Below the pieces are notes generated by a model. That model was not told the DNA's origin. It did not search any database and was given only the letters and a program-made list of their open reading frames with translations. The translations under genes were made by a program, and so were the position numbers. A stretch of 64,000 nt of DNA from Alistipes sp. (GTDB lineage: Bacteria; Bacteroidota; Bacteroidia; Bacteroidales; Rikenellaceae). The DNA lies in NCBI GenBank assembly GCA_017399485.1, contig JAFQCA010000021.1, positions 62,001 through 126,000 of the forward strand, read 5' to 3'. Below are positions 1-64,000 of this stretch, piece by piece; the stretch's first letter is position 1, and each line of letters opens with the position of its first letter.

Positions 1-266
1 AATCAACCGAAGGAAGAAAAGGTCACGACCATCGATATGCCAATATGCAGGTTTATGTCGGAGACAAGGATGCCCGTAACTTCCGCAACCGCACCACACC
101 AATGCCACAACTATCGGATAATGGCAGTGCATTATGGAACTCTATTTGCGCTATAGATTCAAAACGAATAATAGCAGTAATGTCGGTTTCGGGAGCGCCT
201 GACGGCAAAAATGGGATATGGAGCGTTGTGGGTGAATTATCGGAGATTGATTCTGCTGAAAATTAA
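1..266 (+). CDS. C-terminal fragment of an unidentified protein (5' end outside window)
   Basis: The frame is open from base 3 to the TAA ending at 266, so this is the last 87 or so residues of a longer protein and the internal ATG at 45 is probably not its start. The visible part has short beta-strand-like stretches, such as ALWNSICAIDSKRIIAVMSV followed by a GIWSVVGEL segment. That pattern resembles the last blades of BNR/sialidase-like propeller proteins, but no diagnostic motif is present and I do not assign a family. A hairpin terminator follows at 312-354. Confidence 0.55.
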   Translation, partial: STEGRKGHDHRYANMQVYVGDKDARNFRNRTTPMPQLSDNGSALWNSICAIDSKRIIAVMSVSGAPDGKNGIWSVVGELSEIDSAEN

Positions 267-311
267 GTTATTACACGCCACTACTTAAACCATCGCTTAA
301 AGAATACAAAG

Positions 312-354
312 AAAACCTCTTTACTTAAAGTTAGGCTTTAAGCAAAGAGGTTTT
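312..354. terminator. Rho-independent terminator between convergent genes
   Basis: An interrupted inverted repeat pairs AAAACCTCTTT (312-322) with AAAGAGGTTTT and CTTAAAG with CTTTAAG, around a short loop at 331-335. T-rich DNA follows on the plus strand and A-rich DNA precedes it, so it can serve the gene ending at 266 and the minus-strand gene ending at 383. Confidence 0.8.
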
Positions 355-382
355 TCGTGCTTTATATCAGCGATATACCGAA

Positions 383-3355
383 CTATTTACCAGGTTTGAC
401 AATACCCTTTTTGGATTGGCCATCAACATATATATACAACGGCTCCTCGAACTCGACACATCGCAAATATTCACCATCAAAGATAGCCTTCATTCCATCC
501 AACTGCTCAATATCCAGCACACCATCTCCTGATGACGGATTAAGCGACATATACCCCACGCCAAGCGATGTTACATTCTGGAAGAAATGCGTACCCTGAC
601 TCGCCTCGATATTAAAATTGGGAAGAGCTGACTCGACAATAACCCTCGCCTCAGAGATATGCGCCCACTTGACCGGAACACCTAAATTGGGGTCAGATGA
701 GCCCCAACGTCCCGTACCAATGAGAACATACTCACTACCCTCCTCACGCATACGCTTATTAAGAGCAAATAACTCATCCGCAATCTGCTGAGTCTTCAAA
801 GACGAGAATTTATCAAACTTCAAATATATCACACGTTTAATATCCCGCATAAGACCAATACCCAATGCACACTCTGAATAGACAATGGCGTTAGTGGTAT
901 CAACCTGCGACCAATCAAGTTTGGCACTCTCCTCGTTACGAATGATAGGACGAATCTGCAAAAGATTGAATATCTGCATATCTCCATTCGGAACATCCAT
1001 ATTGACTGCAAATTCAATCTCAACAGGACAACGCATCTCGCGCTCGCCCATCTGCAACATATCCTTAATAATATCAGCCAGCGGGAAAGAGCCATACTTC
1101 AATATACGGTTAAACGTAATCACACGGAAATAACGCGACAAGGTAGGACTCTCACTTATACGACTATTCTGATAATCGTAATAAGAGCAGGTGTATTTCG
1201 CATTACGGAAATCATTGATGCGCGATACGGGGATACGCTCGATATTTACAGCATCATCGGTAGATGAGCGGAAATGGTCGGGATTAAGACTCAATGCCAT
1301 AACCTCAGTCTGCGCATCCTGCACTGTGAGTTCCAATGTAGAAGTCTGCAACGCCTTATCGGGATAGGCGGGCGAAAAACGCAGACTCTTACCGCCATCA
1401 ACAACAGCCTTACCCAAGCCCATAACGATGTTGCATACTCCGTCATCAGCCTTCTCGTCGCCTATAGGATAGAGGTTCTGCGAGCGGGCAACGCCTGACA
1501 ATGTCGGGAAGAAATATCCATTCTGCTCGGTACCGCAGACCTCCTGAATCAACACCGCCATCTTCTCCTCCGAGATAACATTCTGCGAAGATTGGATATA
1601 GGCGCGTGACGATGCAAAATATACCGATGCGTAAACGCTCTTGATGGCCCTTACCAACATACGCAGCATCTGGTCATCATTCTCGCAGCGCGGTATCATA
1701 TAGGTAGAATAGATACCGGCAAATGGCTGATAATGAGAATCCTCCAATTTTGAAGAAGAACGTATAGCCAACGGCTTTGTACAGGTTGCAACAAAGACTT
1801 TTAATTTTGAGTGAAGGTCGCTTGGCAACTCCGAATTCAAAAATTCGGACAACACGCCCTCATCATCCAACTCTCGCCCTATGACATACTTCAGACCATT
1901 GATTCGGATAAATTCGTCAAAATAATCGGTTGCGATAACCAAACTGCGCGGAATCATTATTCGCACGTTGGGATATTTGAAGTATTGGTTATACTTCGCC
2001 AACATACTATTCATAAATGCCAAACCACGAGCCTTACCACCGATAGAGCCCTCGCCTACTCGCGCAAAACCGATAGCATCACTATATGTAGCCTCATCAA
2101 ATTGCGCCACAAGGCCCTGCCCCAACATCGTACGGTAATCCTTAAACAGGGATACCAATGCAGCGCGATGCTCTTCAATAGAGTTAAAATTGCTGCTATT
2201 GATATTACGCAAAACCTTAGCCAAAGGAAACAAACCTCGTGAGTACAACCACTTTGAGAGGTGCATATGCGACAAGTGATACTCCAACACATCGTCAGGC
2301 ACAGTGGCAATCAACTCCTGCATCTGTAACAAATCGCGGGCACGGCCCACAACGGCTCCCGTCTTGAGGTCGCGGAAGAGGAATTCTCCAAAGCCAAACT
2401 CCCTAAGCACGACATCCTGCAACTCCTGCAACAGAGTCTTTGATGTCTTGGCAATAAAACCGGCACCCAGACTCTCGGCGACAGAGCGCAAATTAACCTG
2501 TGAGGATTGCATAATAACAGGCATCCACGGAGTCTCGGCCTTAATCATCTTGCAAATCTCGATACCCGCATCGCTACGCTCATCTTCGGCCTTGTCGCCC
2601 GCATTGATGATAAGTCCCACGTCGGAGATTACACCCAACAGATTCTTTTTATAGCGGTTATATATATTGATAGCATCGTTATAGTTGGTAGCCAACAGCA
2701 CTTTAGGGCGCGCTCGTTTACGGCTGATTTGCTGCTGCTCGTTGTAGGCATCTTTCAAAAACTCGCTATTCTGCACAAGCAAAATCTTATACAACTCAGG
2801 CAGATAAGTCGAATAGAATCGAACAGAGTCTTCGACAAGCAATATTGCCTGCACACCGCCATCGATAATATCAGATTCGGCATTGAGTTTATCCTCCATC
2901 AACTTGATGATGGCAATAATCAAATCGGTATTGCCGTGCCAGCAGAATATATTATCGATAGCCGTACACTGCTGTTCATCAATCTGACGATAAATCTCCT
3001 TCGAAAAACTTGTCAAGAGAACAATCGGCAAATCGGGATACAACTTCTTAACCTCGCGCGAGAAATCAAACACATTAGGCTCGCCAACGTTATACATCGT
3101 CAGCACGAAATCGAAATCAGACACCGTCTGCAACAACTCCAGAGCCTCAGAAGTAGACTCCACACGCGTCAGCGATGGAGGGTTACTCATATTGAGTTCC
3201 ATATACTCACGATTGATTTGCGACTCTATATGGCCATCCTCTTCCAAGATGTAACCATCGTATGTACAACACACAAGCAAAATCTTATGAATACGGTGCT
3301 GCATAAAACGATGCGTCGTATTATTATCAATGATTAGATATGGATTATTCTGCAT
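383..3355 (-). CDS. Two-receiver protein fused to a PEP-synthase-type ATP-grasp domain
   Basis: The start is taken at the ATG at 3355, giving 990 aa; an upstream in-frame start at 3400 adds a leucine-rich stretch lying nearer the promoter and is less likely. Residues 22-150 look like a receiver domain without the phospho-acceptor aspartate (VLTMYNVGEP). Residues 168-315 form a second receiver with the expected acidic pair E175/D176, acceptor D245 and lysine K303. From about residue 430 a pyruvate phosphate dikinase/PEP synthase N-terminal domain is visible (GSIGGKARGL, then LAIRSSSKLEDS near 529-540). The swivelling phospho-histidine domain and PEP-binding barrel of true PEP synthases are absent, so PEP synthesis is unlikely. 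I infer an ATP-dependent phosphotransfer or signalling role. Known in Bacteroidota as PEP/pyruvate-binding-domain proteins of unknown function. Confidence 0.85.
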   Translation of the reverse strand: MQNNPYLIIDNNTTHRFMQHRIHKILLVCCTYDGYILEEDGHIESQINREYMELNMSNPPSLTRVESTSEALELLQTVSDFDFVLTMYNVGEPNVFDFSREVKKLYPDLPIVLLTSFSKEIYRQIDEQQCTAIDNIFCWHGNTDLIIAIIKLMEDKLNAESDIIDGGVQAILLVEDSVRFYSTYLPELYKILLVQNSEFLKDAYNEQQQISRKRARPKVLLATNYNDAINIYNRYKKNLLGVISDVGLIINAGDKAEDERSDAGIEICKMIKAETPWMPVIMQSSQVNLRSVAESLGAGFIAKTSKTLLQELQDVVLREFGFGEFLFRDLKTGAVVGRARDLLQMQELIATVPDDVLEYHLSHMHLSKWLYSRGLFPLAKVLRNINSSNFNSIEEHRAALVSLFKDYRTMLGQGLVAQFDEATYSDAIGFARVGEGSIGGKARGLAFMNSMLAKYNQYFKYPNVRIMIPRSLVIATDYFDEFIRINGLKYVIGRELDDEGVLSEFLNSELPSDLHSKLKVFVATCTKPLAIRSSSKLEDSHYQPFAGIYSTYMIPRCENDDQMLRMLVRAIKSVYASVYFASSRAYIQSSQNVISEEKMAVLIQEVCGTEQNGYFFPTLSGVARSQNLYPIGDEKADDGVCNIVMGLGKAVVDGGKSLRFSPAYPDKALQTSTLELTVQDAQTEVMALSLNPDHFRSSTDDAVNIERIPVSRINDFRNAKYTCSYYDYQNSRISESPTLSRYFRVITFNRILKYGSFPLADIIKDMLQMGEREMRCPVEIEFAVNMDVPNGDMQIFNLLQIRPIIRNEESAKLDWSQVDTTNAIVYSECALGIGLMRDIKRVIYLKFDKFSSLKTQQIADELFALNKRMREEGSEYVLIGTGRWGSSDPNLGVPVKWAHISEARVIVESALPNFNIEASQGTHFFQNVTSLGVGYMSLNPSSGDGVLDIEQLDGMKAIFDGEYLRCVEFEEPLYIYVDGQSKKGIVKPGK

Positions 3356-3410
3356 AGGTATAACTTTTAGGCGTGTCGCAAACAATAGCAACAACAACAT
3401 TTATATTATG

Positions 3411-3418
3411 CAAATATA
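3411..3418 (-). promoter_or_regulatory. Bacteroidota -7 box for the receiver/PEP-synthase-like gene
   Basis: On the minus strand the bases read TATATTTG, a full match to the TAnnTTTG -7 consensus, 56 bases upstream of the ATG at 3355. No clear -33 TTTG was found at the right distance. Confidence 0.6.
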
Positions 3419-3460
3419 GAAATTTCCTGCAAATATTTCTGTCTAATTCGCTTAATTTCG

Positions 3461-3468
3461 TATTTTTG
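3461..3468 (+). promoter_or_regulatory. -7 box for the C-GCAxxG-C-C gene
   Basis: TATTTTTG matches TAnnTTTG and ends 22 bases before the ATG at 3491. It is divergent from the box at 3411-3418. Confidence 0.6.
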
Positions 3469-3490
3469 CGATGGATAAAGATATTTGGCT

Positions 3491-3955
3491 ATGAGAGTAA
3501 ACGTAGAAGAGCGTGCAATGCGCGCAAAAGAGTTATTTTTGGAGGGTTACAACTGCGCACAATCGGTATTTCTGGCATACCGCGACCTTACACCGTTTGA
3601 TGAGAAGATTGCCGCAACCGTTGCCGCCCCATTTGGCGGAGGTATGGGCCGACTACGGGAGGTATGTGGCGCAGTGAGCGGAATGACTATGGTAGCAGGA
3701 TTCTTATATCCAAATTTCGACCCCGCAGACAGCCAAAGCAAGAAGGAAAACTATGCTGCGGTACAAAAATTAGCCGAGAAGTTTCGTAAGGAAAACGGCG
3801 CCATAGTATGCCGAGAATTATTGGGCCTTGCACAAAAGAAGGATGAGCCCACACCATCGCCTCGAACCGAAGAGTATTACAAGCGTCGTCCTTGTGCCGA
3901 ATATGTCGCAATAGCCGCTCGCATCGTGGGCGAGAAGATAAACACAATGGAGTAA
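3491..3955 (+). CDS. C_GCAxxG_C_C family protein
   Basis: A 154-residue protein starting at ATG 3491; a TTG six bases upstream is in frame but less likely. It has the family's spaced cysteines: GYNCAQSV near residue 20, VCGAVSG near 60 preceded by the glycine-rich FGGGMGR, IVCRELLG near 105 and RPCAEYV near 138. The family is assumed to bind a metal or act in redox chemistry, but its reaction is not established. A -7 box lies just upstream. The gene is a single unit ending at a hairpin shared with mscL. Confidence 0.85.
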   Translation: MRVNVEERAMRAKELFLEGYNCAQSVFLAYRDLTPFDEKIAATVAAPFGGGMGRLREVCGAVSGMTMVAGFLYPNFDPADSQSKKENYAAVQKLAEKFRKENGAIVCRELLGLAQKKDEPTPSPRTEEYYKRRPCAEYVAIAARIVGEKINTME

Positions 3956-3977
3956 AACGGCATTTATTTCAATAAAA

Positions 3978-4013
3978 TAATGGGTGTATCAATGTTATTT
4001 GACACACCCATTA
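3978..4013. terminator. Bidirectional terminator between the C_GCAxxG gene and mscL
   Basis: TAATGGGTGT (3978-3987) pairs with ACACCCATTA (4004-4013) around a 16-base loop, between two convergent genes. Confidence 0.75.
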
Positions 4014-4031
4014 TAAGTTTTAAGCCATCGC

Positions 4032-4469
4032 TTATTTCTTCTCCTTCAAAAGGTCACGAATCTCGGTCAAAAGTTTCTCCTCAGCAGTAGGCTCTGGTTC
4101 GGGAGCAGGTGCAGGCGCAGGAGCGGGCTCCTCTCTCTTCTTGATGAGTTGGTTCATAACCTTGACCATCATAAATACACAGAATGCCAAAAGCGTGAAA
4201 TCAACTACCTGCTGAAGGAAAGCACCATAATTCCAAGTAACAGCAGGATTCAACACCTCACCGGCTGCATCCAGCACAGGCTGCTTGAGCGTAACCTTCA
4301 AATCGGTAAAATCAACACCACCGACAAGCAAGCCGATAGGAGGCATAATAACATCATTAACAAGCGAGGTAACAATCTTTCCAAATGCACCACCGATGAT
4401 AACACCGACAGCCATATCCATCACATTACCCTTAAGCGCAAAGGCCTTAAATTCTTGTAAAAATCCCAT
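4032..4469 (-). CDS. mscL: Large-conductance mechanosensitive channel MscL
   Basis: At 145 aa this has the family's usual length. The N-terminal amphipathic segment ([16 protein letters not shown]) leads into the pore helix with [20 protein letters not shown], then a periplasmic loop, a second membrane helix ([17 protein letters not shown]) and a C-terminal helix. A proline/alanine/glutamate-rich linker (residues 114-128) joins the pore domain to the bundle-forming tail. The channel releases solutes on sudden osmotic downshift in the inner membrane. It is a single-gene unit. Confidence 0.96.
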
Positions 4470-4551
4470 AATATTTCATTTATTAGTTTGATGATTAATA
4501 ATTTCTTTCTCCTCACGAATATACGTTTCATTCTCGCACAAGCAAATCGCA

Positions 4552-5139
4552 CTACAACAAAATATCTCGCAACTGCCGACAACTGCTCTCATAATCATTA
4601 CGGTCAAAATGGAAGCCAGTGATTCCTTTGGCTAAAGCAGCATCAATATTCTCACGTCTATCGTCTATAAACATCGTTTCTGCGGCTTCAAGCGAGTACT
4701 TCTCAAGCAAGATATCGTATATCTGCGGCATAGGCTTTACAACACCCACCTCGCACGAAACGACATCGCCCTCGAAGTTAGCATAAACATCCTGCTTACG
4801 CAAGAAATCGATAAACTCGCGCGACATATTGGACAAAACATAAAGCCTATAACCTGCACTCTTCAAGTCCCGAATAAGTGCAGCCGTAGGAGCAATGGTC
4901 TCCTGACGGGATATTGCCAATAGTATCAACTCGCGAGTATAAGACTCTTCAACTCCTCGATAGGCGCTCAACTCACGCACAACATCGTCCAAAGTCGATA
5001 CCCCCAAGTCGTAATCAACCCAAAATTGCGGCATCGGAGTCTGTTGAACATACGAGAAAAATTGCTTAAACTCGTCGCTACTCTTTCGAGGGTCTTGAGC
5101 AAAAACCACTCGGCCCAAATCGAAAACAATATTTTTCAT
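4552..5139 (-). CDS. HAD-superfamily hydrolase (YihX-like)
   Basis: The start is placed at ATG 5139, so the protein opens MKNIVFDLGRVVF, the nucleophile motif at the N-terminus; an upstream in-frame ATG at 5175 would add 12 residues not seen in the family. The protein is 195 aa. Motif I has Asp with the second Asp replaced by Gly (DLGR), as in the YihX subgroup of sugar-phosphate phosphatases. Motif II is YVLSNMS, motif III is VVKPMPQIY and motif IV is FIDDRRENIDAA. A cap helix region lies between motifs I and II. The substrate is unknown. Confidence 0.85.
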   Translation of the reverse strand: MKNIVFDLGRVVFAQDPRKSSDEFKQFFSYVQQTPMPQFWVDYDLGVSTLDDVVRELSAYRGVEESYTRELILLAISRQETIAPTAALIRDLKSAGYRLYVLSNMSREFIDFLRKQDVYANFEGDVVSCEVGVVKPMPQIYDILLEKYSLEAAETMFIDDRRENIDAALAKGITGFHFDRNDYESSCRQLRDILL

Positions 5140-5258
5140 ATATACAAAGATATGAAATGGATATGAAATTACCAAATTAGAATAACAGGTCTTATATTCA
5201 AATAACCCACTTAATAAAATAAGGTAGCAAAATTGTGTTATCAGTACAATATTATTCG

Positions 5259-5266
5259 TATATTTG
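5259..5266 (+). promoter_or_regulatory. -7 box for the lipoprotein gene
   Basis: TATATTTG lies 43 bases upstream of the ATG at 5310. Confidence 0.6.
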
Positions 5267-5309
5267 CGTTCTATTTGCAGAAATTATAAATATAACAAAC
5301 ATAAGTAAA

Positions 5310-6047
5310 ATGAAAAAACTACTCTTTTATGTAACGATGTTGCTTGGAATAATCGCAGCAACGACATCGTGCAACAAAAAAAGCGACGCTCCGATGGAGT
5401 ACACAATGTTATCTACTATCGTTGATGGCAGTTGGGCGACAGGTAATTTCTCGGCTAAATTCGATAACGGCGAGAAAGCGTTTGTTGAGAACTCGTCGGA
5501 TTGGACTATCAAAGGCTCATCGTATTTGGGCGGCGAAACTCGTGCCGTTATAACATTCTACTATGTTGAGGGTGCAACAAAGGAGAATTTCGACCACGTA
5601 ATCAACATTACAGGATTGTATCAAGTGCCGACTGAATATTTGCAGAGTATGCAATTTTCAGGTATCAGCGACCCCAGCGAATACGATGCCGGCATCAATA
5701 TCGACCAAGCCTTTGTTGCCAACAACTTCCTTAACATCGCCCTTCGATACATCTACGGAGACCCCAATGCAAAGCACGACATAAAACTCGTACTGAACAA
5801 CGACAGAGAGAACAGCGTATACAAAGAGTTGTACAACGACGCGGACGATGACTATCTCTATCTTGAGTTATACCACGACAGCAACAATGACACAAAGAAG
5901 TTGGAGTGCGCAATATACTATTGCTACAAACTTGAATATACGAATATCGGCCCTGATTTTGACCTCAAGAATTACAAAGGCATTAAAATCCTCTATAAGT
6001 CATTAAAGGATAACAACAAACCTATGTCATTCTCTGTGAAGTTATAG
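5310..6047 (+). CDS. NigD-like lipoprotein of unknown function
   Basis: The start at ATG 5310 gives 245 aa beginning with a type II signal peptide; the lipobox ends TTSCN, with Cys at residue 21. A start at 5235 is possible but would bury the signal peptide and overlap the promoter. The rest is beta-rich, with a region LYLELYHDSNND followed by an end like the NigD-like families common in Bacteroidales. The similarity is by eye and weak. The protein is expected to be anchored in the outer or inner membrane facing the periplasm. It is a single gene with its own promoter and terminator. Confidence 0.7.
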   Translation: MKKLLFYVTMLLGIIAATTSCNKKSDAPMEYTMLSTIVDGSWATGNFSAKFDNGEKAFVENSSDWTIKGSSYLGGETRAVITFYYVEGATKENFDHVINITGLYQVPTEYLQSMQFSGISDPSEYDAGINIDQAFVANNFLNIALRYIYGDPNAKHDIKLVLNNDRENSVYKELYNDADDDYLYLELYHDSNNDTKKLECAIYYCYKLEYTNIGPDFDLKNYKGIKILYKSLKDNNKPMSFSVKL

Positions 6048-6078
6048 TACGCGCAGAAATAGTATAGCGATAAATAAT

Positions 6079-6116
6079 AGCGGTTGGTAGGATACTCTAC
6101 TGACCGCTTATTTTTT
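6079..6116 (+). terminator. Rho-independent terminator after the lipoprotein gene
   Basis: AGCGGTTGGTAG (6079-6090) pairs with CTACTGACCGCT (6097-6108) with one wobble and one mismatch, and a run of T follows from 6109. Confidence 0.8.
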
Positions 6117-6181
6117 ACACGAAATCGTGTGTGAGCATAAAGATTGGGGGTGTGCATAATATTATTGCGAGCATTTATTTT

Positions 6182-6218
6182 GAGATTCCCACGCTCGTTG
6201 CATTCGTTCGGAATGACA
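6182..6218 (+). repeat. REP-like intergenic repeat, copy A
   Basis: It begins GAGATTCCCACG and ends TCGGAATGACA. The ends resemble those of the elements at 58143-58182 (same orientation) and 17226-17271 (inverted), and the central part varies. Confidence 0.6.
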
Positions 6219-6303
6219 TTCTAACTTTACAAACCTAAAGTAAAAAATTCCGTTATATAATATTCAATAACGCATCTTTGCATTGGCATTGGCATCTATA
6301 TTC

Positions 6304-6339
6304 ACAAAAAAGCCTCGACATCAAACGACGTCGAGGCTT
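6304..6339 (-). terminator. Terminator of the nqr operon
   Basis: AAGCCTCGAC (6310-6319) pairs perfectly with GTCGAGGCTT (6330-6339). On the minus strand the hairpin is followed by a run of T (the A run at 6305-6311). Confidence 0.88.
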
Positions 6340-6358
6340 TGATTTATACAAACTCGGA

Positions 6359-7621
6359 TTATGCACCAAAGTTATCGAACAAGATGTTCTCTGAAGGTAC
6401 TCCGAGGCTGTCAAGCATATTGACAACGGCTGATGCCATCATCGGAGGTCCACACATCAAGTAGATGCAGCCCTCAGGCTCATCGTGGTTCTTCAAATAA
6501 TTCTCGTACAATACATTGTGAACGAAACCAACCTTATACTCTACACCTGCGGCATCGGCTGCGGGGTCGGGACGGTCCAAAGCCAAGTGGAATTTGAAGT
6601 TGGGGAACTCCTTCTCGATAGCAGCAAAATCCTCCAAATAGAATGCCTCCTTCAATGAACGGGCACCATACCAGAAGGTTACAGGACGCTTGGTCTTCTC
6701 GGTCTTGAACAAGTGCATCAAGTGGCTACGCATAGGAGCCATACCTGCACCACCACCGATGAATACCAACTCCTGAGTATCAGGCAAATTATCGGGCAAG
6801 AAGAACTCTCCATAAGGACCAGAGATAGTAATCTTATCACCCGGCTTCAATGAATAGATGTATGAAGAACATACACCCGGATTAACCTTCATAAAGCCAC
6901 CTGTAGCACGGTCAAACGGAGGTGTAGCGATACGTACATTCAACTTGATTACGTTACCCTCAGCAGGATATGTAGCGCAAGAGTAAGCGCGAACCTGCGG
7001 CTCGGGGTTAACCATCTGCAAATCGAATACGTGCATCTTCTCCCAATCCTCGCGGTACTCGGGGTCAACGTCAATATCCTTATAGTTTACTGTAATGGCA
7101 GGAACGTCAATCTGGATGTAACCACCACTGCGGAAGTTCAAATCCTCGCCCTCAGGCAACTTAACAACGAACTCCTTGATAAATGTAGCCACATTGTGGT
7201 TAGAGACAACCTCACACTCCCACTTCTTGATTGAAAGGACTGACGCAGGAACGGCAATCTTCATATTCTCCTTAACCTTAACCTGGCAACCCAAACGCCA
7301 CTTCTGCTGAATCTGCTTGCGATTGAAGAAACCTGTCTCGGTAGGAAGAATCTCGCCTCCGCCCTCCAAAACCTGACACTTGCACTGACCACAAGCACCC
7401 TTACCGCCACAAGCCGACGGAAGGAAGATACCCTGTGCAGTGAGTGTATTCAACAAAGTTGAGCCTGCCTCGACAGTCAAAACCTTGTTACCGTCATTAA
7501 TATCGATAGTAACATCTCCTGAAGATGTAAGTTTAGCCTTCGCAAAGAGAAGCAACGCTACCAAAAGCAGTGTCACCACCAGAAAGGCAACTATCGCAAC
7601 AACAATTGTTAAAATATCCAT
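6359..7621 (-). CDS. nqrF: Na+-translocating NADH:quinone reductase subunit F
   Basis: This 420-aa protein accepts electrons from NADH and starts the chain through FAD and a [2Fe-2S] cluster. One N-terminal membrane helix (residues 5-27) is followed by a plant-type ferredoxin domain with CGGKGACGQCKC near 70-81 and a fourth Cys near residue 113. A ferredoxin-NADP-reductase-like part follows, with the FAD motif RAYSCATYP and the nucleotide-binding GGGAGMAPMRSH. Length and domain order match NqrF. It is the last gene of nqrABCDEF and is followed by a strong terminator. Confidence 0.98.
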   Translation of the reverse strand: MDILTIVVAIVAFLVVTLLLVALLLFAKAKLTSSGDVTIDINDGNKVLTVEAGSTLLNTLTAQGIFLPSACGGKGACGQCKCQVLEGGGEILPTETGFFNRKQIQQKWRLGCQVKVKENMKIAVPASVLSIKKWECEVVSNHNVATFIKEFVVKLPEGEDLNFRSGGYIQIDVPAITVNYKDIDVDPEYREDWEKMHVFDLQMVNPEPQVRAYSCATYPAEGNVIKLNVRIATPPFDRATGGFMKVNPGVCSSYIYSLKPGDKITISGPYGEFFLPDNLPDTQELVFIGGGAGMAPMRSHLMHLFKTEKTKRPVTFWYGARSLKEAFYLEDFAAIEKEFPNFKFHLALDRPDPAADAAGVEYKVGFVHNVLYENYLKNHDEPEGCIYLMCGPPMMASAVVNMLDSLGVPSENILFDNFGA

Positions 7622-7643
7622 TTCTTTATCTCTTATTAAAGGT

Positions 7644-8252
7644 TTACAACTTAATTCCAGAGAAAATCATAAATGCAATACCCATCAAACCTGTGATGAT
7701 AAATGCAATACCGGGACCCTTCAAACCTGCGGGGATGTGAGAGTACTGCAAACGCTCACGGATAGCGGCCATCATAACTATAGCCAACCACCAGCCCAAG
7801 CCTGAGCCAACACCGTAAACGATGCTCTGCCACAAACCATCAATCTCGCCTGATACGACCTTCTGTTGCATAAACAACGAACCACCCATAATGGCGCAGT
7901 TCACAGCGATAAGCGGCAAGAAGATACCCAACTGATTATAGAGTGAAGGTGAATACTTCTCAACAACCATCTCCACCAACTGCACAAACGACGCAATTAC
8001 GGCGATGAAGACGATGAAGGTCAAGAAACTCAAATCAACACCCTCTACCAAAGCATTGGGAGCCAACACATACTCGTTCAAAAGGTAGTTCAAAGGCACT
8101 GTCATAGTCATCACGAATGTAACGGCAGCACCCAAACCCAATGCAGTCTTTACGCTCTTCGACACGGCAATGTAAGAACACATACCGAAGAAGAAGGCGA
8201 ATACCATATTGTCGATAAAAATCGAACGTATAAAAAGATTCAATGTTTCCAT
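7644..8252 (-). CDS. nqrE: Na+-translocating NADH:quinone reductase subunit E
   Basis: A 202-aa integral membrane subunit with six predicted helices, homologous to NqrD and RnfA/E. The half-helix cysteine motifs that hold the intramembrane FeS centre are visible (FFGMCSY near residue 22, and VNCAIMGG). NqrD and NqrE form an inverted pair in the membrane core. The ATG at 8252 is preceded on the minus strand by a strong AGGAGGT ribosome binding site that lies just after the nqrD stop, which fixes the start. Confidence 0.97.
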   Translation of the reverse strand: METLNLFIRSIFIDNMVFAFFFGMCSYIAVSKSVKTALGLGAAVTFVMTMTVPLNYLLNEYVLAPNALVEGVDLSFLTFIVFIAVIASFVQLVEMVVEKYSPSLYNQLGIFLPLIAVNCAIMGGSLFMQQKVVSGEIDGLWQSIVYGVGSGLGWWLAIVMMAAIRERLQYSHIPAGLKGPGIAFIITGLMGIAFMIFSGIKL

Positions 8253-8262
8253 ATTCTACCTC

Positions 8263-8886
8263 CTATTTTTCCTGCAAATCCTTGTTAAACGAACGGTGTA
8301 CCCAGATGATTACACCTACAATAATAAGAGCCATCGGCGGGAAGAGCATAATACCTACGTTTGAGTAGAAACCACCGTTGGCGATATACCAACTCTCAGG
8401 GATGATTCGAATATCGAACAATGTGCCCGAACCGAACAACTCACGGAAGAAGGCTACGATAAGCAAAATAGCAGCATAACCCAAACCGTTACCAATACCA
8501 TCGAGGAATGAATCCCAAGGTTTGTTACCCAAAGCATAGGCCTCCACACGACCCATAATAATACAGTTGGTAATAATAAGACCGACGTATACCGACAACT
8601 GTTTTGACACATCGTATACGAAAGCCTTCAAAAATTGGTCAACCAAAATTACCAACGCAGCAATAACAACCAACTGAACGATGATACGAATGCGCGAAGG
8701 AATACCATTACGCAAAAGTGACATCACCAAGTTAGCGAATGCTGTAACGACCATAACTGACAGACCCATAACAAATGCGGGCTCCATCTTTACAGTCACC
8801 GCCAAAGCCGAACAAATACCCAAAATCTGAACGATTACAGGGTTGTTTGAACTCAGCGGTCCGGTTAAATTTTTCAAATTACTCAT
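8263..8886 (-). CDS. nqrD: Na+-translocating NADH:quinone reductase subunit D
   Basis: A 207-aa membrane subunit with six predicted helices. It has cysteine motifs matching those of NqrE (ILGICSALAV near residue 22; ITNCIIMGR near residue 110), which bind the FeS centre shared by NqrD and NqrE. It sits between nqrC (14 bp) and nqrE (10 bp), consistent with one transcript. Confidence 0.97.
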   Translation of the reverse strand: MSNLKNLTGPLSSNNPVIVQILGICSALAVTVKMEPAFVMGLSVMVVTAFANLVMSLLRNGIPSRIRIIVQLVVIAALVILVDQFLKAFVYDVSKQLSVYVGLIITNCIIMGRVEAYALGNKPWDSFLDGIGNGLGYAAILLIVAFFRELFGSGTLFDIRIIPESWYIANGGFYSNVGIMLFPPMALIIVGVIIWVHRSFNKDLQEK

Positions 8887-8900
8887 AGTTCCGCTTGTTT

Positions 8901-9590
8901 TTATTTGTTAGACTTATTAGCATTAAAATAGGGACGATAATTGTCAAGACCTGACTGAAGCATTGCATTAACACCGTCGCAAGTCTTAGTACCTCCAGAG
9001 ATAGCATCTACCTCGTGATTATTTGTAGCACCACCCTTACGCATAGACACCGATACGAAATTATCGCCTTCGAAGATTGTCTTACCAACGAATGAAGACT
9101 GTACCTTTGATGTAGTAATCTCGGCACCCAGACCCGGAGTCTCACCAGAGTGGTCCATAACGATACCCTTAACGGTATTCATATCGGGCTCAAGTGCGAT
9201 ATAACCCCAGATGGGGCCCCACAAACCGGCACCGTAAACGGGAACTACAACACAACCATTATTTGCCTTAAAGATAGGATACTCACCAGCGTCAAATGAT
9301 GCTGTCAAATCACCCAAAGCCGAGAAAATGTCGGCATCGGTCTTACCCTCAATCTTCTGACCGTTCTTATCGAGCATTACGGCCTCAGCCACAACGTCTG
9401 AATAAGAGGCTGTAGCAGGGTCCTCACCCAAAGCCTTAACAATCTGCTGACGCTTCTCGTTAAGGATGTTCTCGCCCTGACGCTCCTGCAACGAGAGCGA
9501 CGTAACAGCCAACAGAACAGCCACGATTACTACCATCACTACCGAGTAGATGATGATATATACATTGCTATTTACATTAAATTTTGCCAT
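8901..9590 (-). CDS. nqrC: Na+-translocating NADH:quinone reductase subunit C
   Basis: A 229-aa subunit with one N-terminal membrane helix (about residues 9-31) and a periplasmic FMN-binding domain. The covalent flavin site follows the Dxx(S/T)GATx(S/T) pattern and reads DAISGGTKT near residue 200, so the usual Ala is Gly while the acceptor Thr is kept. The flavin is normally attached by ApbE, which is not in this window. The gene has the standard position between nqrB and nqrD. Confidence 0.97.
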   Translation of the reverse strand: MAKFNVNSNVYIIIYSVVMVVIVAVLLAVTSLSLQERQGENILNEKRQQIVKALGEDPATASYSDVVAEAVMLDKNGQKIEGKTDADIFSALGDLTASFDAGEYPIFKANNGCVVVPVYGAGLWGPIWGYIALEPDMNTVKGIVMDHSGETPGLGAEITTSKVQSSFVGKTIFEGDNFVSVSMRKGGATNNHEVDAISGGTKTCDGVNAMLQSGLDNYRPYFNANKSNK

Positions 9591-9599
9591 ACTCTCTCG

Positions 9600-10724
9600 T
9601 TATTTTACAGTTTTAATACGACTCTTACGACGATTGATGTTTGCCTCTACAACGAAGTAATCAATTGTAGGAGTCAATGCATTCATAAACAGGATAGCCA
9701 ACATCATACCCTCGGGGTAAGCGGGGTTCACAACGCGAACCATAACAGCCAACGCACCTGTCATAAAGCCAACGATATACTTACCAACGTTAGTCTGTGC
9801 TGAAGTTACAGGGTCTGTAGCCATAAATACTGCACCGAATGCGAAACCACCAACCAAAAGGTGATAGTAAGCAGGATAATCAGTAGCGCCAACAGCCTGG
9901 AACAAATAACCCATAGCCAAACCACCTACAAATACGCTCAACATAGTACGCCAAGAGGCAACACCTGTCCAAAGCAGGAACAAACCACCCAACAAGATGC
10001 AGAGTGTAGAGGTCTCACCAAATGAACCGGGGATAAAGCCGAGGAATGCATCCATCACGCTCCACTGCATCTGGCCTGTTGTTGCCAACTGCTCCAAAGC
10101 GGTAGCACCAGTTGTAGCGTCAGTAGCACCCATCATCTTCCAATCAGAGAACCAAACCTTCTCACCTGACATCTGGGGAGTAAATGCAAAGAATACAAAT
10201 GCACGTGCAACAAGAGCAGGGTTAAACACATTCATACCTGTACCACCGAACACCTCTTTTGCAAAGATTACAGAGAAGGCAACACCCAAAGCAACCATCC
10301 ACAACGGAGTGCTGACGGGCATAATCATAGGAATCAAAAGACCTGTTACCAAATAACCCTCGGCAACCTCCTCCTTACGGATTTGTGCATAAGTAACCTC
10401 AATACCCAAACCTACGATATATGATACGGCAACCATAGGAAGCACGCGTACCAAACCGTAAATCAAAGCATTAAAGCCTTCCAAACCAACCTGCAAACCT
10501 GTATTGAAGCAACCAAACAAGAAAGCAGGGATAAGAGCCAAGATTACCATCGTCATTGTACGCTTGATATCGTTACAATCGCGGATATGCGCACCCTTCT
10601 TGGTGGTAATATTAGGAACAAAAAGGAATGTTTCGAAAGCATCGAATGTAGATGCAAGGAAACTCAACTTACCGCCCTCCATAAAGGTCGGCTTGATATT
10701 ATCAACTAATTTTCGCAATCCCAT
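9600..10724 (-). CDS. nqrB: Na+-translocating NADH:quinone reductase subunit B
   Basis: The ATG at 10724 (protein opens MGLRKLVDN) is preferred over the GTG at 10733 because an AAAGGAG ribosome binding site lies at the right distance. The start codon overlaps the region just before the nqrA stop, so the two genes are translationally close. The 374-aa membrane protein carries a covalent-FMN motif TTGAT near residue 195 and multiple helices homologous to RnfD. It forms the main sodium path with NqrD and NqrE. Confidence 0.97.
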   Translation of the reverse strand: MGLRKLVDNIKPTFMEGGKLSFLASTFDAFETFLFVPNITTKKGAHIRDCNDIKRTMTMVILALIPAFLFGCFNTGLQVGLEGFNALIYGLVRVLPMVAVSYIVGLGIEVTYAQIRKEEVAEGYLVTGLLIPMIMPVSTPLWMVALGVAFSVIFAKEVFGGTGMNVFNPALVARAFVFFAFTPQMSGEKVWFSDWKMMGATDATTGATALEQLATTGQMQWSVMDAFLGFIPGSFGETSTLCILLGGLFLLWTGVASWRTMLSVFVGGLAMGYLFQAVGATDYPAYYHLLVGGFAFGAVFMATDPVTSAQTNVGKYIVGFMTGALAVMVRVVNPAYPEGMMLAILFMNALTPTIDYFVVEANINRRKSRIKTVK

Positions 10725-10726
10725 AA

Positions 10727-12082
10727 CTAACACTCCTTTATCATTAAGTTAATACCGTCACGAACCAACTGCTGAATCTCGGTCTTTGAGGGGTCTACGA
10801 ACTCACAAAGAGCAACATCCTCCTCGACAATCTCGTAGATACCGAGGTTCTCCATCTTGTCGATATCGTTAGCAATAATTGCCTTGAACAGATACATAGG
10901 ATAGATATCCATCGGCAGATACTCCTCAAACAAACCTGTTACAACAAATGCGCGAACACCGCCATTGAGGTTGGTATCGAGTTTGTACTCCTTCTTCGGG
11001 CAGAGCCAAGAGAAGTATGAGCGTGATACCGAGAACTTATTGAAACGAGGAGCAATCCAGCCCAACATCTCATACTTATCGCCCTCAGGAATAACAGTAA
11101 TTTGAGTCGCAGTAGCGCTGATAAAACCATCGGCAGCAACCTTCTTACCTGTAAGCACGTTACCTGAAATGATACGAACTGTATCACCCTCAGCCTGAGC
11201 CTTGATATTACCAGCAACGATAGATGCTACGGGAGCACCGCTGATGATACGGTAATATTGAGGTTTCTCAACCTCGCTACCTGTCAAGGCAACAACCTTG
11301 TGCAAATCAACCTTGCCGGTTGAGAACAAGCGACCAATAGCGGCTACATCCTGAATTGCTACTGTCCAAGCGATATCGCCCTTTGCGATTGGGTCGATGT
11401 GGTGAATCTGAACACCTACACAACCTACGGGGTGCTTACCCTCGAAGGTGTGAATCTCAGCGCCCTTGAGTGAAGTCATCTCGCCCTCAGCCTTAGCCTT
11501 AACAGAGAGGTGAACCTTTCCGTTAGAGAGTTTTGACAACACCTCAAGTCCCTTCTGCAAATTCTCCTTCTCGCCCTTGAGTGCGAAGTTCATATCAGCA
11601 GCCAAAGGTGCTGAATCGAATGCAGAAACGAAAATAGCCTTTGGCTCGTCAGCAGGATTTGCCACAATACCGTAGGGACGCTGAAGAATCATTGTCCACA
11701 AACCCGACTTGAGCAAAGTCTCGATAACCTCTTCGCGAGTAGCCTTCTGCAAGTCAAGCAGAGCAAACTCTGCCGACTCTTGCTGGGCATCGGCAGCAAC
11801 TGTTACGTTGAGAATCTTACGCTTCTCACCACGATTAACAGCCGACACGGTACCGCTTACGGGTGAAGTAAACAACACGCGAGGATTGTTCTTATCGAAG
11901 AACAAAGGCTCACCTGCCTTCACCTTGTCGCCCACCTTCACCAACAATTTAGGAGTCACGTTCTCAAAATCCAGCGGCGATACGGCATACTCGGCAGCCA
12001 ATGGCAACTCTACCAAAGACTCCGCAGCCTTACCCTGAAGATTGATGTCGAGACCCTTCTTTAGTTTAATGATTTTCGACAT
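10727..12082 (-). CDS. nqrA: Na+-translocating NADH:quinone reductase subunit A
   Basis: The start is ATG 12082 (MSKIIKLKKGLDINLQGK), the conserved N-terminus of NqrA. The open frame upstream to 12223 runs through the promoter region and is not family-like. The 451-aa peripheral subunit contributes to quinone binding with NqrB. It is the first gene of the six-gene operon, with a -7-like box at 12191-12198, giving a 5' leader of roughly 100 nt. Confidence 0.97.
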   Translation of the reverse strand: MSKIIKLKKGLDINLQGKAAESLVELPLAAEYAVSPLDFENVTPKLLVKVGDKVKAGEPLFFDKNNPRVLFTSPVSGTVSAVNRGEKRKILNVTVAADAQQESAEFALLDLQKATREEVIETLLKSGLWTMILQRPYGIVANPADEPKAIFVSAFDSAPLAADMNFALKGEKENLQKGLEVLSKLSNGKVHLSVKAKAEGEMTSLKGAEIHTFEGKHPVGCVGVQIHHIDPIAKGDIAWTVAIQDVAAIGRLFSTGKVDLHKVVALTGSEVEKPQYYRIISGAPVASIVAGNIKAQAEGDTVRIISGNVLTGKKVAADGFISATATQITVIPEGDKYEMLGWIAPRFNKFSVSRSYFSWLCPKKEYKLDTNLNGGVRAFVVTGLFEEYLPMDIYPMYLFKAIIANDIDKMENLGIYEIVEEDVALCEFVDPSKTEIQQLVRDGINLMIKEC

Positions 12083-12190
12083 AGATTTGTAATTAATTTG
12101 AATGAATTTTATGTAATTTGTGTGTGTTATTCCATTTGCAGTTTTACGACGAGTTCCGTCCAATAAAACGACCTTCGTTAAAAACGCGCA

Positions 12191-12198
12191 CGAAGGTA
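12191..12198 (-). promoter_or_regulatory. Probable -7 box of the nqr operon
   Basis: The minus strand reads TACCTTCG, one base from TAnnTTTG, about 110 bases upstream of nqrA. No clear -33 box was found. Confidence 0.5.
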
Positions 12199-12271
12199 CG
12201 ATTTTTTTTGCACTTTTTGGCACTATTTAGGTTATTATTTTTATTTTACCGTAAAATTTATTATTTTTCTC

Positions 12272-12279
12272 TACATTTG
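12272..12279 (+). promoter_or_regulatory. -7 box of the TatD-like gene
   Basis: TACATTTG ends only 7 bases before the ATG at 12287, implying a leaderless or nearly leaderless message. Confidence 0.6.
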
Positions 12280-12286
12280 TAGTGCT

Positions 12287-12862
12287 ATGAGCCGTTTTAT
12301 CGACATACACACCCACTTTCCGACAGGCCGACACATCGAGCCACAAGGTGTAGGCGTACACCCTTGGCGAGCCTTGTGCGACAATCTTCCGACCAAAGAG
12401 GAGTTTGCGGTTACAGACCTTATCGGGGAGATTGGGTTGGACTATGCGTGCGAAGTAGAGCATTGCCGACAAGAGGAGGTTTTCCGAGCGCAATTAACCA
12501 TAGCGGAAGAGTTGCAAAAGCCTGTAGTTTTACACTGCGTAAGAGCATTTGAACCGACGATGAAAATAGTTTCGGAATACAACCTGAAAAGTGTGATTTT
12601 TCACGGCTTCATAGGCTCTACACAGCAGGCCTCAAGAGCAGTCGACAAGGGATACTTTCTATCATTCGGGCCAAGCACCTCGCGCTCGCCAAAAACCATT
12701 GAGGCTCTGCGCAATACGCCGCTCGACAAAATATTTATAGAGAGCGACGAAACTCGAAAAAAGATAGAAGATATTTACTCCGAAATTGCTACATTAAAGG
12801 GCTGCAAACAAGAGATTTTGGAACAGGCAATTTTGGAAAATTATAACAAAGTTTTCGAATAG
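12287..12862 (+). CDS. Short TatD-family metal-dependent hydrolase
   Basis: At 191 aa this is well below the usual 255-265 aa of TatD nucleases. The metal-site motifs are present in order: IDIHTH (residues 5-10), GVHPW, GEIGLDY, a histidine in VVLHCV, the HGF motif, and IESDE near residue 149. The shortening is in the segments between motifs, so the metal site appears complete. TatD proteins are 3'-5' DNA/RNA exonucleases or related phosphoesterases. The stop is 5 bp before tcdA, so the two are probably cotranscribed. Confidence 0.85.
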   Translation: MSRFIDIHTHFPTGRHIEPQGVGVHPWRALCDNLPTKEEFAVTDLIGEIGLDYACEVEHCRQEEVFRAQLTIAEELQKPVVLHCVRAFEPTMKIVSEYNLKSVIFHGFIGSTQQASRAVDKGYFLSFGPSTSRSPKTIEALRNTPLDKIFIESDETRKKIEDIYSEIATLKGCKQEILEQAILENYNKVFE

Positions 12863-12867
12863 ATTTT

Positions 12868-13590
12868 ATGGCAGAAAAATGGTTAGAAAGAACATCGCTT
12901 TTATTGGGTGATGAGAAGTTGGAAAGATTACGTAACGCCAACGTTTTGGTAGTCGGCTTGGGCGGTGTGGGAGCCTACGCAGCCGAGATGATTGCCCGCG
13001 CAGGTGTTGGACGTATGACCATAGCCGATGCCGACGTGGTATCGGAGAGCAATATCAACCGCCAACTCATAGCCTTGCACTCTACCGTTGGGCGTCACAA
13101 AACCGAAGTTATGGCAGAACGTCTGCGCGATATAAACCCCAAGATTGAATTAACCATCGTGAGTCGTTTTATCAAAGATGACGAGACCGATGCCCTGCTT
13201 GATAGCGATAATTTCGACTATGTTGTAGATGCCATAGATACACTGTCGCCCAAATTAGCCCTCATAAAAGGCGCATTAGACCGCCAGATTCCTCTTGTCA
13301 GTTCTATGGGTGCAGGCGCCAAAACAGACCCTGCAAAGATGGAGATTTGCGACATTGCCAAGACCCACCACTGCCCGTTGGCTCATATGTTACGCAAGCG
13401 ATTGCACAAGATAGGAGTACGCAAAGGTTTTACAGCCGTATTTTCACCCGAGCCCGTAAGAGAGGGGGCTATGATTCTATGCGAGGAGCAGAACAAGAAA
13501 TCGAATATGGGAACAATATCCTACATACCTGCCGTATTCGGCATAGGTTGCGCATCGGTGGTTATCAGAGGTTTAATTGATGAATTTTAG
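12868..13590 (+). CDS. tcdA: tRNA threonylcarbamoyladenosine dehydratase TcdA
   Basis: A 240-aa ThiF/E1-like protein that converts t6A37 of tRNAs to the cyclic form using ATP. It shows the nucleotide-binding GLGGVGAYAAEMIARAG (residues 30-46), DADVVSESNINRQ, the SxxGRHK segment and DAIDTLSPK. The C-terminal FSPEPV and the IPAVFGIGCASVVI ending are typical of TcdA rather than MoeB or ThiF. Translation probably couples to the TatD-like gene 5 bp upstream. Confidence 0.92.
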   Translation: MAEKWLERTSLLLGDEKLERLRNANVLVVGLGGVGAYAAEMIARAGVGRMTIADADVVSESNINRQLIALHSTVGRHKTEVMAERLRDINPKIELTIVSRFIKDDETDALLDSDNFDYVVDAIDTLSPKLALIKGALDRQIPLVSSMGAGAKTDPAKMEICDIAKTHHCPLAHMLRKRLHKIGVRKGFTAVFSPEPVREGAMILCEEQNKKSNMGTISYIPAVFGIGCASVVIRGLIDEF

Positions 13591-13615
13591 CAACAATGCA
13601 AAGAAATAAAGCGAT

Positions 13616-14551
13616 ATGAAAATTGTATTTTTAGATGAATATTCCGTATGCGGACGCAGCCTTGAGTCCATCACGCGACAAGGCGAATACACGGGTTATG
13701 ACACCACATCGCCTGACGAGGTATTGTCGCATTGCAAAGGAGCAGAGGTTGTAATCAGCAATAAAGTCGTTCTCGATGCTGCGACAATAGCCGCCCTACC
13801 CGACCTCAGGCTAATCTGCGTTGCGGCTACGGGTATGAACAACATAGATTTGGCTGCAGCGGCAGACCACGATATTGAGGTGCGCAATGCTGTCGGTTAT
13901 TCGACTTATTCCGTAGCAGAGACCACACTCTGCTCGGCTCTATCACTCCTGCGCGAGGTGACATATTATAACGACTTTTTTCATTCGGGCTGCTATGCCG
14001 CATCCGAAAGAATCTTCAACTTTGACCGCCCCACGGCTCAACTGCGTGGCAAACGCTGGGGCATTATCGGATTGGGTAATATCGGGCGTGAGGTAGGCCG
14101 CTTGGCTGAGGCCTTCGGATGCGAAGTTGTCTATTACTCAACATCAGGCGCTGAGCGCGAAGAGCCATACCCAAGAGTAGAATTAGACAATCTGCTCACA
14201 ACGTCGGACATCGTATCAATACACTGCCCGCTCAACGAACGTACTGCAGGATTGATTGGCAAAGAGGAGTTGGCAAAGATGAAATCATCGGCCATATTGA
14301 TTAATGTTGCACGCGGAGGCATAGTTGACGAAGCGGCATTGGCTACGGCACTGAATAATGGAGTGATACGAGGTGCAGCATTGGATGTATTTTCGTCAGA
14401 GCCTTTGCGTGAGTCACCCCTATATAATATAAAAGATAAATATCGCCTACTCGCTTCACCCCACAATGCGTGGTCATCTGTCGAGGCCATAGACCGACTG
14501 ATTGGTTGCATTGCCCGCAACATCGAGGAGTACAAAGCGAAGCGGAAATAA
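13616..14551 (+). CDS. D-2-hydroxyacid dehydrogenase, glycerate dehydrogenase-like
   Basis: A 311-aa NAD-dependent dehydrogenase. The Rossmann motif is GLGNIGREVGRL near residues 150-160. Catalytic residues are visible as Arg in NVARGGIVDE, Glu in DVFSSEPL and His in ASPHNAW. The PHNAW ending and overall length resemble hydroxypyruvate reductase/glycerate dehydrogenase (HprA), but the substrate cannot be read from sequence alone. It lies 25 bp after tcdA and ends at a strong terminator, so it is probably the last gene of the TatD-TcdA unit. Confidence 0.87.
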   Translation: MKIVFLDEYSVCGRSLESITRQGEYTGYDTTSPDEVLSHCKGAEVVISNKVVLDAATIAALPDLRLICVAATGMNNIDLAAAADHDIEVRNAVGYSTYSVAETTLCSALSLLREVTYYNDFFHSGCYAASERIFNFDRPTAQLRGKRWGIIGLGNIGREVGRLAEAFGCEVVYYSTSGAEREEPYPRVELDNLLTTSDIVSIHCPLNERTAGLIGKEELAKMKSSAILINVARGGIVDEAALATALNNGVIRGAALDVFSSEPLRESPLYNIKDKYRLLASPHNAWSSVEAIDRLIGCIARNIEEYKAKRK

Positions 14552-14578
14552 TCAAAGACTTGTCCGAAACAGATATTT

Positions 14579-14605
14579 CACCCACATTTATGTGGGTGTT
14601 TTTTA
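14579..14605 (+). terminator. Rho-independent terminator
   Basis: CACCCACA (14579-14586), a TTTA loop and TGTGGGTG (14591-14598) form a perfect 8-bp stem followed by a T run. Confidence 0.92.
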
Positions 14606-14641
14606 TTTTATGAGGTTAATAGAAAAATTTCCACAAATTTA

Positions 14642-14672
14642 TTTGCGGATTAAAATTATTTCTCTACCTTTG
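14642..14672 (+). promoter_or_regulatory. Complete promoter of the ABC/GntR cassette
   Basis: TTTG at 14642-14645 is followed after 19 bases by TACCTTTG at 14665-14672, an excellent match to the Bacteroidota -33/-7 consensus. It lies about 75 bases upstream of the ATG at 14748. Confidence 0.8.
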
Positions 14673-14747
14673 CACTGTACTACAACACTAATACAGTAGA
14701 AAACCAACAACAAGCAGAAGAACATTTCTCTTAACTATATTATATAT

Positions 14748-15590
14748 ATGATTAAATTAAACAATTTATCGGCAGGATACTCAAAGAGGCATCCTGTATT
14801 GCAAAAGTTACAGACGACTTTTGCACAAGGCAACATTTATGGTCTGCTTGGTGCCAATGGAAGTGGCAAGACTACCCTACTCAAAACAATTTGCGGTGTA
14901 CTATTCCCACTTGATGGGGAAATCTCGGCAATGGGCTACACGCCGCAAAAGCGTGAAAGCGATTTTTTGAAGGAGATATTCTATATCCCCGATGAGTTTT
15001 CACTCCCCACGCTAACCGTTGAGAAGTATGTTGATACTTACGCACAGTTCAGGCCCAACTTTTCGCGTCAGAAATTCGAGTCTGCACTAAAGGCTATGAA
15101 CTTCACATTTGGGGAACATCTGCACCGACTATCTCTCGGAAATCGCAAAAAGTTTCTTATCTCGTTTGCATTGGCTTGCAACTCACCTATGGTTATAATG
15201 GATGAGCCTACAAACGGATTGGACATTGAGGCTAAACGCTCGTTCCGTTCACTTTTGGCGTCAGAGGATTTGACCGATAGATTAATCCTAATTTCGTCAC
15301 ACGCCGTAACCGACCTCGAACATATATTGTCGGCTGTAGCAATAATCCACGATGGAGCGGTTGTAATAAATAGTACAATAGATGCCATAGCCGCAAACAT
15401 AGCCTTCACCTCATCGGCTAACTGCAACGATGCACTATACACCGATGGTCTGCGAGCAATAGTCAAAGCCGAGGCAGAGTGGAGTGACGTTGATTTGGAG
15501 ATGCTATATATGGCAATCCACAAGAGTAAAGATTTTCGCCAATATGTAATCGAGAACTTCTCGGGAAAGGAGTCAGTATGCAACAGATAA
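14748..15590 (+). CDS. ABC transporter ATP-binding protein
   Basis: A 280-aa ATPase with Walker A GANGSGKTT (residues 35-43), signature LSLGNRKK, Walker B VIMDEPTNGLD and the switch histidine in ISSHAVTD. The end of the protein, from about residue 210, is a short extension without recognised motifs. It overlaps the permease gene by 13 bp and is in one operon with a GntR regulator, an arrangement typical of YtrA-type, cell-envelope-stress-responsive transporters. The substrate is unknown. Confidence 0.92.
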   Translation: MIKLNNLSAGYSKRHPVLQKLQTTFAQGNIYGLLGANGSGKTTLLKTICGVLFPLDGEISAMGYTPQKRESDFLKEIFYIPDEFSLPTLTVEKYVDTYAQFRPNFSRQKFESALKAMNFTFGEHLHRLSLGNRKKFLISFALACNSPMVIMDEPTNGLDIEAKRSFRSLLASEDLTDRLILISSHAVTDLEHILSAVAIIHDGAVVINSTIDAIAANIAFTSSANCNDALYTDGLRAIVKAEAEWSDVDLEMLYMAIHKSKDFRQYVIENFSGKESVCNR

Positions 15591-16372
15591 AGTTATTTTT
15601 TAAGGATTTTAGTAGATTAATCGCTGTCCACTACCGCGAAAACTGGTGGGTAGGGCTATTTGCCATTGGCGCATTATCTATGGTTACTATATATAAATAT
15701 ATCAATATCATAAATATATATAGCAACATTGGCTGGAATCAGGAACTACTAACGCTATTTAACCACAATAGAGAGTTATGCACCGCGCTCATAGTATTTA
15801 TTACAGCCGTGTACTCTTTCGCCTGCACGCTCAAAACCTACGGGGATAAAGAGCGCATACACGACGCAATGATGCTCCCAGCATCACACAAAGCGAAATT
15901 CTTTGCAGAGGTATTATACTCTTTGGTATTTATTCCGCTTGTAATGTTTGTAATACTATTTGTGACCGACACTGTGACTGCATTAATATGCCAAAATAGT
16001 GAAGAGAACGTTGGATTGATAAACGCCGATAAAGAGTATATATATTCATTGCCATCATATTTATATGCCATACTCTTCTTCCATAGTATTACCACTCTTT
16101 GGAGAGCAGACAACAGCCACATTGCAGTTCGCACGGTGGTCATAATGACAATCCTATTTTTAGCATTCTATGTGAATACCCCTCTAACCTATCCATTTAT
16201 ATGGTCAGATTTTACGGGAGTAACACGCGAAGGATTGCATATTGTGTTCAATATGGAAATTAGTTGGGCTTCATCCGAGTTGGGAAAGATTTTACACAAT
16301 CTCATCTATGGCACTCTGCCTATTATGCTCTACGCTATATCGTACTACAAACATAAAGAGCGCTCGTTATGA
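15578..16372 (+). CDS. ABC transporter permease
   Basis: A 264-aa membrane protein with about six hydrophobic segments (starting near residues 27, 68, 110, 160, 188 and 240). It has no recognisable substrate motif. It overlaps the ATPase gene upstream by 13 bp and the GntR gene downstream by 4 bp (ATGA), so the products are translationally coupled. Assignment as the partner permease rests on hydrophobicity and position. Confidence 0.85.
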   Translation: MQQIKLFFKDFSRLIAVHYRENWWVGLFAIGALSMVTIYKYINIINIYSNIGWNQELLTLFNHNRELCTALIVFITAVYSFACTLKTYGDKERIHDAMMLPASHKAKFFAEVLYSLVFIPLVMFVILFVTDTVTALICQNSEENVGLINADKEYIYSLPSYLYAILFFHSITTLWRADNSHIAVRTVVIMTILFLAFYVNTPLTYPFIWSDFTGVTREGLHIVFNMEISWASSELGKILHNLIYGTLPIMLYAISYYKHKERSL

Positions 16373-16743
16373 TTACACAGAATGACACCACACCCATCTT
16401 CTTGCAGATAAAAAGGTGGATAGAAGACCACATTTTGCGCGACGAGTGGTCTGCCGACACCCAACTGCCTTCGGTGAGAGAACTTGCAGCAGAGTTTGGT
16501 GTAAACCCCAACACCGTAGCCCGCACCTACGAGCGTCTGACATTGGACGGTACGGTCCGAAGTGCAAGAGGCATAGGTTTCTTTGTAGGCGAAAACGCCA
16601 AAGAGGCTATCGTCAGCCGTCGCCGCGAGGAGTTCGTCGCACATACATTACCATCGTTTGTTGAGCAGATGAAATTACTCAACATCGAGCCCGAAGAGAT
16701 TATTAACGCTTATAACAACCACAAAGATGAAAACTGGAAATAA
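16369..16743 (+). CDS. GntR-family (YtrA subfamily) transcriptional regulator
   Basis: A 124-aa regulator. The winged helix-turn-helix fills residues 8-80 (LPSVRELAAEFGVNPNTVAR is the recognition region), with a C-terminal tail of only about 45 residues, typical of YtrA rather than of large effector-binding GntR proteins. Such regulators usually repress their own ABC transporter operon. Here the regulator is third in the operon rather than first. Confidence 0.92.
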   Translation: MITQNDTTPIFLQIKRWIEDHILRDEWSADTQLPSVRELAAEFGVNPNTVARTYERLTLDGTVRSARGIGFFVGENAKEAIVSRRREEFVAHTLPSFVEQMKLLNIEPEEIINAYNNHKDENWK

Positions 16744-17188
16744 ACTCACGATTATATTTTTCGTTATCTACTTCTGTTTGCCCATAGCATCACAGATTAC
16801 CAACCGCACAATCTGGAACAAATGGTGCAAAGAGAATCTCGGTAAGTTTGCAAACACCGACAAGATAAGAGTATTGGAACTTCACGGCGAGGATTTAACC
16901 GAGAGACCACTGACAACAACACGAAGCATCCAAAACGCCAATCTGGTAACGCTTAATTGTCTGCCCGAAAAATTAGAGGTAAGCGGCGACACCCTACGAA
17001 TGTGGTTACCACAACAAAAAGAGCGCGACAAGAACAGCAAAGTTATTGATATGGAAGGAATGTATTTCCACGACCTTGAGTATATCTTCGTAGATGGGCG
17101 GCCTGCACGACGAGCCGAATTTGTAGAATACACCAATCCCGAAACGGGAGAGACAAGCAAGGCGGTACAATATTCTCCGTTAGAATAA
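16727..17188 (+). CDS. Membrane-anchored protein of unknown function
   Basis: A 153-aa protein whose start overlaps the GntR gene by 17 bp, so it belongs to the cassette. Residues 7-24 form one hydrophobic segment, either a signal peptide or an anchor, followed by a soluble domain rich in beta-type segments (GDTLRMWLP; YIFVDGRPARRAEF). I do not recognise the family. Its position suggests a periplasmic or surface accessory to the transporter. Confidence 0.75.
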   Translation: MKTGNKLTIIFFVIYFCLPIASQITNRTIWNKWCKENLGKFANTDKIRVLELHGEDLTERPLTTTRSIQNANLVTLNCLPEKLEVSGDTLRMWLPQQKERDKNSKVIDMEGMYFHDLEYIFVDGRPARRAEFVEYTNPETGETSKAVQYSPLE

Positions 17189-17205
17189 AAAAATGGGCGT
17201 AAACT
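17188..17205 (+). repeat. 18-base direct repeat, left copy
   Basis: AAAAAATGGGCGTAAACT occurs here, starting on the last base of the upstream gene's stop codon, and again at 17361-17378. The second copy forms half of the gpmI terminator; this copy has no pairing partner. Confidence 0.85.
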
Positions 17206-17225
17206 TTAGTGTTATATTTGCATTA

Positions 17226-17271
17226 CGTCATTCCACATCACGAACAGAAAGTGAGTGATGATTGGAATCTC
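17226..17271 (-). repeat. REP-like intergenic repeat, copy B (inverted)
   Basis: The plus strand begins CGTCATTCC and ends GGAATCTC, the reverse complement of the ends seen at 6182-6218 and 58143-58182. Confidence 0.6.
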
Positions 17272-17295
17272 TACACAGAAATAAGATTAAGATTA

Positions 17296-17334
17296 GAGAC
17301 TCCATTCCTCGCCTAAAGGCTCGGTGGAGTGACG
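17296..17334 (+). repeat. Hairpin repeat unit, first copy
   Basis: Contains GCCTAAAGGCTCGGTGGAGTGA and begins AGAGACTCC. A nearly identical unit lies at 58219-58257. ACTCC pairs with GGAGT, and GCC with GGC around TAAA. Confidence 0.75.
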
Positions 17335-17360
17335 CATTTATAACTTTATTATATATCCAT

Positions 17361-17378
17361 AAAAAATGGGCGTAAACT
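17361..17378 (+). repeat. 18-base direct repeat, right copy
   Basis: This is identical to 17188-17205 and lies 173 bases from it. It overlaps the A run and left arm of the gpmI terminator. Confidence 0.85.
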
Positions 17379-17394
17379 GCAAAAGTTTACGCCC
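17361..17394 (-). terminator. Terminator of the alaS-gpmI operon
   Basis: GGGCGTAAAC (17368-17377) pairs perfectly with GTTTACGCCC (17385-17394). On the minus strand it is followed by a T run. Confidence 0.9.
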
Positions 17395-17415
17395 TAAATA
17401 TTTGAGTCGAAAAAA

Positions 17416-18942
17416 TTACTTCATCTCAACCAATACCTCACCTGTCATCTCGGCGGGAGCATCATAACCCATCAACTTCAAAACTGTGGGTGCCACATCG
17501 GCCAAGATACCATCCTTAACGCTCTTCACGCGGTCAGAGACAACGATGATGGGTACAGGATTCAACGAGTGAGCCGTATTGGGCGAGCCATCGGGGTTAA
17601 GCACATTATCGGCATTACCGTGGTCGGCGATAATCACTACATCGTAGCCATTCTCAACCGCAGCCTTAACCACACAACCAGAACACTCGTCAACAGTCTC
17701 AACTGCCTTCTCAACAGCCTTATACAGACCTGTATGTCCCACCATATCGCCATTAGCGAAGTTCAAGCAAATAAGGTCAAACTTCTGAGTATTCAATGCC
17801 TTAATCAACTCATCCTTAACCTCGAAAGCGCTCATCTCGGGCTTAAGGTCATAAGTCGCAACCTTAGGCGATGCTACCAAGATACGCTCCTCGCCCTCGA
17901 ACTTCTCCTCACGACCTCCGTTAAGGAAGAAAGTAACGTGTGCGTACTTCTCGGTCTCGGCAATACGCAACTGCTTAAGACCAAGTTTTGATACGTACTC
18001 GCCCAAAGTATTGCTTACATTCTCCTTATCGAACAAGATATGCAAGCCCTCGAACTTAGCATCATAAGGAGTCATACAGCAATAGTACAGAGGCAAAGTC
18101 TTCATACCAGCCTCAGGCATATCCTGCTGTGTAAGAACAACTGTAATCTCCTTTGCGCGGTCATTACGATAGTTGAAGAAAATAACCATATCGTTAGGCT
18201 TGATACGGCCAATAACCTCACCATTCTCATCCACGCGGACAATAGGCTTCACAAACTCGTCGGTTACGCCCTCATCGTATGAACGCTGCATAGCCTCGAC
18301 CATATCGGTAGCAGCCACGCCAACACCATCAACGAGCAAATCATAAGCCTCCTTAACACGCTCCCAACGTGTATCGCGGTCCATAGCATAATAACGACCT
18401 ACGATAGAGGCAATCTTGCCTGTCGATTTAGCCAAATGCTCCTCAACGTCAGCAATAAAGCCCTTGCCGCTTTTGGGGTCGGTATCACGACCATCCATAA
18501 AGCAGTGAACAAAAGTATTCTCAATACCGTAGTGAGCCGAAATCTCACACAACTTATAGAGATGCTCGATTGAAGAGTGCACACCACCATCAGATGTAAG
18601 GCCCATAAAGTGTACATTCACACCATTAGCCTTTGCATACTCAAATGCCTTAACAATCTCCTCATTCTTATAGATTGAATTATCGGCACAAGCACGATTA
18701 ATCTTAACCAAGTCCTGATAAACTACACGGCCCGCACCAATATTGAGGTGACCTACCTCCGAGTTACCCATCTGGCCATTAGGCAGACCGACATTCTCAC
18801 CCGATGTGTACAACTTCGCATTGGGATACTTCTCGGTCAATGCTGTAATATGCTCGGGATGCATCGTATAGATAACATCCGACTTGGTGTGGTCACCGAT
18901 TCCCCAACCATCGAGAATCATCAATAAAACTTTCTTATCCAT
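17416..18942 (-). CDS. gpmI: 2,3-bisphosphoglycerate-independent phosphoglycerate mutase
   Basis: A 508-aa cytoplasmic glycolytic enzyme interconverting 3- and 2-phosphoglycerate, with two metal ions. It opens [16 protein letters not shown] with the first metal Asp. The catalytic Ser lies in [13 protein letters not shown] near residue 62, and ADHGNADN near 439 supplies more ligands. Length and motif order are standard. It is 23 bp downstream of alaS and probably cotranscribed. Confidence 0.98.
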
Positions 18943-18965
18943 CTTCTTATATTTTCATTAAACTC

Positions 18966-21581
18966 TTAATCCAACTGTGATACAATAATCTCGACAGCCT
19001 TGTCGATTGCAGCCTGCAATGCATCAGGGTTCTTTCCACCCGCTGTAGCAAAGAACTTCTGGCCACCGCCACCGCCATTCATCACCTTGGCAGCCTCGCG
19101 CACAACGGCTCCTGCATCAACACCGCGAGCAACAATATCGTCGCCCAACATCACGGCAAGCATCGGTTTGTAATCATTAACGCTACCCAAAACCATTATG
19201 ATATCCGAGACCTTACTACGCAAAGTGTAAGCCAAATCTTTAATCATATTGGAAGCATAAGGCACCTGACGAGCCACAACAAAGTATTTACTCTCAGGAT
19301 TGCGAGCCTTCATTATCTTCTCGACCATAGCATCAATCTGCTCCTTGTGCAACTGCTCAAGTTCCTTTTGAAGTGTTTCGTTGCTCTCAATCATCTTCTT
19401 GATAGCGACCTCAATCTTGGGATTATTCACAAGTTCGGCCAAATTGCTAATCTGGTCCTCTACGGCATAGAGTACCTCCTCGGCGCGCTCGGCAGTAACA
19501 GCCTCGATACGACGTACACCGGCAGAGATAGCGCTCTCGCCAACAATCTTGAAGACGCCCAATGTACCCGTAGCCGAAGTGTGAGTACCGCCACACAACT
19601 CTACCGAGTCACCAAACTTGACAACGCGCACTTTATCGCCATACTTCTCGCCGAACAGAGCGATAGCACCCATAGCATTAGCCTCATCCATCGTAGCCTC
19701 GCGATTCTCCTCCAAAGGATGGTTCTGGCGAATAAGTTTATTAACCAAACGCTCCACCTCGCGCAACTCCTCGGCTGTAACCTTCTGGAAGTGCGAGAAG
19801 TCGAAACGCAGACCCTGTGGAGTAACCATCGAGCCCTTCTGCTCAACGTGAGTACCCAATACCTGACGCAAAGCCTGGTCCAAAAGGTGGGTTGCCGTAT
19901 GGTTATTAGCGGCGGCTTGACGTTTCGCTGCATCTACGACAGCCGTAAACTCTGCCTCAAGATTTTCGGGCAACTTGGTAACGACGTGGATAATCAAACC
20001 ATTCTCCTTCTCGGTAGCGACAACGTCAATCTTCTCGTTGGCATTCTCTATATAGCCCGTATCACCAATCTGACCACCCGAATTACCATAGAACGGAGTC
20101 TGGTCAAACACCAACTGATATGTTGTCTTGCCCTTTGATGTCACACGACGATAACGAGCAATATGAATCGGGGCGGTGAGTGTATCGTAACCGATAAACT
20201 CGCACTGCTCGATTGCCTTCAACTCCTGCCAATCGTCAATATCCTGTGCAGCAGCATTACGTGAACGCTCCTTCTGTGCCTGCAACTCCTTCTCGAAGCC
20301 CTCCAAATCGACACCTACGCCCTGCTCACGAGCAATAAGTTCTGTAAGGTCGATGGGGAAACCAAATGTATCGTACAACTCAAAGGCATCCTTACCTGCG
20401 ATAACCCCGTCTTTACCCACTTTGGCAATTACGCGGTCCAACAGATTGATACCTGTAGCCAATGTACGCAAGAATGAAGCCTCCTCCTCTTCAATCACAC
20501 GCTCGATAAGAGTCTGCTGTTTCTTAAGTTCAGGGAATTGGTGGCCCATCTGCTCTGCCAAACCTGCAACCAACTTACACAACGTAGGCTCATTAAAGCC
20601 GAGATATGTGTAACCGTAACGTACCGCACGACGCAAGATACGACGAATAACATAGCCTGCCTTGGCATTTGCGGGCAACTGTCCATCAGCAATCGAGAAT
20701 GCTATTGCTCGCAAGTGGTCGGCAATAACACGCATTGCAACATCAGCCTTCTCGTCATCACCATAACGCTTACCCGCCATAGCGGCAATGCGAGAGATTG
20801 TAGGCTGGAATACATCGGTATCGTAGTTAGACTTCTTACCCTGCATAATCATACACAAACGCTCGAAGCCCATACCCGTATCGACGTGCTTTGCAGGCAA
20901 CGACTCCAACTCGCCGTTAGCCTTGCGATTGAACTGCATAAATACGAGATTCCAAATCTCAATAACCTGAGGATGGCTCATATTGACCATCTCGCGACCC
21001 GGAACTTTGGCAATCTCCTCCTCATCGCGCAAATCGAAGTGAATCTCACTACAAGGGCCGCAAGGACCTGTCTCACCCATCTCCCAAAAGTTGTCGTGCT
21101 TATTACCGCGAATGATATGGTCTTCGGGCAGATACTGTTTCCAATAACCGTAGGCCTCCTCATCGAAAGGCACACCATCCTCCTCGCTACCCTCGAATAC
21201 TGTAGCATACATACGGCTCTTATCCAAACCATAAACTTCTGTAAGCAACTCCCACGCCCAAGCGATAGCCTCCTTCTTGAAATAATCGCCAAACGACCAG
21301 TTACCCAGCATCTCGAACATAGTGTGGTGATAGGTGTCGTGACCTACCTCCTCCAAATCGTTATGCTTACCCGACACACGCAGACACTTCTGTGTATCGG
21401 CTGCTCGCGGAGTCTGGCGAGGTGAATTACCCAAAAATATATCCTTAAACTGATTCATACCTGCGTTGGTAAACATCAACGTAGGGTCACCCTTTACGAC
21501 CATAGGTGCCGAAGGCACAATCGTATGTTCCTTGCTCTGGAAGAAATCCAGAAACGCTTGTCTAATTTTATTTGACTCCAT
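18966..21581 (-). CDS. alaS: Alanine-tRNA ligase
   Basis: An 871-aa class II synthetase that charges tRNA-Ala and edits mischarged Ser/Gly. The N-terminal catalytic domain includes motif 2 ([13 protein letters not shown]) and the acidic WNLVFMQF segment. The editing domain carries the zinc motif HTATHLL and the downstream [10 protein letters not shown]. The C-terminal C-Ala domain is glycine-rich ([14 protein letters not shown]). It is full length, and a -7 box lies at 21630-21637 on the minus strand. Confidence 0.98.
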
Positions 21582-21629
21582 AATATATTGTTTTTACTAT
21601 TCTTATCGTTATAATCCTGTAACGGATTG

Positions 21630-21637
21630 CAAAATTA
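21630..21637 (-). promoter_or_regulatory. -7 box of alaS
   Basis: The minus strand reads TAATTTTG, 48 bases upstream of the alaS ATG. It is divergent from the box at 21650-21657, with only 12 bases between the two. Confidence 0.55.
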
Positions 21638-21649
21638 CACATTTTACGT

Positions 21650-21657
21650 TAAATTTG
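21650..21657 (+). promoter_or_regulatory. -7 box of the first M23 peptidase gene
   Basis: TAAATTTG ends 28 bases before the ATG at 21686. A weak TTG at 21627-21629 is the best -33 candidate. Confidence 0.55.
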
Positions 21658-21685
21658 CACCATAAAATAATATATTTTAATATAT

Positions 21686-22651
21686 ATGGGACGAAAATTA
21701 AAGCATAACAGAGAAAAGAGTGAGGTTCGCAGCCTTATTCATCGTCTGCGCTCGTATCGTCTCATCAGGAAGGCCCTAATCGGTTTTTTGCTTGTTTCGA
21801 TTATAAATTTGCTGTTCTCGTCATTTTTCTACACCCCAAAACTCTACACTTTGGCAAACGAGAACAGAGAATTGCAACTCAAATTCAACTTGCTGCAAAA
21901 CCGTATAAATGCCGCGCAACACCGCTTGGCCGAAATCAAGCACCGCGACCACAATGTATATAGGCCTTTGTTCTCGTCTGACACACTATCTATTGACGGT
22001 ATATACTCGCCATACGAGCAGGATAAATACGCCGCCATCGAAGATGATGAATATGCCCCGATAATAATCTCGGCGTGGCAAGATATCGACCAATTGGCCC
22101 GCAGTCTATATCTGGAGTCTAAGTCGATGGATGAATTACAGATTCTATCGAAAGACAAAGAGAAATTCTCAACTGCCATACCCGCCATCTGGCCTATTGA
22201 CCGTTCAAAGATGCGCAACAAAATCGGAGCATTCGGCTATCGCAACCACCCCGTATTACGCCGTTGGAAATTCCATAGCGGAGTTGATATGCCGGGCCGC
22301 ATCGGCGACCCTGTTTATGCTACGGGAGATGGCGTTGTGGAGTACGTTGAGCGTAGTCGCGCCCGTTATGGTTACGGCACACAAATACTTATAAATCACG
22401 GCTATGGTTACAAAACACGTTATGCCCACCTGAACAAACTTCACGTTGCAAAGGGTGACACTATCAAGCGAGGACAACTAATTGCCGATATGGGAAATAC
22501 GGGCATTTCGACCTCGCCTCACCTGCATTATGAAGTCATTTACAACCGCTCACACGTAAACCCTATCAACTACTTTGACCGCAATATGTCGGCTGAGGCT
22601 TACAAGAGTTTGATGAACCAGATACAAGAGGCAACCTACGAGTCAGAATAG
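21686..22651 (+). CDS. M23-family peptidoglycan endopeptidase, membrane anchored
   Basis: A 321-aa protein. A basic N-terminus precedes one membrane helix (about residues 32-50) and a coiled-coil-like stretch (52-90). A LytM domain follows, with the metal motif HSGVD near 198 and HLHYEV near 281. LytM proteins cut peptidoglycan stem or cross-bridge peptides, or activate amidases. All zinc ligands appear present, so an active enzyme is likely. It is followed 4 bp later by a second M23 gene. Confidence 0.92.
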   Translation: MGRKLKHNREKSEVRSLIHRLRSYRLIRKALIGFLLVSIINLLFSSFFYTPKLYTLANENRELQLKFNLLQNRINAAQHRLAEIKHRDHNVYRPLFSSDTLSIDGIYSPYEQDKYAAIEDDEYAPIIISAWQDIDQLARSLYLESKSMDELQILSKDKEKFSTAIPAIWPIDRSKMRNKIGAFGYRNHPVLRRWKFHSGVDMPGRIGDPVYATGDGVVEYVERSRARYGYGTQILINHGYGYKTRYAHLNKLHVAKGDTIKRGQLIADMGNTGISTSPHLHYEVIYNRSHVNPINYFDRNMSAEAYKSLMNQIQEATYESE

Positions 22652-22655
22652 AGAT

Positions 22656-23609
22656 ATGCAGAAGCAAGAGAACAATACGAGAAATACAAAACGTCGTCAT
22701 CCGCGCCGCCAAAGAGCCATCCGTTTTACGATACAACTCTTTGCGTGGATTGGTGCCGCATTGCTCTATTACGTAGCATTTGCATTGCTATTCGACACTC
22801 CGTTAGAGCATCGTATGCGCCATTCGACAGATGTGTTGCGTAGTGAATATGAAACAATATCGGCTCGTTACGATTCTTTGGAGATGGTACTTGACAACAT
22901 TGCAGAGCGTGACCGCAGTGTATTTCGCATACTTTTCGAATCTGACCCCTACGATTTGAATTCGGAGCAGAGCGAAGAACGACTCGCGCTCCACGAGAAG
23001 ACTATTTCGAAAAATAAACGTGATATCATAGCCGACCTCAAGCAGCGTATTGACAATGTAAATAATCGTATCGCCACATTGGAATCATCGTGGAATCGCA
23101 TTAAACTATTAGGTGACACATTGGGCGAAAAGAGCAATCGCATACCTTCGATACAGCCCGTCTTGAACAAGCAGTTATCACTACTTACCGCAGGCTATGG
23201 CAACCTGCTCAATCCCTTCTACCGCACTCTGCAATCACATCAGGGTGTAGATTATACGGTAGCCGAGGGCTCAAGCGTATTTGCCACTGCCGACGGTACG
23301 GTAAAGGAGATTTCCGACAAGAGTTCCACACTCGGCAAAACCATCGTAATCGACCACGGCAACGGCTACCAGACCTCATACAGCCACCTGCTTTCAACCC
23401 TTGTGCGTCGCGGACAAAAGGTACAACGTGGTGATATCATTGCACTATCGGGTAACTCTGGCCTTTCACTTGCGCCACACCTTCACTACGAGGTGCGCTT
23501 CAATGGACTGCGCGTAGACCCCATACACTACTTCTTTATGGAACTTTCACCCGATGAGTACAGCCGTATTATACGTATTGCGCAATCGGGTATGCAATCT
23601 TTTGATTAA
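22656..23609 (+). CDS. Second M23-family peptidoglycan endopeptidase
   Basis: A 317-aa protein with the same layout as its upstream neighbour: a very basic N-terminus, a membrane helix (residues 26-48), a coiled coil (60-150) and a LytM domain with HQGVD near 197 and HLHYEV near 277. Zinc ligands are present. The pair probably arose by tandem duplication and diverged. In the periplasm they may act as a hetero-pair in envelope growth (inference). Confidence 0.92.
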   Translation: MQKQENNTRNTKRRHPRRQRAIRFTIQLFAWIGAALLYYVAFALLFDTPLEHRMRHSTDVLRSEYETISARYDSLEMVLDNIAERDRSVFRILFESDPYDLNSEQSEERLALHEKTISKNKRDIIADLKQRIDNVNNRIATLESSWNRIKLLGDTLGEKSNRIPSIQPVLNKQLSLLTAGYGNLLNPFYRTLQSHQGVDYTVAEGSSVFATADGTVKEISDKSSTLGKTIVIDHGNGYQTSYSHLLSTLVRRGQKVQRGDIIALSGNSGLSLAPHLHYEVRFNGLRVDPIHYFFMELSPDEYSRIIRIAQSGMQSFD

Positions 23610-23667
23610 GCCTAAATTTATTTCGGAATAATCCCTGCGGATTCTATATATTTTGACTTTATTTTGC

Positions 23668-23675
23668 TAACTTCG
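23668..23675 (+). promoter_or_regulatory. Probable -7 box of the addB-addA unit
   Basis: TAACTTCG, one base off consensus, ends 23 bases before the ATG at 23699. Confidence 0.45.
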
Positions 23676-23698
23676 TGGCAAAATAAAGAACACCTGCA

Positions 23699-26560
23699 AT
23701 GCAACAAACATTTTTAGGCGAAGTAGCACGCAACCTATACGAACAATATGGTGATGAGATTTCATCGCTGACTATCGTATTACCCTCTCAGCGAGCGCGT
23801 TTATTCTTCTCTGACGAGATTTCCCGTCTGATTGACCATCCCGTTTGGCAACCGGAGTATTTGTCGATGGACGATATTATGCGCCAAGCGTCGTCATACG
23901 CAATAGGAGAGAAAATCATCACTATAACCGAACTCTACAAGGTCTATTCACAATATCACAACGAGTCATTCGACAAGTTTTACTTTTGGGGCGAGATGCT
24001 GCTTTCGGATTTCGACCTAATAGACAAATATATGATTGATGCCGACACTCTGTTTCGCAATCTATGCGACATAAAGGAGTTGGAGGCCGACCTATCGTAT
24101 CTCACGCCCGAAATGCGCCAGATAATACACTCATTCTGGAGTAACTTCGCCGATGAGGAGACTCTAACGGAGGAGAAGCGCAAATTTCTTGCTGTATGGT
24201 TGTCGCTATCACCCATCTATCATCGCTTCAAGGAGCGACTTTGCGAATTGGGATTTGCATACACGGGAATGCTCTATCGCTCGGCTGTCGAGAATATAGA
24301 CAAAGGACAAGGAGAACCCGACCTCAAAAGGCGATATGTTTTTGTAGGATTCAACGCTCTGTCAGAGTGCGAAAAACGTGTACTAAAATACATCAATAAC
24401 AACGCCGAGGGGTGTGAGTTTTATTGGGATTACGACTCTTATTACGTTGACAACAAAGAGCAGGAGGCGGGAAAATTCTTGAGAGAGAATCTCTCTTTAC
24501 TTAAAGCAAAGGTTGATATAACACACAATAATTTCCTAAATATCAGCAAAAAATTATCATCGATATCAACCATATCTAACGTTACTCAATGTAAATATGT
24601 AAATACTATTTTACGCGAAATCTCACCATCTCTGCAATTTGACAAACAGACAGCGATAGTGCTCACCGACGAGTCGTTACTCATACCTTTGCTACACTCA
24701 TTACCGCAAGAGTTGAGCGACAGCATAAACATTACGATGGGTTATCCTTTGCGTCAAACCACTGCATATACATTTGTAGAGAGAGTCATTGAATTGCAAA
24801 AGAATATACGTAAGAGCAGTAACGCAGAGATGACATTCTATCACACCGATGTGATGGGCATCCTATCACATCCATACCTAACTGAGCGCGCGAGCGAAGA
24901 GTGCGAAAAGATACGCAAGGAGATTTTGGCGGGACGATATATCAGAGTCAATAGCAATATGTTCCCCGACAACGAGTTATTAAGTACAATATTCTGCCCG
25001 ACAAGCAGTTGGAGTGAGTTATCTAAATATCTGCTTGATACAATCAATATAATTATCTCAACACCAACAGAAAAGGCAGAAGTAAACAAACTGCAACTAT
25101 CGTATTTAACCATCCTGTCAGAGCAAATTACCGAACTAAGCAACTGCCTGAACAAATGCGATATAGATATTTCTATCTCAACCTTTACTTCACTATTAAA
25201 ACGCCACTTGCAGACAATACGCATCCCATTCAGTGGCGAGCCTCTGCACGGCTTGCAGATTATGGGTATTTTGGAGACACGCAACATCGACTTCAAGAAC
25301 GTCATAATACTATCGATGAATGATGACAACTTCCCCGGCAATCTAATGGGTGCGCCATCATTTATTCCATACAATCTAAAGGCTGCATACGGAATGCCTA
25401 CGCCTGACCATCACGAAGGTGTTTACGCTTATTACTTCTATCGTTTGATTCAACGGGCCGAGCGGGTCGATATGCTCTATTGCTCACATAGCGATGAAAA
25501 GACTACAGGCGAAAAGAGCCGTTACATACATCAGTTAAACTACGAGTCACCCTACCCGATTCGCCAGATAGATTTCGGCGTGGATGTAGCATCAGCAACA
25601 TCAAAAAACATTAAAATCGAAAAGAGAGGACGAACTCAAGAAAAATTGCTGGAATACATCTCGGAAGAGAATCCCAGACTTATGTCGCCTGCGGCATTGG
25701 CGCCATACATCACCTGCCCGCTGAAGTTCTACTTTGCATCGATAGCCAAACTCAAGTCCACAGAAGAGTTATCGGAAGAGGTGGACAACCCTATGTTTGG
25801 CAACATTCTGCACAATGCGATGCAGATACTATATAAGACAATCGAGGGAGTGGCAAATCCAGCAGAGGATTTGAAGAGGATGTTGAAAGGCGACACCATC
25901 GAAAAAGCCGTTGATGAGGCCATCAGCCGCAACTTCCTGAAAGGCAACGCCACGACACAGGAAGAGTACACAGGCAGCCTTATATTGGTAAAGAATATGG
26001 TGATAAAATACATCTGTCAGGGTGTTATTCCATACGATATAAAGCACAACAACTTCGCCGTAATGCATAGAGAAGAGAAGATAACTATGCAACACGACAT
26101 AGGCGATGGGCGTAAAGTGCTGCTTGGGGGATATGCAGACCGAATAGACTCTTTGGATGATGGAACAATACGCGTAGTGGATTACAAGACCGGAAAGAGC
26201 CATTTGGAATTTAATGGAATAGACTCACTTTTTGAGGGTAAAAATCGTGCGCAGTTCAGTAATCTGACACAGACTATGCTCTATTCGATGGTGCTCAAGC
26301 ACAATTTCTCACGTAACGTTGTACCCGAATTGTATTTTGTACGTTATATGCAAAACGAGGATTATAATCCTCGCCTAATTGACAAAGCGGCAGAAGACCG
26401 CGAGGTAGATTACAACTCATACGCCGAAGAGTTCGAGCAGACCATCAACAACAAACTTCAGGAGTTGTTCAACCTTAATATCCCATTTGAGCAGTGTCCC
26501 GAGGAGGAGAGCAAAGAGATATGCGCTATGTGTGATTTCAAAACATTATGTAAACGTTAA
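23699..26560 (+). CDS. addB: AddB-like helicase-nuclease subunit
   Basis: A 953-aa protein. The N-terminal half looks like a degenerate helicase. The C-terminal nuclease carries VVDYKTGKSH near residue 827. The four cysteines of the AddB FeS staple are visible: one in YITCPLKF near 678, and C-x2-C-x5-C in the last 15 residues. With AddA it processes double-strand DNA ends for RecA loading. The gene is 5 bp from addA and probably cotranscribed. Divergence from Firmicutes AddB is large, so the name is by family role. Confidence 0.88.
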   Translation: MQQTFLGEVARNLYEQYGDEISSLTIVLPSQRARLFFSDEISRLIDHPVWQPEYLSMDDIMRQASSYAIGEKIITITELYKVYSQYHNESFDKFYFWGEMLLSDFDLIDKYMIDADTLFRNLCDIKELEADLSYLTPEMRQIIHSFWSNFADEETLTEEKRKFLAVWLSLSPIYHRFKERLCELGFAYTGMLYRSAVENIDKGQGEPDLKRRYVFVGFNALSECEKRVLKYINNNAEGCEFYWDYDSYYVDNKEQEAGKFLRENLSLLKAKVDITHNNFLNISKKLSSISTISNVTQCKYVNTILREISPSLQFDKQTAIVLTDESLLIPLLHSLPQELSDSINITMGYPLRQTTAYTFVERVIELQKNIRKSSNAEMTFYHTDVMGILSHPYLTERASEECEKIRKEILAGRYIRVNSNMFPDNELLSTIFCPTSSWSELSKYLLDTINIIISTPTEKAEVNKLQLSYLTILSEQITELSNCLNKCDIDISISTFTSLLKRHLQTIRIPFSGEPLHGLQIMGILETRNIDFKNVIILSMNDDNFPGNLMGAPSFIPYNLKAAYGMPTPDHHEGVYAYYFYRLIQRAERVDMLYCSHSDEKTTGEKSRYIHQLNYESPYPIRQIDFGVDVASATSKNIKIEKRGRTQEKLLEYISEENPRLMSPAALAPYITCPLKFYFASIAKLKSTEELSEEVDNPMFGNILHNAMQILYKTIEGVANPAEDLKRMLKGDTIEKAVDEAISRNFLKGNATTQEEYTGSLILVKNMVIKYICQGVIPYDIKHNNFAVMHREEKITMQHDIGDGRKVLLGGYADRIDSLDDGTIRVVDYKTGKSHLEFNGIDSLFEGKNRAQFSNLTQTMLYSMVLKHNFSRNVVPELYFVRYMQNEDYNPRLIDKAAEDREVDYNSYAEEFEQTINNKLQELFNLNIPFEQCPEEESKEICAMCDFKTLCKR

Positions 26561-26565
26561 AAGGT

Positions 26566-29500
26566 ATGAGAGCAAAGATATTGAGTGCAAGTGCAGGTAG
26601 CGGAAAGACATACCGTTTGGCGTACAAATATGTACACGACACAATAAAATACTTCTACGAGAAGCCCTATCTTTATAGGGCCATACTTGCTGTGACCTTC
26701 ACCAACAAGGCTACAGAGGAGATGAAGAGCCGTATCCTAAAGGAGATAAACGACATTGTACAATCGCCTGCAAAGAGCAGTTACTTAAAGGACCTTAAGC
26801 GTGACACTGCGCTTACCGAGCAAGAGATTATATCTCGCGCAAAGGGTATCCTATCGCGTATTCTGCACGACTATTCACGCTTTACGATACTCACGATTGA
26901 CAAATTCTTCCAACGCATACTGCGAGCCTTCATTAAAGAGTTGGGTATCGACCTCAATTACAATATTGAATTGGAGACCTCTTCGATACTCGCACGAAGC
27001 ACCGACGCATTAATCGACGATATAACTACCAACGAGGAGTTACAACGTTGGATATTGGATTTTGCACAGGAAAACTTCGACAACAATAGCAGTTGGGATA
27101 TACGTCGCAACATATTGGCCTTAGGTGGGGAACTCTTCAAGGAGTCGAACAAGCACACCATACTGAACGCTACTGCGAAAGAGGATTTGCAGCGCATAAT
27201 AACACACGCCGACAAACGCGTAAGCCAAATCAAAACCAAGATACAGGAGATAGGCCGAAAGGCGATGGATGTTATACGTGGGGCAGGTGTTGCGATTGAA
27301 GACTTTTCGTACAACAACACAGGTGTGGCCGGTTATCTCAACAAGATTGCGCAAGGCGATATATGTTATCCAAACACCAGAACCATCAACATCGTTGCAA
27401 GTGGCAAATGGTCTAAAAAGACCGATGCGCAGGCCTTGGTACCCACCCTGCAACCTATGTATGAGGAGTTATGCGATTTGTTGGAAAACAACAAACGTCT
27501 GCTTACAACTCTGCCTCAAATAAAAAAGCGTTTCCGCAGTTATGCCCTTCTGCAAGATATATATCGCAAGGTACTTAATCTGTGTAATGAGGAGGGGATT
27601 ATGTTGCTCTCGGAGACAAAATATATTCTCTCGCGTTTTGTGATTGATAACGATGCTCCGTTCATATATGAGAAAACGGGCAATCGTTTCGAGCGGTTTA
27701 TGATTGATGAGTTTCAGGACACTTCGGCCAAAGAGTGGAGCAATTTTGTACCTCTATTGCAAAATGCAATGGCGCAATCGGAAGATACATCGGTGCTGAT
27801 TGTGGGCGACGTAAAGCAATCAATCTACCGTTGGCGAGGCGGCGATTGGCGTATATTACAGCAGGGCGTAAGTGCCGCATTAGGTGCTGAAAATACAACG
27901 CTGGAGATTATGTCTAACAACTACCGCAGTCTAAGGAATGTGGTGGAGTTTAACAATATGGCCATTGACAATATAGTCTCGAACTGTAACGAAGAACTCA
28001 ATCAGACACTCGACGAGGCGCTTGCGAATGGAAACATCAGCAAAGAGTGCCACAAAGAACTATACAACACACTTCGTAACGCCTACGAGGGACATCAACA
28101 AACCGCGCAAAGCAAAGCCGCCTACGATGGTTATATATGCGTAGAGCGTTACGAAGAGACGCCACCGATTGTAGAGTGTATAGAGTCCGTGATTGCTCGC
28201 GGTTACTCATATAGCGATATTATGATTTTGCACCGCTCGGGAAAAGATGGCGCGAATACCGCCAACACTCTATTAGAGTACAAACGATTAACCAATGCGC
28301 CATTTAATATTATGACGCAGGACTCATTGGTTATAGGAAACTCTGACATCTGTAATTTTGTGATTGCATTAATGCGTATGTCGCAGAATCCAACCGATAT
28401 GATTAGTCAAGCCATAATCAACCAATATCTGGGTAGAGATTTTGACGAATCATTGACCGAAGAGGAGTACAAAGGTCTGGCATACATCAGTCAATTAACT
28501 CCAGAGCAGGCTTTTGAGCATATCGTGATGAGATATGAGTTAAATACCCGACGTGAAGAGATTGCATATCTGCAAGCATTGCATCAGCAGGTGGTATCAT
28601 TCTGTGCATCGAAAGTTGCCGACATACAGTTATTCCTCAAGGAGTGGGATGAATCGGGCTCAAGCGAAGCGTTGGTAGTAGAGAAGGGTGAATCGACAAT
28701 CGAACTCACCACGATACACAAAGCCAAAGGTCTGGAGCGCAAGGTAATAATTATTCCATCGTGCAGTTGGGCTCTGAAACCTATGAGCAGGAGTACCATT
28801 TGGGCAACACCATCCGACGGCAATGAGAAGGATGAGTTGGCTGACATTGGGCGTTTCCCTGTGTCATACGAAGATGCGTTGTGTGATTCGATATACCACG
28901 ACGACTATCATCGTGAATTGGTATATTCCTATGTCGATAACATAAATTTATTATACGTCGCGCTTACTCGTGCTTGCGAGGCTCTTTATGTCTTTATTCC
29001 TCAAAAAAGCAAAAGCAGCATAGGCGCAAGGCTCTGGAACGCACTCCAAAGTGAGGCAACAGAGGAAGAATCGCGCATAGAGTATGGCACGCCCCACCCT
29101 CCCGTATCGAGAGGAGAACAGACCCAAAATCAATTAGACACAGAAAGCCGACTGCTGGAGGAGTATCCTACTTCAGATATTACATCATCGCTCAAATTAT
29201 CATTAGAGCGTTACTTCGACAACGACCAGAATCAGGAGGCCTCGACAAATCGACGTTTGGGAATATTGATGCACTCGATAATGTGCGAGGCAACAAATGC
29301 AGAATCGGTTATTGAAAATATAGACTTGGCATTAAAGGCGGGCAAAATAAACGAGGAGCAGGCCGAAGAGTTGAAGGCAGTTATCAAGCGAGAGTTTAGC
29401 AGAGAGTGCGTAGCCGAATGGTTTAACGAGGAGTGGGACAGCATACGCAACGAGAACGATATCATCTGCCAAGAGATAATTGGCACACGCCGCCCCGACA

Positions 29501-29685
29501 GAGTGATGATACGCGGCAAAAGGGCTATCGTTGTAGATTACAAATTTGGCGTCGAGAAGAACAGACGTTACACCAAACAGATGGCTGAATATATGCGATT
29601 ATTGCAGAAGATGGGCTACACAGAGACTCAAGGTTATGTATGGTATCTGACATTGGGCGAATTAGAAGAGGTTAAAATCGAATAA
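26566..29685 (+). CDS. addA: AddA-like UvrD/Rep helicase-nuclease
   Basis: A 1039-aa SF1A helicase. Walker A is SASAGSGKT (residues 7-15), then FTNKATEEM, Walker B DEFQDTSAKEW near 391, VGDVKQSIYRWRGGD near 417, TIHKAKGLE near 714 and LLYVALTRACEALYV near 796. The C-terminal PD-(D/E)XK nuclease motif is VVDYKFG near 1000. It unwinds and cuts DNA from double-strand ends. The partner is encoded 5 bp upstream. Confidence 0.94.
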   Translation: MRAKILSASAGSGKTYRLAYKYVHDTIKYFYEKPYLYRAILAVTFTNKATEEMKSRILKEINDIVQSPAKSSYLKDLKRDTALTEQEIISRAKGILSRILHDYSRFTILTIDKFFQRILRAFIKELGIDLNYNIELETSSILARSTDALIDDITTNEELQRWILDFAQENFDNNSSWDIRRNILALGGELFKESNKHTILNATAKEDLQRIITHADKRVSQIKTKIQEIGRKAMDVIRGAGVAIEDFSYNNTGVAGYLNKIAQGDICYPNTRTINIVASGKWSKKTDAQALVPTLQPMYEELCDLLENNKRLLTTLPQIKKRFRSYALLQDIYRKVLNLCNEEGIMLLSETKYILSRFVIDNDAPFIYEKTGNRFERFMIDEFQDTSAKEWSNFVPLLQNAMAQSEDTSVLIVGDVKQSIYRWRGGDWRILQQGVSAALGAENTTLEIMSNNYRSLRNVVEFNNMAIDNIVSNCNEELNQTLDEALANGNISKECHKELYNTLRNAYEGHQQTAQSKAAYDGYICVERYEETPPIVECIESVIARGYSYSDIMILHRSGKDGANTANTLLEYKRLTNAPFNIMTQDSLVIGNSDICNFVIALMRMSQNPTDMISQAIINQYLGRDFDESLTEEEYKGLAYISQLTPEQAFEHIVMRYELNTRREEIAYLQALHQQVVSFCASKVADIQLFLKEWDESGSSEALVVEKGESTIELTTIHKAKGLERKVIIIPSCSWALKPMSRSTIWATPSDGNEKDELADIGRFPVSYEDALCDSIYHDDYHRELVYSYVDNINLLYVALTRACEALYVFIPQKSKSSIGARLWNALQSEATEEESRIEYGTPHPPVSRGEQTQNQLDTESRLLEEYPTSDITSSLKLSLERYFDNDQNQEASTNRRLGILMHSIMCEATNAESVIENIDLALKAGKINEEQAEELKAVIKREFSRECVAEWFNEEWDSIRNENDIICQEIIGTRRPDRVMIRGKRAIVVDYKFGVEKNRRYTKQMAEYMRLLQKMGYTETQGYVWYLTLGELEEVKIE

Positions 29686-29692
29686 AATTTAC

Positions 29693-29700
29693 TAACTTTG
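29693..29700 (+). promoter_or_regulatory. -7 box of the ABC exporter/kinase/peptidase cassette
   Basis: TAACTTTG matches the consensus and lies 39 bases before the ATG at 29740, giving the cassette its own promoter separate from addAB. Confidence 0.6.
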
Positions 29701-29739
29701 TAGACGCTCAACATCGCAACGGGCAAACAGGAAGAAGAT

Positions 29740-31443
29740 ATGTTAAAAAAGATTATGGCAATAATACCCCCGAAATACTATGGGCGAGGGGTGACGGTGG
29801 CAGTAACACTATTGCTACGTGCTATACTTAACTTTTTTGGCATCACGTTATTCATCCCGTTGTTGATGTTAATCTTGGAGAGTGATTCCGTACATCAAAA
29901 CGAGCAGTTGCAGATGTTATACGACACTCTCGGATGCACAAACGACACTCAATTCACCATAATCATAGCCGCAGGCATAGTTTTGACCATAGCCGTAAAA
30001 AACATCATTGCATTATGGCTATTTCGTTATGAACGCGACTACACCTACTCGCTTTATCGCGCCCTATCGCGCCGCTTGTACATAGATTATTACAACAGAG
30101 GTCTTGCTTTTGTCAATCAACACAACTCTGCCGAATTATCGCGAAACATAAACTTCGTATGCCTAAATTTTGTAACAGGCATATTAAAGCCCATAGCAAC
30201 ACTATGTAGCGAATTTATTTTGTTTGTGTTAATCATTGTGTCGCTTGCCATTCTAAATATAGAGGCGGCATCATTGCTGATTGTAATATTCATACCTATT
30301 GTTTGGTTATATTACAACTCTATTCGCCGTAGATTGAACACATACGGCAAAGCCGAAAATGAGGCACACAGAATTAGATTCAAAAACGTCACGGAGAGTT
30401 TCAAAGGGTATGCCGACATAGAGATTAACAACGCTTTCCCGCAGATGCTCTCGATATTTGACGATTCGACAGATAGGCTCATTGCAATGCGCAAAAAGAA
30501 TGCAATGTTAGCGGCAGCACCTCAGAGCATAACAGAGACGACCTTAGCCGCAGGAATGGCCTCGCTGGTTATAATAGGTGCATACCTGCCGCAAGGCAAT
30601 ATTGGGTTGCTATTCGGCATATTCGCAGTGGCAGCCGTACGTCTAATGCCCTCAGTACGGAGCATCTTATCGGCTTTTACTGCAATTCGTTATAATCGTT
30701 ACACGCTGGATACTCTATCAGGCAACAAGAACGATAGTGCAATGGAACAGGTCGATGAGCGACTACATCTGCAAGAGAAGATTGAATTAAACAACATATC
30801 GTTTGAATATGACAGCCATAGCGAAGGGACTCCAACGAGGGTTATAAACAGCCTATCGCTTACTATCCGACGAGGTGAGAGATTGGGCATAAAAGGCGCA
30901 TCAGGTGCGGGCAAGAGTACATTAATGAACTTAATGCTGGGACTTTATAGCCCCACAAGTGGAGAGATTAGAATTGACGGCGTGAGATTAGACGACACCA
31001 CACGTCGCAAATGGCAAAACTCGATAGGTTATGTACCCCAGAATGTGTTTATTGCAGATTCAACTTTAGCCGAAAACATAGCGCTTGGCGTTGATGCACA
31101 AAAGATAGACCGCAAACGAGTTGGAAAGGTCTTGGAGATGGCAAGCCTAACTAAATTCGCCAAAGGGCTCGCACAAGGCATAGACACTCAAGTTGGAGAG
31201 TTGGGATGCCGCGTATCAGGCGGAGAACGTCAAAGAATAGGTATAGCAAGGGCATTATACCGCCAACCCGACATACTCTTCTTCGACGAGGCTACATCGG
31301 CTCTGGACAAAGATACCGAGAGCAGTGTAAATCACGCCATAGAGAGTCTATCGACAAATAACAGAGAATTAACTATAGTGGTCATAGCACACCGTGATAC
31401 ATCACTCGAATATTGTGACCGCATTATCAACATCGGAGAATAA
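29740..31443 (+). CDS. ABC exporter, fused membrane and ATPase domains
   Basis: A 567-aa protein of half-transporter type. Six membrane helices span about residues 15-300. The ATPase has Walker A GASGAGKST near 386, signature VSGGERQRIG near 489, Walker B ILFFDEATSALD near 509 and the switch His in IAHRD. There is no N-terminal C39 peptidase domain. It opens a cassette with an HPr-kinase-like protein and an S24/S26 peptidase, which suggests export of a small modified peptide or lipid-linked product (inference). The next gene starts directly after its stop codon. Confidence 0.93.
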   Translation: MLKKIMAIIPPKYYGRGVTVAVTLLLRAILNFFGITLFIPLLMLILESDSVHQNEQLQMLYDTLGCTNDTQFTIIIAAGIVLTIAVKNIIALWLFRYERDYTYSLYRALSRRLYIDYYNRGLAFVNQHNSAELSRNINFVCLNFVTGILKPIATLCSEFILFVLIIVSLAILNIEAASLLIVIFIPIVWLYYNSIRRRLNTYGKAENEAHRIRFKNVTESFKGYADIEINNAFPQMLSIFDDSTDRLIAMRKKNAMLAAAPQSITETTLAAGMASLVIIGAYLPQGNIGLLFGIFAVAAVRLMPSVRSILSAFTAIRYNRYTLDTLSGNKNDSAMEQVDERLHLQEKIELNNISFEYDSHSEGTPTRVINSLSLTIRRGERLGIKGASGAGKSTLMNLMLGLYSPTSGEIRIDGVRLDDTTRRKWQNSIGYVPQNVFIADSTLAENIALGVDAQKIDRKRVGKVLEMASLTKFAKGLAQGIDTQVGELGCRVSGGERQRIGIARALYRQPDILFFDEATSALDKDTESSVNHAIESLSTNNRELTIVVIAHRDTSLEYCDRIINIGE

Positions 31444-32334
31444 ATGGAGTCGTGCAGAGATTACATAATTGCAGATAATCGCATAAGGGTTTACGGGCCT
31501 AAGGCCGATATAGCAGCGGCTGGTGTTAAAAGTTTTGAGCCTTTTGCAGCAGATTATGACGCTTCGAAGAAGCCTATTGTTGAGATATATACAGGGCAGA
31601 AGATTAGAGCAGGAGAGTTAGAGAGCAACTCTCTCACCGAATTTGACTTCGAGGAGGGGCAGGCTCGGTGTCGATTTGGGCGTACCGAAACGCACTACAC
31701 GTTCAGCATCGAGAACGAGATATCGCAACCATTACATCTGATTTATGAGCGAGCAACCGACAATGCGTATTGCAATGTGGGTTTTGACAGCGAATACAAT
31801 CCGTCGTTCCTACGCTTTGGAATGTGGTTTGCCATAGGATTAGCTGCCTCAAAACACCATACGGCAGCAATTCACTCTTCGGTCATCGTAGCCAACAACG
31901 AAGCCATAATGTTCTTGGGCGAATCGGGAACAGGCAAGAGTACCCACACAAGGCTTTGGAGAGAGAATATTGAGGGCGCTACGCTACTAAATGACGACAG
32001 TCCGTTTTTGCGTATAATGGAGGGTAAAGCCATAGTATATGGTTCACCCTGGAGCGGCAAGACTCCCTGCTACAAGAGTGAATCATACCCCCTGCGAGCC
32101 ATCGTGCGATTAAGTCAGGCGCCACATAATGCCATACGCAGGCTACGTGGAGCGCAAGCCATAGGTGCTTTACTGCCATCAATGCCACCTGCTTTTGCAT
32201 TTGACGAAGAATTGGAGGAGAGAATGATAGATATCTTGTCGGCCACGATGACCGATGTAGCCTTATATCATCTGGAGTGCCTACCCAATTCGGAGGCTGC
32301 ACACCTATCATATAATACCGTTTTCGGATTATGA
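31444..32334 (+). CDS. HPr kinase/phosphorylase-like protein
   Basis: A 296-aa protein whose ATG immediately follows the upstream TAA. The P-loop GESGTGKST is at residues 159-167. The segment HSSVIVANNEAIMFLG precedes it, LLNDDSPF lies near 181-188 and a second glycine-rich turn GSPWSGKT at 200-207. This is the HprK/PEP-carboxykinase-like fold found in peptide-biosynthesis clusters (for example PsmK/ThcoK-type lasso-peptide kinases), not classical HprK, which has a different N-terminal domain. The phosphate acceptor is unknown. It overlaps the next gene by 4 bp. Confidence 0.85.
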   Translation: MESCRDYIIADNRIRVYGPKADIAAAGVKSFEPFAADYDASKKPIVEIYTGQKIRAGELESNSLTEFDFEEGQARCRFGRTETHYTFSIENEISQPLHLIYERATDNAYCNVGFDSEYNPSFLRFGMWFAIGLAASKHHTAAIHSSVIVANNEAIMFLGESGTGKSTHTRLWRENIEGATLLNDDSPFLRIMEGKAIVYGSPWSGKTPCYKSESYPLRAIVRLSQAPHNAIRRLRGAQAIGALLPSMPPAFAFDEELEERMIDILSATMTDVALYHLECLPNSEAAHLSYNTVFGL

Positions 32335-32786
32335 AGTTAGAATTACGTAACGACATATTTTTCACCGAAGTAGAGCGGTTGATAAGCGAGGGGCAAAGTG
32401 TAACTATTCCCGTCAAAGGGTTCAGTATGCGGCCAATGATGCGCAGCGGAAAGGATAAGGTAATACTTACTGCGCACTCCGACAGAGCGATTAAACAAGG
32501 GGCTGTGATGCTATTCCGCCATAACGGGCATCACATTATGCACCGCATCGTTAAAATCGAAGGAGAAAACATCACCTTTGCCGGAGATGGCAACTACAAC
32601 AAAACGGAGCAGGCTACCAGAGATGATATTGTCGCAACGGTGACAGCCATTATAAGGCCATCAGGGCGCATAATATCGCTCGACAGTCGGAGGTGGAGGA
32701 TATACTCGACTTTATGGCTGGCGTTGCCGAGAATAGTGAGAAGATTTATATTAGGATTAACAAACAAATTAAAATTATGGATATAA
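32331..32786 (+). CDS. S24/S26-family (signal peptidase I-like) protein
   Basis: A 151-aa protein with the conserved nucleophile region GFSMRPMM (Ser at residue 32), a beta-rich core and a general-base-like HRIV (His 71), as in the His-containing ER/archaeal type. A hydrophobic C-terminal stretch (128-145) may tether it to the membrane. Peptidases of this group next to HprK-like kinases and ABC exporters occur in ribosomally made peptide clusters. No precursor gene or PqqD-like protein is present here. Confidence 0.83.
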   Translation: MKLELRNDIFFTEVERLISEGQSVTIPVKGFSMRPMMRSGKDKVILTAHSDRAIKQGAVMLFRHNGHHIMHRIVKIEGENITFAGDGNYNKTEQATRDDIVATVTAIIRPSGRIISLDSRRWRIYSTLWLALPRIVRRFILGLTNKLKLWI

Positions 32787-33256
32787 GAATAGGGCAAGGT
32801 TATGACGTACACGCGCTTGGCGATGGTCTGCGTCTGGTATTGGGCGGAGTAGAGATTGCGCACACAAAAGGGTGTATAGCCCACTCGGATGGAGATGTAG
32901 CGATACACGCTATATGCGACGCCTTATTGGGCACTTTGGCGTTGGGTGATATAGGAAAATTGTTCCCCGACACCGATGCCGCATATAAAGGCATTGACTC
33001 AAAAATCCTTCTGCACAAGGTCTGTGATGAGATATACTCTCGCGGTTATAAAATATCGAATATAGATTGTACAATCGCTATGCAACGCCCCAAATTGCGT
33101 CCTCACATAGACACTATGCGCGAAGTGCTGGCCCGCGAGATGGGCATTACGCCAGACCGTGTATCAATTAAAGCAACGACTACCGAGCGACTGGGATTTG
33201 AAGGCCGCGAAGAGGGAGTGTCGGCCTATGCCGTAGCACTTGTATGCAAAGAGTAA
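32777..33256 (+). CDS. ispF: 2-C-methyl-D-erythritol 2,4-cyclodiphosphate synthase
   Basis: The start is ATG 32777 (MDIRIGQGYDVHALG), giving 159 aa, the usual length. It overlaps the S24/S26 peptidase gene by 10 bp, so the two are coupled. Zinc and active-site residues lie in GYDVH and HSDGDVAIHA. The C-terminal TTERLGFEGREEG is typical. It makes the cyclic diphosphate of the MEP isoprenoid pathway in the cytoplasm. Why it closes an exporter cassette is not clear. Confidence 0.98.
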   Translation: MDIRIGQGYDVHALGDGLRLVLGGVEIAHTKGCIAHSDGDVAIHAICDALLGTLALGDIGKLFPDTDAAYKGIDSKILLHKVCDEIYSRGYKISNIDCTIAMQRPKLRPHIDTMREVLAREMGITPDRVSIKATTTERLGFEGREEGVSAYAVALVCKE

Positions 33257-33359
33257 AGATATATGGATTGTTTCTGTAGATAAATAGAATTGCAAAAAAC
33301 GATTTTAATGACGTAGCGGATAAAAAATCGCATAAAATCGAAAAAAAATTGCTTTTTTC

Positions 33360-33390
33360 TTTGCAGAATAGAAATAATATTCTACTTTTG
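33360..33390 (+). promoter_or_regulatory. Promoter of tRNA-Gln
   Basis: TTTG at 33360-33363 is followed after 19 bases by TACTTTTG at 33383-33390, 28 bases before the tRNA. Confidence 0.75.
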
Positions 33391-33418
33391 CGGTGTCAAA
33401 AATGACAACAATCCAGAT

Positions 33419-33489
33419 TGGGCTATGGTGTAATGGTAACACTACAGATTCTGGTCCTGTCATTCCAGGTTCGAATCCTGGTAGCCCAA
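33419..33489 (+). tRNA. tRNA-Gln (anticodon CTG)
   Basis: Acceptor arms TGGGCTA and TAGCCCA pair, the D arm is GTG...CAC and the T arm CCAGG/CCTGG has the TTCGAAT loop. The anticodon loop TTCTGGT puts CTG at 33451-33453. One A-C mismatch lies at the base of the anticodon stem. The discriminator base is A, and CCA is not encoded. Confidence 0.92.
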
Positions 33490-33490
33490 C

Positions 33491-33523
33491 AAAACCGTCC
33501 GATAAATATCGCGACGGTTTTTT
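33491..33523 (+). terminator. Terminator of tRNA-Gln
   Basis: AAAACCGTC and GACGGTTTT form the outer stem, CGATA/TATCG the inner part, and a T run follows. Confidence 0.88.
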
Positions 33524-33576
33524 GTTTATATTCATAACCACCCCAGCCCAAAGAAATAACAACAAGATAAAGAAGC

Positions 33577-33613
33577 AAAAAAAATACCCGCCTGATTATT
33601 GCAAGCGGGTATT
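33577..33613 (-). terminator. Terminator of the GH43/M3 operon
   Basis: AATACCCGC (33583-33591) pairs with GCGGGTATT (33605-33613) around a 13-base loop. On the minus strand the stem leads into a T run (the A run at 33577-33584). Confidence 0.85.
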
Positions 33614-33635
33614 ATGATTTGGTCTATGATAAACT

Positions 33636-34607
33636 CTACAACTTATCCTTCTTAACACCTTCGTGAGTCATTACAACGGGAAGGATGTCACCATTCTCAT
33701 CGAAATGCATCTCCTCGATACAAGTGACGCGATTATCGCGTTTATTCGAATCGATAGGACGACGGTGGTAGATAATATAGTATTTATCGCTACGCTTATT
33801 ATAAACGACAGAGTGGTGGCCTGCTCCGCGAGCAACCTTATCGTCTTGCTGCAAGATAACACCGCGACGCTCAAACGGTCCAAACGGAGAATCCGAGATA
33901 GCGTAAGCAACCTTATAGTTAGGGCCTGTCCAGCCACCCTCCGACCACATAAAGTAGTACTTACCATCGCGGATAAACATAAATGGGCCCTCGACATAGT
34001 TCTTCGGGGTTATCTCCTTATAGAGCGTACCATCCTCAAATGGCACAATACTCTTGAAATCGTCGGCCAACTTAACCACATTACAGTGGCTCCAGCCACC
34101 ATAATACATATAATATGAGCCATCCTTATCCTTGAAGACATATTGGTCGATAGGCTGTGCGCCATTCACAATCTCACCAATCAACGGCTTACCCAACAAA
34201 TCCTTAAACGGGCCTGCGGGATTATCGGCAACGGCAACACCGATACCGCCAATCTCACCCTCGTGAACATCGTTGGCGCCAAAGAAGAGATAATACTTAC
34301 CATCCTTCTCCACCGCAGCAGGAGCCCACAAGGCCAGACGTAACCACTTAATGCTTGAATTGTCGATAATACGCTCGTGCTTTACCCACGTCACCAAATC
34401 CTTAGATGAGAAACAGTCAAGGTGCAACTGCTGCTCAAACGGGGCTGAGAAGGTGGGATAAATCCAATAAGTCTTACCAAATACAACGCCCTCAGGGTCA
34501 GCATAGTCACCCTCAAAAAGAGGATTACCTGACATCTTCTGACCATAAGCAGTTGCAGTGGCTACAAGAGCCACCGCAACAAAAATATATTTAACGATTG
34601 ATTTCAT
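33636..34607 (-). CDS. Glycoside hydrolase family 43-like enzyme
   Basis: The start is ATG 34607; a GTG start at 34616 is less likely. The 323-aa precursor has a signal peptide ending near AYGQ. The five-bladed propeller signature is visible: the catalytic-base Asp in GDYADPEG, the pKa-tuning Asp in PIDQYVF and the general acid Glu in YVEGPFMF. The family acts on alpha-arabinosides, beta-xylosides or related galactosides; the substrate here cannot be read. It is secreted to the periplasm or outside. It follows the second M3 peptidase by 12 bp and may be cotranscribed. Confidence 0.88.
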   Translation of the reverse strand: MKSIVKYIFVAVALVATATAYGQKMSGNPLFEGDYADPEGVVFGKTYWIYPTFSAPFEQQLHLDCFSSKDLVTWVKHERIIDNSSIKWLRLALWAPAAVEKDGKYYLFFGANDVHEGEIGGIGVAVADNPAGPFKDLLGKPLIGEIVNGAQPIDQYVFKDKDGSYYMYYGGWSHCNVVKLADDFKSIVPFEDGTLYKEITPKNYVEGPFMFIRDGKYYFMWSEGGWTGPNYKVAYAISDSPFGPFERRGVILQQDDKVARGAGHHSVVYNKRSDKYYIIYHRRPIDSNKRDNRVTCIEEMHFDENGDILPVVMTHEGVKKDKL

Positions 34608-34619
34608 ACTCAACACATA

Positions 34620-36743
34620 TTATTTAAGGCCCATAGACTCAACCAAAGCCTTTGTTTCGGGCTTGTGGCCACGGAACTCCACATAAATATCCATAGGATG
34701 GCGCTGTCCACCCTGCTCCAACAGATGGCGGAACGACTTTGCGGTAGGTGCATCGAAGATACCCTTCTCCTTGAAGAGCGAGAAGGCATCGGCAGCCAAT
34801 ACCTCAGCCCACTTATAACCATAATAACCCGCAGCATATCCGCCTGAGAAGATATGTGTAAACGAGGGGCTCATAGCCGTACCTTCAACCCAAGGGGTAA
34901 CCTGAACTGACGACATTGCCTCCTTCTCGAAGGGCTCTATCTCGCCCGTATAAGGTTGTTTCAAGGTATGCCAAGCCATATCTGACAAACCAAACGATAG
35001 TTGGCGCACATTGCTATAAGCAGCCAAATAGTTCTTGGCATCGACAATCTTCTGAACCAACTCGGCAGGAATAGGCTCGCCTGTCTGATAATGAACGGCC
35101 CACATATCCAGATACTCCTTCTCTACGGCCCAATTCTCCAAAATCTGCGACGGCAACTCAACAAAGTCACGATATACGCTGGTTCCATTCATAGACTCAT
35201 ACTCACCTTTGGCCAACATACCGTGCAGAGCGTGACCAAACTCGTGAAGGAAAGTGGTAAACTCATCAAATGTAAGCAACGAGGGGGTAGTCTCTGTCGG
35301 CTTAGTAAAATTCATCACAAGCGACACCAAAGGACGAGTCTCGACGCCTTCAATCACCTTTGTACCTCTAAACTCTGTCATCCACGCACCAGAACGCTTT
35401 GACTCGCGGGGGAAGAAATCGAGATAGAGGACCGAGAGCAACTCTTCTTTGCCATCAGTTGTATCGTAAACCTCATAAGCGGTAACATCGGGATGATATA
35501 CTGCAATATCCTTATTGGGAACAAACTTCAGGCCGTACAACTTCTCGGCAACCATAAATACACCCTTGATTACATTGTCCAACTTGAGGTAAGGCTTTAC
35601 CTGCTCGTCATCCAATGCATACTTCTCCATCTTGTACTTCTCGGTATAATATGCCCAATCCCACGGCATAACATCACCCTTCAAGCCCTTTGATGCAGCA
35701 TACTCGTTAATCATCGAGTAATCTTTCTTGGCATACTCCACTGTGGCATCACGCAACTCGGCCAAGAAACTATTTACCGCAGGGGCTGTCTCGGCCATAC
35801 GCTCCTCCAATACATAGTCGGCATAGGTTTCGTATCCCAACAGGTTTGCAATCTTCAAGCGCAGCGATGTGATATTGCGGATAATATCGGAGTTATCGTA
35901 CTTACCGCCCAACGCGCGAGTATTATATGCACGATACAACTGCTCCTTAATGTCACGCTGCGAAGAGTAGGTCATAAATGGAATATAACTCGGAGCCTTC
36001 AATGTAACGGTCCAACCATTTTCGCCACGAGCCTTGGCATCGGCTGCCAACGACTCCTTAACAAAAGCGGGTAACTCGGCAACCTTAGAGGCTGATGTGA
36101 TATTGATAGCAAAATCGTTGGTTGCTGACAGCGAGTTCTGGCCAAAAAGAAGTTCTGCCTCAGAGAGTTCAGATGTATATTTACGGTACGCCTCCTTATC
36201 CTCATCCGACAGTGCTGCACCCGAACGAGAGAAACTCTTATAGGTATCCTCCAAAAGTTTGATATCAACATCCGACAGACCGCGACGCGAGCCCTCATAA
36301 ACGGCCTTCACGCGCTCAAAGAGTTGCGGATTAAGGGCAATATCATTGCTCAACTCTGTCATCTTGGGCTGAATACGCAATGCTATGGCATCCATCTCAT
36401 CAGAGGTATCAGCCTCGCGCAAATTATAGAAAATACCAGCAATACGGCCCAGCAAAGCACCCTGACGCTCCATAGCCACGATTGTATTCTTAAACGTAGG
36501 TTTGGCGGGATTATTCACAATAGCGTCAATCTCGGCACGTGACACCGCGATAGCAGTCTCGAATGCGGGCTCATAATCGGTAATCTTAATCTTATCGAAC
36601 GGCGGTGTAGCATAGGGAGTATCCCACTCTGCCAACAACGGGTTCGAAGTGTCAATTTCGGGCAGCACGGCAACGGGCATAGAATCGCCAGCGCAACCTG
36701 CTACCAATGCACTGAAAGTCATCATCAATAATACTTTTTTCAT
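34620..36743 (-). CDS. M3-family metallopeptidase (Dcp/oligopeptidase-like), lipoprotein
   Basis: A 707-aa protein with a lipoprotein signal (Cys in VAGCAGD near residue 17) and the zinc motif FLHEFGHALH near residue 485. Thimet/dipeptidyl carboxypeptidase-type proteases cut short peptides, usually C-terminal dipeptides. The lipid anchor places it in the periplasm or on the cell surface. It lies 55 bp after a paralog and shares its layout, so tandem duplication is likely. Confidence 0.93.
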   Translation of the reverse strand: MKKVLLMMTFSALVAGCAGDSMPVAVLPEIDTSNPLLAEWDTPYATPPFDKIKITDYEPAFETAIAVSRAEIDAIVNNPAKPTFKNTIVAMERQGALLGRIAGIFYNLREADTSDEMDAIALRIQPKMTELSNDIALNPQLFERVKAVYEGSRRGLSDVDIKLLEDTYKSFSRSGAALSDEDKEAYRKYTSELSEAELLFGQNSLSATNDFAINITSASKVAELPAFVKESLAADAKARGENGWTVTLKAPSYIPFMTYSSQRDIKEQLYRAYNTRALGGKYDNSDIIRNITSLRLKIANLLGYETYADYVLEERMAETAPAVNSFLAELRDATVEYAKKDYSMINEYAASKGLKGDVMPWDWAYYTEKYKMEKYALDDEQVKPYLKLDNVIKGVFMVAEKLYGLKFVPNKDIAVYHPDVTAYEVYDTTDGKEELLSVLYLDFFPRESKRSGAWMTEFRGTKVIEGVETRPLVSLVMNFTKPTETTPSLLTFDEFTTFLHEFGHALHGMLAKGEYESMNGTSVYRDFVELPSQILENWAVEKEYLDMWAVHYQTGEPIPAELVQKIVDAKNYLAAYSNVRQLSFGLSDMAWHTLKQPYTGEIEPFEKEAMSSVQVTPWVEGTAMSPSFTHIFSGGYAAGYYGYKWAEVLAADAFSLFKEKGIFDAPTAKSFRHLLEQGGQRHPMDIYVEFRGHKPETKALVESMGLK

Positions 36744-36798
36744 AATTTTTATTTCGTTTTGGTTTTTTCATTAAATTTGGATTATGCTCTCGGCTTAC

Positions 36799-39090
36799 CT
36801 ACTCCACATCGGCCTCTACACGCGCCAACGAATCGACCATAGCAAGCGAGTCGGCTCGGCGGGCCGCAGCACGCTCCTGACGTGAACGCTCGGCGCGAGC
36901 ACGGGCCTGTGCGCGGGTATCTACCCTACCGATTTGCCTTATCGGCATAGGCTCTGTGGTCGCAACATCTTCTTCCTCCACCAAACCTCTGGCAACAAGC
37001 ATTGCTGTCTTGTCGGGTTCTGCACCTCTAAACGAGCGATACATATCCATACCATCACGCTCGCCACCACGCAACAAAATCTCACGGCGGAAACGCTCGG
37101 CCACTTCACGATTGAACAAATCACCGCTCTCAACAAATGCACGATGGGCATCCTTATCCAACACTTCGGCCCAGATATAGAAATAATATCCTGCTGAATA
37201 TCCGCTGTTGAATATATGATTAAAATAGGTGTAATGATAACGAGGTTCAATTTGCGAGATAAGGCCACGCTTAGTCACAAGCGACTCCTTCTCAAAAGCA
37301 TTGACATCAATCTTCTCGGCACTCTCAACAGAGTGAATATCCATATCCGACAATGCCGCTGCAACCAACTCTGTCGTAGCAAAGCCTTCGTTGAACTTAC
37401 TACTACGTTGTATGCGTTCAATCATATCGTCGGGCATAACCTCGCCTGTACGATAGTGAACTGCATACTCCTTGAGCATCTCTTGAGTGAAGGCCCAATT
37501 CTCCATAATCTGTGATGGCAACTCGACAAAATCGCCCTCAACACCACTCAAGCCCTTATACTTAACATCTGCAAACAGATTATGCAGAGCGTGACCGAAC
37601 TCGTGGAACAAGGTCTCGGTCTCATCAAGCGACAACAAGGCCGGAACTCCACCCGCAGGACGTGTAAAGTTGCAGACGATACTTACAACGGGAGGTACTC
37701 GCTCTCCATCCTTGTACGATTGGCGACGCATAGTACCGCACCACGCACCGGCACGTTTTCCAGGACGCGGATGAAAGTCAAAACACAATGCGCCCAATGG
37801 CTTATCGTCGTTATCTATAACCTCATACATCTCACACTCTGCGTGATACAACGGAGCCTGCAAAGGACGGAACGTAATGCCATACAGACGGTTGGCAAGG
37901 AAAAATATTCCACTCTTCACATTATCCAGCGATAGATATTGGCGCACCTTCTCCTCTTCCAAATCATAATCAGCCTTACGCACCTTCTCGGCATAATACC
38001 ACCAATCCCAAGACTCAAATTGGGCATCCATACCATTCTCGTGCTTGAACATTGTCGTCATACGCTTCAACTCATCCTTTGAGCGTTGGAGCGCAGGCTC
38101 CCAAACCTGATGTAGCAACTCATAGACTGCTTCGGGAGTCTTGGCCATCTGATTCGACACCACATAATCAGCAAATGTATCAAAACCCAGCAACTTGGCC
38201 TTTTCGTAGCGCAATGATATGATATCGGCAATCACCGACTTGTTATCATTTTCGTTATCATTATTTCCGCGTGCAATATACGCCTTATAGATTTGCTCTC
38301 TCAAATTACGATTATCGGCATAGGTCAGAAGAGGCAACATACTCGGCTTTTGGAGTGTAAAGGCATAGACGTTACCCTTATCCAATTTATTAGCCTGCTC
38401 ACGCGCTGCATCACAAGCCGTTTCGGGAACACCCTTCAAGTCCTCCTTATTGGCCACCTCCAGCACAAAAGCATTAGTCTCGGCCAAAAGGTTTTGACCA
38501 AACTTAACACTCAAGGCCGACAACTGCTCGTTAATTTGTTTCAAACGAGCCTTATCCTCAGCGGAAAGCAACGCGCCAGAACGCACAAAGCCATCGTAAA
38601 TCTTCTCCGTCAGGCGCAACTGCTCGGCATCAAGGCCCAAAGCATTACGTTTGTCGTATACGGCCTTAATCTTGTCGAAGAGTCTCTCGTTAAGAGTTAT
38701 AGCATCGCTATGTGCCGCACGCAAAGGGCTCAACTCGGCAGAGAGAGCCTGCATCTGCTCATTGGTCTCGGCAGAGTTGAGAGTAGAGAATACTCGGCTT
38801 ACCCTTGACAACATCTCGCCCGAATTATCATAGGCAAGGATGACATTCTCAAACGTAGGCTCCTCCTTAGACTCCACGATGGTGGCAATCTCCTCGTTCT
38901 GCAACGACATACCACGCTCGAATGCGGGTTTGAAGTGCTCAAACGCGATTCTATCAAATGGAGGCGCACCATAAGGGGTATCCCACTCGGCCTCGAAAAA
39001 TGGATTCTCACCACTCTCGGTACTCTTTTTACAGCCACAAACTGTCATAATTATCATCGCTACTGCGAATAAACGTAAAAAGCGTTTCAT
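36799..39090 (-). CDS. M3-family metallopeptidase, lipoprotein, with basic tail
   Basis: A 763-aa protein. The lipoprotein signal has Cys in VCGCKKS near residue 20, and the zinc motif LFHEFGHALHNL lies near residue 485. It resembles the downstream paralog throughout but carries an additional C-terminal tail of about 45 residues rich in Ala, Arg and Ser/Glu, absent from the paralog. The role is peptide degradation in the periplasm. A symmetrical promoter box at 39109-39124 is shared with rsmE. Confidence 0.92.
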   Translation of the reverse strand: MKRFLRLFAVAMIIMTVCGCKKSTESGENPFFEAEWDTPYGAPPFDRIAFEHFKPAFERGMSLQNEEIATIVESKEEPTFENVILAYDNSGEMLSRVSRVFSTLNSAETNEQMQALSAELSPLRAAHSDAITLNERLFDKIKAVYDKRNALGLDAEQLRLTEKIYDGFVRSGALLSAEDKARLKQINEQLSALSVKFGQNLLAETNAFVLEVANKEDLKGVPETACDAAREQANKLDKGNVYAFTLQKPSMLPLLTYADNRNLREQIYKAYIARGNNDNENDNKSVIADIISLRYEKAKLLGFDTFADYVVSNQMAKTPEAVYELLHQVWEPALQRSKDELKRMTTMFKHENGMDAQFESWDWWYYAEKVRKADYDLEEEKVRQYLSLDNVKSGIFFLANRLYGITFRPLQAPLYHAECEMYEVIDNDDKPLGALCFDFHPRPGKRAGAWCGTMRRQSYKDGERVPPVVSIVCNFTRPAGGVPALLSLDETETLFHEFGHALHNLFADVKYKGLSGVEGDFVELPSQIMENWAFTQEMLKEYAVHYRTGEVMPDDMIERIQRSSKFNEGFATTELVAAALSDMDIHSVESAEKIDVNAFEKESLVTKRGLISQIEPRYHYTYFNHIFNSGYSAGYYFYIWAEVLDKDAHRAFVESGDLFNREVAERFRREILLRGGERDGMDMYRSFRGAEPDKTAMLVARGLVEEEDVATTEPMPIRQIGRVDTRAQARARAERSRQERAAARRADSLAMVDSLARVEADVE

Positions 39091-39108
39091 TACTTAATTT
39101 ATATTTAA

Positions 39109-39124
39109 TATCTTTGCAAAGATA
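39109..39124. promoter_or_regulatory. Perfectly palindromic divergent -7 boxes
   Basis: TATCTTTGCAAAGATA reads the same on both strands, so it contains TATCTTTG on the plus strand (upstream of rsmE at 39142) and on the minus strand (upstream of the M3 gene at 39090). The two promoters would abut at the centre. No clear -33 box was found on either side. Confidence 0.65.
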
Positions 39125-39141
39125 ATATTTATTAAAAAGGT

Positions 39142-39852
39142 ATGCAACTATTTTATGCCCCCGATATTACTCCTCCGCTCTATACATTAAGCGACGAGGA
39201 GTCAAAACATTGCGTTAGAGTGCTACGCCTGCGCGAAGGTGACTCGCTACACATTACCGACGGCAAAGGTAATTTATATCATTGTAATATAACGGAAGCC
39301 CACCAGCATCATTGTACAGTAGAGGTGAAAGAAACCTTCTCGGAGTGGGAAAAGATGCCCTATTCGCTCACTATGGCTGTTGCCCCAACAAAAAACATAG
39401 AGCGCTATGAGTGGTTTCTGGAGAAGGCTACCGAAGTTGGCGTAACACGCTTTATACCAATCGAATGTGAGCATAGCGAGAGACGTAGCATCAAGCACGA
39501 CAGAGAGCAGAGGGTCATAACGTCGGCTGTTAAGCAATCGCTAAAGGCTTATCACCCCGCGCTCGACGATTTGACACCCGTAAAGCAGATTATTGCGACT
39601 CCGTTTGACGGGCAAAAATTTATCGCTCATTGCAACAAAGAGTGCGGAGAGAGAGTCTATATGCCGTCAATTATTAAAAAAAATGAAAATATTTTAATTT
39701 TAATTGGCCCAGAAGGTGATTTTTCGCCCGAAGAGATTAATTTTGCACTCGAAAACGGCTTTACGCCCATAACGCTTGGGACGCAACGCCTACGCACCGA
39801 GACCGCAGCTATAGTTGCTACGGTAATGGTTGCAACCGAAAACAGCAAATAA
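39142..39852 (+). CDS. rsmE: 16S rRNA (uracil-1498-N3)-methyltransferase RsmE
   Basis: A 236-aa SPOUT methyltransferase that methylates U1498 of 16S rRNA. The N-terminal PUA-like domain includes KHCVRVLRLREGD. The knotted SAM site is LILIGPEGDFSPEEI with ITLGTQRLRTETAA near the C-terminus. Length is standard. No terminator was seen in the 69-bp gap to hyfB, so the hydrogenase-4-like genes may be read through from this promoter. Confidence 0.97.
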   Translation: MQLFYAPDITPPLYTLSDEESKHCVRVLRLREGDSLHITDGKGNLYHCNITEAHQHHCTVEVKETFSEWEKMPYSLTMAVAPTKNIERYEWFLEKATEVGVTRFIPIECEHSERRSIKHDREQRVITSAVKQSLKAYHPALDDLTPVKQIIATPFDGQKFIAHCNKECGERVYMPSIIKKNENILILIGPEGDFSPEEINFALENGFTPITLGTQRLRTETAAIVATVMVATENSK

Positions 39853-39921
39853 GAGAGTAGCGGACCACTTGACCAATCAAGCGACAAGCCGCAGACTCAA
39901 AACGAACAAAACAATAAAAGG

Positions 39922-41910
39922 ATGTTTTATCTCGGATTACTTCTGACACTTACTCTACTTGTAGCAGCCCTATTTATAGCCCCGCTACGAAGTAAGATTT
40001 GGGTGGCATTTACAACCGTCATAATTGCCGTTGCAGCGCTATCCTACCCCGCTATCACGGCTCTTATGACCGCACACCCCATTGTCTTGATGCAGGCCCA
40101 AGGGCCTATTTTTGGAGCAGAGAATTTAAGTATTGATTCTCTCTCGGCTCTTTTCCTGATAATCATAGGCATAGCAGGTATAGCAACAATAATCTATTCG
40201 CGAGGATATTTAGCACAATATCTCGACAAGAAATCATCGGTACACATATCATTACACTACGCGGCATTGGTGATTATGATTCTGTCGATGATGCTGGTTG
40301 TAATGTCGAGCGGAGGATTTTCGTTCCTGCTCGCGTGGGAGTTGATGACCATTGCGTCATTTATACTCATACTCTTCGATGCCCAACGAGCCGAAGTGTT
40401 GCGTGCCGCACTCGCATATCTGATAATGATGCACGTCGGATTCATATTCCTCGTAGCAGGCTTTGCCACACTTCACGCCACAACAGGCTCGGCATCGTTT
40501 GAGGCTCTTCCAATAGCGTTTGGTCAAGGCAAAACGATTCTGCTATTTGTGTTATTCTTATTGGGCTTTGGAATGAAGGCCGGATTGTTCCCTATGCACG
40601 TCTGGTTGCCCGAAGCACACCCCGCGGCACCGTCGCACGTATCGGCCATAATGTCGGGCGTGATGATTAAGACGGGAGTATATGGTATAATGCGCGTCCT
40701 GTGGCACATCAGCAACACTCAAGAGTTACAGACCATAGGATTTATAATTCTCGCGGTTGGTGTTGTAACAGGTCTATGGGGTGTGATACTCGCCGCCTTG
40801 CAGAACGATGTCAAGAGATTATTGGCATATTCGAGCATCGAGAATATAGGAGTTATATTTATCGGTCTGGGTATTGCAACATTGGGATTAGCCGCCTCAA
40901 ACAGCATAGTAGCGACGTTGGCTCTATGCGGAGCATTATTACACATTGTAAATCACTCGCTATTTAAGACTTTATTATTCTTTGGCGCAGGAAACCTCTA
41001 TTCGCAGATGCACTCTACGCATCTTAATAGTTTTGGAGGTGTCGCCAAAAGTATGCCCGTAACGGCCATATTATTCCTGATAGCGACTGCTGCTATTTGT
41101 GCACTACCGCCACTAAACGGTTTTGTCGGAGAGTTTATGATTTATCTGGGTATGCTCAACAGCGTACGCGACGGAGTGAACACCCTGGCTGCCGCAGGAG
41201 GCATTATCGCTTTGGCCTTGATTGGAGGTATCGTGGTTTTTGCATTTACAAAACTTTATAGTACCGTATTCCTCGGCTCTCCGCGCGACCATCACGTTGC
41301 CGAAGCCGAAGAGGTTGACAATATGCGTCTGGCTGCTATGGCTATACCGACTGCAGGAATAATCATTATAGGTATCGCACCGCAGTTGGTTATTCGCGTA
41401 TTGACAAACATTGCCGACGGATTAATTCCATCGGCCACCCCCATAATTAGCGGATACATCACCCCGACTTTGGGACGTGTATCGCTCACCGCTCTGTTGA
41501 TAATAATCGTTATCGCATTGCTCTATATGCTAAAGAGTCGCGCACAGCGTTCTCGCACTATTGAACAAGGCCCGACTTGGGGTTGCGGATTCACTTCGCC
41601 AAATATTCGTATGCAATATACCGGCGAATCGTTCTCCGAGAATCTGGAGTCGATAACCACATCGCTCACGCAAAACACAGTAGAGGGACGCGCTGTAAGC
41701 AAAAGCGAAATATTCCCCTCGGCGCATAACTACCACGTGCGACACAAAGACAAGATTGACCGACTGTTTACTGAGTGGTGGGTTGAGTTATTGCGTATAA
41801 TCAACAAGCGCATAATGAGCCTGCGTACGGGTAAGATAAACCACTATATATTGTTCGCCTTATTATTCCTTGTTGCGATATTTATTCTTTCACTCTTTAA
41901 TATTTTATAA
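39922..41910 (+). CDS. hyfB: Hydrogenase-4/complex I antiporter-like subunit (HyfB type)
   Basis: A 662-aa membrane protein with about 16 helices, homologous to NuoL and MrpA antiporter-like subunits. The charged residues used for ion translocation are all present: Glu140 (LAWELM), Lys219 (GMKAGLFP), Lys250 (IKTGVYG), His341/His345 and Lys349 (HSLFKTLL). The C-terminal hydrophobic helix is preceded by a hydrophilic region (545-640). An AAAGG ribosome binding site supports the ATG at 39922. It begins a six-gene run with intergenic gaps of 2-21 bp. Confidence 0.93.
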   Translation: MFYLGLLLTLTLLVAALFIAPLRSKIWVAFTTVIIAVAALSYPAITALMTAHPIVLMQAQGPIFGAENLSIDSLSALFLIIIGIAGIATIIYSRGYLAQYLDKKSSVHISLHYAALVIMILSMMLVVMSSGGFSFLLAWELMTIASFILILFDAQRAEVLRAALAYLIMMHVGFIFLVAGFATLHATTGSASFEALPIAFGQGKTILLFVLFLLGFGMKAGLFPMHVWLPEAHPAAPSHVSAIMSGVMIKTGVYGIMRVLWHISNTQELQTIGFIILAVGVVTGLWGVILAALQNDVKRLLAYSSIENIGVIFIGLGIATLGLAASNSIVATLALCGALLHIVNHSLFKTLLFFGAGNLYSQMHSTHLNSFGGVAKSMPVTAILFLIATAAICALPPLNGFVGEFMIYLGMLNSVRDGVNTLAAAGGIIALALIGGIVVFAFTKLYSTVFLGSPRDHHVAEAEEVDNMRLAAMAIPTAGIIIIGIAPQLVIRVLTNIADGLIPSATPIISGYITPTLGRVSLTALLIIIVIALLYMLKSRAQRSRTIEQGPTWGCGFTSPNIRMQYTGESFSENLESITTSLTQNTVEGRAVSKSEIFPSAHNYHVRHKDKIDRLFTEWWVELLRIINKRIMSLRTGKINHYILFALLFLVAIFILSLFNIL

Positions 41911-41912
41911 TT

Positions 41913-42827
41913 ATGGGAATAGCACTCAACACACTACTTATGCTGATAGTTGCAATCTCCATAACAGGAGTGATTAACCGATGTCGCGCAATATTGGCTG
42001 GCCGCAAGGGTTTGCCGTTTTTTCAGCATATCTACAACGTAAGGCTACTAATGCGCAAAGGTGCAGTCTATTCGACAACAACCACTGCCCTATTCCGCAT
42101 CGCACCTGCCGTATATCTTGGCTCGGCTATCGTAGCGATTCTTTTTATACCTATTGCCGACCTCAATCCGCTCATATCGTTTGAGGGAGATGTTATATGT
42201 TTTGCTTACCTGCTGGCTTTGGGGCGTTTTGCCCTCATCTTGGCTGCAATGGATACAGGTAGTTCTTTCGAAGGTATGGGCGCATCACGCGAAGCGTTGT
42301 ATGGCGCATTAATCGAGCCTGCCATAATGGTAGGATTTGCCACATTGGCTATGTTCTGCGGTTACACCTCGTTTGCTGATATTTTTGCCCACGAACAGTC
42401 GTTCAACCTACACTTGACAATAGTTATGCTACTGACGGCATATCTATTTATTAAAATTGCATTCGTCGAGTCGGGACGCGTACCCGTAGATGACCCGCGA
42501 ACTCACCTCGAACTAACGATGATTCACGAGGTGATGTGCTTGGATTATTGCGGTATAGATATGGCGATGATTCAAATAGCAGGCTGGCTTAAAACGGCAT
42601 CACTCTCGATGCTCGCTGCAAATGCAATAGCAGCAACAGGATGTTTCCATTGGTGGTTTGCCACTCCGTTGGCCATTCTGCTTACAGGCTTATCCGTCGG
42701 CGTAGTCGAATCGACACAGGCTCGCAACAAACTTGTACGCAACACCACATTTATCGTAACCATTTCGGCATTGGCGGCTTTGATATTTTTCATAGGTTAC
42801 CTGCTGCAACTAAACATCAATATTTAA
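41913..42827 (+). CDS. hyfC: Hydrogenase-4/complex I NuoH-like membrane subunit (HyfC type)
   Basis: A 304-aa protein with eight predicted helices that docks the soluble arm onto the membrane. The conserved loop GMGASREALYGALIEPA (near residue 122) and ESGRVPVDDPRTHLELTMIHE (near residues 187-207) are intact, with the acidic residues expected along the proton path. Length and motifs fit HyfC/HycD. It sits 2 bp after hyfB. Confidence 0.93.
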   Translation: MGIALNTLLMLIVAISITGVINRCRAILAGRKGLPFFQHIYNVRLLMRKGAVYSTTTTALFRIAPAVYLGSAIVAILFIPIADLNPLISFEGDVICFAYLLALGRFALILAAMDTGSSFEGMGASREALYGALIEPAIMVGFATLAMFCGYTSFADIFAHEQSFNLHLTIVMLLTAYLFIKIAFVESGRVPVDDPRTHLELTMIHEVMCLDYCGIDMAMIQIAGWLKTASLSMLAANAIAATGCFHWWFATPLAILLTGLSVGVVESTQARNKLVRNTTFIVTISALAALIFFIGYLLQLNINI

Positions 42828-42831
42828 GAAT

Positions 42832-43461
42832 ATGGTATTAACACTCATTATATTGTACGTCATAACGCTCATATACCTATCGACGGTTGAGCGTTTCCGT
42901 AACTACGCCTCGATAATTGCGTGGCAAGGGTGGATTCTATTAGGCATCGCACTGTTGCAACTGCACACTTTGAATTGGGTGGAGTTGGGATTTGTCATAC
43001 TCGAGACACTTATATTCAAGGCCCTTGTAGTACCCGCCATATTGATGAATGTCATCAAGAAGACCAACATCAATCGCGTAAGCACATCGGGCACGTCGCA
43101 GTTCAATTCGCAGATGTTGTCAATCGCGGCACTGATAGTAAGTGCTATTACCACATATTATGTGGCCGACTCTTCGGTACATATGTTATTCTTTGGCGTT
43201 GCACTATATGCACTTTTGAGCGGACTTATATTAATCGTTCTGCGCTCGCGCATCTTTACTCACGTCGTCGGGTTCCTTGTCATAGAGAATGGTGTATTCC
43301 TATTCTCGATGGCGATTGGTGTCGAGATGCCCATATTGATTAATATGGCTATTATGCTTGATATCTTGATTTCGATTTTGATGCTCGGAATGTTCCTCAC
43401 AAAAGTTGACGATAAGATTCACGCCGACGACAGCGATTCATTAACACGCGTAAAAGACTAA
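42832..43461 (+). CDS. hyfE: NuoK-like membrane subunit (HyfE type)
   Basis: A 209-aa protein with six predicted helices. The characteristic ETLIFKALVVPA stretch near residue 60 and a Glu in WVELG are present, as expected for ion transfer in HyfE/NuoK-type subunits. Length matches the E. coli protein (216 aa). Gaps of 4-5 bp to its neighbours show operon membership. Confidence 0.92.
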   Translation: MVLTLIILYVITLIYLSTVERFRNYASIIAWQGWILLGIALLQLHTLNWVELGFVILETLIFKALVVPAILMNVIKKTNINRVSTSGTSQFNSQMLSIAALIVSAITTYYVADSSVHMLFFGVALYALLSGLILIVLRSRIFTHVVGFLVIENGVFLFSMAIGVEMPILINMAIMLDILISILMLGMFLTKVDDKIHADDSDSLTRVKD

Positions 43462-43466
43462 AGGCT

Positions 43467-44870
43467 ATGATATATTTCTACTTTTTATTATGGCTTGCCA
43501 TAGCCGCTACCACATTGGCTGCACGTTCACGTCGTGTAGTACACATTTTATGCGGATGCTATTTAACAATCCACGCGGTATTTATCGAGCAACTGCTATT
43601 TGGCGGAGAGTACCTCACGACATCGGGAATATTCTTTACGTTTGACGAGGCGGGAACGCTATTTTACATCCTGCTCGCAATAGTTGCACTATTTGTATTC
43701 TGGCACTCTGAGGAGTATCTGAAAGATGATGCGATAGAGCATTACAGATTGTATTTTTCGTTGCTGATGCTGCTTACTACAGCCATCACGGGAGTGTATT
43801 TTGCCAACAACATCGCCATTACCTGGATTCTGTTGGAGGCCACGACTCTTTGTGGTGCTGGCATACTCTACTACCGCCGCTCAAAGCCCACGCTTGAGGC
43901 AACGTGGAAATATCTGTTTGTATGTTCGACAGGTATTGCAATCGCCTATCTGGGTATTTTGTTATTGTGTGCTGCGGCAGAGAACTCATCGCTCAACTAT
44001 ACCGAACTGCAAGGCATTATAGCACAAGGTAATCCCCTCTATCTAAAGGTGGCATTTATCCTGATTCTTACGGGATATAGTTGCAAGATGGAGATTTTCC
44101 CGTTATACACCATCGGCGTTGATGCCAACTTCGCGGCCCCTGCACCTGCATCGGCTATGATATCGACAGGATTGGTGAATGCTGGATTCTTGGCTATTTT
44201 TCGCATCTATCGCCTTTTTGCCGATACTCCCGTATTCGGCTGGGTACAAAACGTGATGTTGCTGACTGGTATTTTGAGCCTTATCGTCGGAGCATTGTTC
44301 CTGCGTCGTACAAACAATTACAAACGTTTTCTATCGTACTCGACAGTCGAGAATATGGGTATCGCGGCCATCGGCTTAGGAATAGGCGGCACAGGTGTCT
44401 GGGCGGCTGTTTTCCACGTTGTTTGCCACTCGCTCATCAAGAGCAGCCTCTTCTTGCAGATTGGTATCGTGCGCCACATCTATAACGGTTACCGTATTAA
44501 CCGTATTGGAGATTATATAAACATCAACAAAGTGGGAGCAATCGGTTTGTTGGTAGGTATGGTTGTAATCTTGGCCTTCCCGCCATCACCTCTCTTTATC
44601 TCGGAGTTGATGATTCTATCGGAGACCATAACGGCGGGAGATTGGTGGCTTACGGCATTGATGATGCTTCTTATGTGCATCGTGATTTACTCGGTATGCC
44701 ACCGCGTAATAAAACTATGTTATCAGCCTAATCAGGATGAACTTCATATATCGAATATCAATCGCCGTCTATCATATAGCGCACTGATTTTGATGCTGGG
44801 CGCGATTGTTATCGGATTGTGGCAGCCCGAACCACTTAAAGCAATTATTGACTCAATTGTGAATATGTAG
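43467..44870 (+). CDS. hyfF: Second antiporter-like subunit (HyfF type)
   Basis: A 467-aa membrane protein, shorter than HyfB. It keeps the key residues Glu124 (ILLEATTL), Lys207 (SCKMEIFP) and Lys325 (HSLIKSSLF). It therefore appears able to translocate ions. There is no third antiporter-like subunit (HyfD) in this operon. A 3-bp gap separates it from hyfG. Confidence 0.92.
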   Translation: MIYFYFLLWLAIAATTLAARSRRVVHILCGCYLTIHAVFIEQLLFGGEYLTTSGIFFTFDEAGTLFYILLAIVALFVFWHSEEYLKDDAIEHYRLYFSLLMLLTTAITGVYFANNIAITWILLEATTLCGAGILYYRRSKPTLEATWKYLFVCSTGIAIAYLGILLLCAAAENSSLNYTELQGIIAQGNPLYLKVAFILILTGYSCKMEIFPLYTIGVDANFAAPAPASAMISTGLVNAGFLAIFRIYRLFADTPVFGWVQNVMLLTGILSLIVGALFLRRTNNYKRFLSYSTVENMGIAAIGLGIGGTGVWAAVFHVVCHSLIKSSLFLQIGIVRHIYNGYRINRIGDYININKVGAIGLLVGMVVILAFPPSPLFISELMILSETITAGDWWLTALMMLLMCIVIYSVCHRVIKLCYQPNQDELHISNINRRLSYSALILMLGAIVIGLWQPEPLKAIIDSIVNM

Positions 44871-44873
44871 TCT

Positions 44874-46391
44874 ATGCATTACTATATAACAAATAACACC
44901 TCAACAGAGGCTGTAGCCATCAAAGATATTCCCGAAGTGGAGTATGCTACACTTTACAACGACCTTAAGGAGCGTCTTAAGCAGGAGCAATATCACGTCG
45001 CGCACTACTTTGCCACGCCCGACGAGAACAGATTAATGTTCTATATCGTACTGCTCGACGACAAGGAGCACCAGATTATGCTGGCCCGATTTGCAATGGA
45101 GTACTACGACGATATAGCACTCCCTTCGCTGACGGCTTTACATCCTGCACTACACCCATTCGAGCGTGAAATTACCGAACTATACAACGTGCATTTCGGC
45201 TCAATGCCCTGGGATAAACCGTTGCGTTTTGCAGAGGCACGCCGTAACCGCAACTCCACAATTGACAACTACCCCTTCTACACTATCGAAGGAGAGTCGT
45301 TGCACGAAGTGAATGTAGGCCCAATACACGCAGGCATAATCGAGCCGGGTGCATTTCGTTTTATTTGTAACGGCGAGAAGGTACTGCACCTTGAGATTGC
45401 ATTAGGCTACCAACATCGTGGCGTTGAGAGTGAGTTTACCTCGACCAATAACCGTCTGCGCCAAACCCTGCTTGCAGAGAGTATAGCAGGCGATAGTGCC
45501 ATAGCACACACGTCGGCATTTGCAGCGGCGATTGAACGATTGTCGGATAATGCCATAAGCGATTCTCTCGCAACGGAACGTATCGTGGCACTCGAATTGG
45601 AGCGTATGGCTATGCATATTGCCGATACGGGAGCATTATCGATGGACGTAGGATACCAACTCGGCCAAGTTGCTTGCGAGGCACTGCGCACGATGACCAT
45701 CAACACCACACAGGCGTGGTGTGGCAACCGTTTCGGTAAGGGACTTATCCGTCCTTGCGGTACAAACAAGCCTTTGACGAAAGAGAAGGTCGAGATGATA
45801 CTCTCTAACGTAGAGCAGATTAGCCGCCGTTATGCCGAAGTAAGCGACGATATACAGAGTTCGCCCACCCTACTCTCACGTTTCGAGCATTGTGGAATAG
45901 TACCCCAAAACGAGATGCAACGCATCGGAGGCGTAGGTATGGCCGCTCGCGCCAGCGGATTGCTTCGTGATATACGCTCTTCACACCCGTGGGGCGCCTA
46001 TAACACAGAGCCTCGACACGACTCTTGCACAATGCACGATGGTGATGTTATGTCTCGCCTGAAGGTACGATGCGAAGAGGTACAACAGTCGGCACAGAGA
46101 ATAAAATCGTTGCTTGAAGGATACACCACATCGGAGAAGCACCTGCGCCCCGATTATGAGTGTAACCTCAAGCCCAGCCACCTCTCATTTGGACTTATCG
46201 AGGGTTGGCGAGGCGAGATTTGCCACGTCGCACTGACCGATGACAAAGGCCAGATATCGACCTATAAAATAAAGGAGCCAAGCCTTCATAACTGGCTGGC
46301 ATTAGCATTGGCTGTTCGTGGCGAGGGCATTTCGGACTTCCCGATTTGCAATAAGAGTTTCAATCTCTCATACTGCGGTCACGACTTGTAA
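44874..46391 (+). CDS. hyfG: Fused NuoC/NuoD-like large subunit lacking NiFe ligands (HyfG type)
   Basis: A 505-aa protein. Residues 1-125 are NuoC-like (ALHPFEREITELYNV), and the rest is the NuoD/hydrogenase large-subunit fold (GPIHAG at 149; YQHRGVE at 179). At the first metal motif the CxxC of hydrogenases is AGDS (205-208), and at the C-terminal DPCxxC the aligned positions are Asn497, Leu498, Ser499 and Gly502. All four nickel-iron cysteines are missing. It is therefore an Ehr-type protein and not a hydrogenase. No processed C-terminal extension follows. Confidence 0.93.
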   Translation: MHYYITNNTSTEAVAIKDIPEVEYATLYNDLKERLKQEQYHVAHYFATPDENRLMFYIVLLDDKEHQIMLARFAMEYYDDIALPSLTALHPALHPFEREITELYNVHFGSMPWDKPLRFAEARRNRNSTIDNYPFYTIEGESLHEVNVGPIHAGIIEPGAFRFICNGEKVLHLEIALGYQHRGVESEFTSTNNRLRQTLLAESIAGDSAIAHTSAFAAAIERLSDNAISDSLATERIVALELERMAMHIADTGALSMDVGYQLGQVACEALRTMTINTTQAWCGNRFGKGLIRPCGTNKPLTKEKVEMILSNVEQISRRYAEVSDDIQSSPTLLSRFEHCGIVPQNEMQRIGGVGMAARASGLLRDIRSSHPWGAYNTEPRHDSCTMHDGDVMSRLKVRCEEVQQSAQRIKSLLEGYTTSEKHLRPDYECNLKPSHLSFGLIEGWRGEICHVALTDDKGQISTYKIKEPSLHNWLALALAVRGEGISDFPICNKSFNLSYCGHDL

Positions 46392-46412
46392 AAAGAAAAA
46401 GAGTTTAAGATT

Positions 46413-47186
46413 ATGATATTTCCAAAGATAAAAGTTCTACACTCACACGGCTGGCAATACATCCCCGACCTTAACGATGTGACGCTCACCGAAGAGTTTC
46501 GCGGGCGTCCCGAACTGACAGTCACAGAAGATATGGCAGATGTAGAGGCTGCGGCAAAATTATGCCCTACGGGGGCAATATCTGTGGCACCATTTACTCT
46601 CGATTTGGGGCGTTGTCTATTTTGTGGAGAGTGTGCCCTGCGAGCGCCGCGCAACATCCGCTTTACGAATGATTACAAGGTAGGCTCTACTTCTCGCGAA
46701 GCACTTGTCGTAACCCCAGAGACAAAGCAAATTGACTTCCATAAAGAGTTGGTACGCAAGGAGATTCCACAACTATTCTCTCGTTCACTCAAACTGCGAC
46801 AAGTATCTGCCGCAGGTGATGCATCTATCGAGATGGAGTTGAACGCTACGGGAAATGTGAATTTCGATTTCGGACGTTACGGCGTAGAGTTTACAGCCTC
46901 ACCACGCCATAGCGACGGCGTGGTTATCACAGGGCCTATATCCAAGAATATGGCCGAGCCATTGGAGATATGTTATGCTGCAATACCTGAGCCGAAGATT
47001 ACAATCGTTTGTGGTTCGGAGGCTTGTTCGGGCGGATTATTCAGTCAAAGCAAGGCTATCGACAGGAGTTTCCTGCAGCGTCATCACGTCGATTTATGGC
47101 TGCCCGGTGCACCGACACATCCGATGACATTTATTGATGCTGTGATGAATCTTATAGGCAAAAAACAACGACAAGGCAACCAATAG
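46413..47186 (+). CDS. Fused ferredoxin/NuoB-like FeS subunit with reduced cluster ligands
   Basis: A 257-aa protein equal to HyfH (ferredoxin) plus HyfI (NuoB). In the ferredoxin part, motif 1 keeps only Cys51 (CP), the other three positions being Met41, Val44 and Ala47. Motif 2 keeps Cys68, Cys71 and Cys74 but has Ala78 before the proline. By 2[4Fe-4S] ligand geometry this makes exactly one cluster. In the NuoB part, the first pair of N2 cysteines is replaced (the GDASIEME region, 135-142), PGCP is PGAP (231-234), and the third site is Glu203, flanked by Cys200 and Cys205. Confidence 0.88.
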   Translation: MIFPKIKVLHSHGWQYIPDLNDVTLTEEFRGRPELTVTEDMADVEAAAKLCPTGAISVAPFTLDLGRCLFCGECALRAPRNIRFTNDYKVGSTSREALVVTPETKQIDFHKELVRKEIPQLFSRSLKLRQVSAAGDASIEMELNATGNVNFDFGRYGVEFTASPRHSDGVVITGPISKNMAEPLEICYAAIPEPKITIVCGSEACSGGLFSQSKAIDRSFLQRHHVDLWLPGAPTHPMTFIDAVMNLIGKKQRQGNQ

Positions 47187-47189
47187 ACT

Positions 47190-48596
47190 ATGTTTCAGCA
47201 GATAATCGACACCGCAAACAACCTGCTTTGGGGCTATATTATGATAGCCGCACTGCTCTTTTGCGCCATATATTTTACCATACGCAGCCGCTTTGTGCAA
47301 TTTCGTATGTTGGGTGAGATGTGTCGATTACTTATCAATCCCGACCAAGATAAAGAGAGTGACTCACAGCATAAACCCAAACGAATAGCCCCCTTTGAGG
47401 CTTTTGTCATCTCGCTTGCAAGTCGTATCGGCACGGGCAATCTGGCAGGTGTGGCTACAGCCATTGTCGTGGGAGGAGCGGGTGCTGTATTCTGGATGTG
47501 GATTATTGCTCTTTTGGGAGCAGCAAACGCCTTCGTGGAGAGTACATTGGCGCAACTCTACAAACGTCGTTCTACGGATTCTTATATAGGAGGTCCTGCA
47601 TATTATATAATGTATGGTATGCGCAACAAGCCGCTTGCCATAACATTCTGCATATTGATTATCGTAACATTCGGCTTTGCATTCAATACAGTTCAAAGCA
47701 ACACTATTTGTGCGGCATTTGAGAATGCTTTCGGAATGGACAAACTATATATGGGATTGGCGCTGACCATTGCGACTCTGCTCATCATCTTCGGTGGCAT
47801 ACAACGTATAGCCAAAGTAAGTAGCATCGTTGTTCCTGTTATGGCTGTCGGATACCTCATCATAGCACTCATAGTCATAGCACTCAACATAGAGCATCTT
47901 CCGACAATACTTGCGACAATAGTCAAGAGTGCCTTCGGCATAGAGCAATTAGCGGGTGGAGGTATGGGAGCAGCCGTTATGCAAGGTATAAAACGTGGTC
48001 TGTTCAGCAATGAGGCAGGTATGGGTTCTGCACCCAATGCCGCAGCGACAGCCACGACATCACACCCCGTAAAACAGGGTTTGATACAGACATTAGGAGT
48101 CTTTACCGACACATTGATTATATGCAGTAGTACCGCATTTATCATACTTGCAAGCGGAGTCGATTTAGGCGGCAACGATGGCGTACAACTGACACAAGAG
48201 GCCCTGACTGCCGAGATTGGTGGCGCGGGCCGTATCATCGTTGCCGTTGCGATATTCTTCTTTGCATTCAGTTCTATATTCGGAAACTACTATTACGGCG
48301 AGGCCAACATTCGCTTTATAACAAAATCTAAACGCGCGCTGACAGCCTATCGCATCATCGTAGGCGCTATGGTTATGGCGGGTGCTATGATGAGCCTAAA
48401 GACGGTATGGGCAATGGCCGACGTGACTATGGGCTTGATGACGATGTGCAACCTTGCTGCCCTGCTATTTTTGGGTGGTCAAGCCATCACTCTGCTCGAC
48501 GATTACAGACGCCAACGTCGCAATGGTTGCGACCCTATGTTTTCAAAAAAATCGTTCAAGGAGTTCAGCGATAACGACGGTATTGAGTGTTGGTAG
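47190..48596 (+). CDS. AgcS-family alanine/glycine:cation symporter
   Basis: A 468-aa inner-membrane transporter with about 11 helices. The family signature lies around SRIGTGNLAGVATAI near residue 75 and SNEAGMGSAPNAAATATT near residue 271. AgcS proteins import alanine or glycine with Na+ or H+. It starts 3 bp after the FeS subunit, so it looks like the seventh gene of the Ehr-like operon. That is unusual and may link amino-acid import to the ion gradient (inference). Confidence 0.95.
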   Translation: MFQQIIDTANNLLWGYIMIAALLFCAIYFTIRSRFVQFRMLGEMCRLLINPDQDKESDSQHKPKRIAPFEAFVISLASRIGTGNLAGVATAIVVGGAGAVFWMWIIALLGAANAFVESTLAQLYKRRSTDSYIGGPAYYIMYGMRNKPLAITFCILIIVTFGFAFNTVQSNTICAAFENAFGMDKLYMGLALTIATLLIIFGGIQRIAKVSSIVVPVMAVGYLIIALIVIALNIEHLPTILATIVKSAFGIEQLAGGGMGAAVMQGIKRGLFSNEAGMGSAPNAAATATTSHPVKQGLIQTLGVFTDTLIICSSTAFIILASGVDLGGNDGVQLTQEALTAEIGGAGRIIVAVAIFFFAFSSIFGNYYYGEANIRFITKSKRALTAYRIIVGAMVMAGAMMSLKTVWAMADVTMGLMTMCNLAALLFLGGQAITLLDDYRRQRRNGCDPMFSKKSFKEFSDNDGIECW

Positions 48597-48705
48597 AGGC
48601 TCAAAAGTCAAATTCGCATCATATTTCACCTCGCATACAGGGCGATTCACTTTTGAAATAGGACGTTTCACCTGATACACACACTTTTTCATTCAATAAT
48701 AGCGT

Positions 48706-48713
48706 TACATTTG
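48706..48713 (+). promoter_or_regulatory. -7 box of the secreted basic protein
   Basis: TACATTTG lies 42 bases before the ATG at 48756. Confidence 0.55.
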
Positions 48714-48755
48714 CAACAGAAAACAAAACAAGTAGAACCTATAAAAACAGTTATT

Positions 48756-49379
48756 ATGAAAAAGTCAATTTATCTTTCGCTTATCGCTATTATCTTCAGC
48801 GTAGCATCATTCGCACAAGAGGCAAACAAGGAGCAGACAAACGAGCGCAAGGCTCCCACCGTAGAGGAGATTGCAAAGCACAGAGCAGACCGTCTGCGTA
48901 ATGAACTGTTGCTCGGCAACGACCAATACGACAAGGTCTATAAACTTTGCCTTGCTCAAGCCAAGAAGGACAAAGCGCGTCAAGAGGAGATGAAAACCGA
49001 GAAGGAGGCCTTCGCAAAGGATATGGAAGGCATCTTAAATGAGGCTCAGAATGAGCGTTTCGAGCAGATGCAAAAACCGCGTATGCGTGCACCCCAGCAC
49101 AATATGCAGCGTAGAAAGGTCGATTTCAGAAATGGACCACAATTCAAACAGCCTGCGCCCAATATGCAACGAGGCGGACAACTCCAGCCCTCACGCGAGG
49201 AGATTATGCGTAAGCGTAAGATGTTTGACGATGTACAGCAGCAGCCCGCAGAGAGCCAGCAAGCCCCTCAAGCAAATGCGGAGTTGGATTTTGGCGACTT
49301 AACTGCCAACTATGACATTGCCAAGAACGTTGTATCAATGGAGATTATGACATCAGTCGAGGCCGACCTCTTGGGATAA
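48756..49379 (+). CDS. Secreted, highly charged protein of unknown function
   Basis: The start at ATG 48756 gives 207 aa with a signal peptide ending near ASFAQ. A charged helical segment (about residues 25-105, rich in Lys/Glu/Asp) is followed by a low-complexity part rich in Gln, Arg, Pro and Met (106-175). The helical part recalls Spy/CpxP-like periplasmic proteins, without a clear match. It ends at a terminator shared with the ferredoxin gene. Confidence 0.75.
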   Translation: MKKSIYLSLIAIIFSVASFAQEANKEQTNERKAPTVEEIAKHRADRLRNELLLGNDQYDKVYKLCLAQAKKDKARQEEMKTEKEAFAKDMEGILNEAQNERFEQMQKPRMRAPQHNMQRRKVDFRNGPQFKQPAPNMQRGGQLQPSREEIMRKRKMFDDVQQQPAESQQAPQANAELDFGDLTANYDIAKNVVSMEIMTSVEADLLG

Positions 49380-49424
49380 TCCTCTCACAGGCAGAACTAC
49401 CACAATAGCATATTATAAATAGAT

Positions 49425-49457
49425 AAGAGCGACATCTCATATAAAGATGTCGCTCTT
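49425..49457. terminator. Bidirectional terminator
   Basis: AAGAGCGACATCT (49425-49437) pairs perfectly with AGATGTCGCTCTT (49445-49457) around a 7-base loop, between two convergent genes. Confidence 0.9.
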
Positions 49458-49478
49458 GTCCTTTCACATTGTTTCTGT

Positions 49479-49646
49479 TTACTCAGCAGAGATAGCCTCG
49501 CTGGGGCAAACGCCTGCGCAAGTACCGCAATCAATACACTTATCGGGGTCGATAACATAGATATCACCTGCAGAGATAGCCTCTACGGGGCACTCGTCGA
49601 TGCAAGAACCACAAGCAACGCACGAATCAGAAATTTTGTAAGCCAT
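49479..49646 (-). CDS. 2[4Fe-4S] bacterial-type ferredoxin
   Basis: A 55-residue protein, MAYKISDSCVACGSCIDE at its start. Both cluster motifs are complete: CVACGSCIDECP (residues 9-20) and CIDCGTCAGVCP (37-48). It is a typical clostridial-type ferredoxin that carries low-potential electrons, for example from pyruvate:ferredoxin oxidoreductase. It has its own promoter (49700-49729). It contrasts with the ferredoxin-like part of the Ehr FeS subunit, which keeps only one cluster. Confidence 0.95.
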   Translation of the reverse strand: MAYKISDSCVACGSCIDECPVEAISAGDIYVIDPDKCIDCGTCAGVCPSEAISAE

Positions 49647-49699
49647 AATTTTGTTTGTTTTATAATAAATTAAAAAGTTGCTTTAATCAAACGCTACTG

Positions 49700-49729
49700 C
49701 AAATATAGCAATTATTTTATAATATCAAA
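49700..49729 (-). promoter_or_regulatory. Promoter of the ferredoxin gene
   Basis: On the minus strand TTTG (49726-49729) is followed after 18 bases by TATATTTG (49700-49707). The upstream box lies inside the end of serS. Confidence 0.72.
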
Positions 49730-50983
49730 ACCTGTATAAGGAATTAATACCTCAGGAATACGGATACCATCCTCTGTTTGGTTGTTCTCCAACAATGCTG
49801 CCACAATACGCGGCAAAGCCAATGAAGAGCCGTTGAGAGTATGAGCCAACTGCGTCTTACGCTTATCGTCGCGATAGCGCAACTTCAAACGATTGGCCTG
49901 GAATGACTCAAAGTTAGATACTGAAGAGACCTCCAACCAACGCTGCTGGGCCTGTGAGTAAACCTCAAAATCATAGGTCAGTGCCGAGGTAAACGACATA
50001 TCGCCACCGCACAAGCGCAAAATACGATAAGGCAATCCGAGTGATGCAACAATCTTCTCTACGTGGGCTACCATACCGTCCAATGCCTCGTAAGAGTTCT
50101 CGGGCAACGACACCTGCACGATTTCCACCTTATCAAACTGATGCAAACGATTCAAGCCGCGTACATCCTTACCATAAGAGCCTGCCTCACGACGGAAACA
50201 GGGTGTATATGCAGTCATCTTAACAGGCAACTCGCTCTGCTCGAGGATAACATCACGGAAAATATTTGTAACGGGCACCTCTGCAGTAGGCACAAGATAG
50301 AAATTATCAGCCGTAGCGTGATACATCTGGCCCTCCTTATCGGGCAACTGTCCTGTACCAAAGCCTGATGCCTCATTAACCAATACGGGAGGTTCAACCT
50401 CCTGATAGCCTGCTGCAGTATTGCAATCGAGGAAATAGTTAATCAAAGCACGTTGCAAACGCGCACCCTTACCCTTATAAACAGGGAAACCGGCACCTGT
50501 CAATTTAACGCCCAAGTCGAAATCTATAATATCGTATTTGCTGGCCAACTCCCAATGCGGAAGAGCCTTATCCGAAAGTGTAGACTCCTTATCTACCAAC
50601 TTAACAACAACATTATCTTCGGCTGTACGACCTTCGGGAACAATGTCGGCAGGGAAGTTAGGCAACAAAACTATCTGCGACTGCAACTCGGCATCAACAG
50701 CCTGATGCTCGGCAGAGAGTTCTGCCGAACGAGCCTTCAACGCTGCGACACAACGCTTCTTCTCCTCAGCCTCCTCCTTTTTACCTTGTCCTATCAATGC
50801 TCCAATCTGCTTGGCAGCAACATTCTGCTCGGCCAAACAACTATCCAACTCCGCCTGAATCGACTTGCGTTTATCGTCCAACTCCTCGATTTTGGCTATG
50901 ATGGATGCCGCCTCTACGCCTTTTTTTGCCAAGCGGGCAATAGCAGCCTCTTTATCTTCTCTAATTTGTTTAAGTGTTAGCAT
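49712..50983 (-). CDS. serS: Serine-tRNA ligase
   Basis: The start is ATG 50983 (MLTLKQIREDKEA), giving 423 aa. The N-terminal tRNA-binding coiled coil spans about residues 25-100. Class II motifs are visible (motif 2 around TPCFRREAGSYGKDVRGL; motif 3 with LNGSSLALPRIVAALLEN). It charges tRNA-Ser and tRNA-Sec. A complete promoter lies just upstream. Confidence 0.97.
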   Translation of the reverse strand: MLTLKQIREDKEAAIARLAKKGVEAASIIAKIEELDDKRKSIQAELDSCLAEQNVAAKQIGALIGQGKKEEAEEKKRCVAALKARSAELSAEHQAVDAELQSQIVLLPNFPADIVPEGRTAEDNVVVKLVDKESTLSDKALPHWELASKYDIIDFDLGVKLTGAGFPVYKGKGARLQRALINYFLDCNTAAGYQEVEPPVLVNEASGFGTGQLPDKEGQMYHATADNFYLVPTAEVPVTNIFRDVILEQSELPVKMTAYTPCFRREAGSYGKDVRGLNRLHQFDKVEIVQVSLPENSYEALDGMVAHVEKIVASLGLPYRILRLCGGDMSFTSALTYDFEVYSQAQQRWLEVSSVSNFESFQANRLKLRYRDDKRKTQLAHTLNGSSLALPRIVAALLENNQTEDGIRIPEVLIPYTGFDIIK

Positions 50984-51005
50984 ATACTGATTTTTTATTT
51001 GCACG

Positions 51006-51036
51006 CAAAGTTACAAAAACTTTTTTATATGACAAA
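51006..51036 (-). promoter_or_regulatory. Promoter of serS
   Basis: On the minus strand TTTG (51033-51036) is followed after 19 bases by TAACTTTG (51006-51013), 22 bases before the ATG at 50983. Confidence 0.78.
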
Positions 51037-51140
51037 GCCACCCTTTGATATAAACTCTTTGAATATAACATATAGCAACTCGGCGAGTGTAACTTTGCAG
51101 TTCGACAGCCAATCTGCCACGGCAGGTTATATCGCACCGC

Positions 51141-52394
51141 CTACGGTTTTCGAACCTGTCCCTGACCCTCTATCAGATATTTGTAGGTAGTGAGTTCGTT
51201 CAGAGCCATCGGGCCTCGGGCGTGCATCTTCTGTGTCGAGATGCCTATCTCGGCCCCAAAACCAAACTGCGCCCCATCGGTAAAGGCGGTAGAGACATTG
51301 GCATAGACACACGCGGCATCAACCGCCTGCTGGAAACGCCCAACCGCCGCATCATCCTCGCTGACAATACATTCGCTATGATGCGAACTATACTCTGCGA
51401 TATGCGCCAAAGCCTCCGACATATCATTCACCGTACGAATACTCATCTTATAATCCAAAAACTCCGTACCATAATGCTCCTCCGTAGCCCGCTGCAACAA
51501 CTCCTCGGGATAGCCACCCGACAAAACAGCATAGGCCTCCTCATCGGCATATATCACCACATTTTTAGCCGCCAGCGGAGAGCACAGAGCCGCAAGGTCC
51601 GCCAGACGCCCTCGATGCACAAGCAGGCAATCGAGCGCATTGCACACACTCACGCGTCGCGTCTTGGCATTCTCCACGATAGCCCTACCCTTCTCCAAAT
51701 CTCCCGCCACATCGAAGTATGTATGGCATATACCCGCACCCGTCTCAATCACCGGAACACGAGAGTGACTGCGCACATAATCAATCAACGCGCTACTTCC
51801 TCGCGGGATAACGAGGTCAACCTTCCCTACCGCCTCCAGTAGAGAGGTGGTAGCCTCACGATGTGATGGCAGGAGCGTACATACTCCCCTGTCAATATTA
51901 TGCTCATCGAGCACCGAGTGTATAACCTCCACTATCCTGCCATTGGTAGAATCGGCATCCGAGCCACCCTTCAGCACGCACACATTACCGCTCTTGGCGC
52001 ACAGAGCAAAGACATCGGCTGTAACATTTGGGCGGGCCTCATATATGATACCTATAACTCCAAACGGCACACTCACCTTCCGTATTCTCATTCCGTTCGG
52101 GCGCACAACATCATCCAAGACTCTGCCGAGCGGTGTAGGGAGCGTGGCAACTGACTTCATATCGTTTGCGATTGACTCTATGCGCTCCGAAGTCAACAGC
52201 AGACGGTCATATTTGGGATTGCTCCTATCCATACGCTCAAGGTCGAGCCTATTGGCCTCGATTATGGAGCCGCTATCTCGGCGCAGTGCATCGGCCACAT
52301 CGACCAAAAGGGCGTTTATATCACTATCCGTCAAGGGCTGAAGCGCTACGGTAGCCCTCGCCGCTCTCGCTATCAATTCAATACTTTGTTGCAT
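51141..52394 (-). CDS. proA: Gamma-glutamyl phosphate reductase
   Basis: The start is ATG 52394 ([14 protein letters not shown]), giving 417 aa. The open frame upstream to 52520 lies in intergenic sequence. It reduces glutamyl-5-phosphate to the semialdehyde with NADPH in proline synthesis. The catalytic Cys lies in [14 protein letters not shown] and the nucleotide site around [21 protein letters not shown]. It is the third gene of proC-proB-proA on the minus strand. Confidence 0.97.
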
Positions 52395-52446
52395 AATCAA
52401 AAACTCATTCTTTAACGACAGAGATATCGTCAAGTAAGGATTTACA

Positions 52447-53217
52447 CTACTGCGACACCTCGAATCGGGTGCAGATAGTTTCTTCGCGGTTATCGACAAT
52501 GTTGAGCAGTATATTTTCACTCATTCCGTTGGCTATCACAACGGGGATACCCTCGCTTGCTACGCGGCGTGCAACGCTACACTTGGTAATCATTCCACCA
52601 CGCCCGCACGACGACTTCTCGCTCTTGATATATTGCGACAACTCCTCCTCTGCGCCCACTCGACGTATCACACGACTGCGCTCATCATCGGGATGACCAT
52701 CATACACACCATCAATATTGCTCAATATGACAAGCAAATCGACGCTCATCATCTCGGCCATCAGCCCCGACAACTCATCATTGTCGGTAAACATCAACTC
52801 GGTAATCGACAGCGTATCGTTCTCGTTCACAATAGGCACAACGCCCTCGCTCAACATCACCTCCATACAATGCTGCTGATTCTGATAATGGTCGGCCTTA
52901 TCGAGACTCTCTTTGGTCGTAAGCACCTGACCGCATATTATACCGTGCTCACGAAACATCGTATAATATTTACCCATCAACTTGGCCTGACCTATGGCCG
53001 AATATAGTTGGCGCGACGACACCTCGTCCAGCGTATGGCTCGACCTAATCTCACTACGGCCCGATGCCACTGCACCCGACGAGATGAGTATCACCTCCAC
53101 GCTCCGCTTATGCAACTCGGCTACTTGGTCGGTAAGGGCCGACATACGGGTAACATCCAACGTGCCATCCTTACGAGTCAGCACATTGCTTCCTATCTTT
53201 ACTGCTATACGTTTCAT
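52447..53217 (-). CDS. proB: Glutamate 5-kinase without PUA domain
   Basis: A 256-aa kinase that phosphorylates glutamate. The amino-acid kinase fold has VKIGSNVL and ISSGAVASG near the start and VPIVNENDT near residue 130. It lacks the roughly 100-residue C-terminal PUA domain found in E. coli ProB, as in many other bacteria. It lies 52 bp upstream of proA and 24 bp downstream of proC. Confidence 0.96.
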
Positions 53218-53241
53218 CTAACTAACCTCCTAATTTTCACT

Positions 53242-54039
53242 CTACTTGCTGGCTCTCAAGCCCTCGATTACGGCAGCCGAGAAACCCGCCTGCTCCATAG
53301 CGTTAAGGCCCTTAATAGTAATGCCGCCAGCCGTTGTCACCTTATCAATCTCCACCTCGGGGTGTTGTCCACTACTCAACAACAACTCCACAGCACCCTT
53401 GACCGTATGCTCCACTATACGGGCCGCCTCCTCGGGACGAAATCCCAACTCCACACCGCCCTCCATAGCGGCACGGACATATCGCATTGCATAGGCTACT
53501 CCGCACGAAGCGAGTGAAGTGGCGGCTGGCACCTGCTTTTCATCTATCGTAGCGACATATCCCAATGCTGCAAACAGGTCGCACAAAGACTCCTGCTGCT
53601 CTGCCATAGCATCTTGTGACGAGATAAATGTAACGCCCTCCAAGACCTCGACAGCCGTATTGGGCACTACACGAAACAGCGCAGGCGACAACTCGACACT
53701 CTCATCAGCCGAGAGCAACTCCGCCATATCGTTCAATGTGACACCTGCCGCCACCGATGCTATCATCAGACGACTACGCTTCACCACAGGGGCTATCTCG
53801 CGCAAAACCTCTCCGACCAACCACGGCTTAACGGCAACGATAATCAGAGAGGCTTGACTTGCTGCCTCTACATTATTTTGAGTCACCTGCAACTCGGCAT
53901 TATATTCGAGCATCTTATCCAGAGTTGCTCGGCTTTTGGCTGTGCATATAATCTCGTCGGGACTACATTTGCCAGACTTGAGCAATCCTCTTACGATAGC
54001 ACCACCCATATTTCCAACCCCTATAACTGCGATTTTCAT
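53242..54039 (-). CDS. proC: Pyrroline-5-carboxylate reductase
   Basis: A 265-aa enzyme that makes the last step of proline synthesis. The N-terminal dinucleotide motif is VIGVGNMGGAIV (residues 5-16), and the C-terminal part ends with ITIKGLNAMEQAGFSAAVIEG, the family signature region. It is first in the proCBA operon, with a -7 box at 54100-54107 on the minus strand. Confidence 0.97.
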   Translation of the reverse strand: MKIAVIGVGNMGGAIVRGLLKSGKCSPDEIICTAKSRATLDKMLEYNAELQVTQNNVEAASQASLIIVAVKPWLVGEVLREIAPVVKRSRLMIASVAAGVTLNDMAELLSADESVELSPALFRVVPNTAVEVLEGVTFISSQDAMAEQQESLCDLFAALGYVATIDEKQVPAATSLASCGVAYAMRYVRAAMEGGVELGFRPEEAARIVEHTVKGAVELLLSSGQHPEVEIDKVTTAGGITIKGLNAMEQAGFSAAVIEGLRASK

Positions 54040-54099
54040 AATCTCAATATGCTAAAATTACTACCATCATACCCTACTCCACATCGGGTAACATATTCA

Positions 54100-54107
54100 C
54101 AAATGTA
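54100..54107 (-). promoter_or_regulatory. -7 box of proCBA
   Basis: The minus strand reads TACATTTG, 60 bases upstream of the proC ATG. Confidence 0.6.
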
Positions 54108-54222
54108 GTAATTATTCCATTAATGAGCATATTTATGCGGGAAAATATACTCCTTCGAGCGCTCATTTGCCGTTATTCTCTCAAAATTACACCCAAAATA
54201 TCAATATCTCGTATTCTTTGCG

Positions 54223-54230
54223 TACCTTTG
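54223..54230 (+). promoter_or_regulatory. -7 box of the U32 gene
   Basis: TACCTTTG lies 22 bases before the ATG at 54253. Confidence 0.65.
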
Positions 54231-54252
54231 TCTGTTGTAAAATTGAATACCA

Positions 54253-56061
54253 ATGAGAAAGTACCCTATAGAATTGCTCGCTCCTGCCAAGAATCTTGAG
54301 GCCGCAATGGCGGCCATAGATTATGGTGCCGACGCTATCTATATGGGGGCTGAGCGTTTCGGAGCACGACGCGCCGCAGGAAACACGACGGATGATATTG
54401 CCCGCGCAGTAGAGTATGCTCATCAATATGGAGCAAGAGTACACGTCGCCCTGAACACCCTACTCTTTGATAATGAATTAAAAGAGGCCGAGAACACCGC
54501 ACGGAGACTAATTGACGTGGGTATTGATGCGCTCATCGTACAAGATATGGCGCTTCGGGCAATGAATCTGCCCGTTGAGATGCACGCATCGACACAAGTC
54601 GGCAACACCACTGCCGAGGGGGCTAAATTCCTCGAAGAGTGTGGATTCTCACGTGTAATTCTTGAACGCGCACTCACCCTTGATGATATCAAGAAGATAC
54701 GACAAGCGACAAATGTCGAATTGGAGTGCTTTATTCACGGAGCAATATGTGTGGGTTATAGCGGACGTTGTTTCCTCTCGCGTACAACATCCCAACGTAG
54801 CGGAAACAGAGGCGAGTGTTCGCAGCCTTGCCGTCTGCCATACGACCTGAAAGATAGTGCTGGGAGAAAAATCCTCACGGGAAAACATCTGTTATCGGTA
54901 CGCGATTTGGACTTGTCGAAGAGCCTGGAGGAGTTGATTATGGCGGGTGTTTCTTCTTTCAAGATTGAGGGGCGACTAAAAGATGTGCGGTATATTAAGA
55001 ACATCGTTGCATACTATCGCCAACTATTGGACAACATAATATCACATCATAGCGACTTAAAGCGTGCCTCCATAGGAGAATCATCAATAGATTTTACGCC
55101 CAACCCTGCCAAGAGTTTCACTCGCGGAGCGTCATCATATATGCTATACGGCAAATGCGGCGATGTAGCATCGTTTGACACGCCAAAGGCTGTCGGCGAG
55201 TACATAGGGCGTATAGAGTCTGTCACACGCAACGGATTCAGATTGGATACGACGGCTACACTCTCATCTGGAGATGGTATATGTATTGCAGGCAACAATG
55301 GAGTGGGAGGAACAAACATCAACGCTGTTGCTGATGGAGTGATAAAGCCCAATAGAATGGATGACATAGTTGTTGGAGCAAAACTATACCGTAACTACGA
55401 CCACCGTTTTGCTCTTGCGCTTGACCGCAGCAAGACTCGACGAACGATAACCTGTTCGGCAAAATTGGAATTATCGGCAAATGGCGCAACTCTAACCATA
55501 AAGGATTGTGAGGGAATTGAGGTTGTCATTAGCAGAGAGTGCAAATTGCAAATGGCTACAGACACAACGAAAATGGCCGAAACGGCTCGTCGCCAAATAG
55601 AAAAGAGCGGTGGAACAATATTCTTGATACGGGATGTCGAAATCACAGGGAACGAATATTTTGCACCTGCATCAATATTGAATGATTTGCGCCGAGAAGC
55701 GCTCGACCTTCTGCGCCATAAGCGATTACAGAGTCCTATGAGCCACGACATAAAGTCAGATAACTTTACGGCTAAATACCCAAGCAAGGTTGTTACTCGT
55801 TACGAGAATGTCACCAACCATATGGCCAAAGAGTTCTACAGTCGTCACGGTGTAGAGATAATAGAGCCCGCATTGGAGCAGCAACCCACTATCGGCGAGC
55901 GGGTTATGATATCGAGTTACTGCATCAGACGAGAGATTGGAGAGTGTTTGAAGCAAAAACCAAGAATCAAGGGTGACTTATTCCTCGAACACGGCACGAC
56001 GCGCTATGCCCTTAAGTTTGATTGCAGACTGTGTCAGATGGAGTTATGGCATCTGAATTAA
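54253..56061 (+). CDS. U32 peptidase-family protein, RlhA-like
   Basis: A 602-aa protein. The U32 core (residues 1-300) carries PIELLAPAKNLEAA, GADAIYMGAERF and a cysteine cluster (GAICVGYSGRCF, then GECSQPCRLPY) that binds an FeS cluster in tRNA/rRNA hydroxylating relatives. The C-terminal part is of DUF3656 type. E. coli RlhA hydroxylates C2501 of 23S rRNA; TrhP and YegQ are other relatives. The exact target is not certain. It is full length. Confidence 0.88.
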   Translation: MRKYPIELLAPAKNLEAAMAAIDYGADAIYMGAERFGARRAAGNTTDDIARAVEYAHQYGARVHVALNTLLFDNELKEAENTARRLIDVGIDALIVQDMALRAMNLPVEMHASTQVGNTTAEGAKFLEECGFSRVILERALTLDDIKKIRQATNVELECFIHGAICVGYSGRCFLSRTTSQRSGNRGECSQPCRLPYDLKDSAGRKILTGKHLLSVRDLDLSKSLEELIMAGVSSFKIEGRLKDVRYIKNIVAYYRQLLDNIISHHSDLKRASIGESSIDFTPNPAKSFTRGASSYMLYGKCGDVASFDTPKAVGEYIGRIESVTRNGFRLDTTATLSSGDGICIAGNNGVGGTNINAVADGVIKPNRMDDIVVGAKLYRNYDHRFALALDRSKTRRTITCSAKLELSANGATLTIKDCEGIEVVISRECKLQMATDTTKMAETARRQIEKSGGTIFLIRDVEITGNEYFAPASILNDLRREALDLLRHKRLQSPMSHDIKSDNFTAKYPSKVVTRYENVTNHMAKEFYSRHGVEIIEPALEQQPTIGERVMISSYCIRREIGECLKQKPRIKGDLFLEHGTTRYALKFDCRLCQMELWHLN

Positions 56062-56131
56062 AGTAAAACTTTAAGTGCGGGCACTAATAACATATTAAAG
56101 CAATACTTGAGATAAAAGTAATAAAACATAT

Positions 56132-57025
56132 ATGAGTCAATTACTTACGCCTTTATTCCCCGATTACGAATTGATAGATTCGGGCGATTACGAAAAACTG
56201 GAACGTTTCGGCAAATTCATCACTCGCCGCCCAGAGCCTCAAGCCCTATGGCACAAATCGTTAAGTGCTGAGGAGTGGGCCACGATGGCTGATGCTTCAT
56301 TCCTGAAAACTTCATCATCAAAAAGTGATGAGCGTGGAGATTGGCATCGCAAACGTAGTATGCCCGACAGATGGATAATTGAATACTCATACAAAAAGAT
56401 GAATCTGCGTATGCGTTTGGGACTTACCTCATTCAAGCACGTTGGCATCTTCCCCGAGCAAGCCGCAAACTGGAATTTTATTTACGATAATATCGAGCAA
56501 CAGATATCAAAAGGCATAACACCTAAAGTGTTGAATCTGTTTGCATATACCGGAGGTGCTACTCTGGCAGCACGAGCCGCTGGGGCGGATGTTACACACG
56601 TCGATTCGGTAAAGCAGGTAGTGACGTGGTCACGCGAGAATATGGAGAACAGCGGATTGGAGGGTGTGCGTTGGATAGTCGAGGATGCGCTCAAATTTGT
56701 ACATCGTGAGGTGCGACGTGGTAACCGCTATGACGGTATTATCTTAGACCCACCTGCATACGGGCGTGGAGCAAATGGAGAGAAATGGATATTGGAGGAG
56801 AATATCGTTGAGATGTTGGAGTGCTGCGCCAAACTACTTAACGACAAGCACGGTTTCTTGGTGTTAAACCTATATTCGATGGGCCTATCATCGACATTGG
56901 CTCGCACCGCTTTACGTCAGGCGTTTGGCAATACAGGCAACGAGGAGGCGGGAGAGTTATATTTCAAAGACCGCGCAGGCAAAGAGTTACCACTCGGCAC
57001 ATTCTGCCGATTCACGAGAGGATAA
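56132..57025 (+). CDS. Class I SAM-dependent methyltransferase (RlmI/RlmK-like, no PUA)
   Basis: A 297-aa protein. The SAM site is VLNLFAYTGGATLAARAAGA near residue 132, and the catalytic-type motif is LDPPAYGRG near residue 206. It resembles the catalytic half of 23S rRNA methyltransferases without their PUA domain. The target is unknown. It lies 70 bp after the U32 gene and 26 bp before the chromate transporter. Confidence 0.87.
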   Translation: MSQLLTPLFPDYELIDSGDYEKLERFGKFITRRPEPQALWHKSLSAEEWATMADASFLKTSSSKSDERGDWHRKRSMPDRWIIEYSYKKMNLRMRLGLTSFKHVGIFPEQAANWNFIYDNIEQQISKGITPKVLNLFAYTGGATLAARAAGADVTHVDSVKQVVTWSRENMENSGLEGVRWIVEDALKFVHREVRRGNRYDGIILDPPAYGRGANGEKWILEENIVEMLECCAKLLNDKHGFLVLNLYSMGLSSTLARTALRQAFGNTGNEEAGELYFKDRAGKELPLGTFCRFTRG

Positions 57026-57051
57026 ACACTCTATTGAAGATAGAACTTAAG

Positions 57052-57588
57052 ATGAATCGATACCTACAACTATTTTTCTCATTCCTTAAAATTGGTGTAT
57101 TCACTTTTGGTGGTGGATATGCTATGATACCTATTATCGAAAAAGAGGTAATAGACAATCGTTGCTGGATTGAGCGAAAAGAGTTTCTGGATTTACTGAC
57201 GTTGGCACAGTCGGCTCCCGGACCTATATCACTCAACACAGCCGTATTTGTAGGTTACAAACTTTATGGCTACAGAGGAGCGCTAACCGCTCTCGCAGGA
57301 GTTGTATTACCATCGTTCCTGATAATATTGACTGTCGCCATATTCTTCACACAGATACGCCACAATCAAATCGTGGATGCCGCATTCAAAGGGATAAGAC
57401 CTATAGTTGTAGCATTGATGTTTGCTCCCGCATTGGGATTTGCACGAAGTATAAGCGGAGTAGCGACAGCCGTAGCCGCAGCGGTGGCATTATTGATATG
57501 GTATGCAGGGATTTCACCGATATTGTTACTTTTGGCAGGTGCCGTAATAGGAATATTATTGGCGGCCCGCAGAGGAAAGGAGGTCTAA
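57052..57588 (+). CDS. Chromate transporter half, ChrA family (first)
   Basis: The ATG at 57052 (MNRYLQLFFSFLKIG) is preferred to the TTG at 57034. The protein is 178 aa with about five hydrophobic segments. The ChrA signature FTFGGGYAMIPIIEKEVI and the APGPISLNTAVFVGY segment are present. It is a half-size transporter that works with the protein encoded 2 bp downstream. The family exports chromate or transports related oxyanions; substrate use here is unproven. Confidence 0.9.
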   Translation: MNRYLQLFFSFLKIGVFTFGGGYAMIPIIEKEVIDNRCWIERKEFLDLLTLAQSAPGPISLNTAVFVGYKLYGYRGALTALAGVVLPSFLIILTVAIFFTQIRHNQIVDAAFKGIRPIVVALMFAPALGFARSISGVATAVAAAVALLIWYAGISPILLLLAGAVIGILLAARRGKEV

Positions 57589-57590
57589 AG

Positions 57591-58142
57591 ATGATATACC
57601 TACAACTGCTATATAGTTATTTGAAAATCGGATTCTTTGGATTTGGAGGTGGATATGCGATGTTGTCGCTTATTCAGAACGAGGTAGTTGTGCAAAATCA
57701 GTGGATGACAAATGCTCAATTTACCGACATCGTGGCGATATCACAGATGACTCCCGGCCCGATAGCGATAAACTCAGCCACCTATATAGGTTACACCGTA
57801 GCAGGTTTTTGGGGCTCGGTAGTGGCTACGACAGCCGTATGCCTGCCTGCCCTTACATTGATGATACTCATTACGCGCTTTTTCCTTCAGTTGCGCGATA
57901 ATCGCTACGTCAAGGGAGCAATAGCAGGAATGAAACCCATAGTAGTCGGAATGATTGGGGCGGCAGCATTGCTACTGATGTTCCCGAAATCAGCCGATGG
58001 CGCAAGTTTTATTGATGGTTGGAGTTGGGCTCTGTTTGCTGTGGCAATGGCAGCATCGCTCAAAAAGGTAAATCCTATATTACTGATTGTATTGGGCGCT
58101 ATGGCAGGTGTGGCGATTTATTATCTGCCGACTATAATGTAG
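57591..58142 (+). CDS. Chromate transporter half, ChrA family (second)
   Basis: The start at ATG 57591 is fixed by an AAGGAGGT ribosome binding site at 57577-57584. The 183-aa protein has FGFGGGYAMLSLIQNEVV and TPGPIAINSATYIGYTV, matching the first half. The two genes form the short-chain (split) ChrA pair. A REP-like repeat and hairpin unit follow the stop. Confidence 0.9.
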   Translation: MIYLQLLYSYLKIGFFGFGGGYAMLSLIQNEVVVQNQWMTNAQFTDIVAISQMTPGPIAINSATYIGYTVAGFWGSVVATTAVCLPALTLMILITRFFLQLRDNRYVKGAIAGMKPIVVGMIGAAALLLMFPKSADGASFIDGWSWALFAVAMAASLKKVNPILLIVLGAMAGVAIYYLPTIM

Positions 58143-58182
58143 GAGATTGCCACGTCGGACTAAAGTTCTCTTCGCAATGACA
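58143..58182 (+). repeat. REP-like intergenic repeat, copy C
   Basis: It begins GAGATTGCCACGTCGG and ends CGCAATGACA. The ends match copies A (6182-6218) and B (17226-17271, inverted). Confidence 0.65.
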
Positions 58183-58218
58183 CAACAACATTAAAACAGA
58201 TAATTACGAACTATATTA

Positions 58219-58257
58219 GAGACTCCTATTCTCGCCTAAAGGCTCGGTGGAGTGAAG
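58219..58257 (+). repeat. Hairpin repeat unit, second copy
   Basis: This is almost identical to 17296-17334: AGAGACTCC, then CTCGCCTAAAGGCTCGGTGG and AGTGA. It can fold with ACTCC/GGAGT and GCC/GGC. Confidence 0.75.
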
Positions 58258-58275
58258 TGTTTTAATCTAATAAAA

Positions 58276-58310
58276 TAATGGCCGCCAAGCATCGTACTTG
58301 ACGGCCATTT
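58276..58310. terminator. Bidirectional terminator between chromate transporter and namZ
   Basis: AATGGCCG (58277-58284) pairs with CGGCCATT (58302-58309) with an inner CAAG/CTTG stem, between convergent genes. Confidence 0.85.
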
Positions 58311-58327
58311 ATCATTGTAGTTATAAG

Positions 58328-59488
58328 TTACTCCTCATACAAGAGATACTTACGGCGAAGAACCTTAAACTCCTCGACATCCTTCTGCCAGCGAGCGCGA
58401 ATCTCATCAGCAGTATTACCTGCAATAATCATCTCTTTAATGTAATCGACACCCGTCAGGAGCAAGAACATACGAGTAAAGAACTTTTCGGGCTTGCCGA
58501 CTTTGTTGTAGGCATCAATTACATACTCCAAATTAAAGCCCTCTTTAATAACCTGGTCGTCATCTATTCCACGCAAATCAACACCATAACACTCGACATC
58601 CTTCAAAGGAGGATTTTTCGCTCCTGCGACGCTACGGGGCGTAAAAGTGAATGAGCCATCCTTATAGTCGGGGTGGCCATAGCACTCAAAGGGGTGAGAT
58701 GTACCACGACCTAATGAGCAGACAGTACCCTCGAACAAGCAAGTCGAAGGATAGAGATAGATAGAGTGCTGTGTCGGCAGATTAGGTGACGGAGCGATAG
58801 GTAAATCATAACGAGTCTGGTGGGTATAACCCTTGCAAGTGACAACCTCGACATCGCACTTTTTGCTCCAGCCCTCACCTTGTGCCATAAGAGCAATCTC
58901 GCCCATAGTAAGACCGTGAACAACGGGGATAGGCAATGCGCCCACACCCGACTTGTACTTCTCCATATCGAGGATAGGGCCATCGACATACATACCGTTG
59001 GGATTAGGGCGGTCCAATACAATCACCTTGCGAGAAAAATCAGCCGAAGCATTAATCATATTGAGCATAGAGATGTAGTAGGTGTAAAAACGCAAACCTA
59101 CATCCTGCATATCGACCAGCAGAACATCGAACGCCTGCATCTTATCATCTGAAGGACGGCCTGACTTACCATCGTAGAGCGACCAGATGGGGATTCCCGT
59201 CTTTTCATCTACAGAACTTTTGACGTGCTCGCCCGCATCAGCGCCACCACGGAAACCGTGCTCGGGAGAGAAGATTCCGACAACATTGATACCCTCACGC
59301 ACCAACATATCGACCAAATGCTCCTCGCCAGCCATAGCGGTATGGTTGGCCAAGACAGCCACACGCTTATCTTCGAGTTGAGGAAGATACTCCTTAGTAC
59401 GCTCTGCACCAACCGTCAAAGGCTTATCGGCACACGCGGTTGTCGCAAGTGCAAACAAACATAATAATGTAAAAACAAACTGTTTCAT
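58328..59488 (-). CDS. namZ: Exo-beta-N-acetylmuramidase NamZ-like (DUF1343, GH171)
   Basis: A 386-aa protein with a lipoprotein-like signal (Cys in TTACADK, residue 19). The family motifs SPEHGFRGGADAGE near residue 75 and LLVDMQDVGLRFYTYYI near residue 128 are present, with PNPNGMYVDGP and VHGLTMGE further on. NamZ releases terminal N-acetylmuramic acid from peptidoglycan fragments. The signal suggests a periplasmic or surface location. Confidence 0.88.
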   Translation of the reverse strand: MKQFVFTLLCLFALATTACADKPLTVGAERTKEYLPQLEDKRVAVLANHTAMAGEEHLVDMLVREGINVVGIFSPEHGFRGGADAGEHVKSSVDEKTGIPIWSLYDGKSGRPSDDKMQAFDVLLVDMQDVGLRFYTYYISMLNMINASADFSRKVIVLDRPNPNGMYVDGPILDMEKYKSGVGALPIPVVHGLTMGEIALMAQGEGWSKKCDVEVVTCKGYTHQTRYDLPIAPSPNLPTQHSIYLYPSTCLFEGTVCSLGRGTSHPFECYGHPDYKDGSFTFTPRSVAGAKNPPLKDVECYGVDLRGIDDDQVIKEGFNLEYVIDAYNKVGKPEKFFTRMFLLLTGVDYIKEMIIAGNTADEIRARWQKDVEEFKVLRRKYLLYEE

Positions 59489-59500
59489 AGGTTATAATCT

Positions 59501-60010
59501 CTAAAAATCTATTCCAATCTTAAAACCCACTCCACCAAAATGGTAGAACGAGTAGCCCAAGCCAACATTTACGCCTAATTTCTTATAAATTCGAAAACGG
59601 CAACCTCCATAAGCAGAGAAATATCGGGGACGACCACCATAAGAGTCGCTGCCGTTATATACTCTGCCTCCTAAATCGGCCTCTACAAAAGGTGTTATCT
59701 TACGGTCCAAAATATCGCTACGCAAACGCACAGCCATCAACATATCGCCAGCAGAAAAACCATCAGCCACAACTCCCACACCTGCGCCAATAAAGAACTG
59801 CGGCACTATCTGATAACCGTGATAGGTAAACAGAGCGCCATAGTTTGACGGACCTCCATCTACGGGCATAGCGACACCTTGCAACTCAACCATACCACGA
59901 TAACCTTTACCTATAACATTGGCTCTATGAGAATTTGATTGAGCCGTTACGACTTGCAATGGTAATAGGATAGAAAGGCAGGCTATTACACAAAAAATTA
60001 TTCGTTTCAT
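59501..60010 (-). CDS. Predicted outer-membrane beta-barrel protein
   Basis: A 169-aa protein with a signal peptide ending near VTAQS. The rest is made of alternating hydrophobic and polar strands rich in Gly and Tyr, ending FGGVGFKIGIDF, with a terminal aromatic residue as in small outer-membrane barrels. No specific family was recognised. It lies 23 bp after prfB and 12 bp before namZ, so cotranscription is possible. Confidence 0.72.
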   Translation of the reverse strand: MKRIIFCVIACLSILLPLQVVTAQSNSHRANVIGKGYRGMVELQGVAMPVDGGPSNYGALFTYHGYQIVPQFFIGAGVGVVADGFSAGDMLMAVRLRSDILDRKITPFVEADLGGRVYNGSDSYGGRPRYFSAYGGCRFRIYKKLGVNVGLGYSFYHFGGVGFKIGIDF

Positions 60011-60033
60011 ACAGAGATAATATAAGATGATTA

Positions 60034-61153
60034 TTAAACATTGGTAGCCCCGCCCGTCTGCATAAGGTACTCCTTGATGAATCCGTCCAAATCGCCATCC
60101 ATAACCGACTCGACGGCTGAGGTCTGGAAGCCGGTACGGTGGTCCTTCACTCGACGGTCATCGAATACATAAGAGCGAATCTGCGAGCCCCACTCGATAC
60201 GCTTTTTAGTCGCCTCAAGGGCCTGTTGCGTGGCCATACGCTTCTCCATCTCGCGCTGATAGAGTTTTGAACGAAGGATACGCAAGGCATTATTACGGTT
60301 GTCGAGTTGCGAACGTGTCTCCATATTCTCAATAAGGAACTCGATAGGCTCACCCGTATCGGCATCCTTGCCGTGATAACGCAAACGCACTGCCGTCTCG
60401 ACCTTATTGACATTTTGCCCGCCCGCACCACTTGCACGGAAGGTATCCCACTCACAATCAGAGGGATTAATGACTATTTCGATAGAGTCATCGACGGCTG
60501 GTGATACAAACACCGATGCAAATGTAGTCTGGCGTTTATTATTGGCATTGAACGGCGAGAGACGCACCATACGATGTACTCCGTTTTCGCTCTTGAGATA
60601 GCCATAGGCATAGTCACCCTCGATTTCCAGAGTGCAGGATTTTACGCCTACCTCATCGCCCGCCTGATAATCCATCATACGATACTTATAACCGTGAGCA
60701 TCACACCAACGGGTGTACATACGAAGCAACATAGAGGCCCAATCCAAAGCCTCTGTTCCACCTGCACCTGCGTTGATATCCATAATGGCTCCCATTTTAT
60801 CCTCCTCGCCACTGAGCATATTGCGCAGTTCGAGAGCCTCGATGAGTTCGATAGTGTGGGCATAATGTTCATCCATCTCGGCCTCCGAAGAGAGTTCTGC
60901 TGCCACAAATTCGGGCATCAATTGCAAATCCTCAACAGCCTTGACCACTGCATCATAATCCTCAACCCACGACTTGATAGCCGCCACACGGCGCAGTTGC
61001 TTCTGCGCAGCATCGGCATCATCCCAAAACGCAGGGTCTTGAGTCTTTTCCTCTTCGTTTTGCAGGTCTATACGCTTTTGAGCGATGTCAAAGACACCTC
61101 CCCAACGAATCCTGTCGTCTTATAGCCTCTTTAATTTGGTCGTCAGATACCAT
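60034..61153 (-). CDS. prfB: Peptide chain release factor 2, with programmed +1 frameshift
   Basis: The start is ATG 61153, with 21 codons to CTT (61093-61091) and an in-frame TGA at 61090-61088. Reading continues in the +1 frame from 61089 to the stop at 60034, giving about 372 aa. The CTTTGA slip site and a Shine-Dalgarno-like GGGAGG just upstream match the known RF2 autoregulation: high RF2 ends translation at the TGA, low RF2 allows frameshifting. The downstream part shows the GGQ motif (GAGGQNVNK) and the stop-codon recognition region. RF2 reads UAA and UGA. Confidence 0.96.
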
Positions 61154-61218
61154 TTGTTTTTGCTATTTTATTAAGTTATATCGCTTCCGAAAGCATACCT
61201 TGCGGTTATTGGCCGCAT

Positions 61219-61308
61219 CTATTTATCTTTGTTCTTATTTTTATAATGGCCCTCATACGCCGCACCAAAGGCAACACCGATACAAAGGCCAATCGGAATG
61301 TTATCCAT
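61219..61308 (-). pseudogene. Small glycine-zipper-like reading frame, possibly a gene remnant
   Basis: A 29-residue frame, MDNIPIGLCIGVAFGAAYEG plus a lysine-rich tail, lies between cysS and prfB. The GxxxG-like pattern resembles the C-terminal half of small membrane proteins that carry two such segments. The frame is open further upstream without another ATG start, and no ribosome binding site is visible. It may be a decayed gene or a real microprotein. Confidence 0.35.
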
Positions 61309-61378
61309 AGCAATGCTAATGCGTAAATGAGGATTTTGCAGACAAGCCAGACGCCAAAAGAGCCTTGCTATTCGATTT

Positions 61379-62860
61379 TTATTCTATCTCCCAATCAACG
61401 CCATCCTTACGGTCTTTCACTCGGATACCAATAGCAGTGAGTTCGTTACGAATCTTATCCGATGTAGCCCAATCCTTATTGGCTTTGGCATCCTGACGTA
61501 CGGCAAGAATCATATCAACCAACTTACCGAGCATATCGCCGCCACCTGCAGCACCCTCCTGCTTCTCGTTACGAAGGCCGAGAATATCGAAAACATAGAG
61601 GTCTATTACACGCTTCAACTCTGCCAAATCGGCCTCCGAGATAGTTTGCTGACCTTCGGCAATCTGGTTGATAATGCGCACCCAATCGAACAGAGCAGAG
61701 ATAACCATAGGCGAGTTCAAATCGTCGTCCATAGCCTCACGGCAACGCTTCTCGAGGTCGGCAACAACAACACCCTCCGACGTTGCAGCCGCAGGTTTCA
61801 ACTTCGCCAAAGTCTCCACACCCTTCATCAAGCGGTCAAAGCCCTTCTCGGCAGCCTGCAATGCGGCATTAGAGAAATCGAGCGTCGAGCGGTAATGAGC
61901 CTGAAGGATAAAGAAACGGATAGTCATAGGGGTATAGGCCTGCTCCAATTTGGGATGCTCACCTCCAAAGAGTTGCTCCATTGTGATGAAATTACCGTAT
62001 GACTTACCCATCTTCTGGCCGTCGATTGTAATCATATTGTTATGCACCCAATAGCGAGTAGAGTCGTGGCCCAAAGCGGCTGTAGATTGCGCAATCTCGC
62101 ACTCGTGGTGAGGGAACATCAAATCCATACCTCCTCCGTGAATATCGAACTGCTCACCCAGATACTTGCAACTCATAGCCGAGCACTCCATATGCCAACC
62201 GGGGAAACCATCGCTCCACGGTGAGGGCCAACGCATAATATGCTCGGGTGAGGCCTTCTTCCAAAGTGCGAAGTCATAAGAGTGGCGCTTATCGCCCTGA
62301 CCATCCAAATCGCGGGTATTGGCTACGATATCGTCAAGATTACGGCCCGACAACTTACCGTAGTGATAATCCTTGTTATACTTCTCAACATCGAAATATA
62401 CCGAGCCATTTGATTCGTAGGCATAGCCTGCATCGAAGATACGCTTAACGAAGTCAATCTGCTCGATGATATGGCCCGAAGCGTGAGGCTCGATGGAGGG
62501 AGTGAGTACATTCAACTGCTCCATAGCCTTATGATAACGCTCGGTATAATAGTGGGCAACCTCCATAGGCTCCAACTGCTCCAGACGGGCTTTCTTTGCG
62601 ATTTTATCTTCGCCCTCATCGGCATCGTGCTCCAAGTGGCCTACGTCGGTAATATTACGCACATAGCGCACCTTATAGCCAAGTGCCTTCAAATAACGGA
62701 ACAAAAGGTCAAAGGTAATTGACGGGCGGGCGTGGCCCAAATGGGGGTCACCATAAACTGTTGGGCCGCAAACGTACATACCAACGCGACCTTCGTTGAT
62801 AGGCTCAAACATCTCTTTGCGGCGCGAGAGCGTATTGTATAAAACAAATTTAGATTCCAT
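61379..62860 (-). CDS. cysS: Cysteine-tRNA ligase
   Basis: The start is ATG 62860 ([16 protein letters not shown]); a TTG two codons upstream is less likely. The 493-aa class I synthetase has the zinc-site CGPTVYG, the HLGHARP signature near residue 40 and QKMGKSYGN (KMSKS type) near 270. It charges tRNA-Cys. A -7 box is at 62880-62887 on the minus strand. Confidence 0.97.
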
Positions 62861-62879
62861 AGTCAATAATTATTTTCCA

Positions 62880-62912
62880 CAAAGATAGTTTTTTTCTTAC
62901 GAAAAATTCAAA
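62880..62912 (-). promoter_or_regulatory. Promoter of cysS
   Basis: On the minus strand TATCTTTG (62880-62887) is preceded at 21 bases by TTTG (62909-62912), within an AT-rich repeat. Confidence 0.62.
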
Positions 62913-62936
62913 ATTCAAAATCCAAAATTCAAAATT
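62905..62936. repeat. Short AT-rich tandem repeat
   Basis: The plus strand repeats AATTCAAA-like units about four times (one unit reads ATCCAAA). It supplies the -33-like TTTG of cysS. Confidence 0.6.
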
Positions 62937-62983
62937 ATTCGTTTACTACTCTTTTTGTGCCAAAAGTAGCGAGCGCACAGTGC

Positions 62984-63014
62984 AAAAAAACGCCCATTCT
63001 TGCGAACAGGCGTT
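62984..63014 (-). terminator. Terminator of the GH110 gene
   Basis: AACGCC and GGCGTT pair, with an imperfect inner extension. On the minus strand the stem is followed by a T run (the A run at 62984-62990). Confidence 0.78.
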
Positions 63015-63026
63015 ATATTTTAATTC

Positions 63027-64000
63027 TTATCGAATCTCAAATTCAGAATCGGAGCAATCTATATCGTCGGGGCGCATATGGTGCAACTCGATAAGTTTGG
63101 CAGGGAAGCGTCGGTGCAACTTATTGCGCTCAACTGTAACATTGCGACAACCGTCGAGATAGAGATTTGAGCGTTGCCAAAGGAACGGCTCATAATCAGA
63201 GGTTGGTTTGAGACGATTACCCACAAAGCGCAGACCATTGACCGAACGGGCAAACAACACAGGAGCATCGAAACAGCGGAATTCGTTGTTTTCAATGGAG
63301 ATATTGCTATGGTAGGCGGGACTATTCTCCGACGCAGGTCGATAGGATGGCGAGATGGTAATAGGCGCCTCGCCCCACTCCCAACGGTCACCCGTTTCAC
63401 AACCTGATGTAGAGCAGTTATGGAATACATTGTTGCGAATGACAAGATTGGTATGTGCACCCGATTCGTACCAATAGTCAAGGTCGCCCTCAATCAGGAT
63501 AGCAGTACCAGCCGTGTTGAAATAGTTGTTTTCGATTAGCACGGGTTTGGGTGTAGTAACAAGCATACCTCTGGCACGATTGCGCTTCTCGAATCGACAG
63601 TTGCGAACGGTGAGCGATGGTGTCCAACTCTTGTTTTCGAGGAAGTTGCCCTCCTTGACTGTAGCGGATACAGGTTGCTCAAACTCAACAATCCACTCCT
63701 GCTCGCCATCAACGGCAGGGAGTTGCTGTTTGCTTTTCACGACAAGTTCCTCACGGCGACTTAAGGTAGCGTGGTTAACGGCCCACAAGGTATCGCCAGC
63801 CTCAATAAACCACGCACGGATAACACGCACGGAGTTGGCGCTTTCGACCTTATTGATGCGGGAATAGACTCCTCGCACATTCATAAAGTCATCGCCCTGA
63901 CCCGCGTGGGCACATCCGTCGATAATGATGTCGCCACGACAGCAGGTGAAGTGCGAAGCATCGGCAACAGAACTAAAGACGCGTCCCTTTGATTGACGAG
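63027..64000 (-). CDS. Alpha-1,3-galactosidase, GH110 family (5' end outside window)
   Basis: The frame is open from the window end at 64000, so the ATG at 63884 is internal. The visible C-terminal 323 residues form a right-handed beta-helix with repeated IENN-type turns. The region CCRGDIIIDGC followed by AGQGDDFMNVRG, and further on LVTTPKPVLIENN and GTAILIEGDLDYWYESGA, are typical of GH110 enzymes that remove terminal alpha-1,3-galactose (blood-group B type or linear). Probably secreted. The subfamily cannot be told from the fragment. Confidence 0.88.
   Translation of the reverse strand, partial: RQSKGRVFSSVADASHFTCCRGDIIIDGCAHAGQGDDFMNVRGVYSRINKVESANSVRVIRAWFIEAGDTLWAVNHATLSRREELVVKSKQQLPAVDGEQEWIVEFEQPVSATVKEGNFLENKSWTPSLTVRNCRFEKRNRARGMLVTTPKPVLIENNYFNTAGTAILIEGDLDYWYESGAHTNLVIRNNVFHNCSTSGCETGDRWEWGEAPITISPSYRPASENSPAYHSNISIENNEFRCFDAPVLFARSVNGLRFVGNRLKPTSDYEPFLWQRSNLYLDGCRNVTVERNKLHRRFPAKLIELHHMRPDDIDCSDSEFEIR

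Follow-up and report, generated by a model that had tools for sequence, protein, structure and literature searches.

What drives a complex whose ion machinery is intact but whose iron-sulfur clusters have been cut to one? The question is raised by a six-gene operon (39922-47186, plus strand) encoding a hydrogenase-4/complex-I-like complex in the window, the whole 64,000-nucleotide stretch of Alistipes sp. DNA that was analysed. It bears on a long-standing question about complex I, namely how a redox step near cluster N2 is coupled to ion transport in distant parts of the membrane. The complex is a six-subunit member of the complex I superfamily that fits the Ehr (hydrogenase-related) group, and its electron wire is cut. 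It has lost the NiFe site, N2 and the outer ferredoxin cluster, and keeps one [4Fe-4S] site, the fold of the arm, the pocket in subunit G and the ion path.

The open reading frames lie where an earlier note on this DNA had placed them, all on the plus strand, with gaps of 2-21 bp within the operon. B (39922-41910, 662 aa) is a HyfB/NuoL-M-like antiporter subunit (Proton_antipo_M, 6.6e-54) that scores 522 bits against the hydrogenase 4 subunit B model, under the cut-off of that model. C (41913-42827, 304 aa) is HyfC/NuoH-like (NADHdh, 9.3e-25) and has FHL subunit 4 as its best match (7z0s_D, 2.1e-21), E (42832-43461, 209 aa) is HyfE-like, with a match under cut-off to the hydrogenase 4 membrane subunit (2.5e-11), and F (43467-44870, 467 aa) is a HyfF/NuoN-like antiporter subunit (Proton_antipo_M, 2e-35). 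The two soluble subunits are fusions. G (44874-46391, 505 aa) is a NuoC-NuoD/HycE-like fusion without NiFe ligands (Complex1_49kDa, 3.8e-29; HycE chain 7z0s_E, 5.3e-34), and I (46413-47186, 257 aa) joins a ferredoxin-like domain to a NuoB/HycG-like domain (Oxidored_q6, 9.5e-17). The predicted model of G (pLDDT 88.7) matches 7z0s_E with a Z of 38.8 at 2.9 A over 481 aligned residues, and that of I (pLDDT 91.7) matches FHL 7z0t_G over residues 115-254 with a Z of 15.2 at 2.2 A. The NADH module (NuoE, F, G) is absent from the operon and its next neighbours. Scans for promoters (15 hits, 17.4 in shuffled sequence) and terminators (9 hits, 8.6 in shuffles) gave no excess.

The earlier note held that the redox sites are lost. 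This stands for the NiFe ligands, the outer ferredoxin cluster and N2. It does not stand for the second ferredoxin-type [4Fe-4S] site of I (cluster II, at the N6b position), which is complete, its four ligands C51, C68, C71 and C74 (46563-46634) being cysteine in all 99 distinct sequences; a complete loss of redox sites is thereby ruled out. The cysteines of N2, the final relay before the active site, are present in 17 of the 99 distinct sequences, which we call wired, and N2 is lost in the other 82. The former first and second ligands, D136 and I139 in the window (46818-46829), are Cys in the 17 wired relatives; the third is now E203 (47019-47021) and the fourth A233 (47109-47111). Among the 82 unwired sequences position 136 is D in 80 and E in 2, position 139 is variable, position 203 is D in 52, E in 29 and A in 1, and position 233 is N in 50, A in 23, T in 8 and a gap in 1. 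Two N2 cysteines have therefore given way to carboxylates (136 in 82/82, 203 in 81/82), and the variability of the other two positions means that an ordinary [4Fe-4S] cluster does not fit there. The acid at 203 recurs in three other unwired lineages (D in L179 and M. branderi, E in A. silvanus).

G lacks the four cysteines, in two CxxC-type motifs, by which group 4 NiFe hydrogenases are recognised. The first motif, CGIC in hydrogenases, reads A-G-D-S/T here (A205-S208, 45486-45497), with D207 in 62/62 sequences and in 124/126 of a wider set, two rows of which are outliers with gaps in the tail. The second is replaced by the C-terminal tail N493-L505 (NKSFNLSYCGHDL, 46350-46388), where N493, K494, S495, S499, Y500, G502 and D504 are each found in 62/62; in the L2 motif at most one Cys is in place. 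Both motifs, A-G-D-S/T and NKSFNLSYxGxD, are thus nearly invariant despite the absence of NiFe, and the wired relatives L177 and L178 carry a nearly identical tail. The complex I quinone ligands, which we take to be H38 and Y87, align to I156 and G206. A new cluster formed by C165, C450, C501 and C283, which were invariant in the first 62 sequences, was considered and rejected on the wider set, where C450 is kept in 96/126 and C501 in 103/126.

In the membrane subunits the residues named by the earlier note are all present. E140, K219 and K349 of B are identical in 67/67 relatives (K298 is kept in 66/67), as are E124, K207 and K325 of F in 69/69 and E58, K63 and E152 of E in 70/70, and the glutamate-rich loops of C are conserved across 68 sequences, 47 positions of C being conserved in at least 67 of them. 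These charged residues align with counterparts in MBH, formate hydrogenlyase and MBS, and they are largely retained even in the most distant relatives, be these wired, half-wired or unwired; in that comparison badly chosen ORFs supplied L205's rows for F and E and the N-terminus of I from L206. Selection extends beyond the membrane arm, contrary to what had been supposed: in the least saturated pair the soluble subunits G and I show low dN/dS too (0.049 and 0.041, where B, C, E and F lie at 0.014-0.043), and many of their residues are invariant. Conserved positions number 17-106 per subunit. By these codon comparisons, all subunits are under purifying selection. The claim that the ion path is kept and the electron input gone is therefore right in part. 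Electrons have lost their route to the active site, a condition that is old and conserved. One [4Fe-4S] cluster nonetheless keeps its ligands throughout, and a site that accepts electrons or acts as a sensor may thus persist.

Comparison with known systems sharpens this picture. Ehr complexes are defined by a large subunit without Ni- and Fe-binding residues (PMC6349859), and the CPR Ehr likewise lack them (PMC7304191). The subunit kinds and the large subunit agree with Ehr, whereas the additional loss of N2 and of the outer ferredoxin cluster goes unmentioned in the passages of the two accounts consulted; a description of hydrogenase-related complexes without N2 was not found in the open-access papers searched. 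Formate hydrogenlyase and hydrogenase 4 (Hyc, Hyf) provide the best structural matches of G and I and the best match of C, but the present complex lacks both NiFe ligands and an N2-type cluster and has a single ferredoxin cluster where they have two. The membrane-bound sulfane reductase MBS is also a complex I relative without a working NiFe site (PMC7684303), but it retains the catalytic proximal cluster that is absent here. Mrp shares the antiporter-like subunits and the conserved Lys and Glu residues, and its redox-free ion exchange is what we infer for this complex; Mrp is described in the same source as having no peripheral arm, whereas this operon encodes a full one (G, I). Respiratory complex I has homologues of B, C, F, G and I, but in the window its N2 ligands are replaced by D, I, E and A and its quinone-ligand positions are changed.

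The complex was found in 62/207 sampled Bacteroidales genera. The operon stands alone, in that its neighbour genes change between loci with no constant metabolic one among them; at some GC-rich loci long overlapping ORFs blurred the gene-order labels and the proteins were re-extracted. Wired relatives share with unwired ones both the operon and the non-NiFe pocket, and fixed differences between the two number only 2 in G, while the remaining five subunits together account for 6, including 2 at the N2 loop. Wired I proteins make up 2/71 of the first set and 13/14 of the full-length matches from outside the class. Mycobacterium branderi and Allomeiothermus have unwired forms as well. In the trees unwired rows are nested among wired ones, with several independent losses. 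One tree omitted L066, L091 and L094 (operon incomplete on the contig) and L074 and L045 (contig ends), and a second, without further near-identical rows, kept 53 of 84. A third tree does no more than separate these rows from two NiFe-bearing homologues.

What, then, might drive the complex? The reading we favour, with a chance of being right that falls slightly short of even, is a transporter of cations and protons that lacks an electron wire and is gated by its peripheral arm. Cations and protons would be exchanged as in Mrp, while no electron travels along the arm into the pocket. Gating would depend on the occupant of the conserved G pocket: a ligand or a proton bound there would set the state of the charged-residue axis. 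The carboxylate pair replacing N2 would adjoin this pocket, and the lone cluster could sense the redox state of ferredoxin or hold the arm together. The invariant cluster II, the frequent loss of N2, the carboxylates at the N2 places, the invariant ion residues and the kept folds were counted as points for this gate, as were the few fixed differences between wired and unwired members, the changing neighbours of the operon and the purifying selection on every subunit. Complex I without N2 still assembles but has lost its quinone reductase activity (PMC8042128), and the membrane part of Mrp can exchange ions without redox (PMC7419157). On the other hand, redox-driven pumping needs the same charged residues just as much, a purely structural role would be strange for cluster II, whose invariance allows a remaining redox role, some I proteins are wired, and a menaquinone route is commoner in complex-bearing genomes.

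A wider proposal, possible but on balance doubtful, is that complex I relatives include an entire class working without an electron wire. The wire would have been severed repeatedly, in separate phyla, with an acid replacing the third N2 cysteine in every case and with pocket and ion machinery unchanged. If this is true, redox transfer would be one input that can be swapped for another, not what lies at the heart of the machine, and two carboxylates in the place of N2, whether free, protonated or metal-bound, could do the switching that falls to N2 in complex I. Wired, half-wired and unwired members that share the pocket and the ion path are natural matched pairs for experiments on the role of an arm beyond the reach of electrons. 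Meanwhile such genes of gut bacteria should not be annotated as hydrogenase 4 or NADH dehydrogenase.

The strongest competitor of the gating arm, although rather unlikely, is that the complex is still a redox enzyme. Ferredoxin or flavodoxin would reduce cluster II, and the electron would go to an acceptor near that cluster or, via a metal at D136/E203, would reach a substrate bound in the G pocket, menaquinone for example. The universal cluster II ligands and the near identity of wired and unwired pockets speak for this. The menaquinone route, over cut-off in 39/42 genomes with the complex and 28/38 without it (p 0.03, kinship uncorrected), fits a quinone as ligand or acceptor. The variable positions 139 and 233, the changed quinone-ligand positions and the abolition of quinone reduction by N2 loss in complex I speak against it. 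A further alternative, and quite an improbable one, is a non-redox reaction in the G pocket that the membrane arm couples to ion flow, as DAB complexes do with CO2 hydration. The near-invariant G motifs would suit such catalysis, and DAB2 (PMC13144422) is a precedent for PMF-driven catalysis without redox on a NuoL-like subunit. However, wired relatives have the same pocket, and there electrons can reach it, and the neighbourhood offers no constant metabolic gene.

The earlier note had hinted at a link to amino-acid uptake, with the complex generating or using a cation gradient that serves the alanine/glycine:cation symporter AgcS (47190-48596, plus strand; Na_Ala_symp, 5.4e-158). The gene does start 3 bp past the last subunit and is the only AgcS of the source genome. 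The adjacency is seen in 13/33 Rikenellaceae loci, the window included, and in 0/40 loci of other Bacteroidales. Among the 17 Rikenellaceae genomes without it, AgcS gives no hit in 13, has a clear match elsewhere in 3 and a marginal one in 1, which implies that the complex works without AgcS. With AgcS so confined and so often missing, we consider this explanation very unlikely and reject the symporter as a functional partner; it is a clade-limited neighbour and optional cargo outside the complex. The Na+ pump Nqr is encoded in the window as stated (subunits A-F, 6359-12223, opposite strand), and was likewise rejected as a partner, there being no association: nqrF passes the cut-off in 28/42 genomes with the complex and 32/38 without it (p 0.08, in the opposite direction). 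Last, a functionless, decaying remnant of a hydrogenase-like complex, for which the stepwise loss of cofactor sites might be cited, is hardly credible given the low dN/dS and conserved positions of every subunit and the retention of the complex across Bacteroidales genera.

The complex is encoded by a tightly packed six-gene operon, B-C-E-F-G-I (39922-47186, + strand, gaps of 2-21 bp). B is HyfB-like, C HyfC/NuoH-like, E HyfE-like and F HyfF-like, while G is a NuoC-NuoD/HycE-like fusion and I carries a ferredoxin domain and a NuoB/HycG-like domain. The nearest relatives of G are found in Alistipes and other Rikenellaceae genomes (60-89% identity). B and F give the only two matches to PF00361, the antiporter domain, in the window genome, thus neither a further complex I nor an Mrp of such type is seen there. 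The AlphaFold2 models of I (91.7) and G (88.7) are confident, although G scores low in loop 150-157 and at its three C-terminal residues, and both match FHL chains (Z of 15.2 for I and 38.8 for G). At 34620-39090 (- strand), two adjoining genes before rsmE encode large HEFGHALH-bearing proteins, a position conserved through Rikenellaceae; from that motif they may be labelled peptidase-like. The operon seems to be split in genome G057, with G alone on contig C32 (L066) and the I gene at C10:23008-23754 (L153).

The earlier note had described the redox sites as lost, which holds for the NiFe motifs, cluster I and N2, but not for the cysteines of cluster II. In G the first NiFe motif position reads A-G-D-S/T and the second, at the protein end, is NKSFNLSYCGHDL. 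Cluster I, the outer ferredoxin cluster of I, is lost: every unwired row, that is, every row lacking N2, has 0 or 1 Cys in this stretch. C51, C68, C71 and C74 of I are present in 60/60 sequences of a first set and in all 99 distinct sequences of a later one. In ferredoxins the final Cys of motif one joins the first three Cys of motif two in binding a single cluster, and by this rule we take these residues to make up the full ligand set of the second cluster, which adjoins N2 in complex I. The N2 positions of I (136, 139, 203 and 233) were located through alignments and read D, I, E and A in the window protein. Among 82 distinct unwired sequences, position 136 is D in 80 and E in 2, position 203 is D in 52, E in 29 and A in 1, and positions 139 and 233 are variable.

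That the ion-moving residues of B and F are retained was borne out, as E140, K219 and K349 of B are invariant in 67/67 aligned relatives and E124, K207 and K325 of F in 69/69. Conservation also extends to the charged loops in C (68 sequences) and to E58, K63 and E152 in E (70 sequences), and in alignments the charged residues of B, C, E and F fall on their counterparts in MBH, FHL and MBS chains. Remote plasmid-borne relatives mostly retain them, with exceptions: in B, several rows have N for K250, and K298 is replaced by R or A; E58 of E is kept only within the core family; and the Burkholderia and Mycobacterium rows diverge in the C loops (the L205 rows of F and E are misaligned in this comparison). 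When 14 wired rows, with N2 cysteines present, are compared to unwired ones, G, I and E show 2 fixed differences each, C and F 1 each and B 0. Both of those in I sit at the N2 loop, and the rest of the machine is unchanged with the wire. The earlier note had suggested comparing dN/dS between membrane and soluble subunits; constraint is not limited to the membrane arm, the ratio being low in every subunit, soluble ones too, with synonymous changes near saturation in several pairs although not in L036-L040.

Ehr complexes are defined (PMC6349859) as group 4 relatives without Ni and Fe ligands. The window family is alike in this but goes further, since N2 is lost too. Hameedi et al. (PMC8042128) showed that without N2 complex I is still assembled but has lost quinone reduction. 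Electrons are therefore unlikely to pass from arm to G pocket in the unwired complex, and this favors an ion exchanger that is not wired and whose arm acts as a gate, a tentative reading that we hold at somewhat below an even chance and place ahead of the others. A redox enzyme using another electron route is rather unlikely. A non-redox reaction in the G pocket, argued by analogy to DAB, would be quite improbable. What is said here about structure is much more secure than what is said about mechanism.

Wired relatives exist. L078 and L080 are the two of 71 first-set I proteins with all eight ferredoxin and all four N2 cysteines, and their G is of the same kind as in unwired relatives. A phylum draw of 395 genomes gave 15 full-length I matches, window included, of which 2 are unwired (the window and G303) and 13 wired in N2, cluster I alone being lost in 3 of the latter. 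In an order draw, 89 of 393 genomes had matches at E <= 1e-30, and these covered 62 of 207 genera. Trees of G+C+F (FastTree, 84 rows; IQ-TREE quick, 53 rows) place the wired state at deep branches and need at least three changes of the label, two of them forced by well-supported branches. These trees do not fix how L165, L078/L080 and the two large unwired groups branch relative to one another, so Bacteroidales may have undergone the main loss once or twice. A tandem B pair precedes C in 10 of 40 Bacteroidales loci (L083, L086, L087, L089, L090, L093, L095, L101, L102 and L104), and complexes from these may have three antiporter-like subunits.

The unwired state is convergent. L179 lies on a separate branch, together with wired L177 and L178, and its I protein lacks a ferredoxin domain and reads D, C, D, D at the N2 positions. 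A plasmid-record search matched 244 records, and 12 records, hand-picked from the hits of this search and two others, were analysed. Two more unwired members came from these, one in Mycobacterium branderi (N, D, D, A at the N2 positions) and one in Allomeiothermus silvanus (T, D, E, S); each keeps the whole of cluster II and lacks cluster I. The first Variovorax copy, Burkholderia and Caballeronia are fully wired; Rhizobium, Bradyrhizobium, Cupriavidus, Azospirillum, Rhodococcus and the second Variovorax copy have N2 without a fused ferredoxin domain, and the Streptomyces record has 3/4 N2 Cys. A 39-row G tree, whose several long branches leave the exact positions of changes unsure, requires at least five changes of N2 state and at least four of the cluster-II-only label. 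Wiring thus changes often, with the pocket and ion path staying. The Variovorax sp. PBL-E5 copies are two complete Ehr-like operons (L197 and L201) about 3 kb apart on plasmid 3, one with ferredoxin clusters and N2 and the other with N2 only. The Burkholderia and Mycobacterium operons L198, L199 and L208 form one branch with a distinct G tail (EASFGL..); their neighbours are annotated DUF190, with dynamin family protein and inorganic diphosphatase as further annotations in Burkholderia.

The earlier note had taken AgcS as a hint that the complex makes or uses a gradient for amino-acid uptake, and had pointed to Nqr in the same window. The AgcS gene does start 3 bp 3' of the last gene of the operon. 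In Rikenellaceae it adjoins the complex at 13 of 33 loci, and their tree requires at least two changes in this adjacency; at the 40 loci from other Bacteroidales it is never adjacent. No further AgcS copy is present in the window genome. Of 21 Rikenellaceae genomes searched, the 4 with adjacency have one copy each; among the other 17, 13 have no AgcS match, 3 a clear copy elsewhere and 1 a marginal match. The Nqr genes of the window are real but show no association with the complex across genomes. Of the 42 complex-bearing genomes, 39 have a menaquinone route, counted as MenD or MqnA/D over cut-off, versus 28 of 38 that lack the complex (p 0.03, kinship ignored); counting the split MenD of G005 would give 40 and p 0.01. 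The window genome has no MenD over cut-off and two VitK2_biosynth (MqnA/D-type) genes, at C2:112967 and C44:235, so its menaquinone is probably made via the futalosine route.

Follow-up and report, generated by a model that had tools for sequence, protein, structure and literature searches.

The last gene of a six-gene operon at positions 39922-47186 of the analysed window (the whole 64,000-nucleotide stretch of an Alistipes sp. contig) encodes a fused ferredoxin-NuoB small subunit, hereafter P0001, which retains the ligands of one predicted [4Fe-4S] cluster and has lost those of cluster N2. The sequence-only reading that preceded this analysis had treated the loss as a feature of this single protein. 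Comparison of homologous sequences indicates instead that the N2-less state is a trait of a whole Bacteroidota-centred subclade of the Ehr (energy-converting-hydrogenase-related) complexes and not a product of decay, and that the Alistipes small subunit is the most reduced form within it. We consider it moderately probable that this N2-less Ehr subtype is a redox-uncoupled ion transporter, in which the single cluster would play a structural or sensory role.

The operon and its partner subunits

The six genes, with the family assignments of their products, are as follows:

39922..41910, forward strand: HyfB/NuoL-type antiporter-like subunit (EhrA-like), 662 aa; PF00361, E-value 6.6e-54
41913..42827, forward strand: HyfC/NuoH-type subunit (EhrB-like), 304 aa; PF00146, E-value 9.3e-25
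42832..43461, forward strand: HyfE-type subunit (EhrC-like), 209 aa; NCBIfam hydrogenase 4 membrane subunit, E-value 2.5e-11, below the cut-off
43467..44870, forward strand: HyfF/NuoN-type antiporter-like subunit (EhrD-like), 467 aa; PF00361, E-value 2e-35
44874..46391, forward strand: NuoC/D-type large subunit (EhrL-like), 505 aa; PF00346/PF00329
46413..47186, forward strand: P0001, fused ferredoxin-NuoB small subunit (EhrS-like), 257 aa, one predicted [4Fe-4S] cluster

The source genome belongs to an Alistipes-related member of Rikenellaceae (the closest matches are genomes of the same genus and named Alistipes loci), and it contains only one NuoB-like gene. Judged by its gene set and by the missing [NiFe] motifs, the complex fits Ehr, a family of group-4-like complexes without [NiFe] ligands (PMC6349859, PMC10284858, PMC7304191).

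The membrane subunits exhibit the residues expected of ion-translocating proteins: E140, K219, K250, K349 and E404 are conserved in the NuoL-like subunit (whose match to the NCBIfam hydrogenase 4 subunit B family falls below the cut-off), E124, K207, K325 and E380 in the NuoN-like subunit, and the NuoH-like subunit carries an invariant acidic/His network (E120, E127, E135, E186, D193, D194, H198, E200, H205, E206). The antiporter Glu/Lys residues and the acidic/His loop of the NuoH-like subunit are conserved equally in members with N2 (N2+) and without it. Many N2-less operons (L044, L048, L050, L051 and others; about 1200-5300) possess two tandem NuoL-like genes before the NuoH-like gene, and Alistipes has one.

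In the large subunit, none of the four [NiFe] cysteines is present, the corresponding positions in the alignment to HycE, MbhL and Nqo4 being A205, S208, S499 and G502. The quinone ligands Tyr87 and His38 of Thermus Nqo4 align with D207 and I156. Both sets of ligands are missing from the N2-less and the N2+ subtype alike, and all Ehr examined share a conserved AESxxGD in place of the [NiFe] motif. The large subunits of N2-less members outside Alistipes (e.g. L050, L062, L071) contain extra cysteines at positions 42, 58, 59, 256, 450 and 452, which N2+ relatives mostly lack and which Alistipes has for the most part lost again.

Elsewhere in the window lies nqrABCDEF, the operon of a Na+-translocating NADH:quinone reductase (6359-12223, reverse strand), and a second NqrB/RnfD homolog is found on contig C20, beside an RnfC-like gene.

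Fold and ligand positions of the small subunit

The P0001 reading frame comprises 257 codons with no internal stop. The C-terminal part of the protein is related to NuoB, MbhJ and HycG (PF01058, E-value 9.5e-17; MbhJ, E-value 3e-15), and the N-terminal part resembles the ferredoxin-type subunits HycF and NuoI. The AF2 single-chain model of the small subunit (pLDDT 91.4) matched the fold of HycG (Z 15.7), and that of the large subunit (pLDDT 89.7) gave HycE as the best match (TM 0.89); the folds of both subunits are therefore intact.

Cluster ligands were mapped by phmmer alignments to HycF and MbhJ. P0001 has seven cysteines, at positions 51, 68, 71, 74, 187, 200 and 205. Cys51 corresponds to the fourth cysteine of motif 1 and Cys68, Cys71 and Cys74 to the first three cysteines of motif 2 of HycF, a ferredoxin of the 8Fe type; in complex I, these four ligands belong to cluster N6b, the one nearest to N2. 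All four ligands of N6a are missing, i.e. the first three cysteines of motif 1 and the fourth of motif 2, expected near residue 78, so the alignment to HycF agrees with the earlier claim of one complete ligand set and one entirely lost. The claim that the canonical N2 ligands had been replaced is likewise borne out by the alignment to MbhJ, in which the four cysteines of the proximal/N2 cluster correspond to D136, I139, E203 and A233 (0/4 retained). The statement that only Cys200 and Cys205 were left in this domain was mistaken: it overlooked Cys187, and none of the three cysteines is an N2 ligand. We rejected Cys200 and Cys205 as relict ligands because they align with no N2 ligand and are unconserved, homologs having Ala, Cys or Val at position 200 and mostly Ile at position 205. 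The positions concerned are:

46563..46634, forward strand: codons of the retained ligands Cys51, Cys68, Cys71 and Cys74 (N6b-type), invariant in 81/81 homologs
46818..46829, forward strand: former N2 positions 136 (Asp) and 139 (Ile), aligned with the CxxC of MbhJ; 136 is D/E in 50/50 members of the clade
47019..47021, forward strand: former N2 position 203 (Glu); D/E in 50/50 members of the clade, C in 31/31 N2+ homologs
47109..47111, forward strand: former N2 position 233 (Ala); N/A in 50/50 members of the clade, C in 31/31 N2+ homologs

Conservation and phylogeny

Fused orthologs were detected in 46 of 120 sampled Rikenellaceae genomes, the window's own genome included. The 26 aligned Rikenellaceae sequences share long invariant stretches; Cys51, Cys68, Cys71, Cys74 and D136 are present in all of them, and none has a cysteine at any N2 ligand position. 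A wider sample of 81 homologs covered Bacteroidota, Ignavibacteriota, Melainabacteria, Spirochaetota, Lentisphaerota, Nitrospirota and others; the Melainabacteria, Nitrospirota and Spirochaete relatives belong to groups with reported Ehr (PMC6349859, PMC10284858). The N6b cysteines are found in 81/81 of these homologs, a figure that is favoured for some loci because the search patterns contained part of the N6b motif (along with F[TV]ASPRHAD); all four were likewise present in 16 additional homologs from an independent profile search.

At the N2 positions, 31 of the 81 homologs exhibit CCCC and the remaining 50 exhibit [D/E]-x-[D/E]-[N/A]. Positions 136, 203 and 233 are replaced together in all 50 N2-less proteins, with no mixed state among the three positions in the 81 homologs. 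The commonest replacement is D-C-D-N (34/50), Ser138 is present in 50/50, and the Alistipes proteins have D-[I/V]-[E/D]-A. About half of the N2+ homologs keep N6a and the remainder lack it partly or wholly; it is retained in 0/50 N2-less homologs.

In the phylogenetic tree, the 50 N2-less sequences fall on one side of a single branch (support 100/99), and after rooting on distant N2-keeping Ehr sequences they form a clade (100/92). The sister of this clade (98/85) is a protein from genome G220 with complete N6a, N6b and N2 motifs, and because the sister has all three clusters, the loss of N2 is a derived state. The most likely history is an ancestor with three clusters, repeated losses of N6a and a single loss of N2, which coincided with that of N6a.

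Genomic neighborhood

The gene directly downstream of the operon in the window is:

47190-48596, forward strand: agcS, a sodium:alanine symporter gene that begins a few bases past the small-subunit gene

It was rejected as a functional partner, since it lies beside the operon in no other Rikenellaceae locus examined. Other transporter genes recur. A SulP gene directly follows the small-subunit gene in the sister G220 and in the N2-less loci L046 and L074; in a second N2+ lineage (L104, L109, L110, L173, L175, L176, L178, L180) SulP occurs upstream together with an EIIA-HTH regulator; and in the distant Ehr of G133 it is located between the G and S genes. In the N2-less locus L042 the small-subunit gene is followed by one for an NhaD Na+/H+ antiporter (its match exceeds one NCBIfam cut-off), and CitMHS-type transporter genes flank L097 and G128. 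As several of these loci are close relatives, we count about four independent arrangements (a raw count) and take the transporter neighbors as no more than suggestive of function. The association with SulP is present before and after the loss of N2, i.e. in both subtypes, and N2 therefore seems dispensable for the function linked to it. SulP genes beside or inside Ehr operons were also observed at L169 and L182, in the latter between the large and small subunit genes.

Many N2+ Ehr operons are immediately preceded by a gene, often one that overlaps the start of the operon, for a PTS EIIA domain (PF00359) fused to a helix-turn-helix domain (PF12728), which is likely to be a regulator (L089, L094, L096, L097, L103, L104, L106, L109, L110, L170-L181). 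As regards redox partners, NuoEF-like and Hox genes occur in the vicinity of one N2-less locus, L090 from a Spirochaete, and no other N2-less locus was found to be linked to a redox partner gene.

Relation to known complexes

With the described Ehr complexes (PMC7894505, PMC6349859, PMC10284858, PMC7304191) the operon shares the gene set, namely one or two NuoL-like subunits, HyfC, HyfE, a NuoN-like subunit, and the large and small subunits, as well as a large subunit without [NiFe] CxxC motifs; the difference lies in the small subunit, which in the clade described here lacks the N2 and N6a ligands. The closest solved folds are those of formate hydrogenlyase/hydrogenase-4 (Hyc/Hyf, 7z0s), represented by the HycG, HycE and HycF comparisons above, but here there are no [NiFe] ligands, no proximal cluster, and one ferredoxin cluster instead of two, and the ferredoxin and the small subunit are fused. 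Classification as a group 4 [NiFe]-hydrogenase is contradicted by the [NiFe] cysteines (0/4) and by HypD, found in 0/120 Rikenellaceae genomes. HypD is required for maturation of the [NiFe] center.

Complex I (NuoB/C/D/H/L/N) shares the core folds and the membrane charge network, whereas N2, N6a and the aligned quinone ligands are missing here. Mrp antiporters resemble the proposed mode of action, in that they employ NuoL/N-type subunits without redox drive, but the complex analysed here has a NuoB/C/D arm, and the Mrp subunit MrpE/MnhE was detected in 0/120 Rikenellaceae genomes. Another precedent is DAB2, a vectorial CO2 hydration complex, in which a NuoL-like subunit is coupled to non-redox cytoplasmic chemistry (PMC13144422); its partner protein DabA (PF10070) is absent from the source genome.

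Possible function of the N2-less complex

The ligand maps support the earlier conclusion that the usual electron wire to the membrane is broken. Since two of the three iron-sulfur clusters have been lost, among them the one that passes electrons onward, the ion-moving parts have been kept and ion transporters recur beside the operon in related genomes, ion movement by this complex is probably not driven by redox chemistry in the usual way. A non-redox channel or antiporter had been suggested before; the conserved antiporter residues and the recurrent ion-transporter neighbors speak for it, while ion transport itself, and its independence of through-complex electron transfer, is what we infer from these sequences. 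As the sequences and the tree show, the Bacteroidota-centred Ehr subclade at one time lost N6a and N2 and kept only the N6b-type [4Fe-4S] cluster, and its membrane arm has retained the full set of ion-translocation residues. In the mechanism that we envisage, this arm would move cations or protons, by Na+/H+ antiport or gated ion flux, in the absence of a through-complex redox reaction and in the manner of Mrp or DAB2; the former Q-module could have become a gate or a structural cap, and the remaining cluster could have a structural role or one in sensing redox state or O2. A Na+/H+ exchanger would fit the physiology, because MnhE is absent and Na+-NQR is encoded in the window.

More tentatively, with somewhat less than even confidence, we picture a redox-free complex I which has kept its NuoB/C/D arm and acts, together with SulP/NhaD-type transporters, as an Fe-S-gated ion (Na+/H+) antiporter or as an ion/bicarbonate machine. 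Several points speak against redox-free ion transport: one would not expect a pure ion transporter to carry an invariant Fe-S cluster except for sensing or stabilization, and electrons may yet pass through this cluster to an unknown partner; the transporter neighbors are no more than suggestive, and the one in the window, agcS, is not conserved; and the N2-less locus L090 lies near NuoEF-like and Hox genes.

It is rather unlikely that electrons take another route, passing from ferredoxin or another donor to the N6b-type cluster and on to a different acceptor, either thiols or an unknown cofactor within the large subunit, bypassing N2 and still driving the pump. The invariance of the N6b ligands (81/81), the extra cysteines in the large subunits of N2-less members outside Alistipes and the conservation of AESxxGD in all Ehr examined would agree with such a route, and the last of these means that an unknown active site may exist. 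It is opposed by the concomitant loss of N6a, which is the second cluster in the aligned ferredoxins (retained in 0/50), and by the scarcity of linked redox partner genes, confined in the N2-less clade to the vicinity of L090. As for a rebuilt cysteine site in the large subunit, we rejected it as a general explanation, the cysteines having largely been lost again in Alistipes.

Less probable still is a rebuilt N2 pocket, in which Asp136/Cys139/Asp203/Asn233 would bind another metal, relay protons or act catalytically, e.g. in CO2/bicarbonate chemistry connected with the SulP partner, with a reduced form in Alistipes. The strict co-replacement (D/E-x-D/E-N/A in 50/50, DCDN in 34/50), the constant Ser138 and the SulP neighbors in both subtypes are in its favor; yet Alistipes lacks Cys139 and Asn233 and is left with two carboxylates, and the SulP neighbors do not track the new pocket residues, because SulP also adjoins loci with intact N2. 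Fe-S clusters with ligands other than Cys are known in principle, and with Asp/Glu at two ligand positions in 50/50 proteins an unusual N2-like cluster held by carboxylate/Asn ligation can be imagined, but it would require three or four non-Cys ligands (the DCDN forms have at most one Cys left, and Alistipes has none), which makes it very improbable.

Finally, a decaying, non-functional remnant of a hydrogenase under relaxed selection is highly improbable: catalytic metal ligands have indeed gone from two subunits and the gene is absent from some Rikenellaceae genomes, but pairwise dN/dS of the small-subunit gene among Alistipes relatives (pairs with saturated dS left out) is 0.05-0.19 and lies in the range covered by its five operon partners, the loss is single, old and kept across many families, the long invariant stretches persist, and even scattered genes are maintained. 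The last point refers to genomes G013, G072 and G113, in which the small-subunit gene lies away from the other operon genes (at a contig end in G113); a small-subunit gene without a complex was considered for them and rejected, as the large and NuoH-like subunits are encoded elsewhere in the same genomes. The sequence-only reading thus holds in preferring selective loss to random decay, the ligand pattern being conserved and dN/dS equal to that of the neighbors. Of the two signs that it had named as speaking against it, full-ligand homologs do exist, the sister with three clusters among them, and no relaxation of selection was seen.

Implications

The Ehr family is already known, but the N2-less subtype appears to be undescribed in the open literature searched (a scope that does not extend to the founding Ehr paper, Marreiros 2013), where no report of N2 loss in Ehr was found. 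The way in which ion transport is driven by electron transfer at N2, at a distance of tens of angstroms, is a central question of complex I research. A natural relative, maintained by selection, with the same folds and ion-channel residues and without the N2 and quinone ligands, would be an object on which a redox-free arm could be tested. For the poorly understood Ehr family, the linkage to SulP and Na+/H+ transporters offers a functional lead, in gut bacteria that lack Mrp antiporters.
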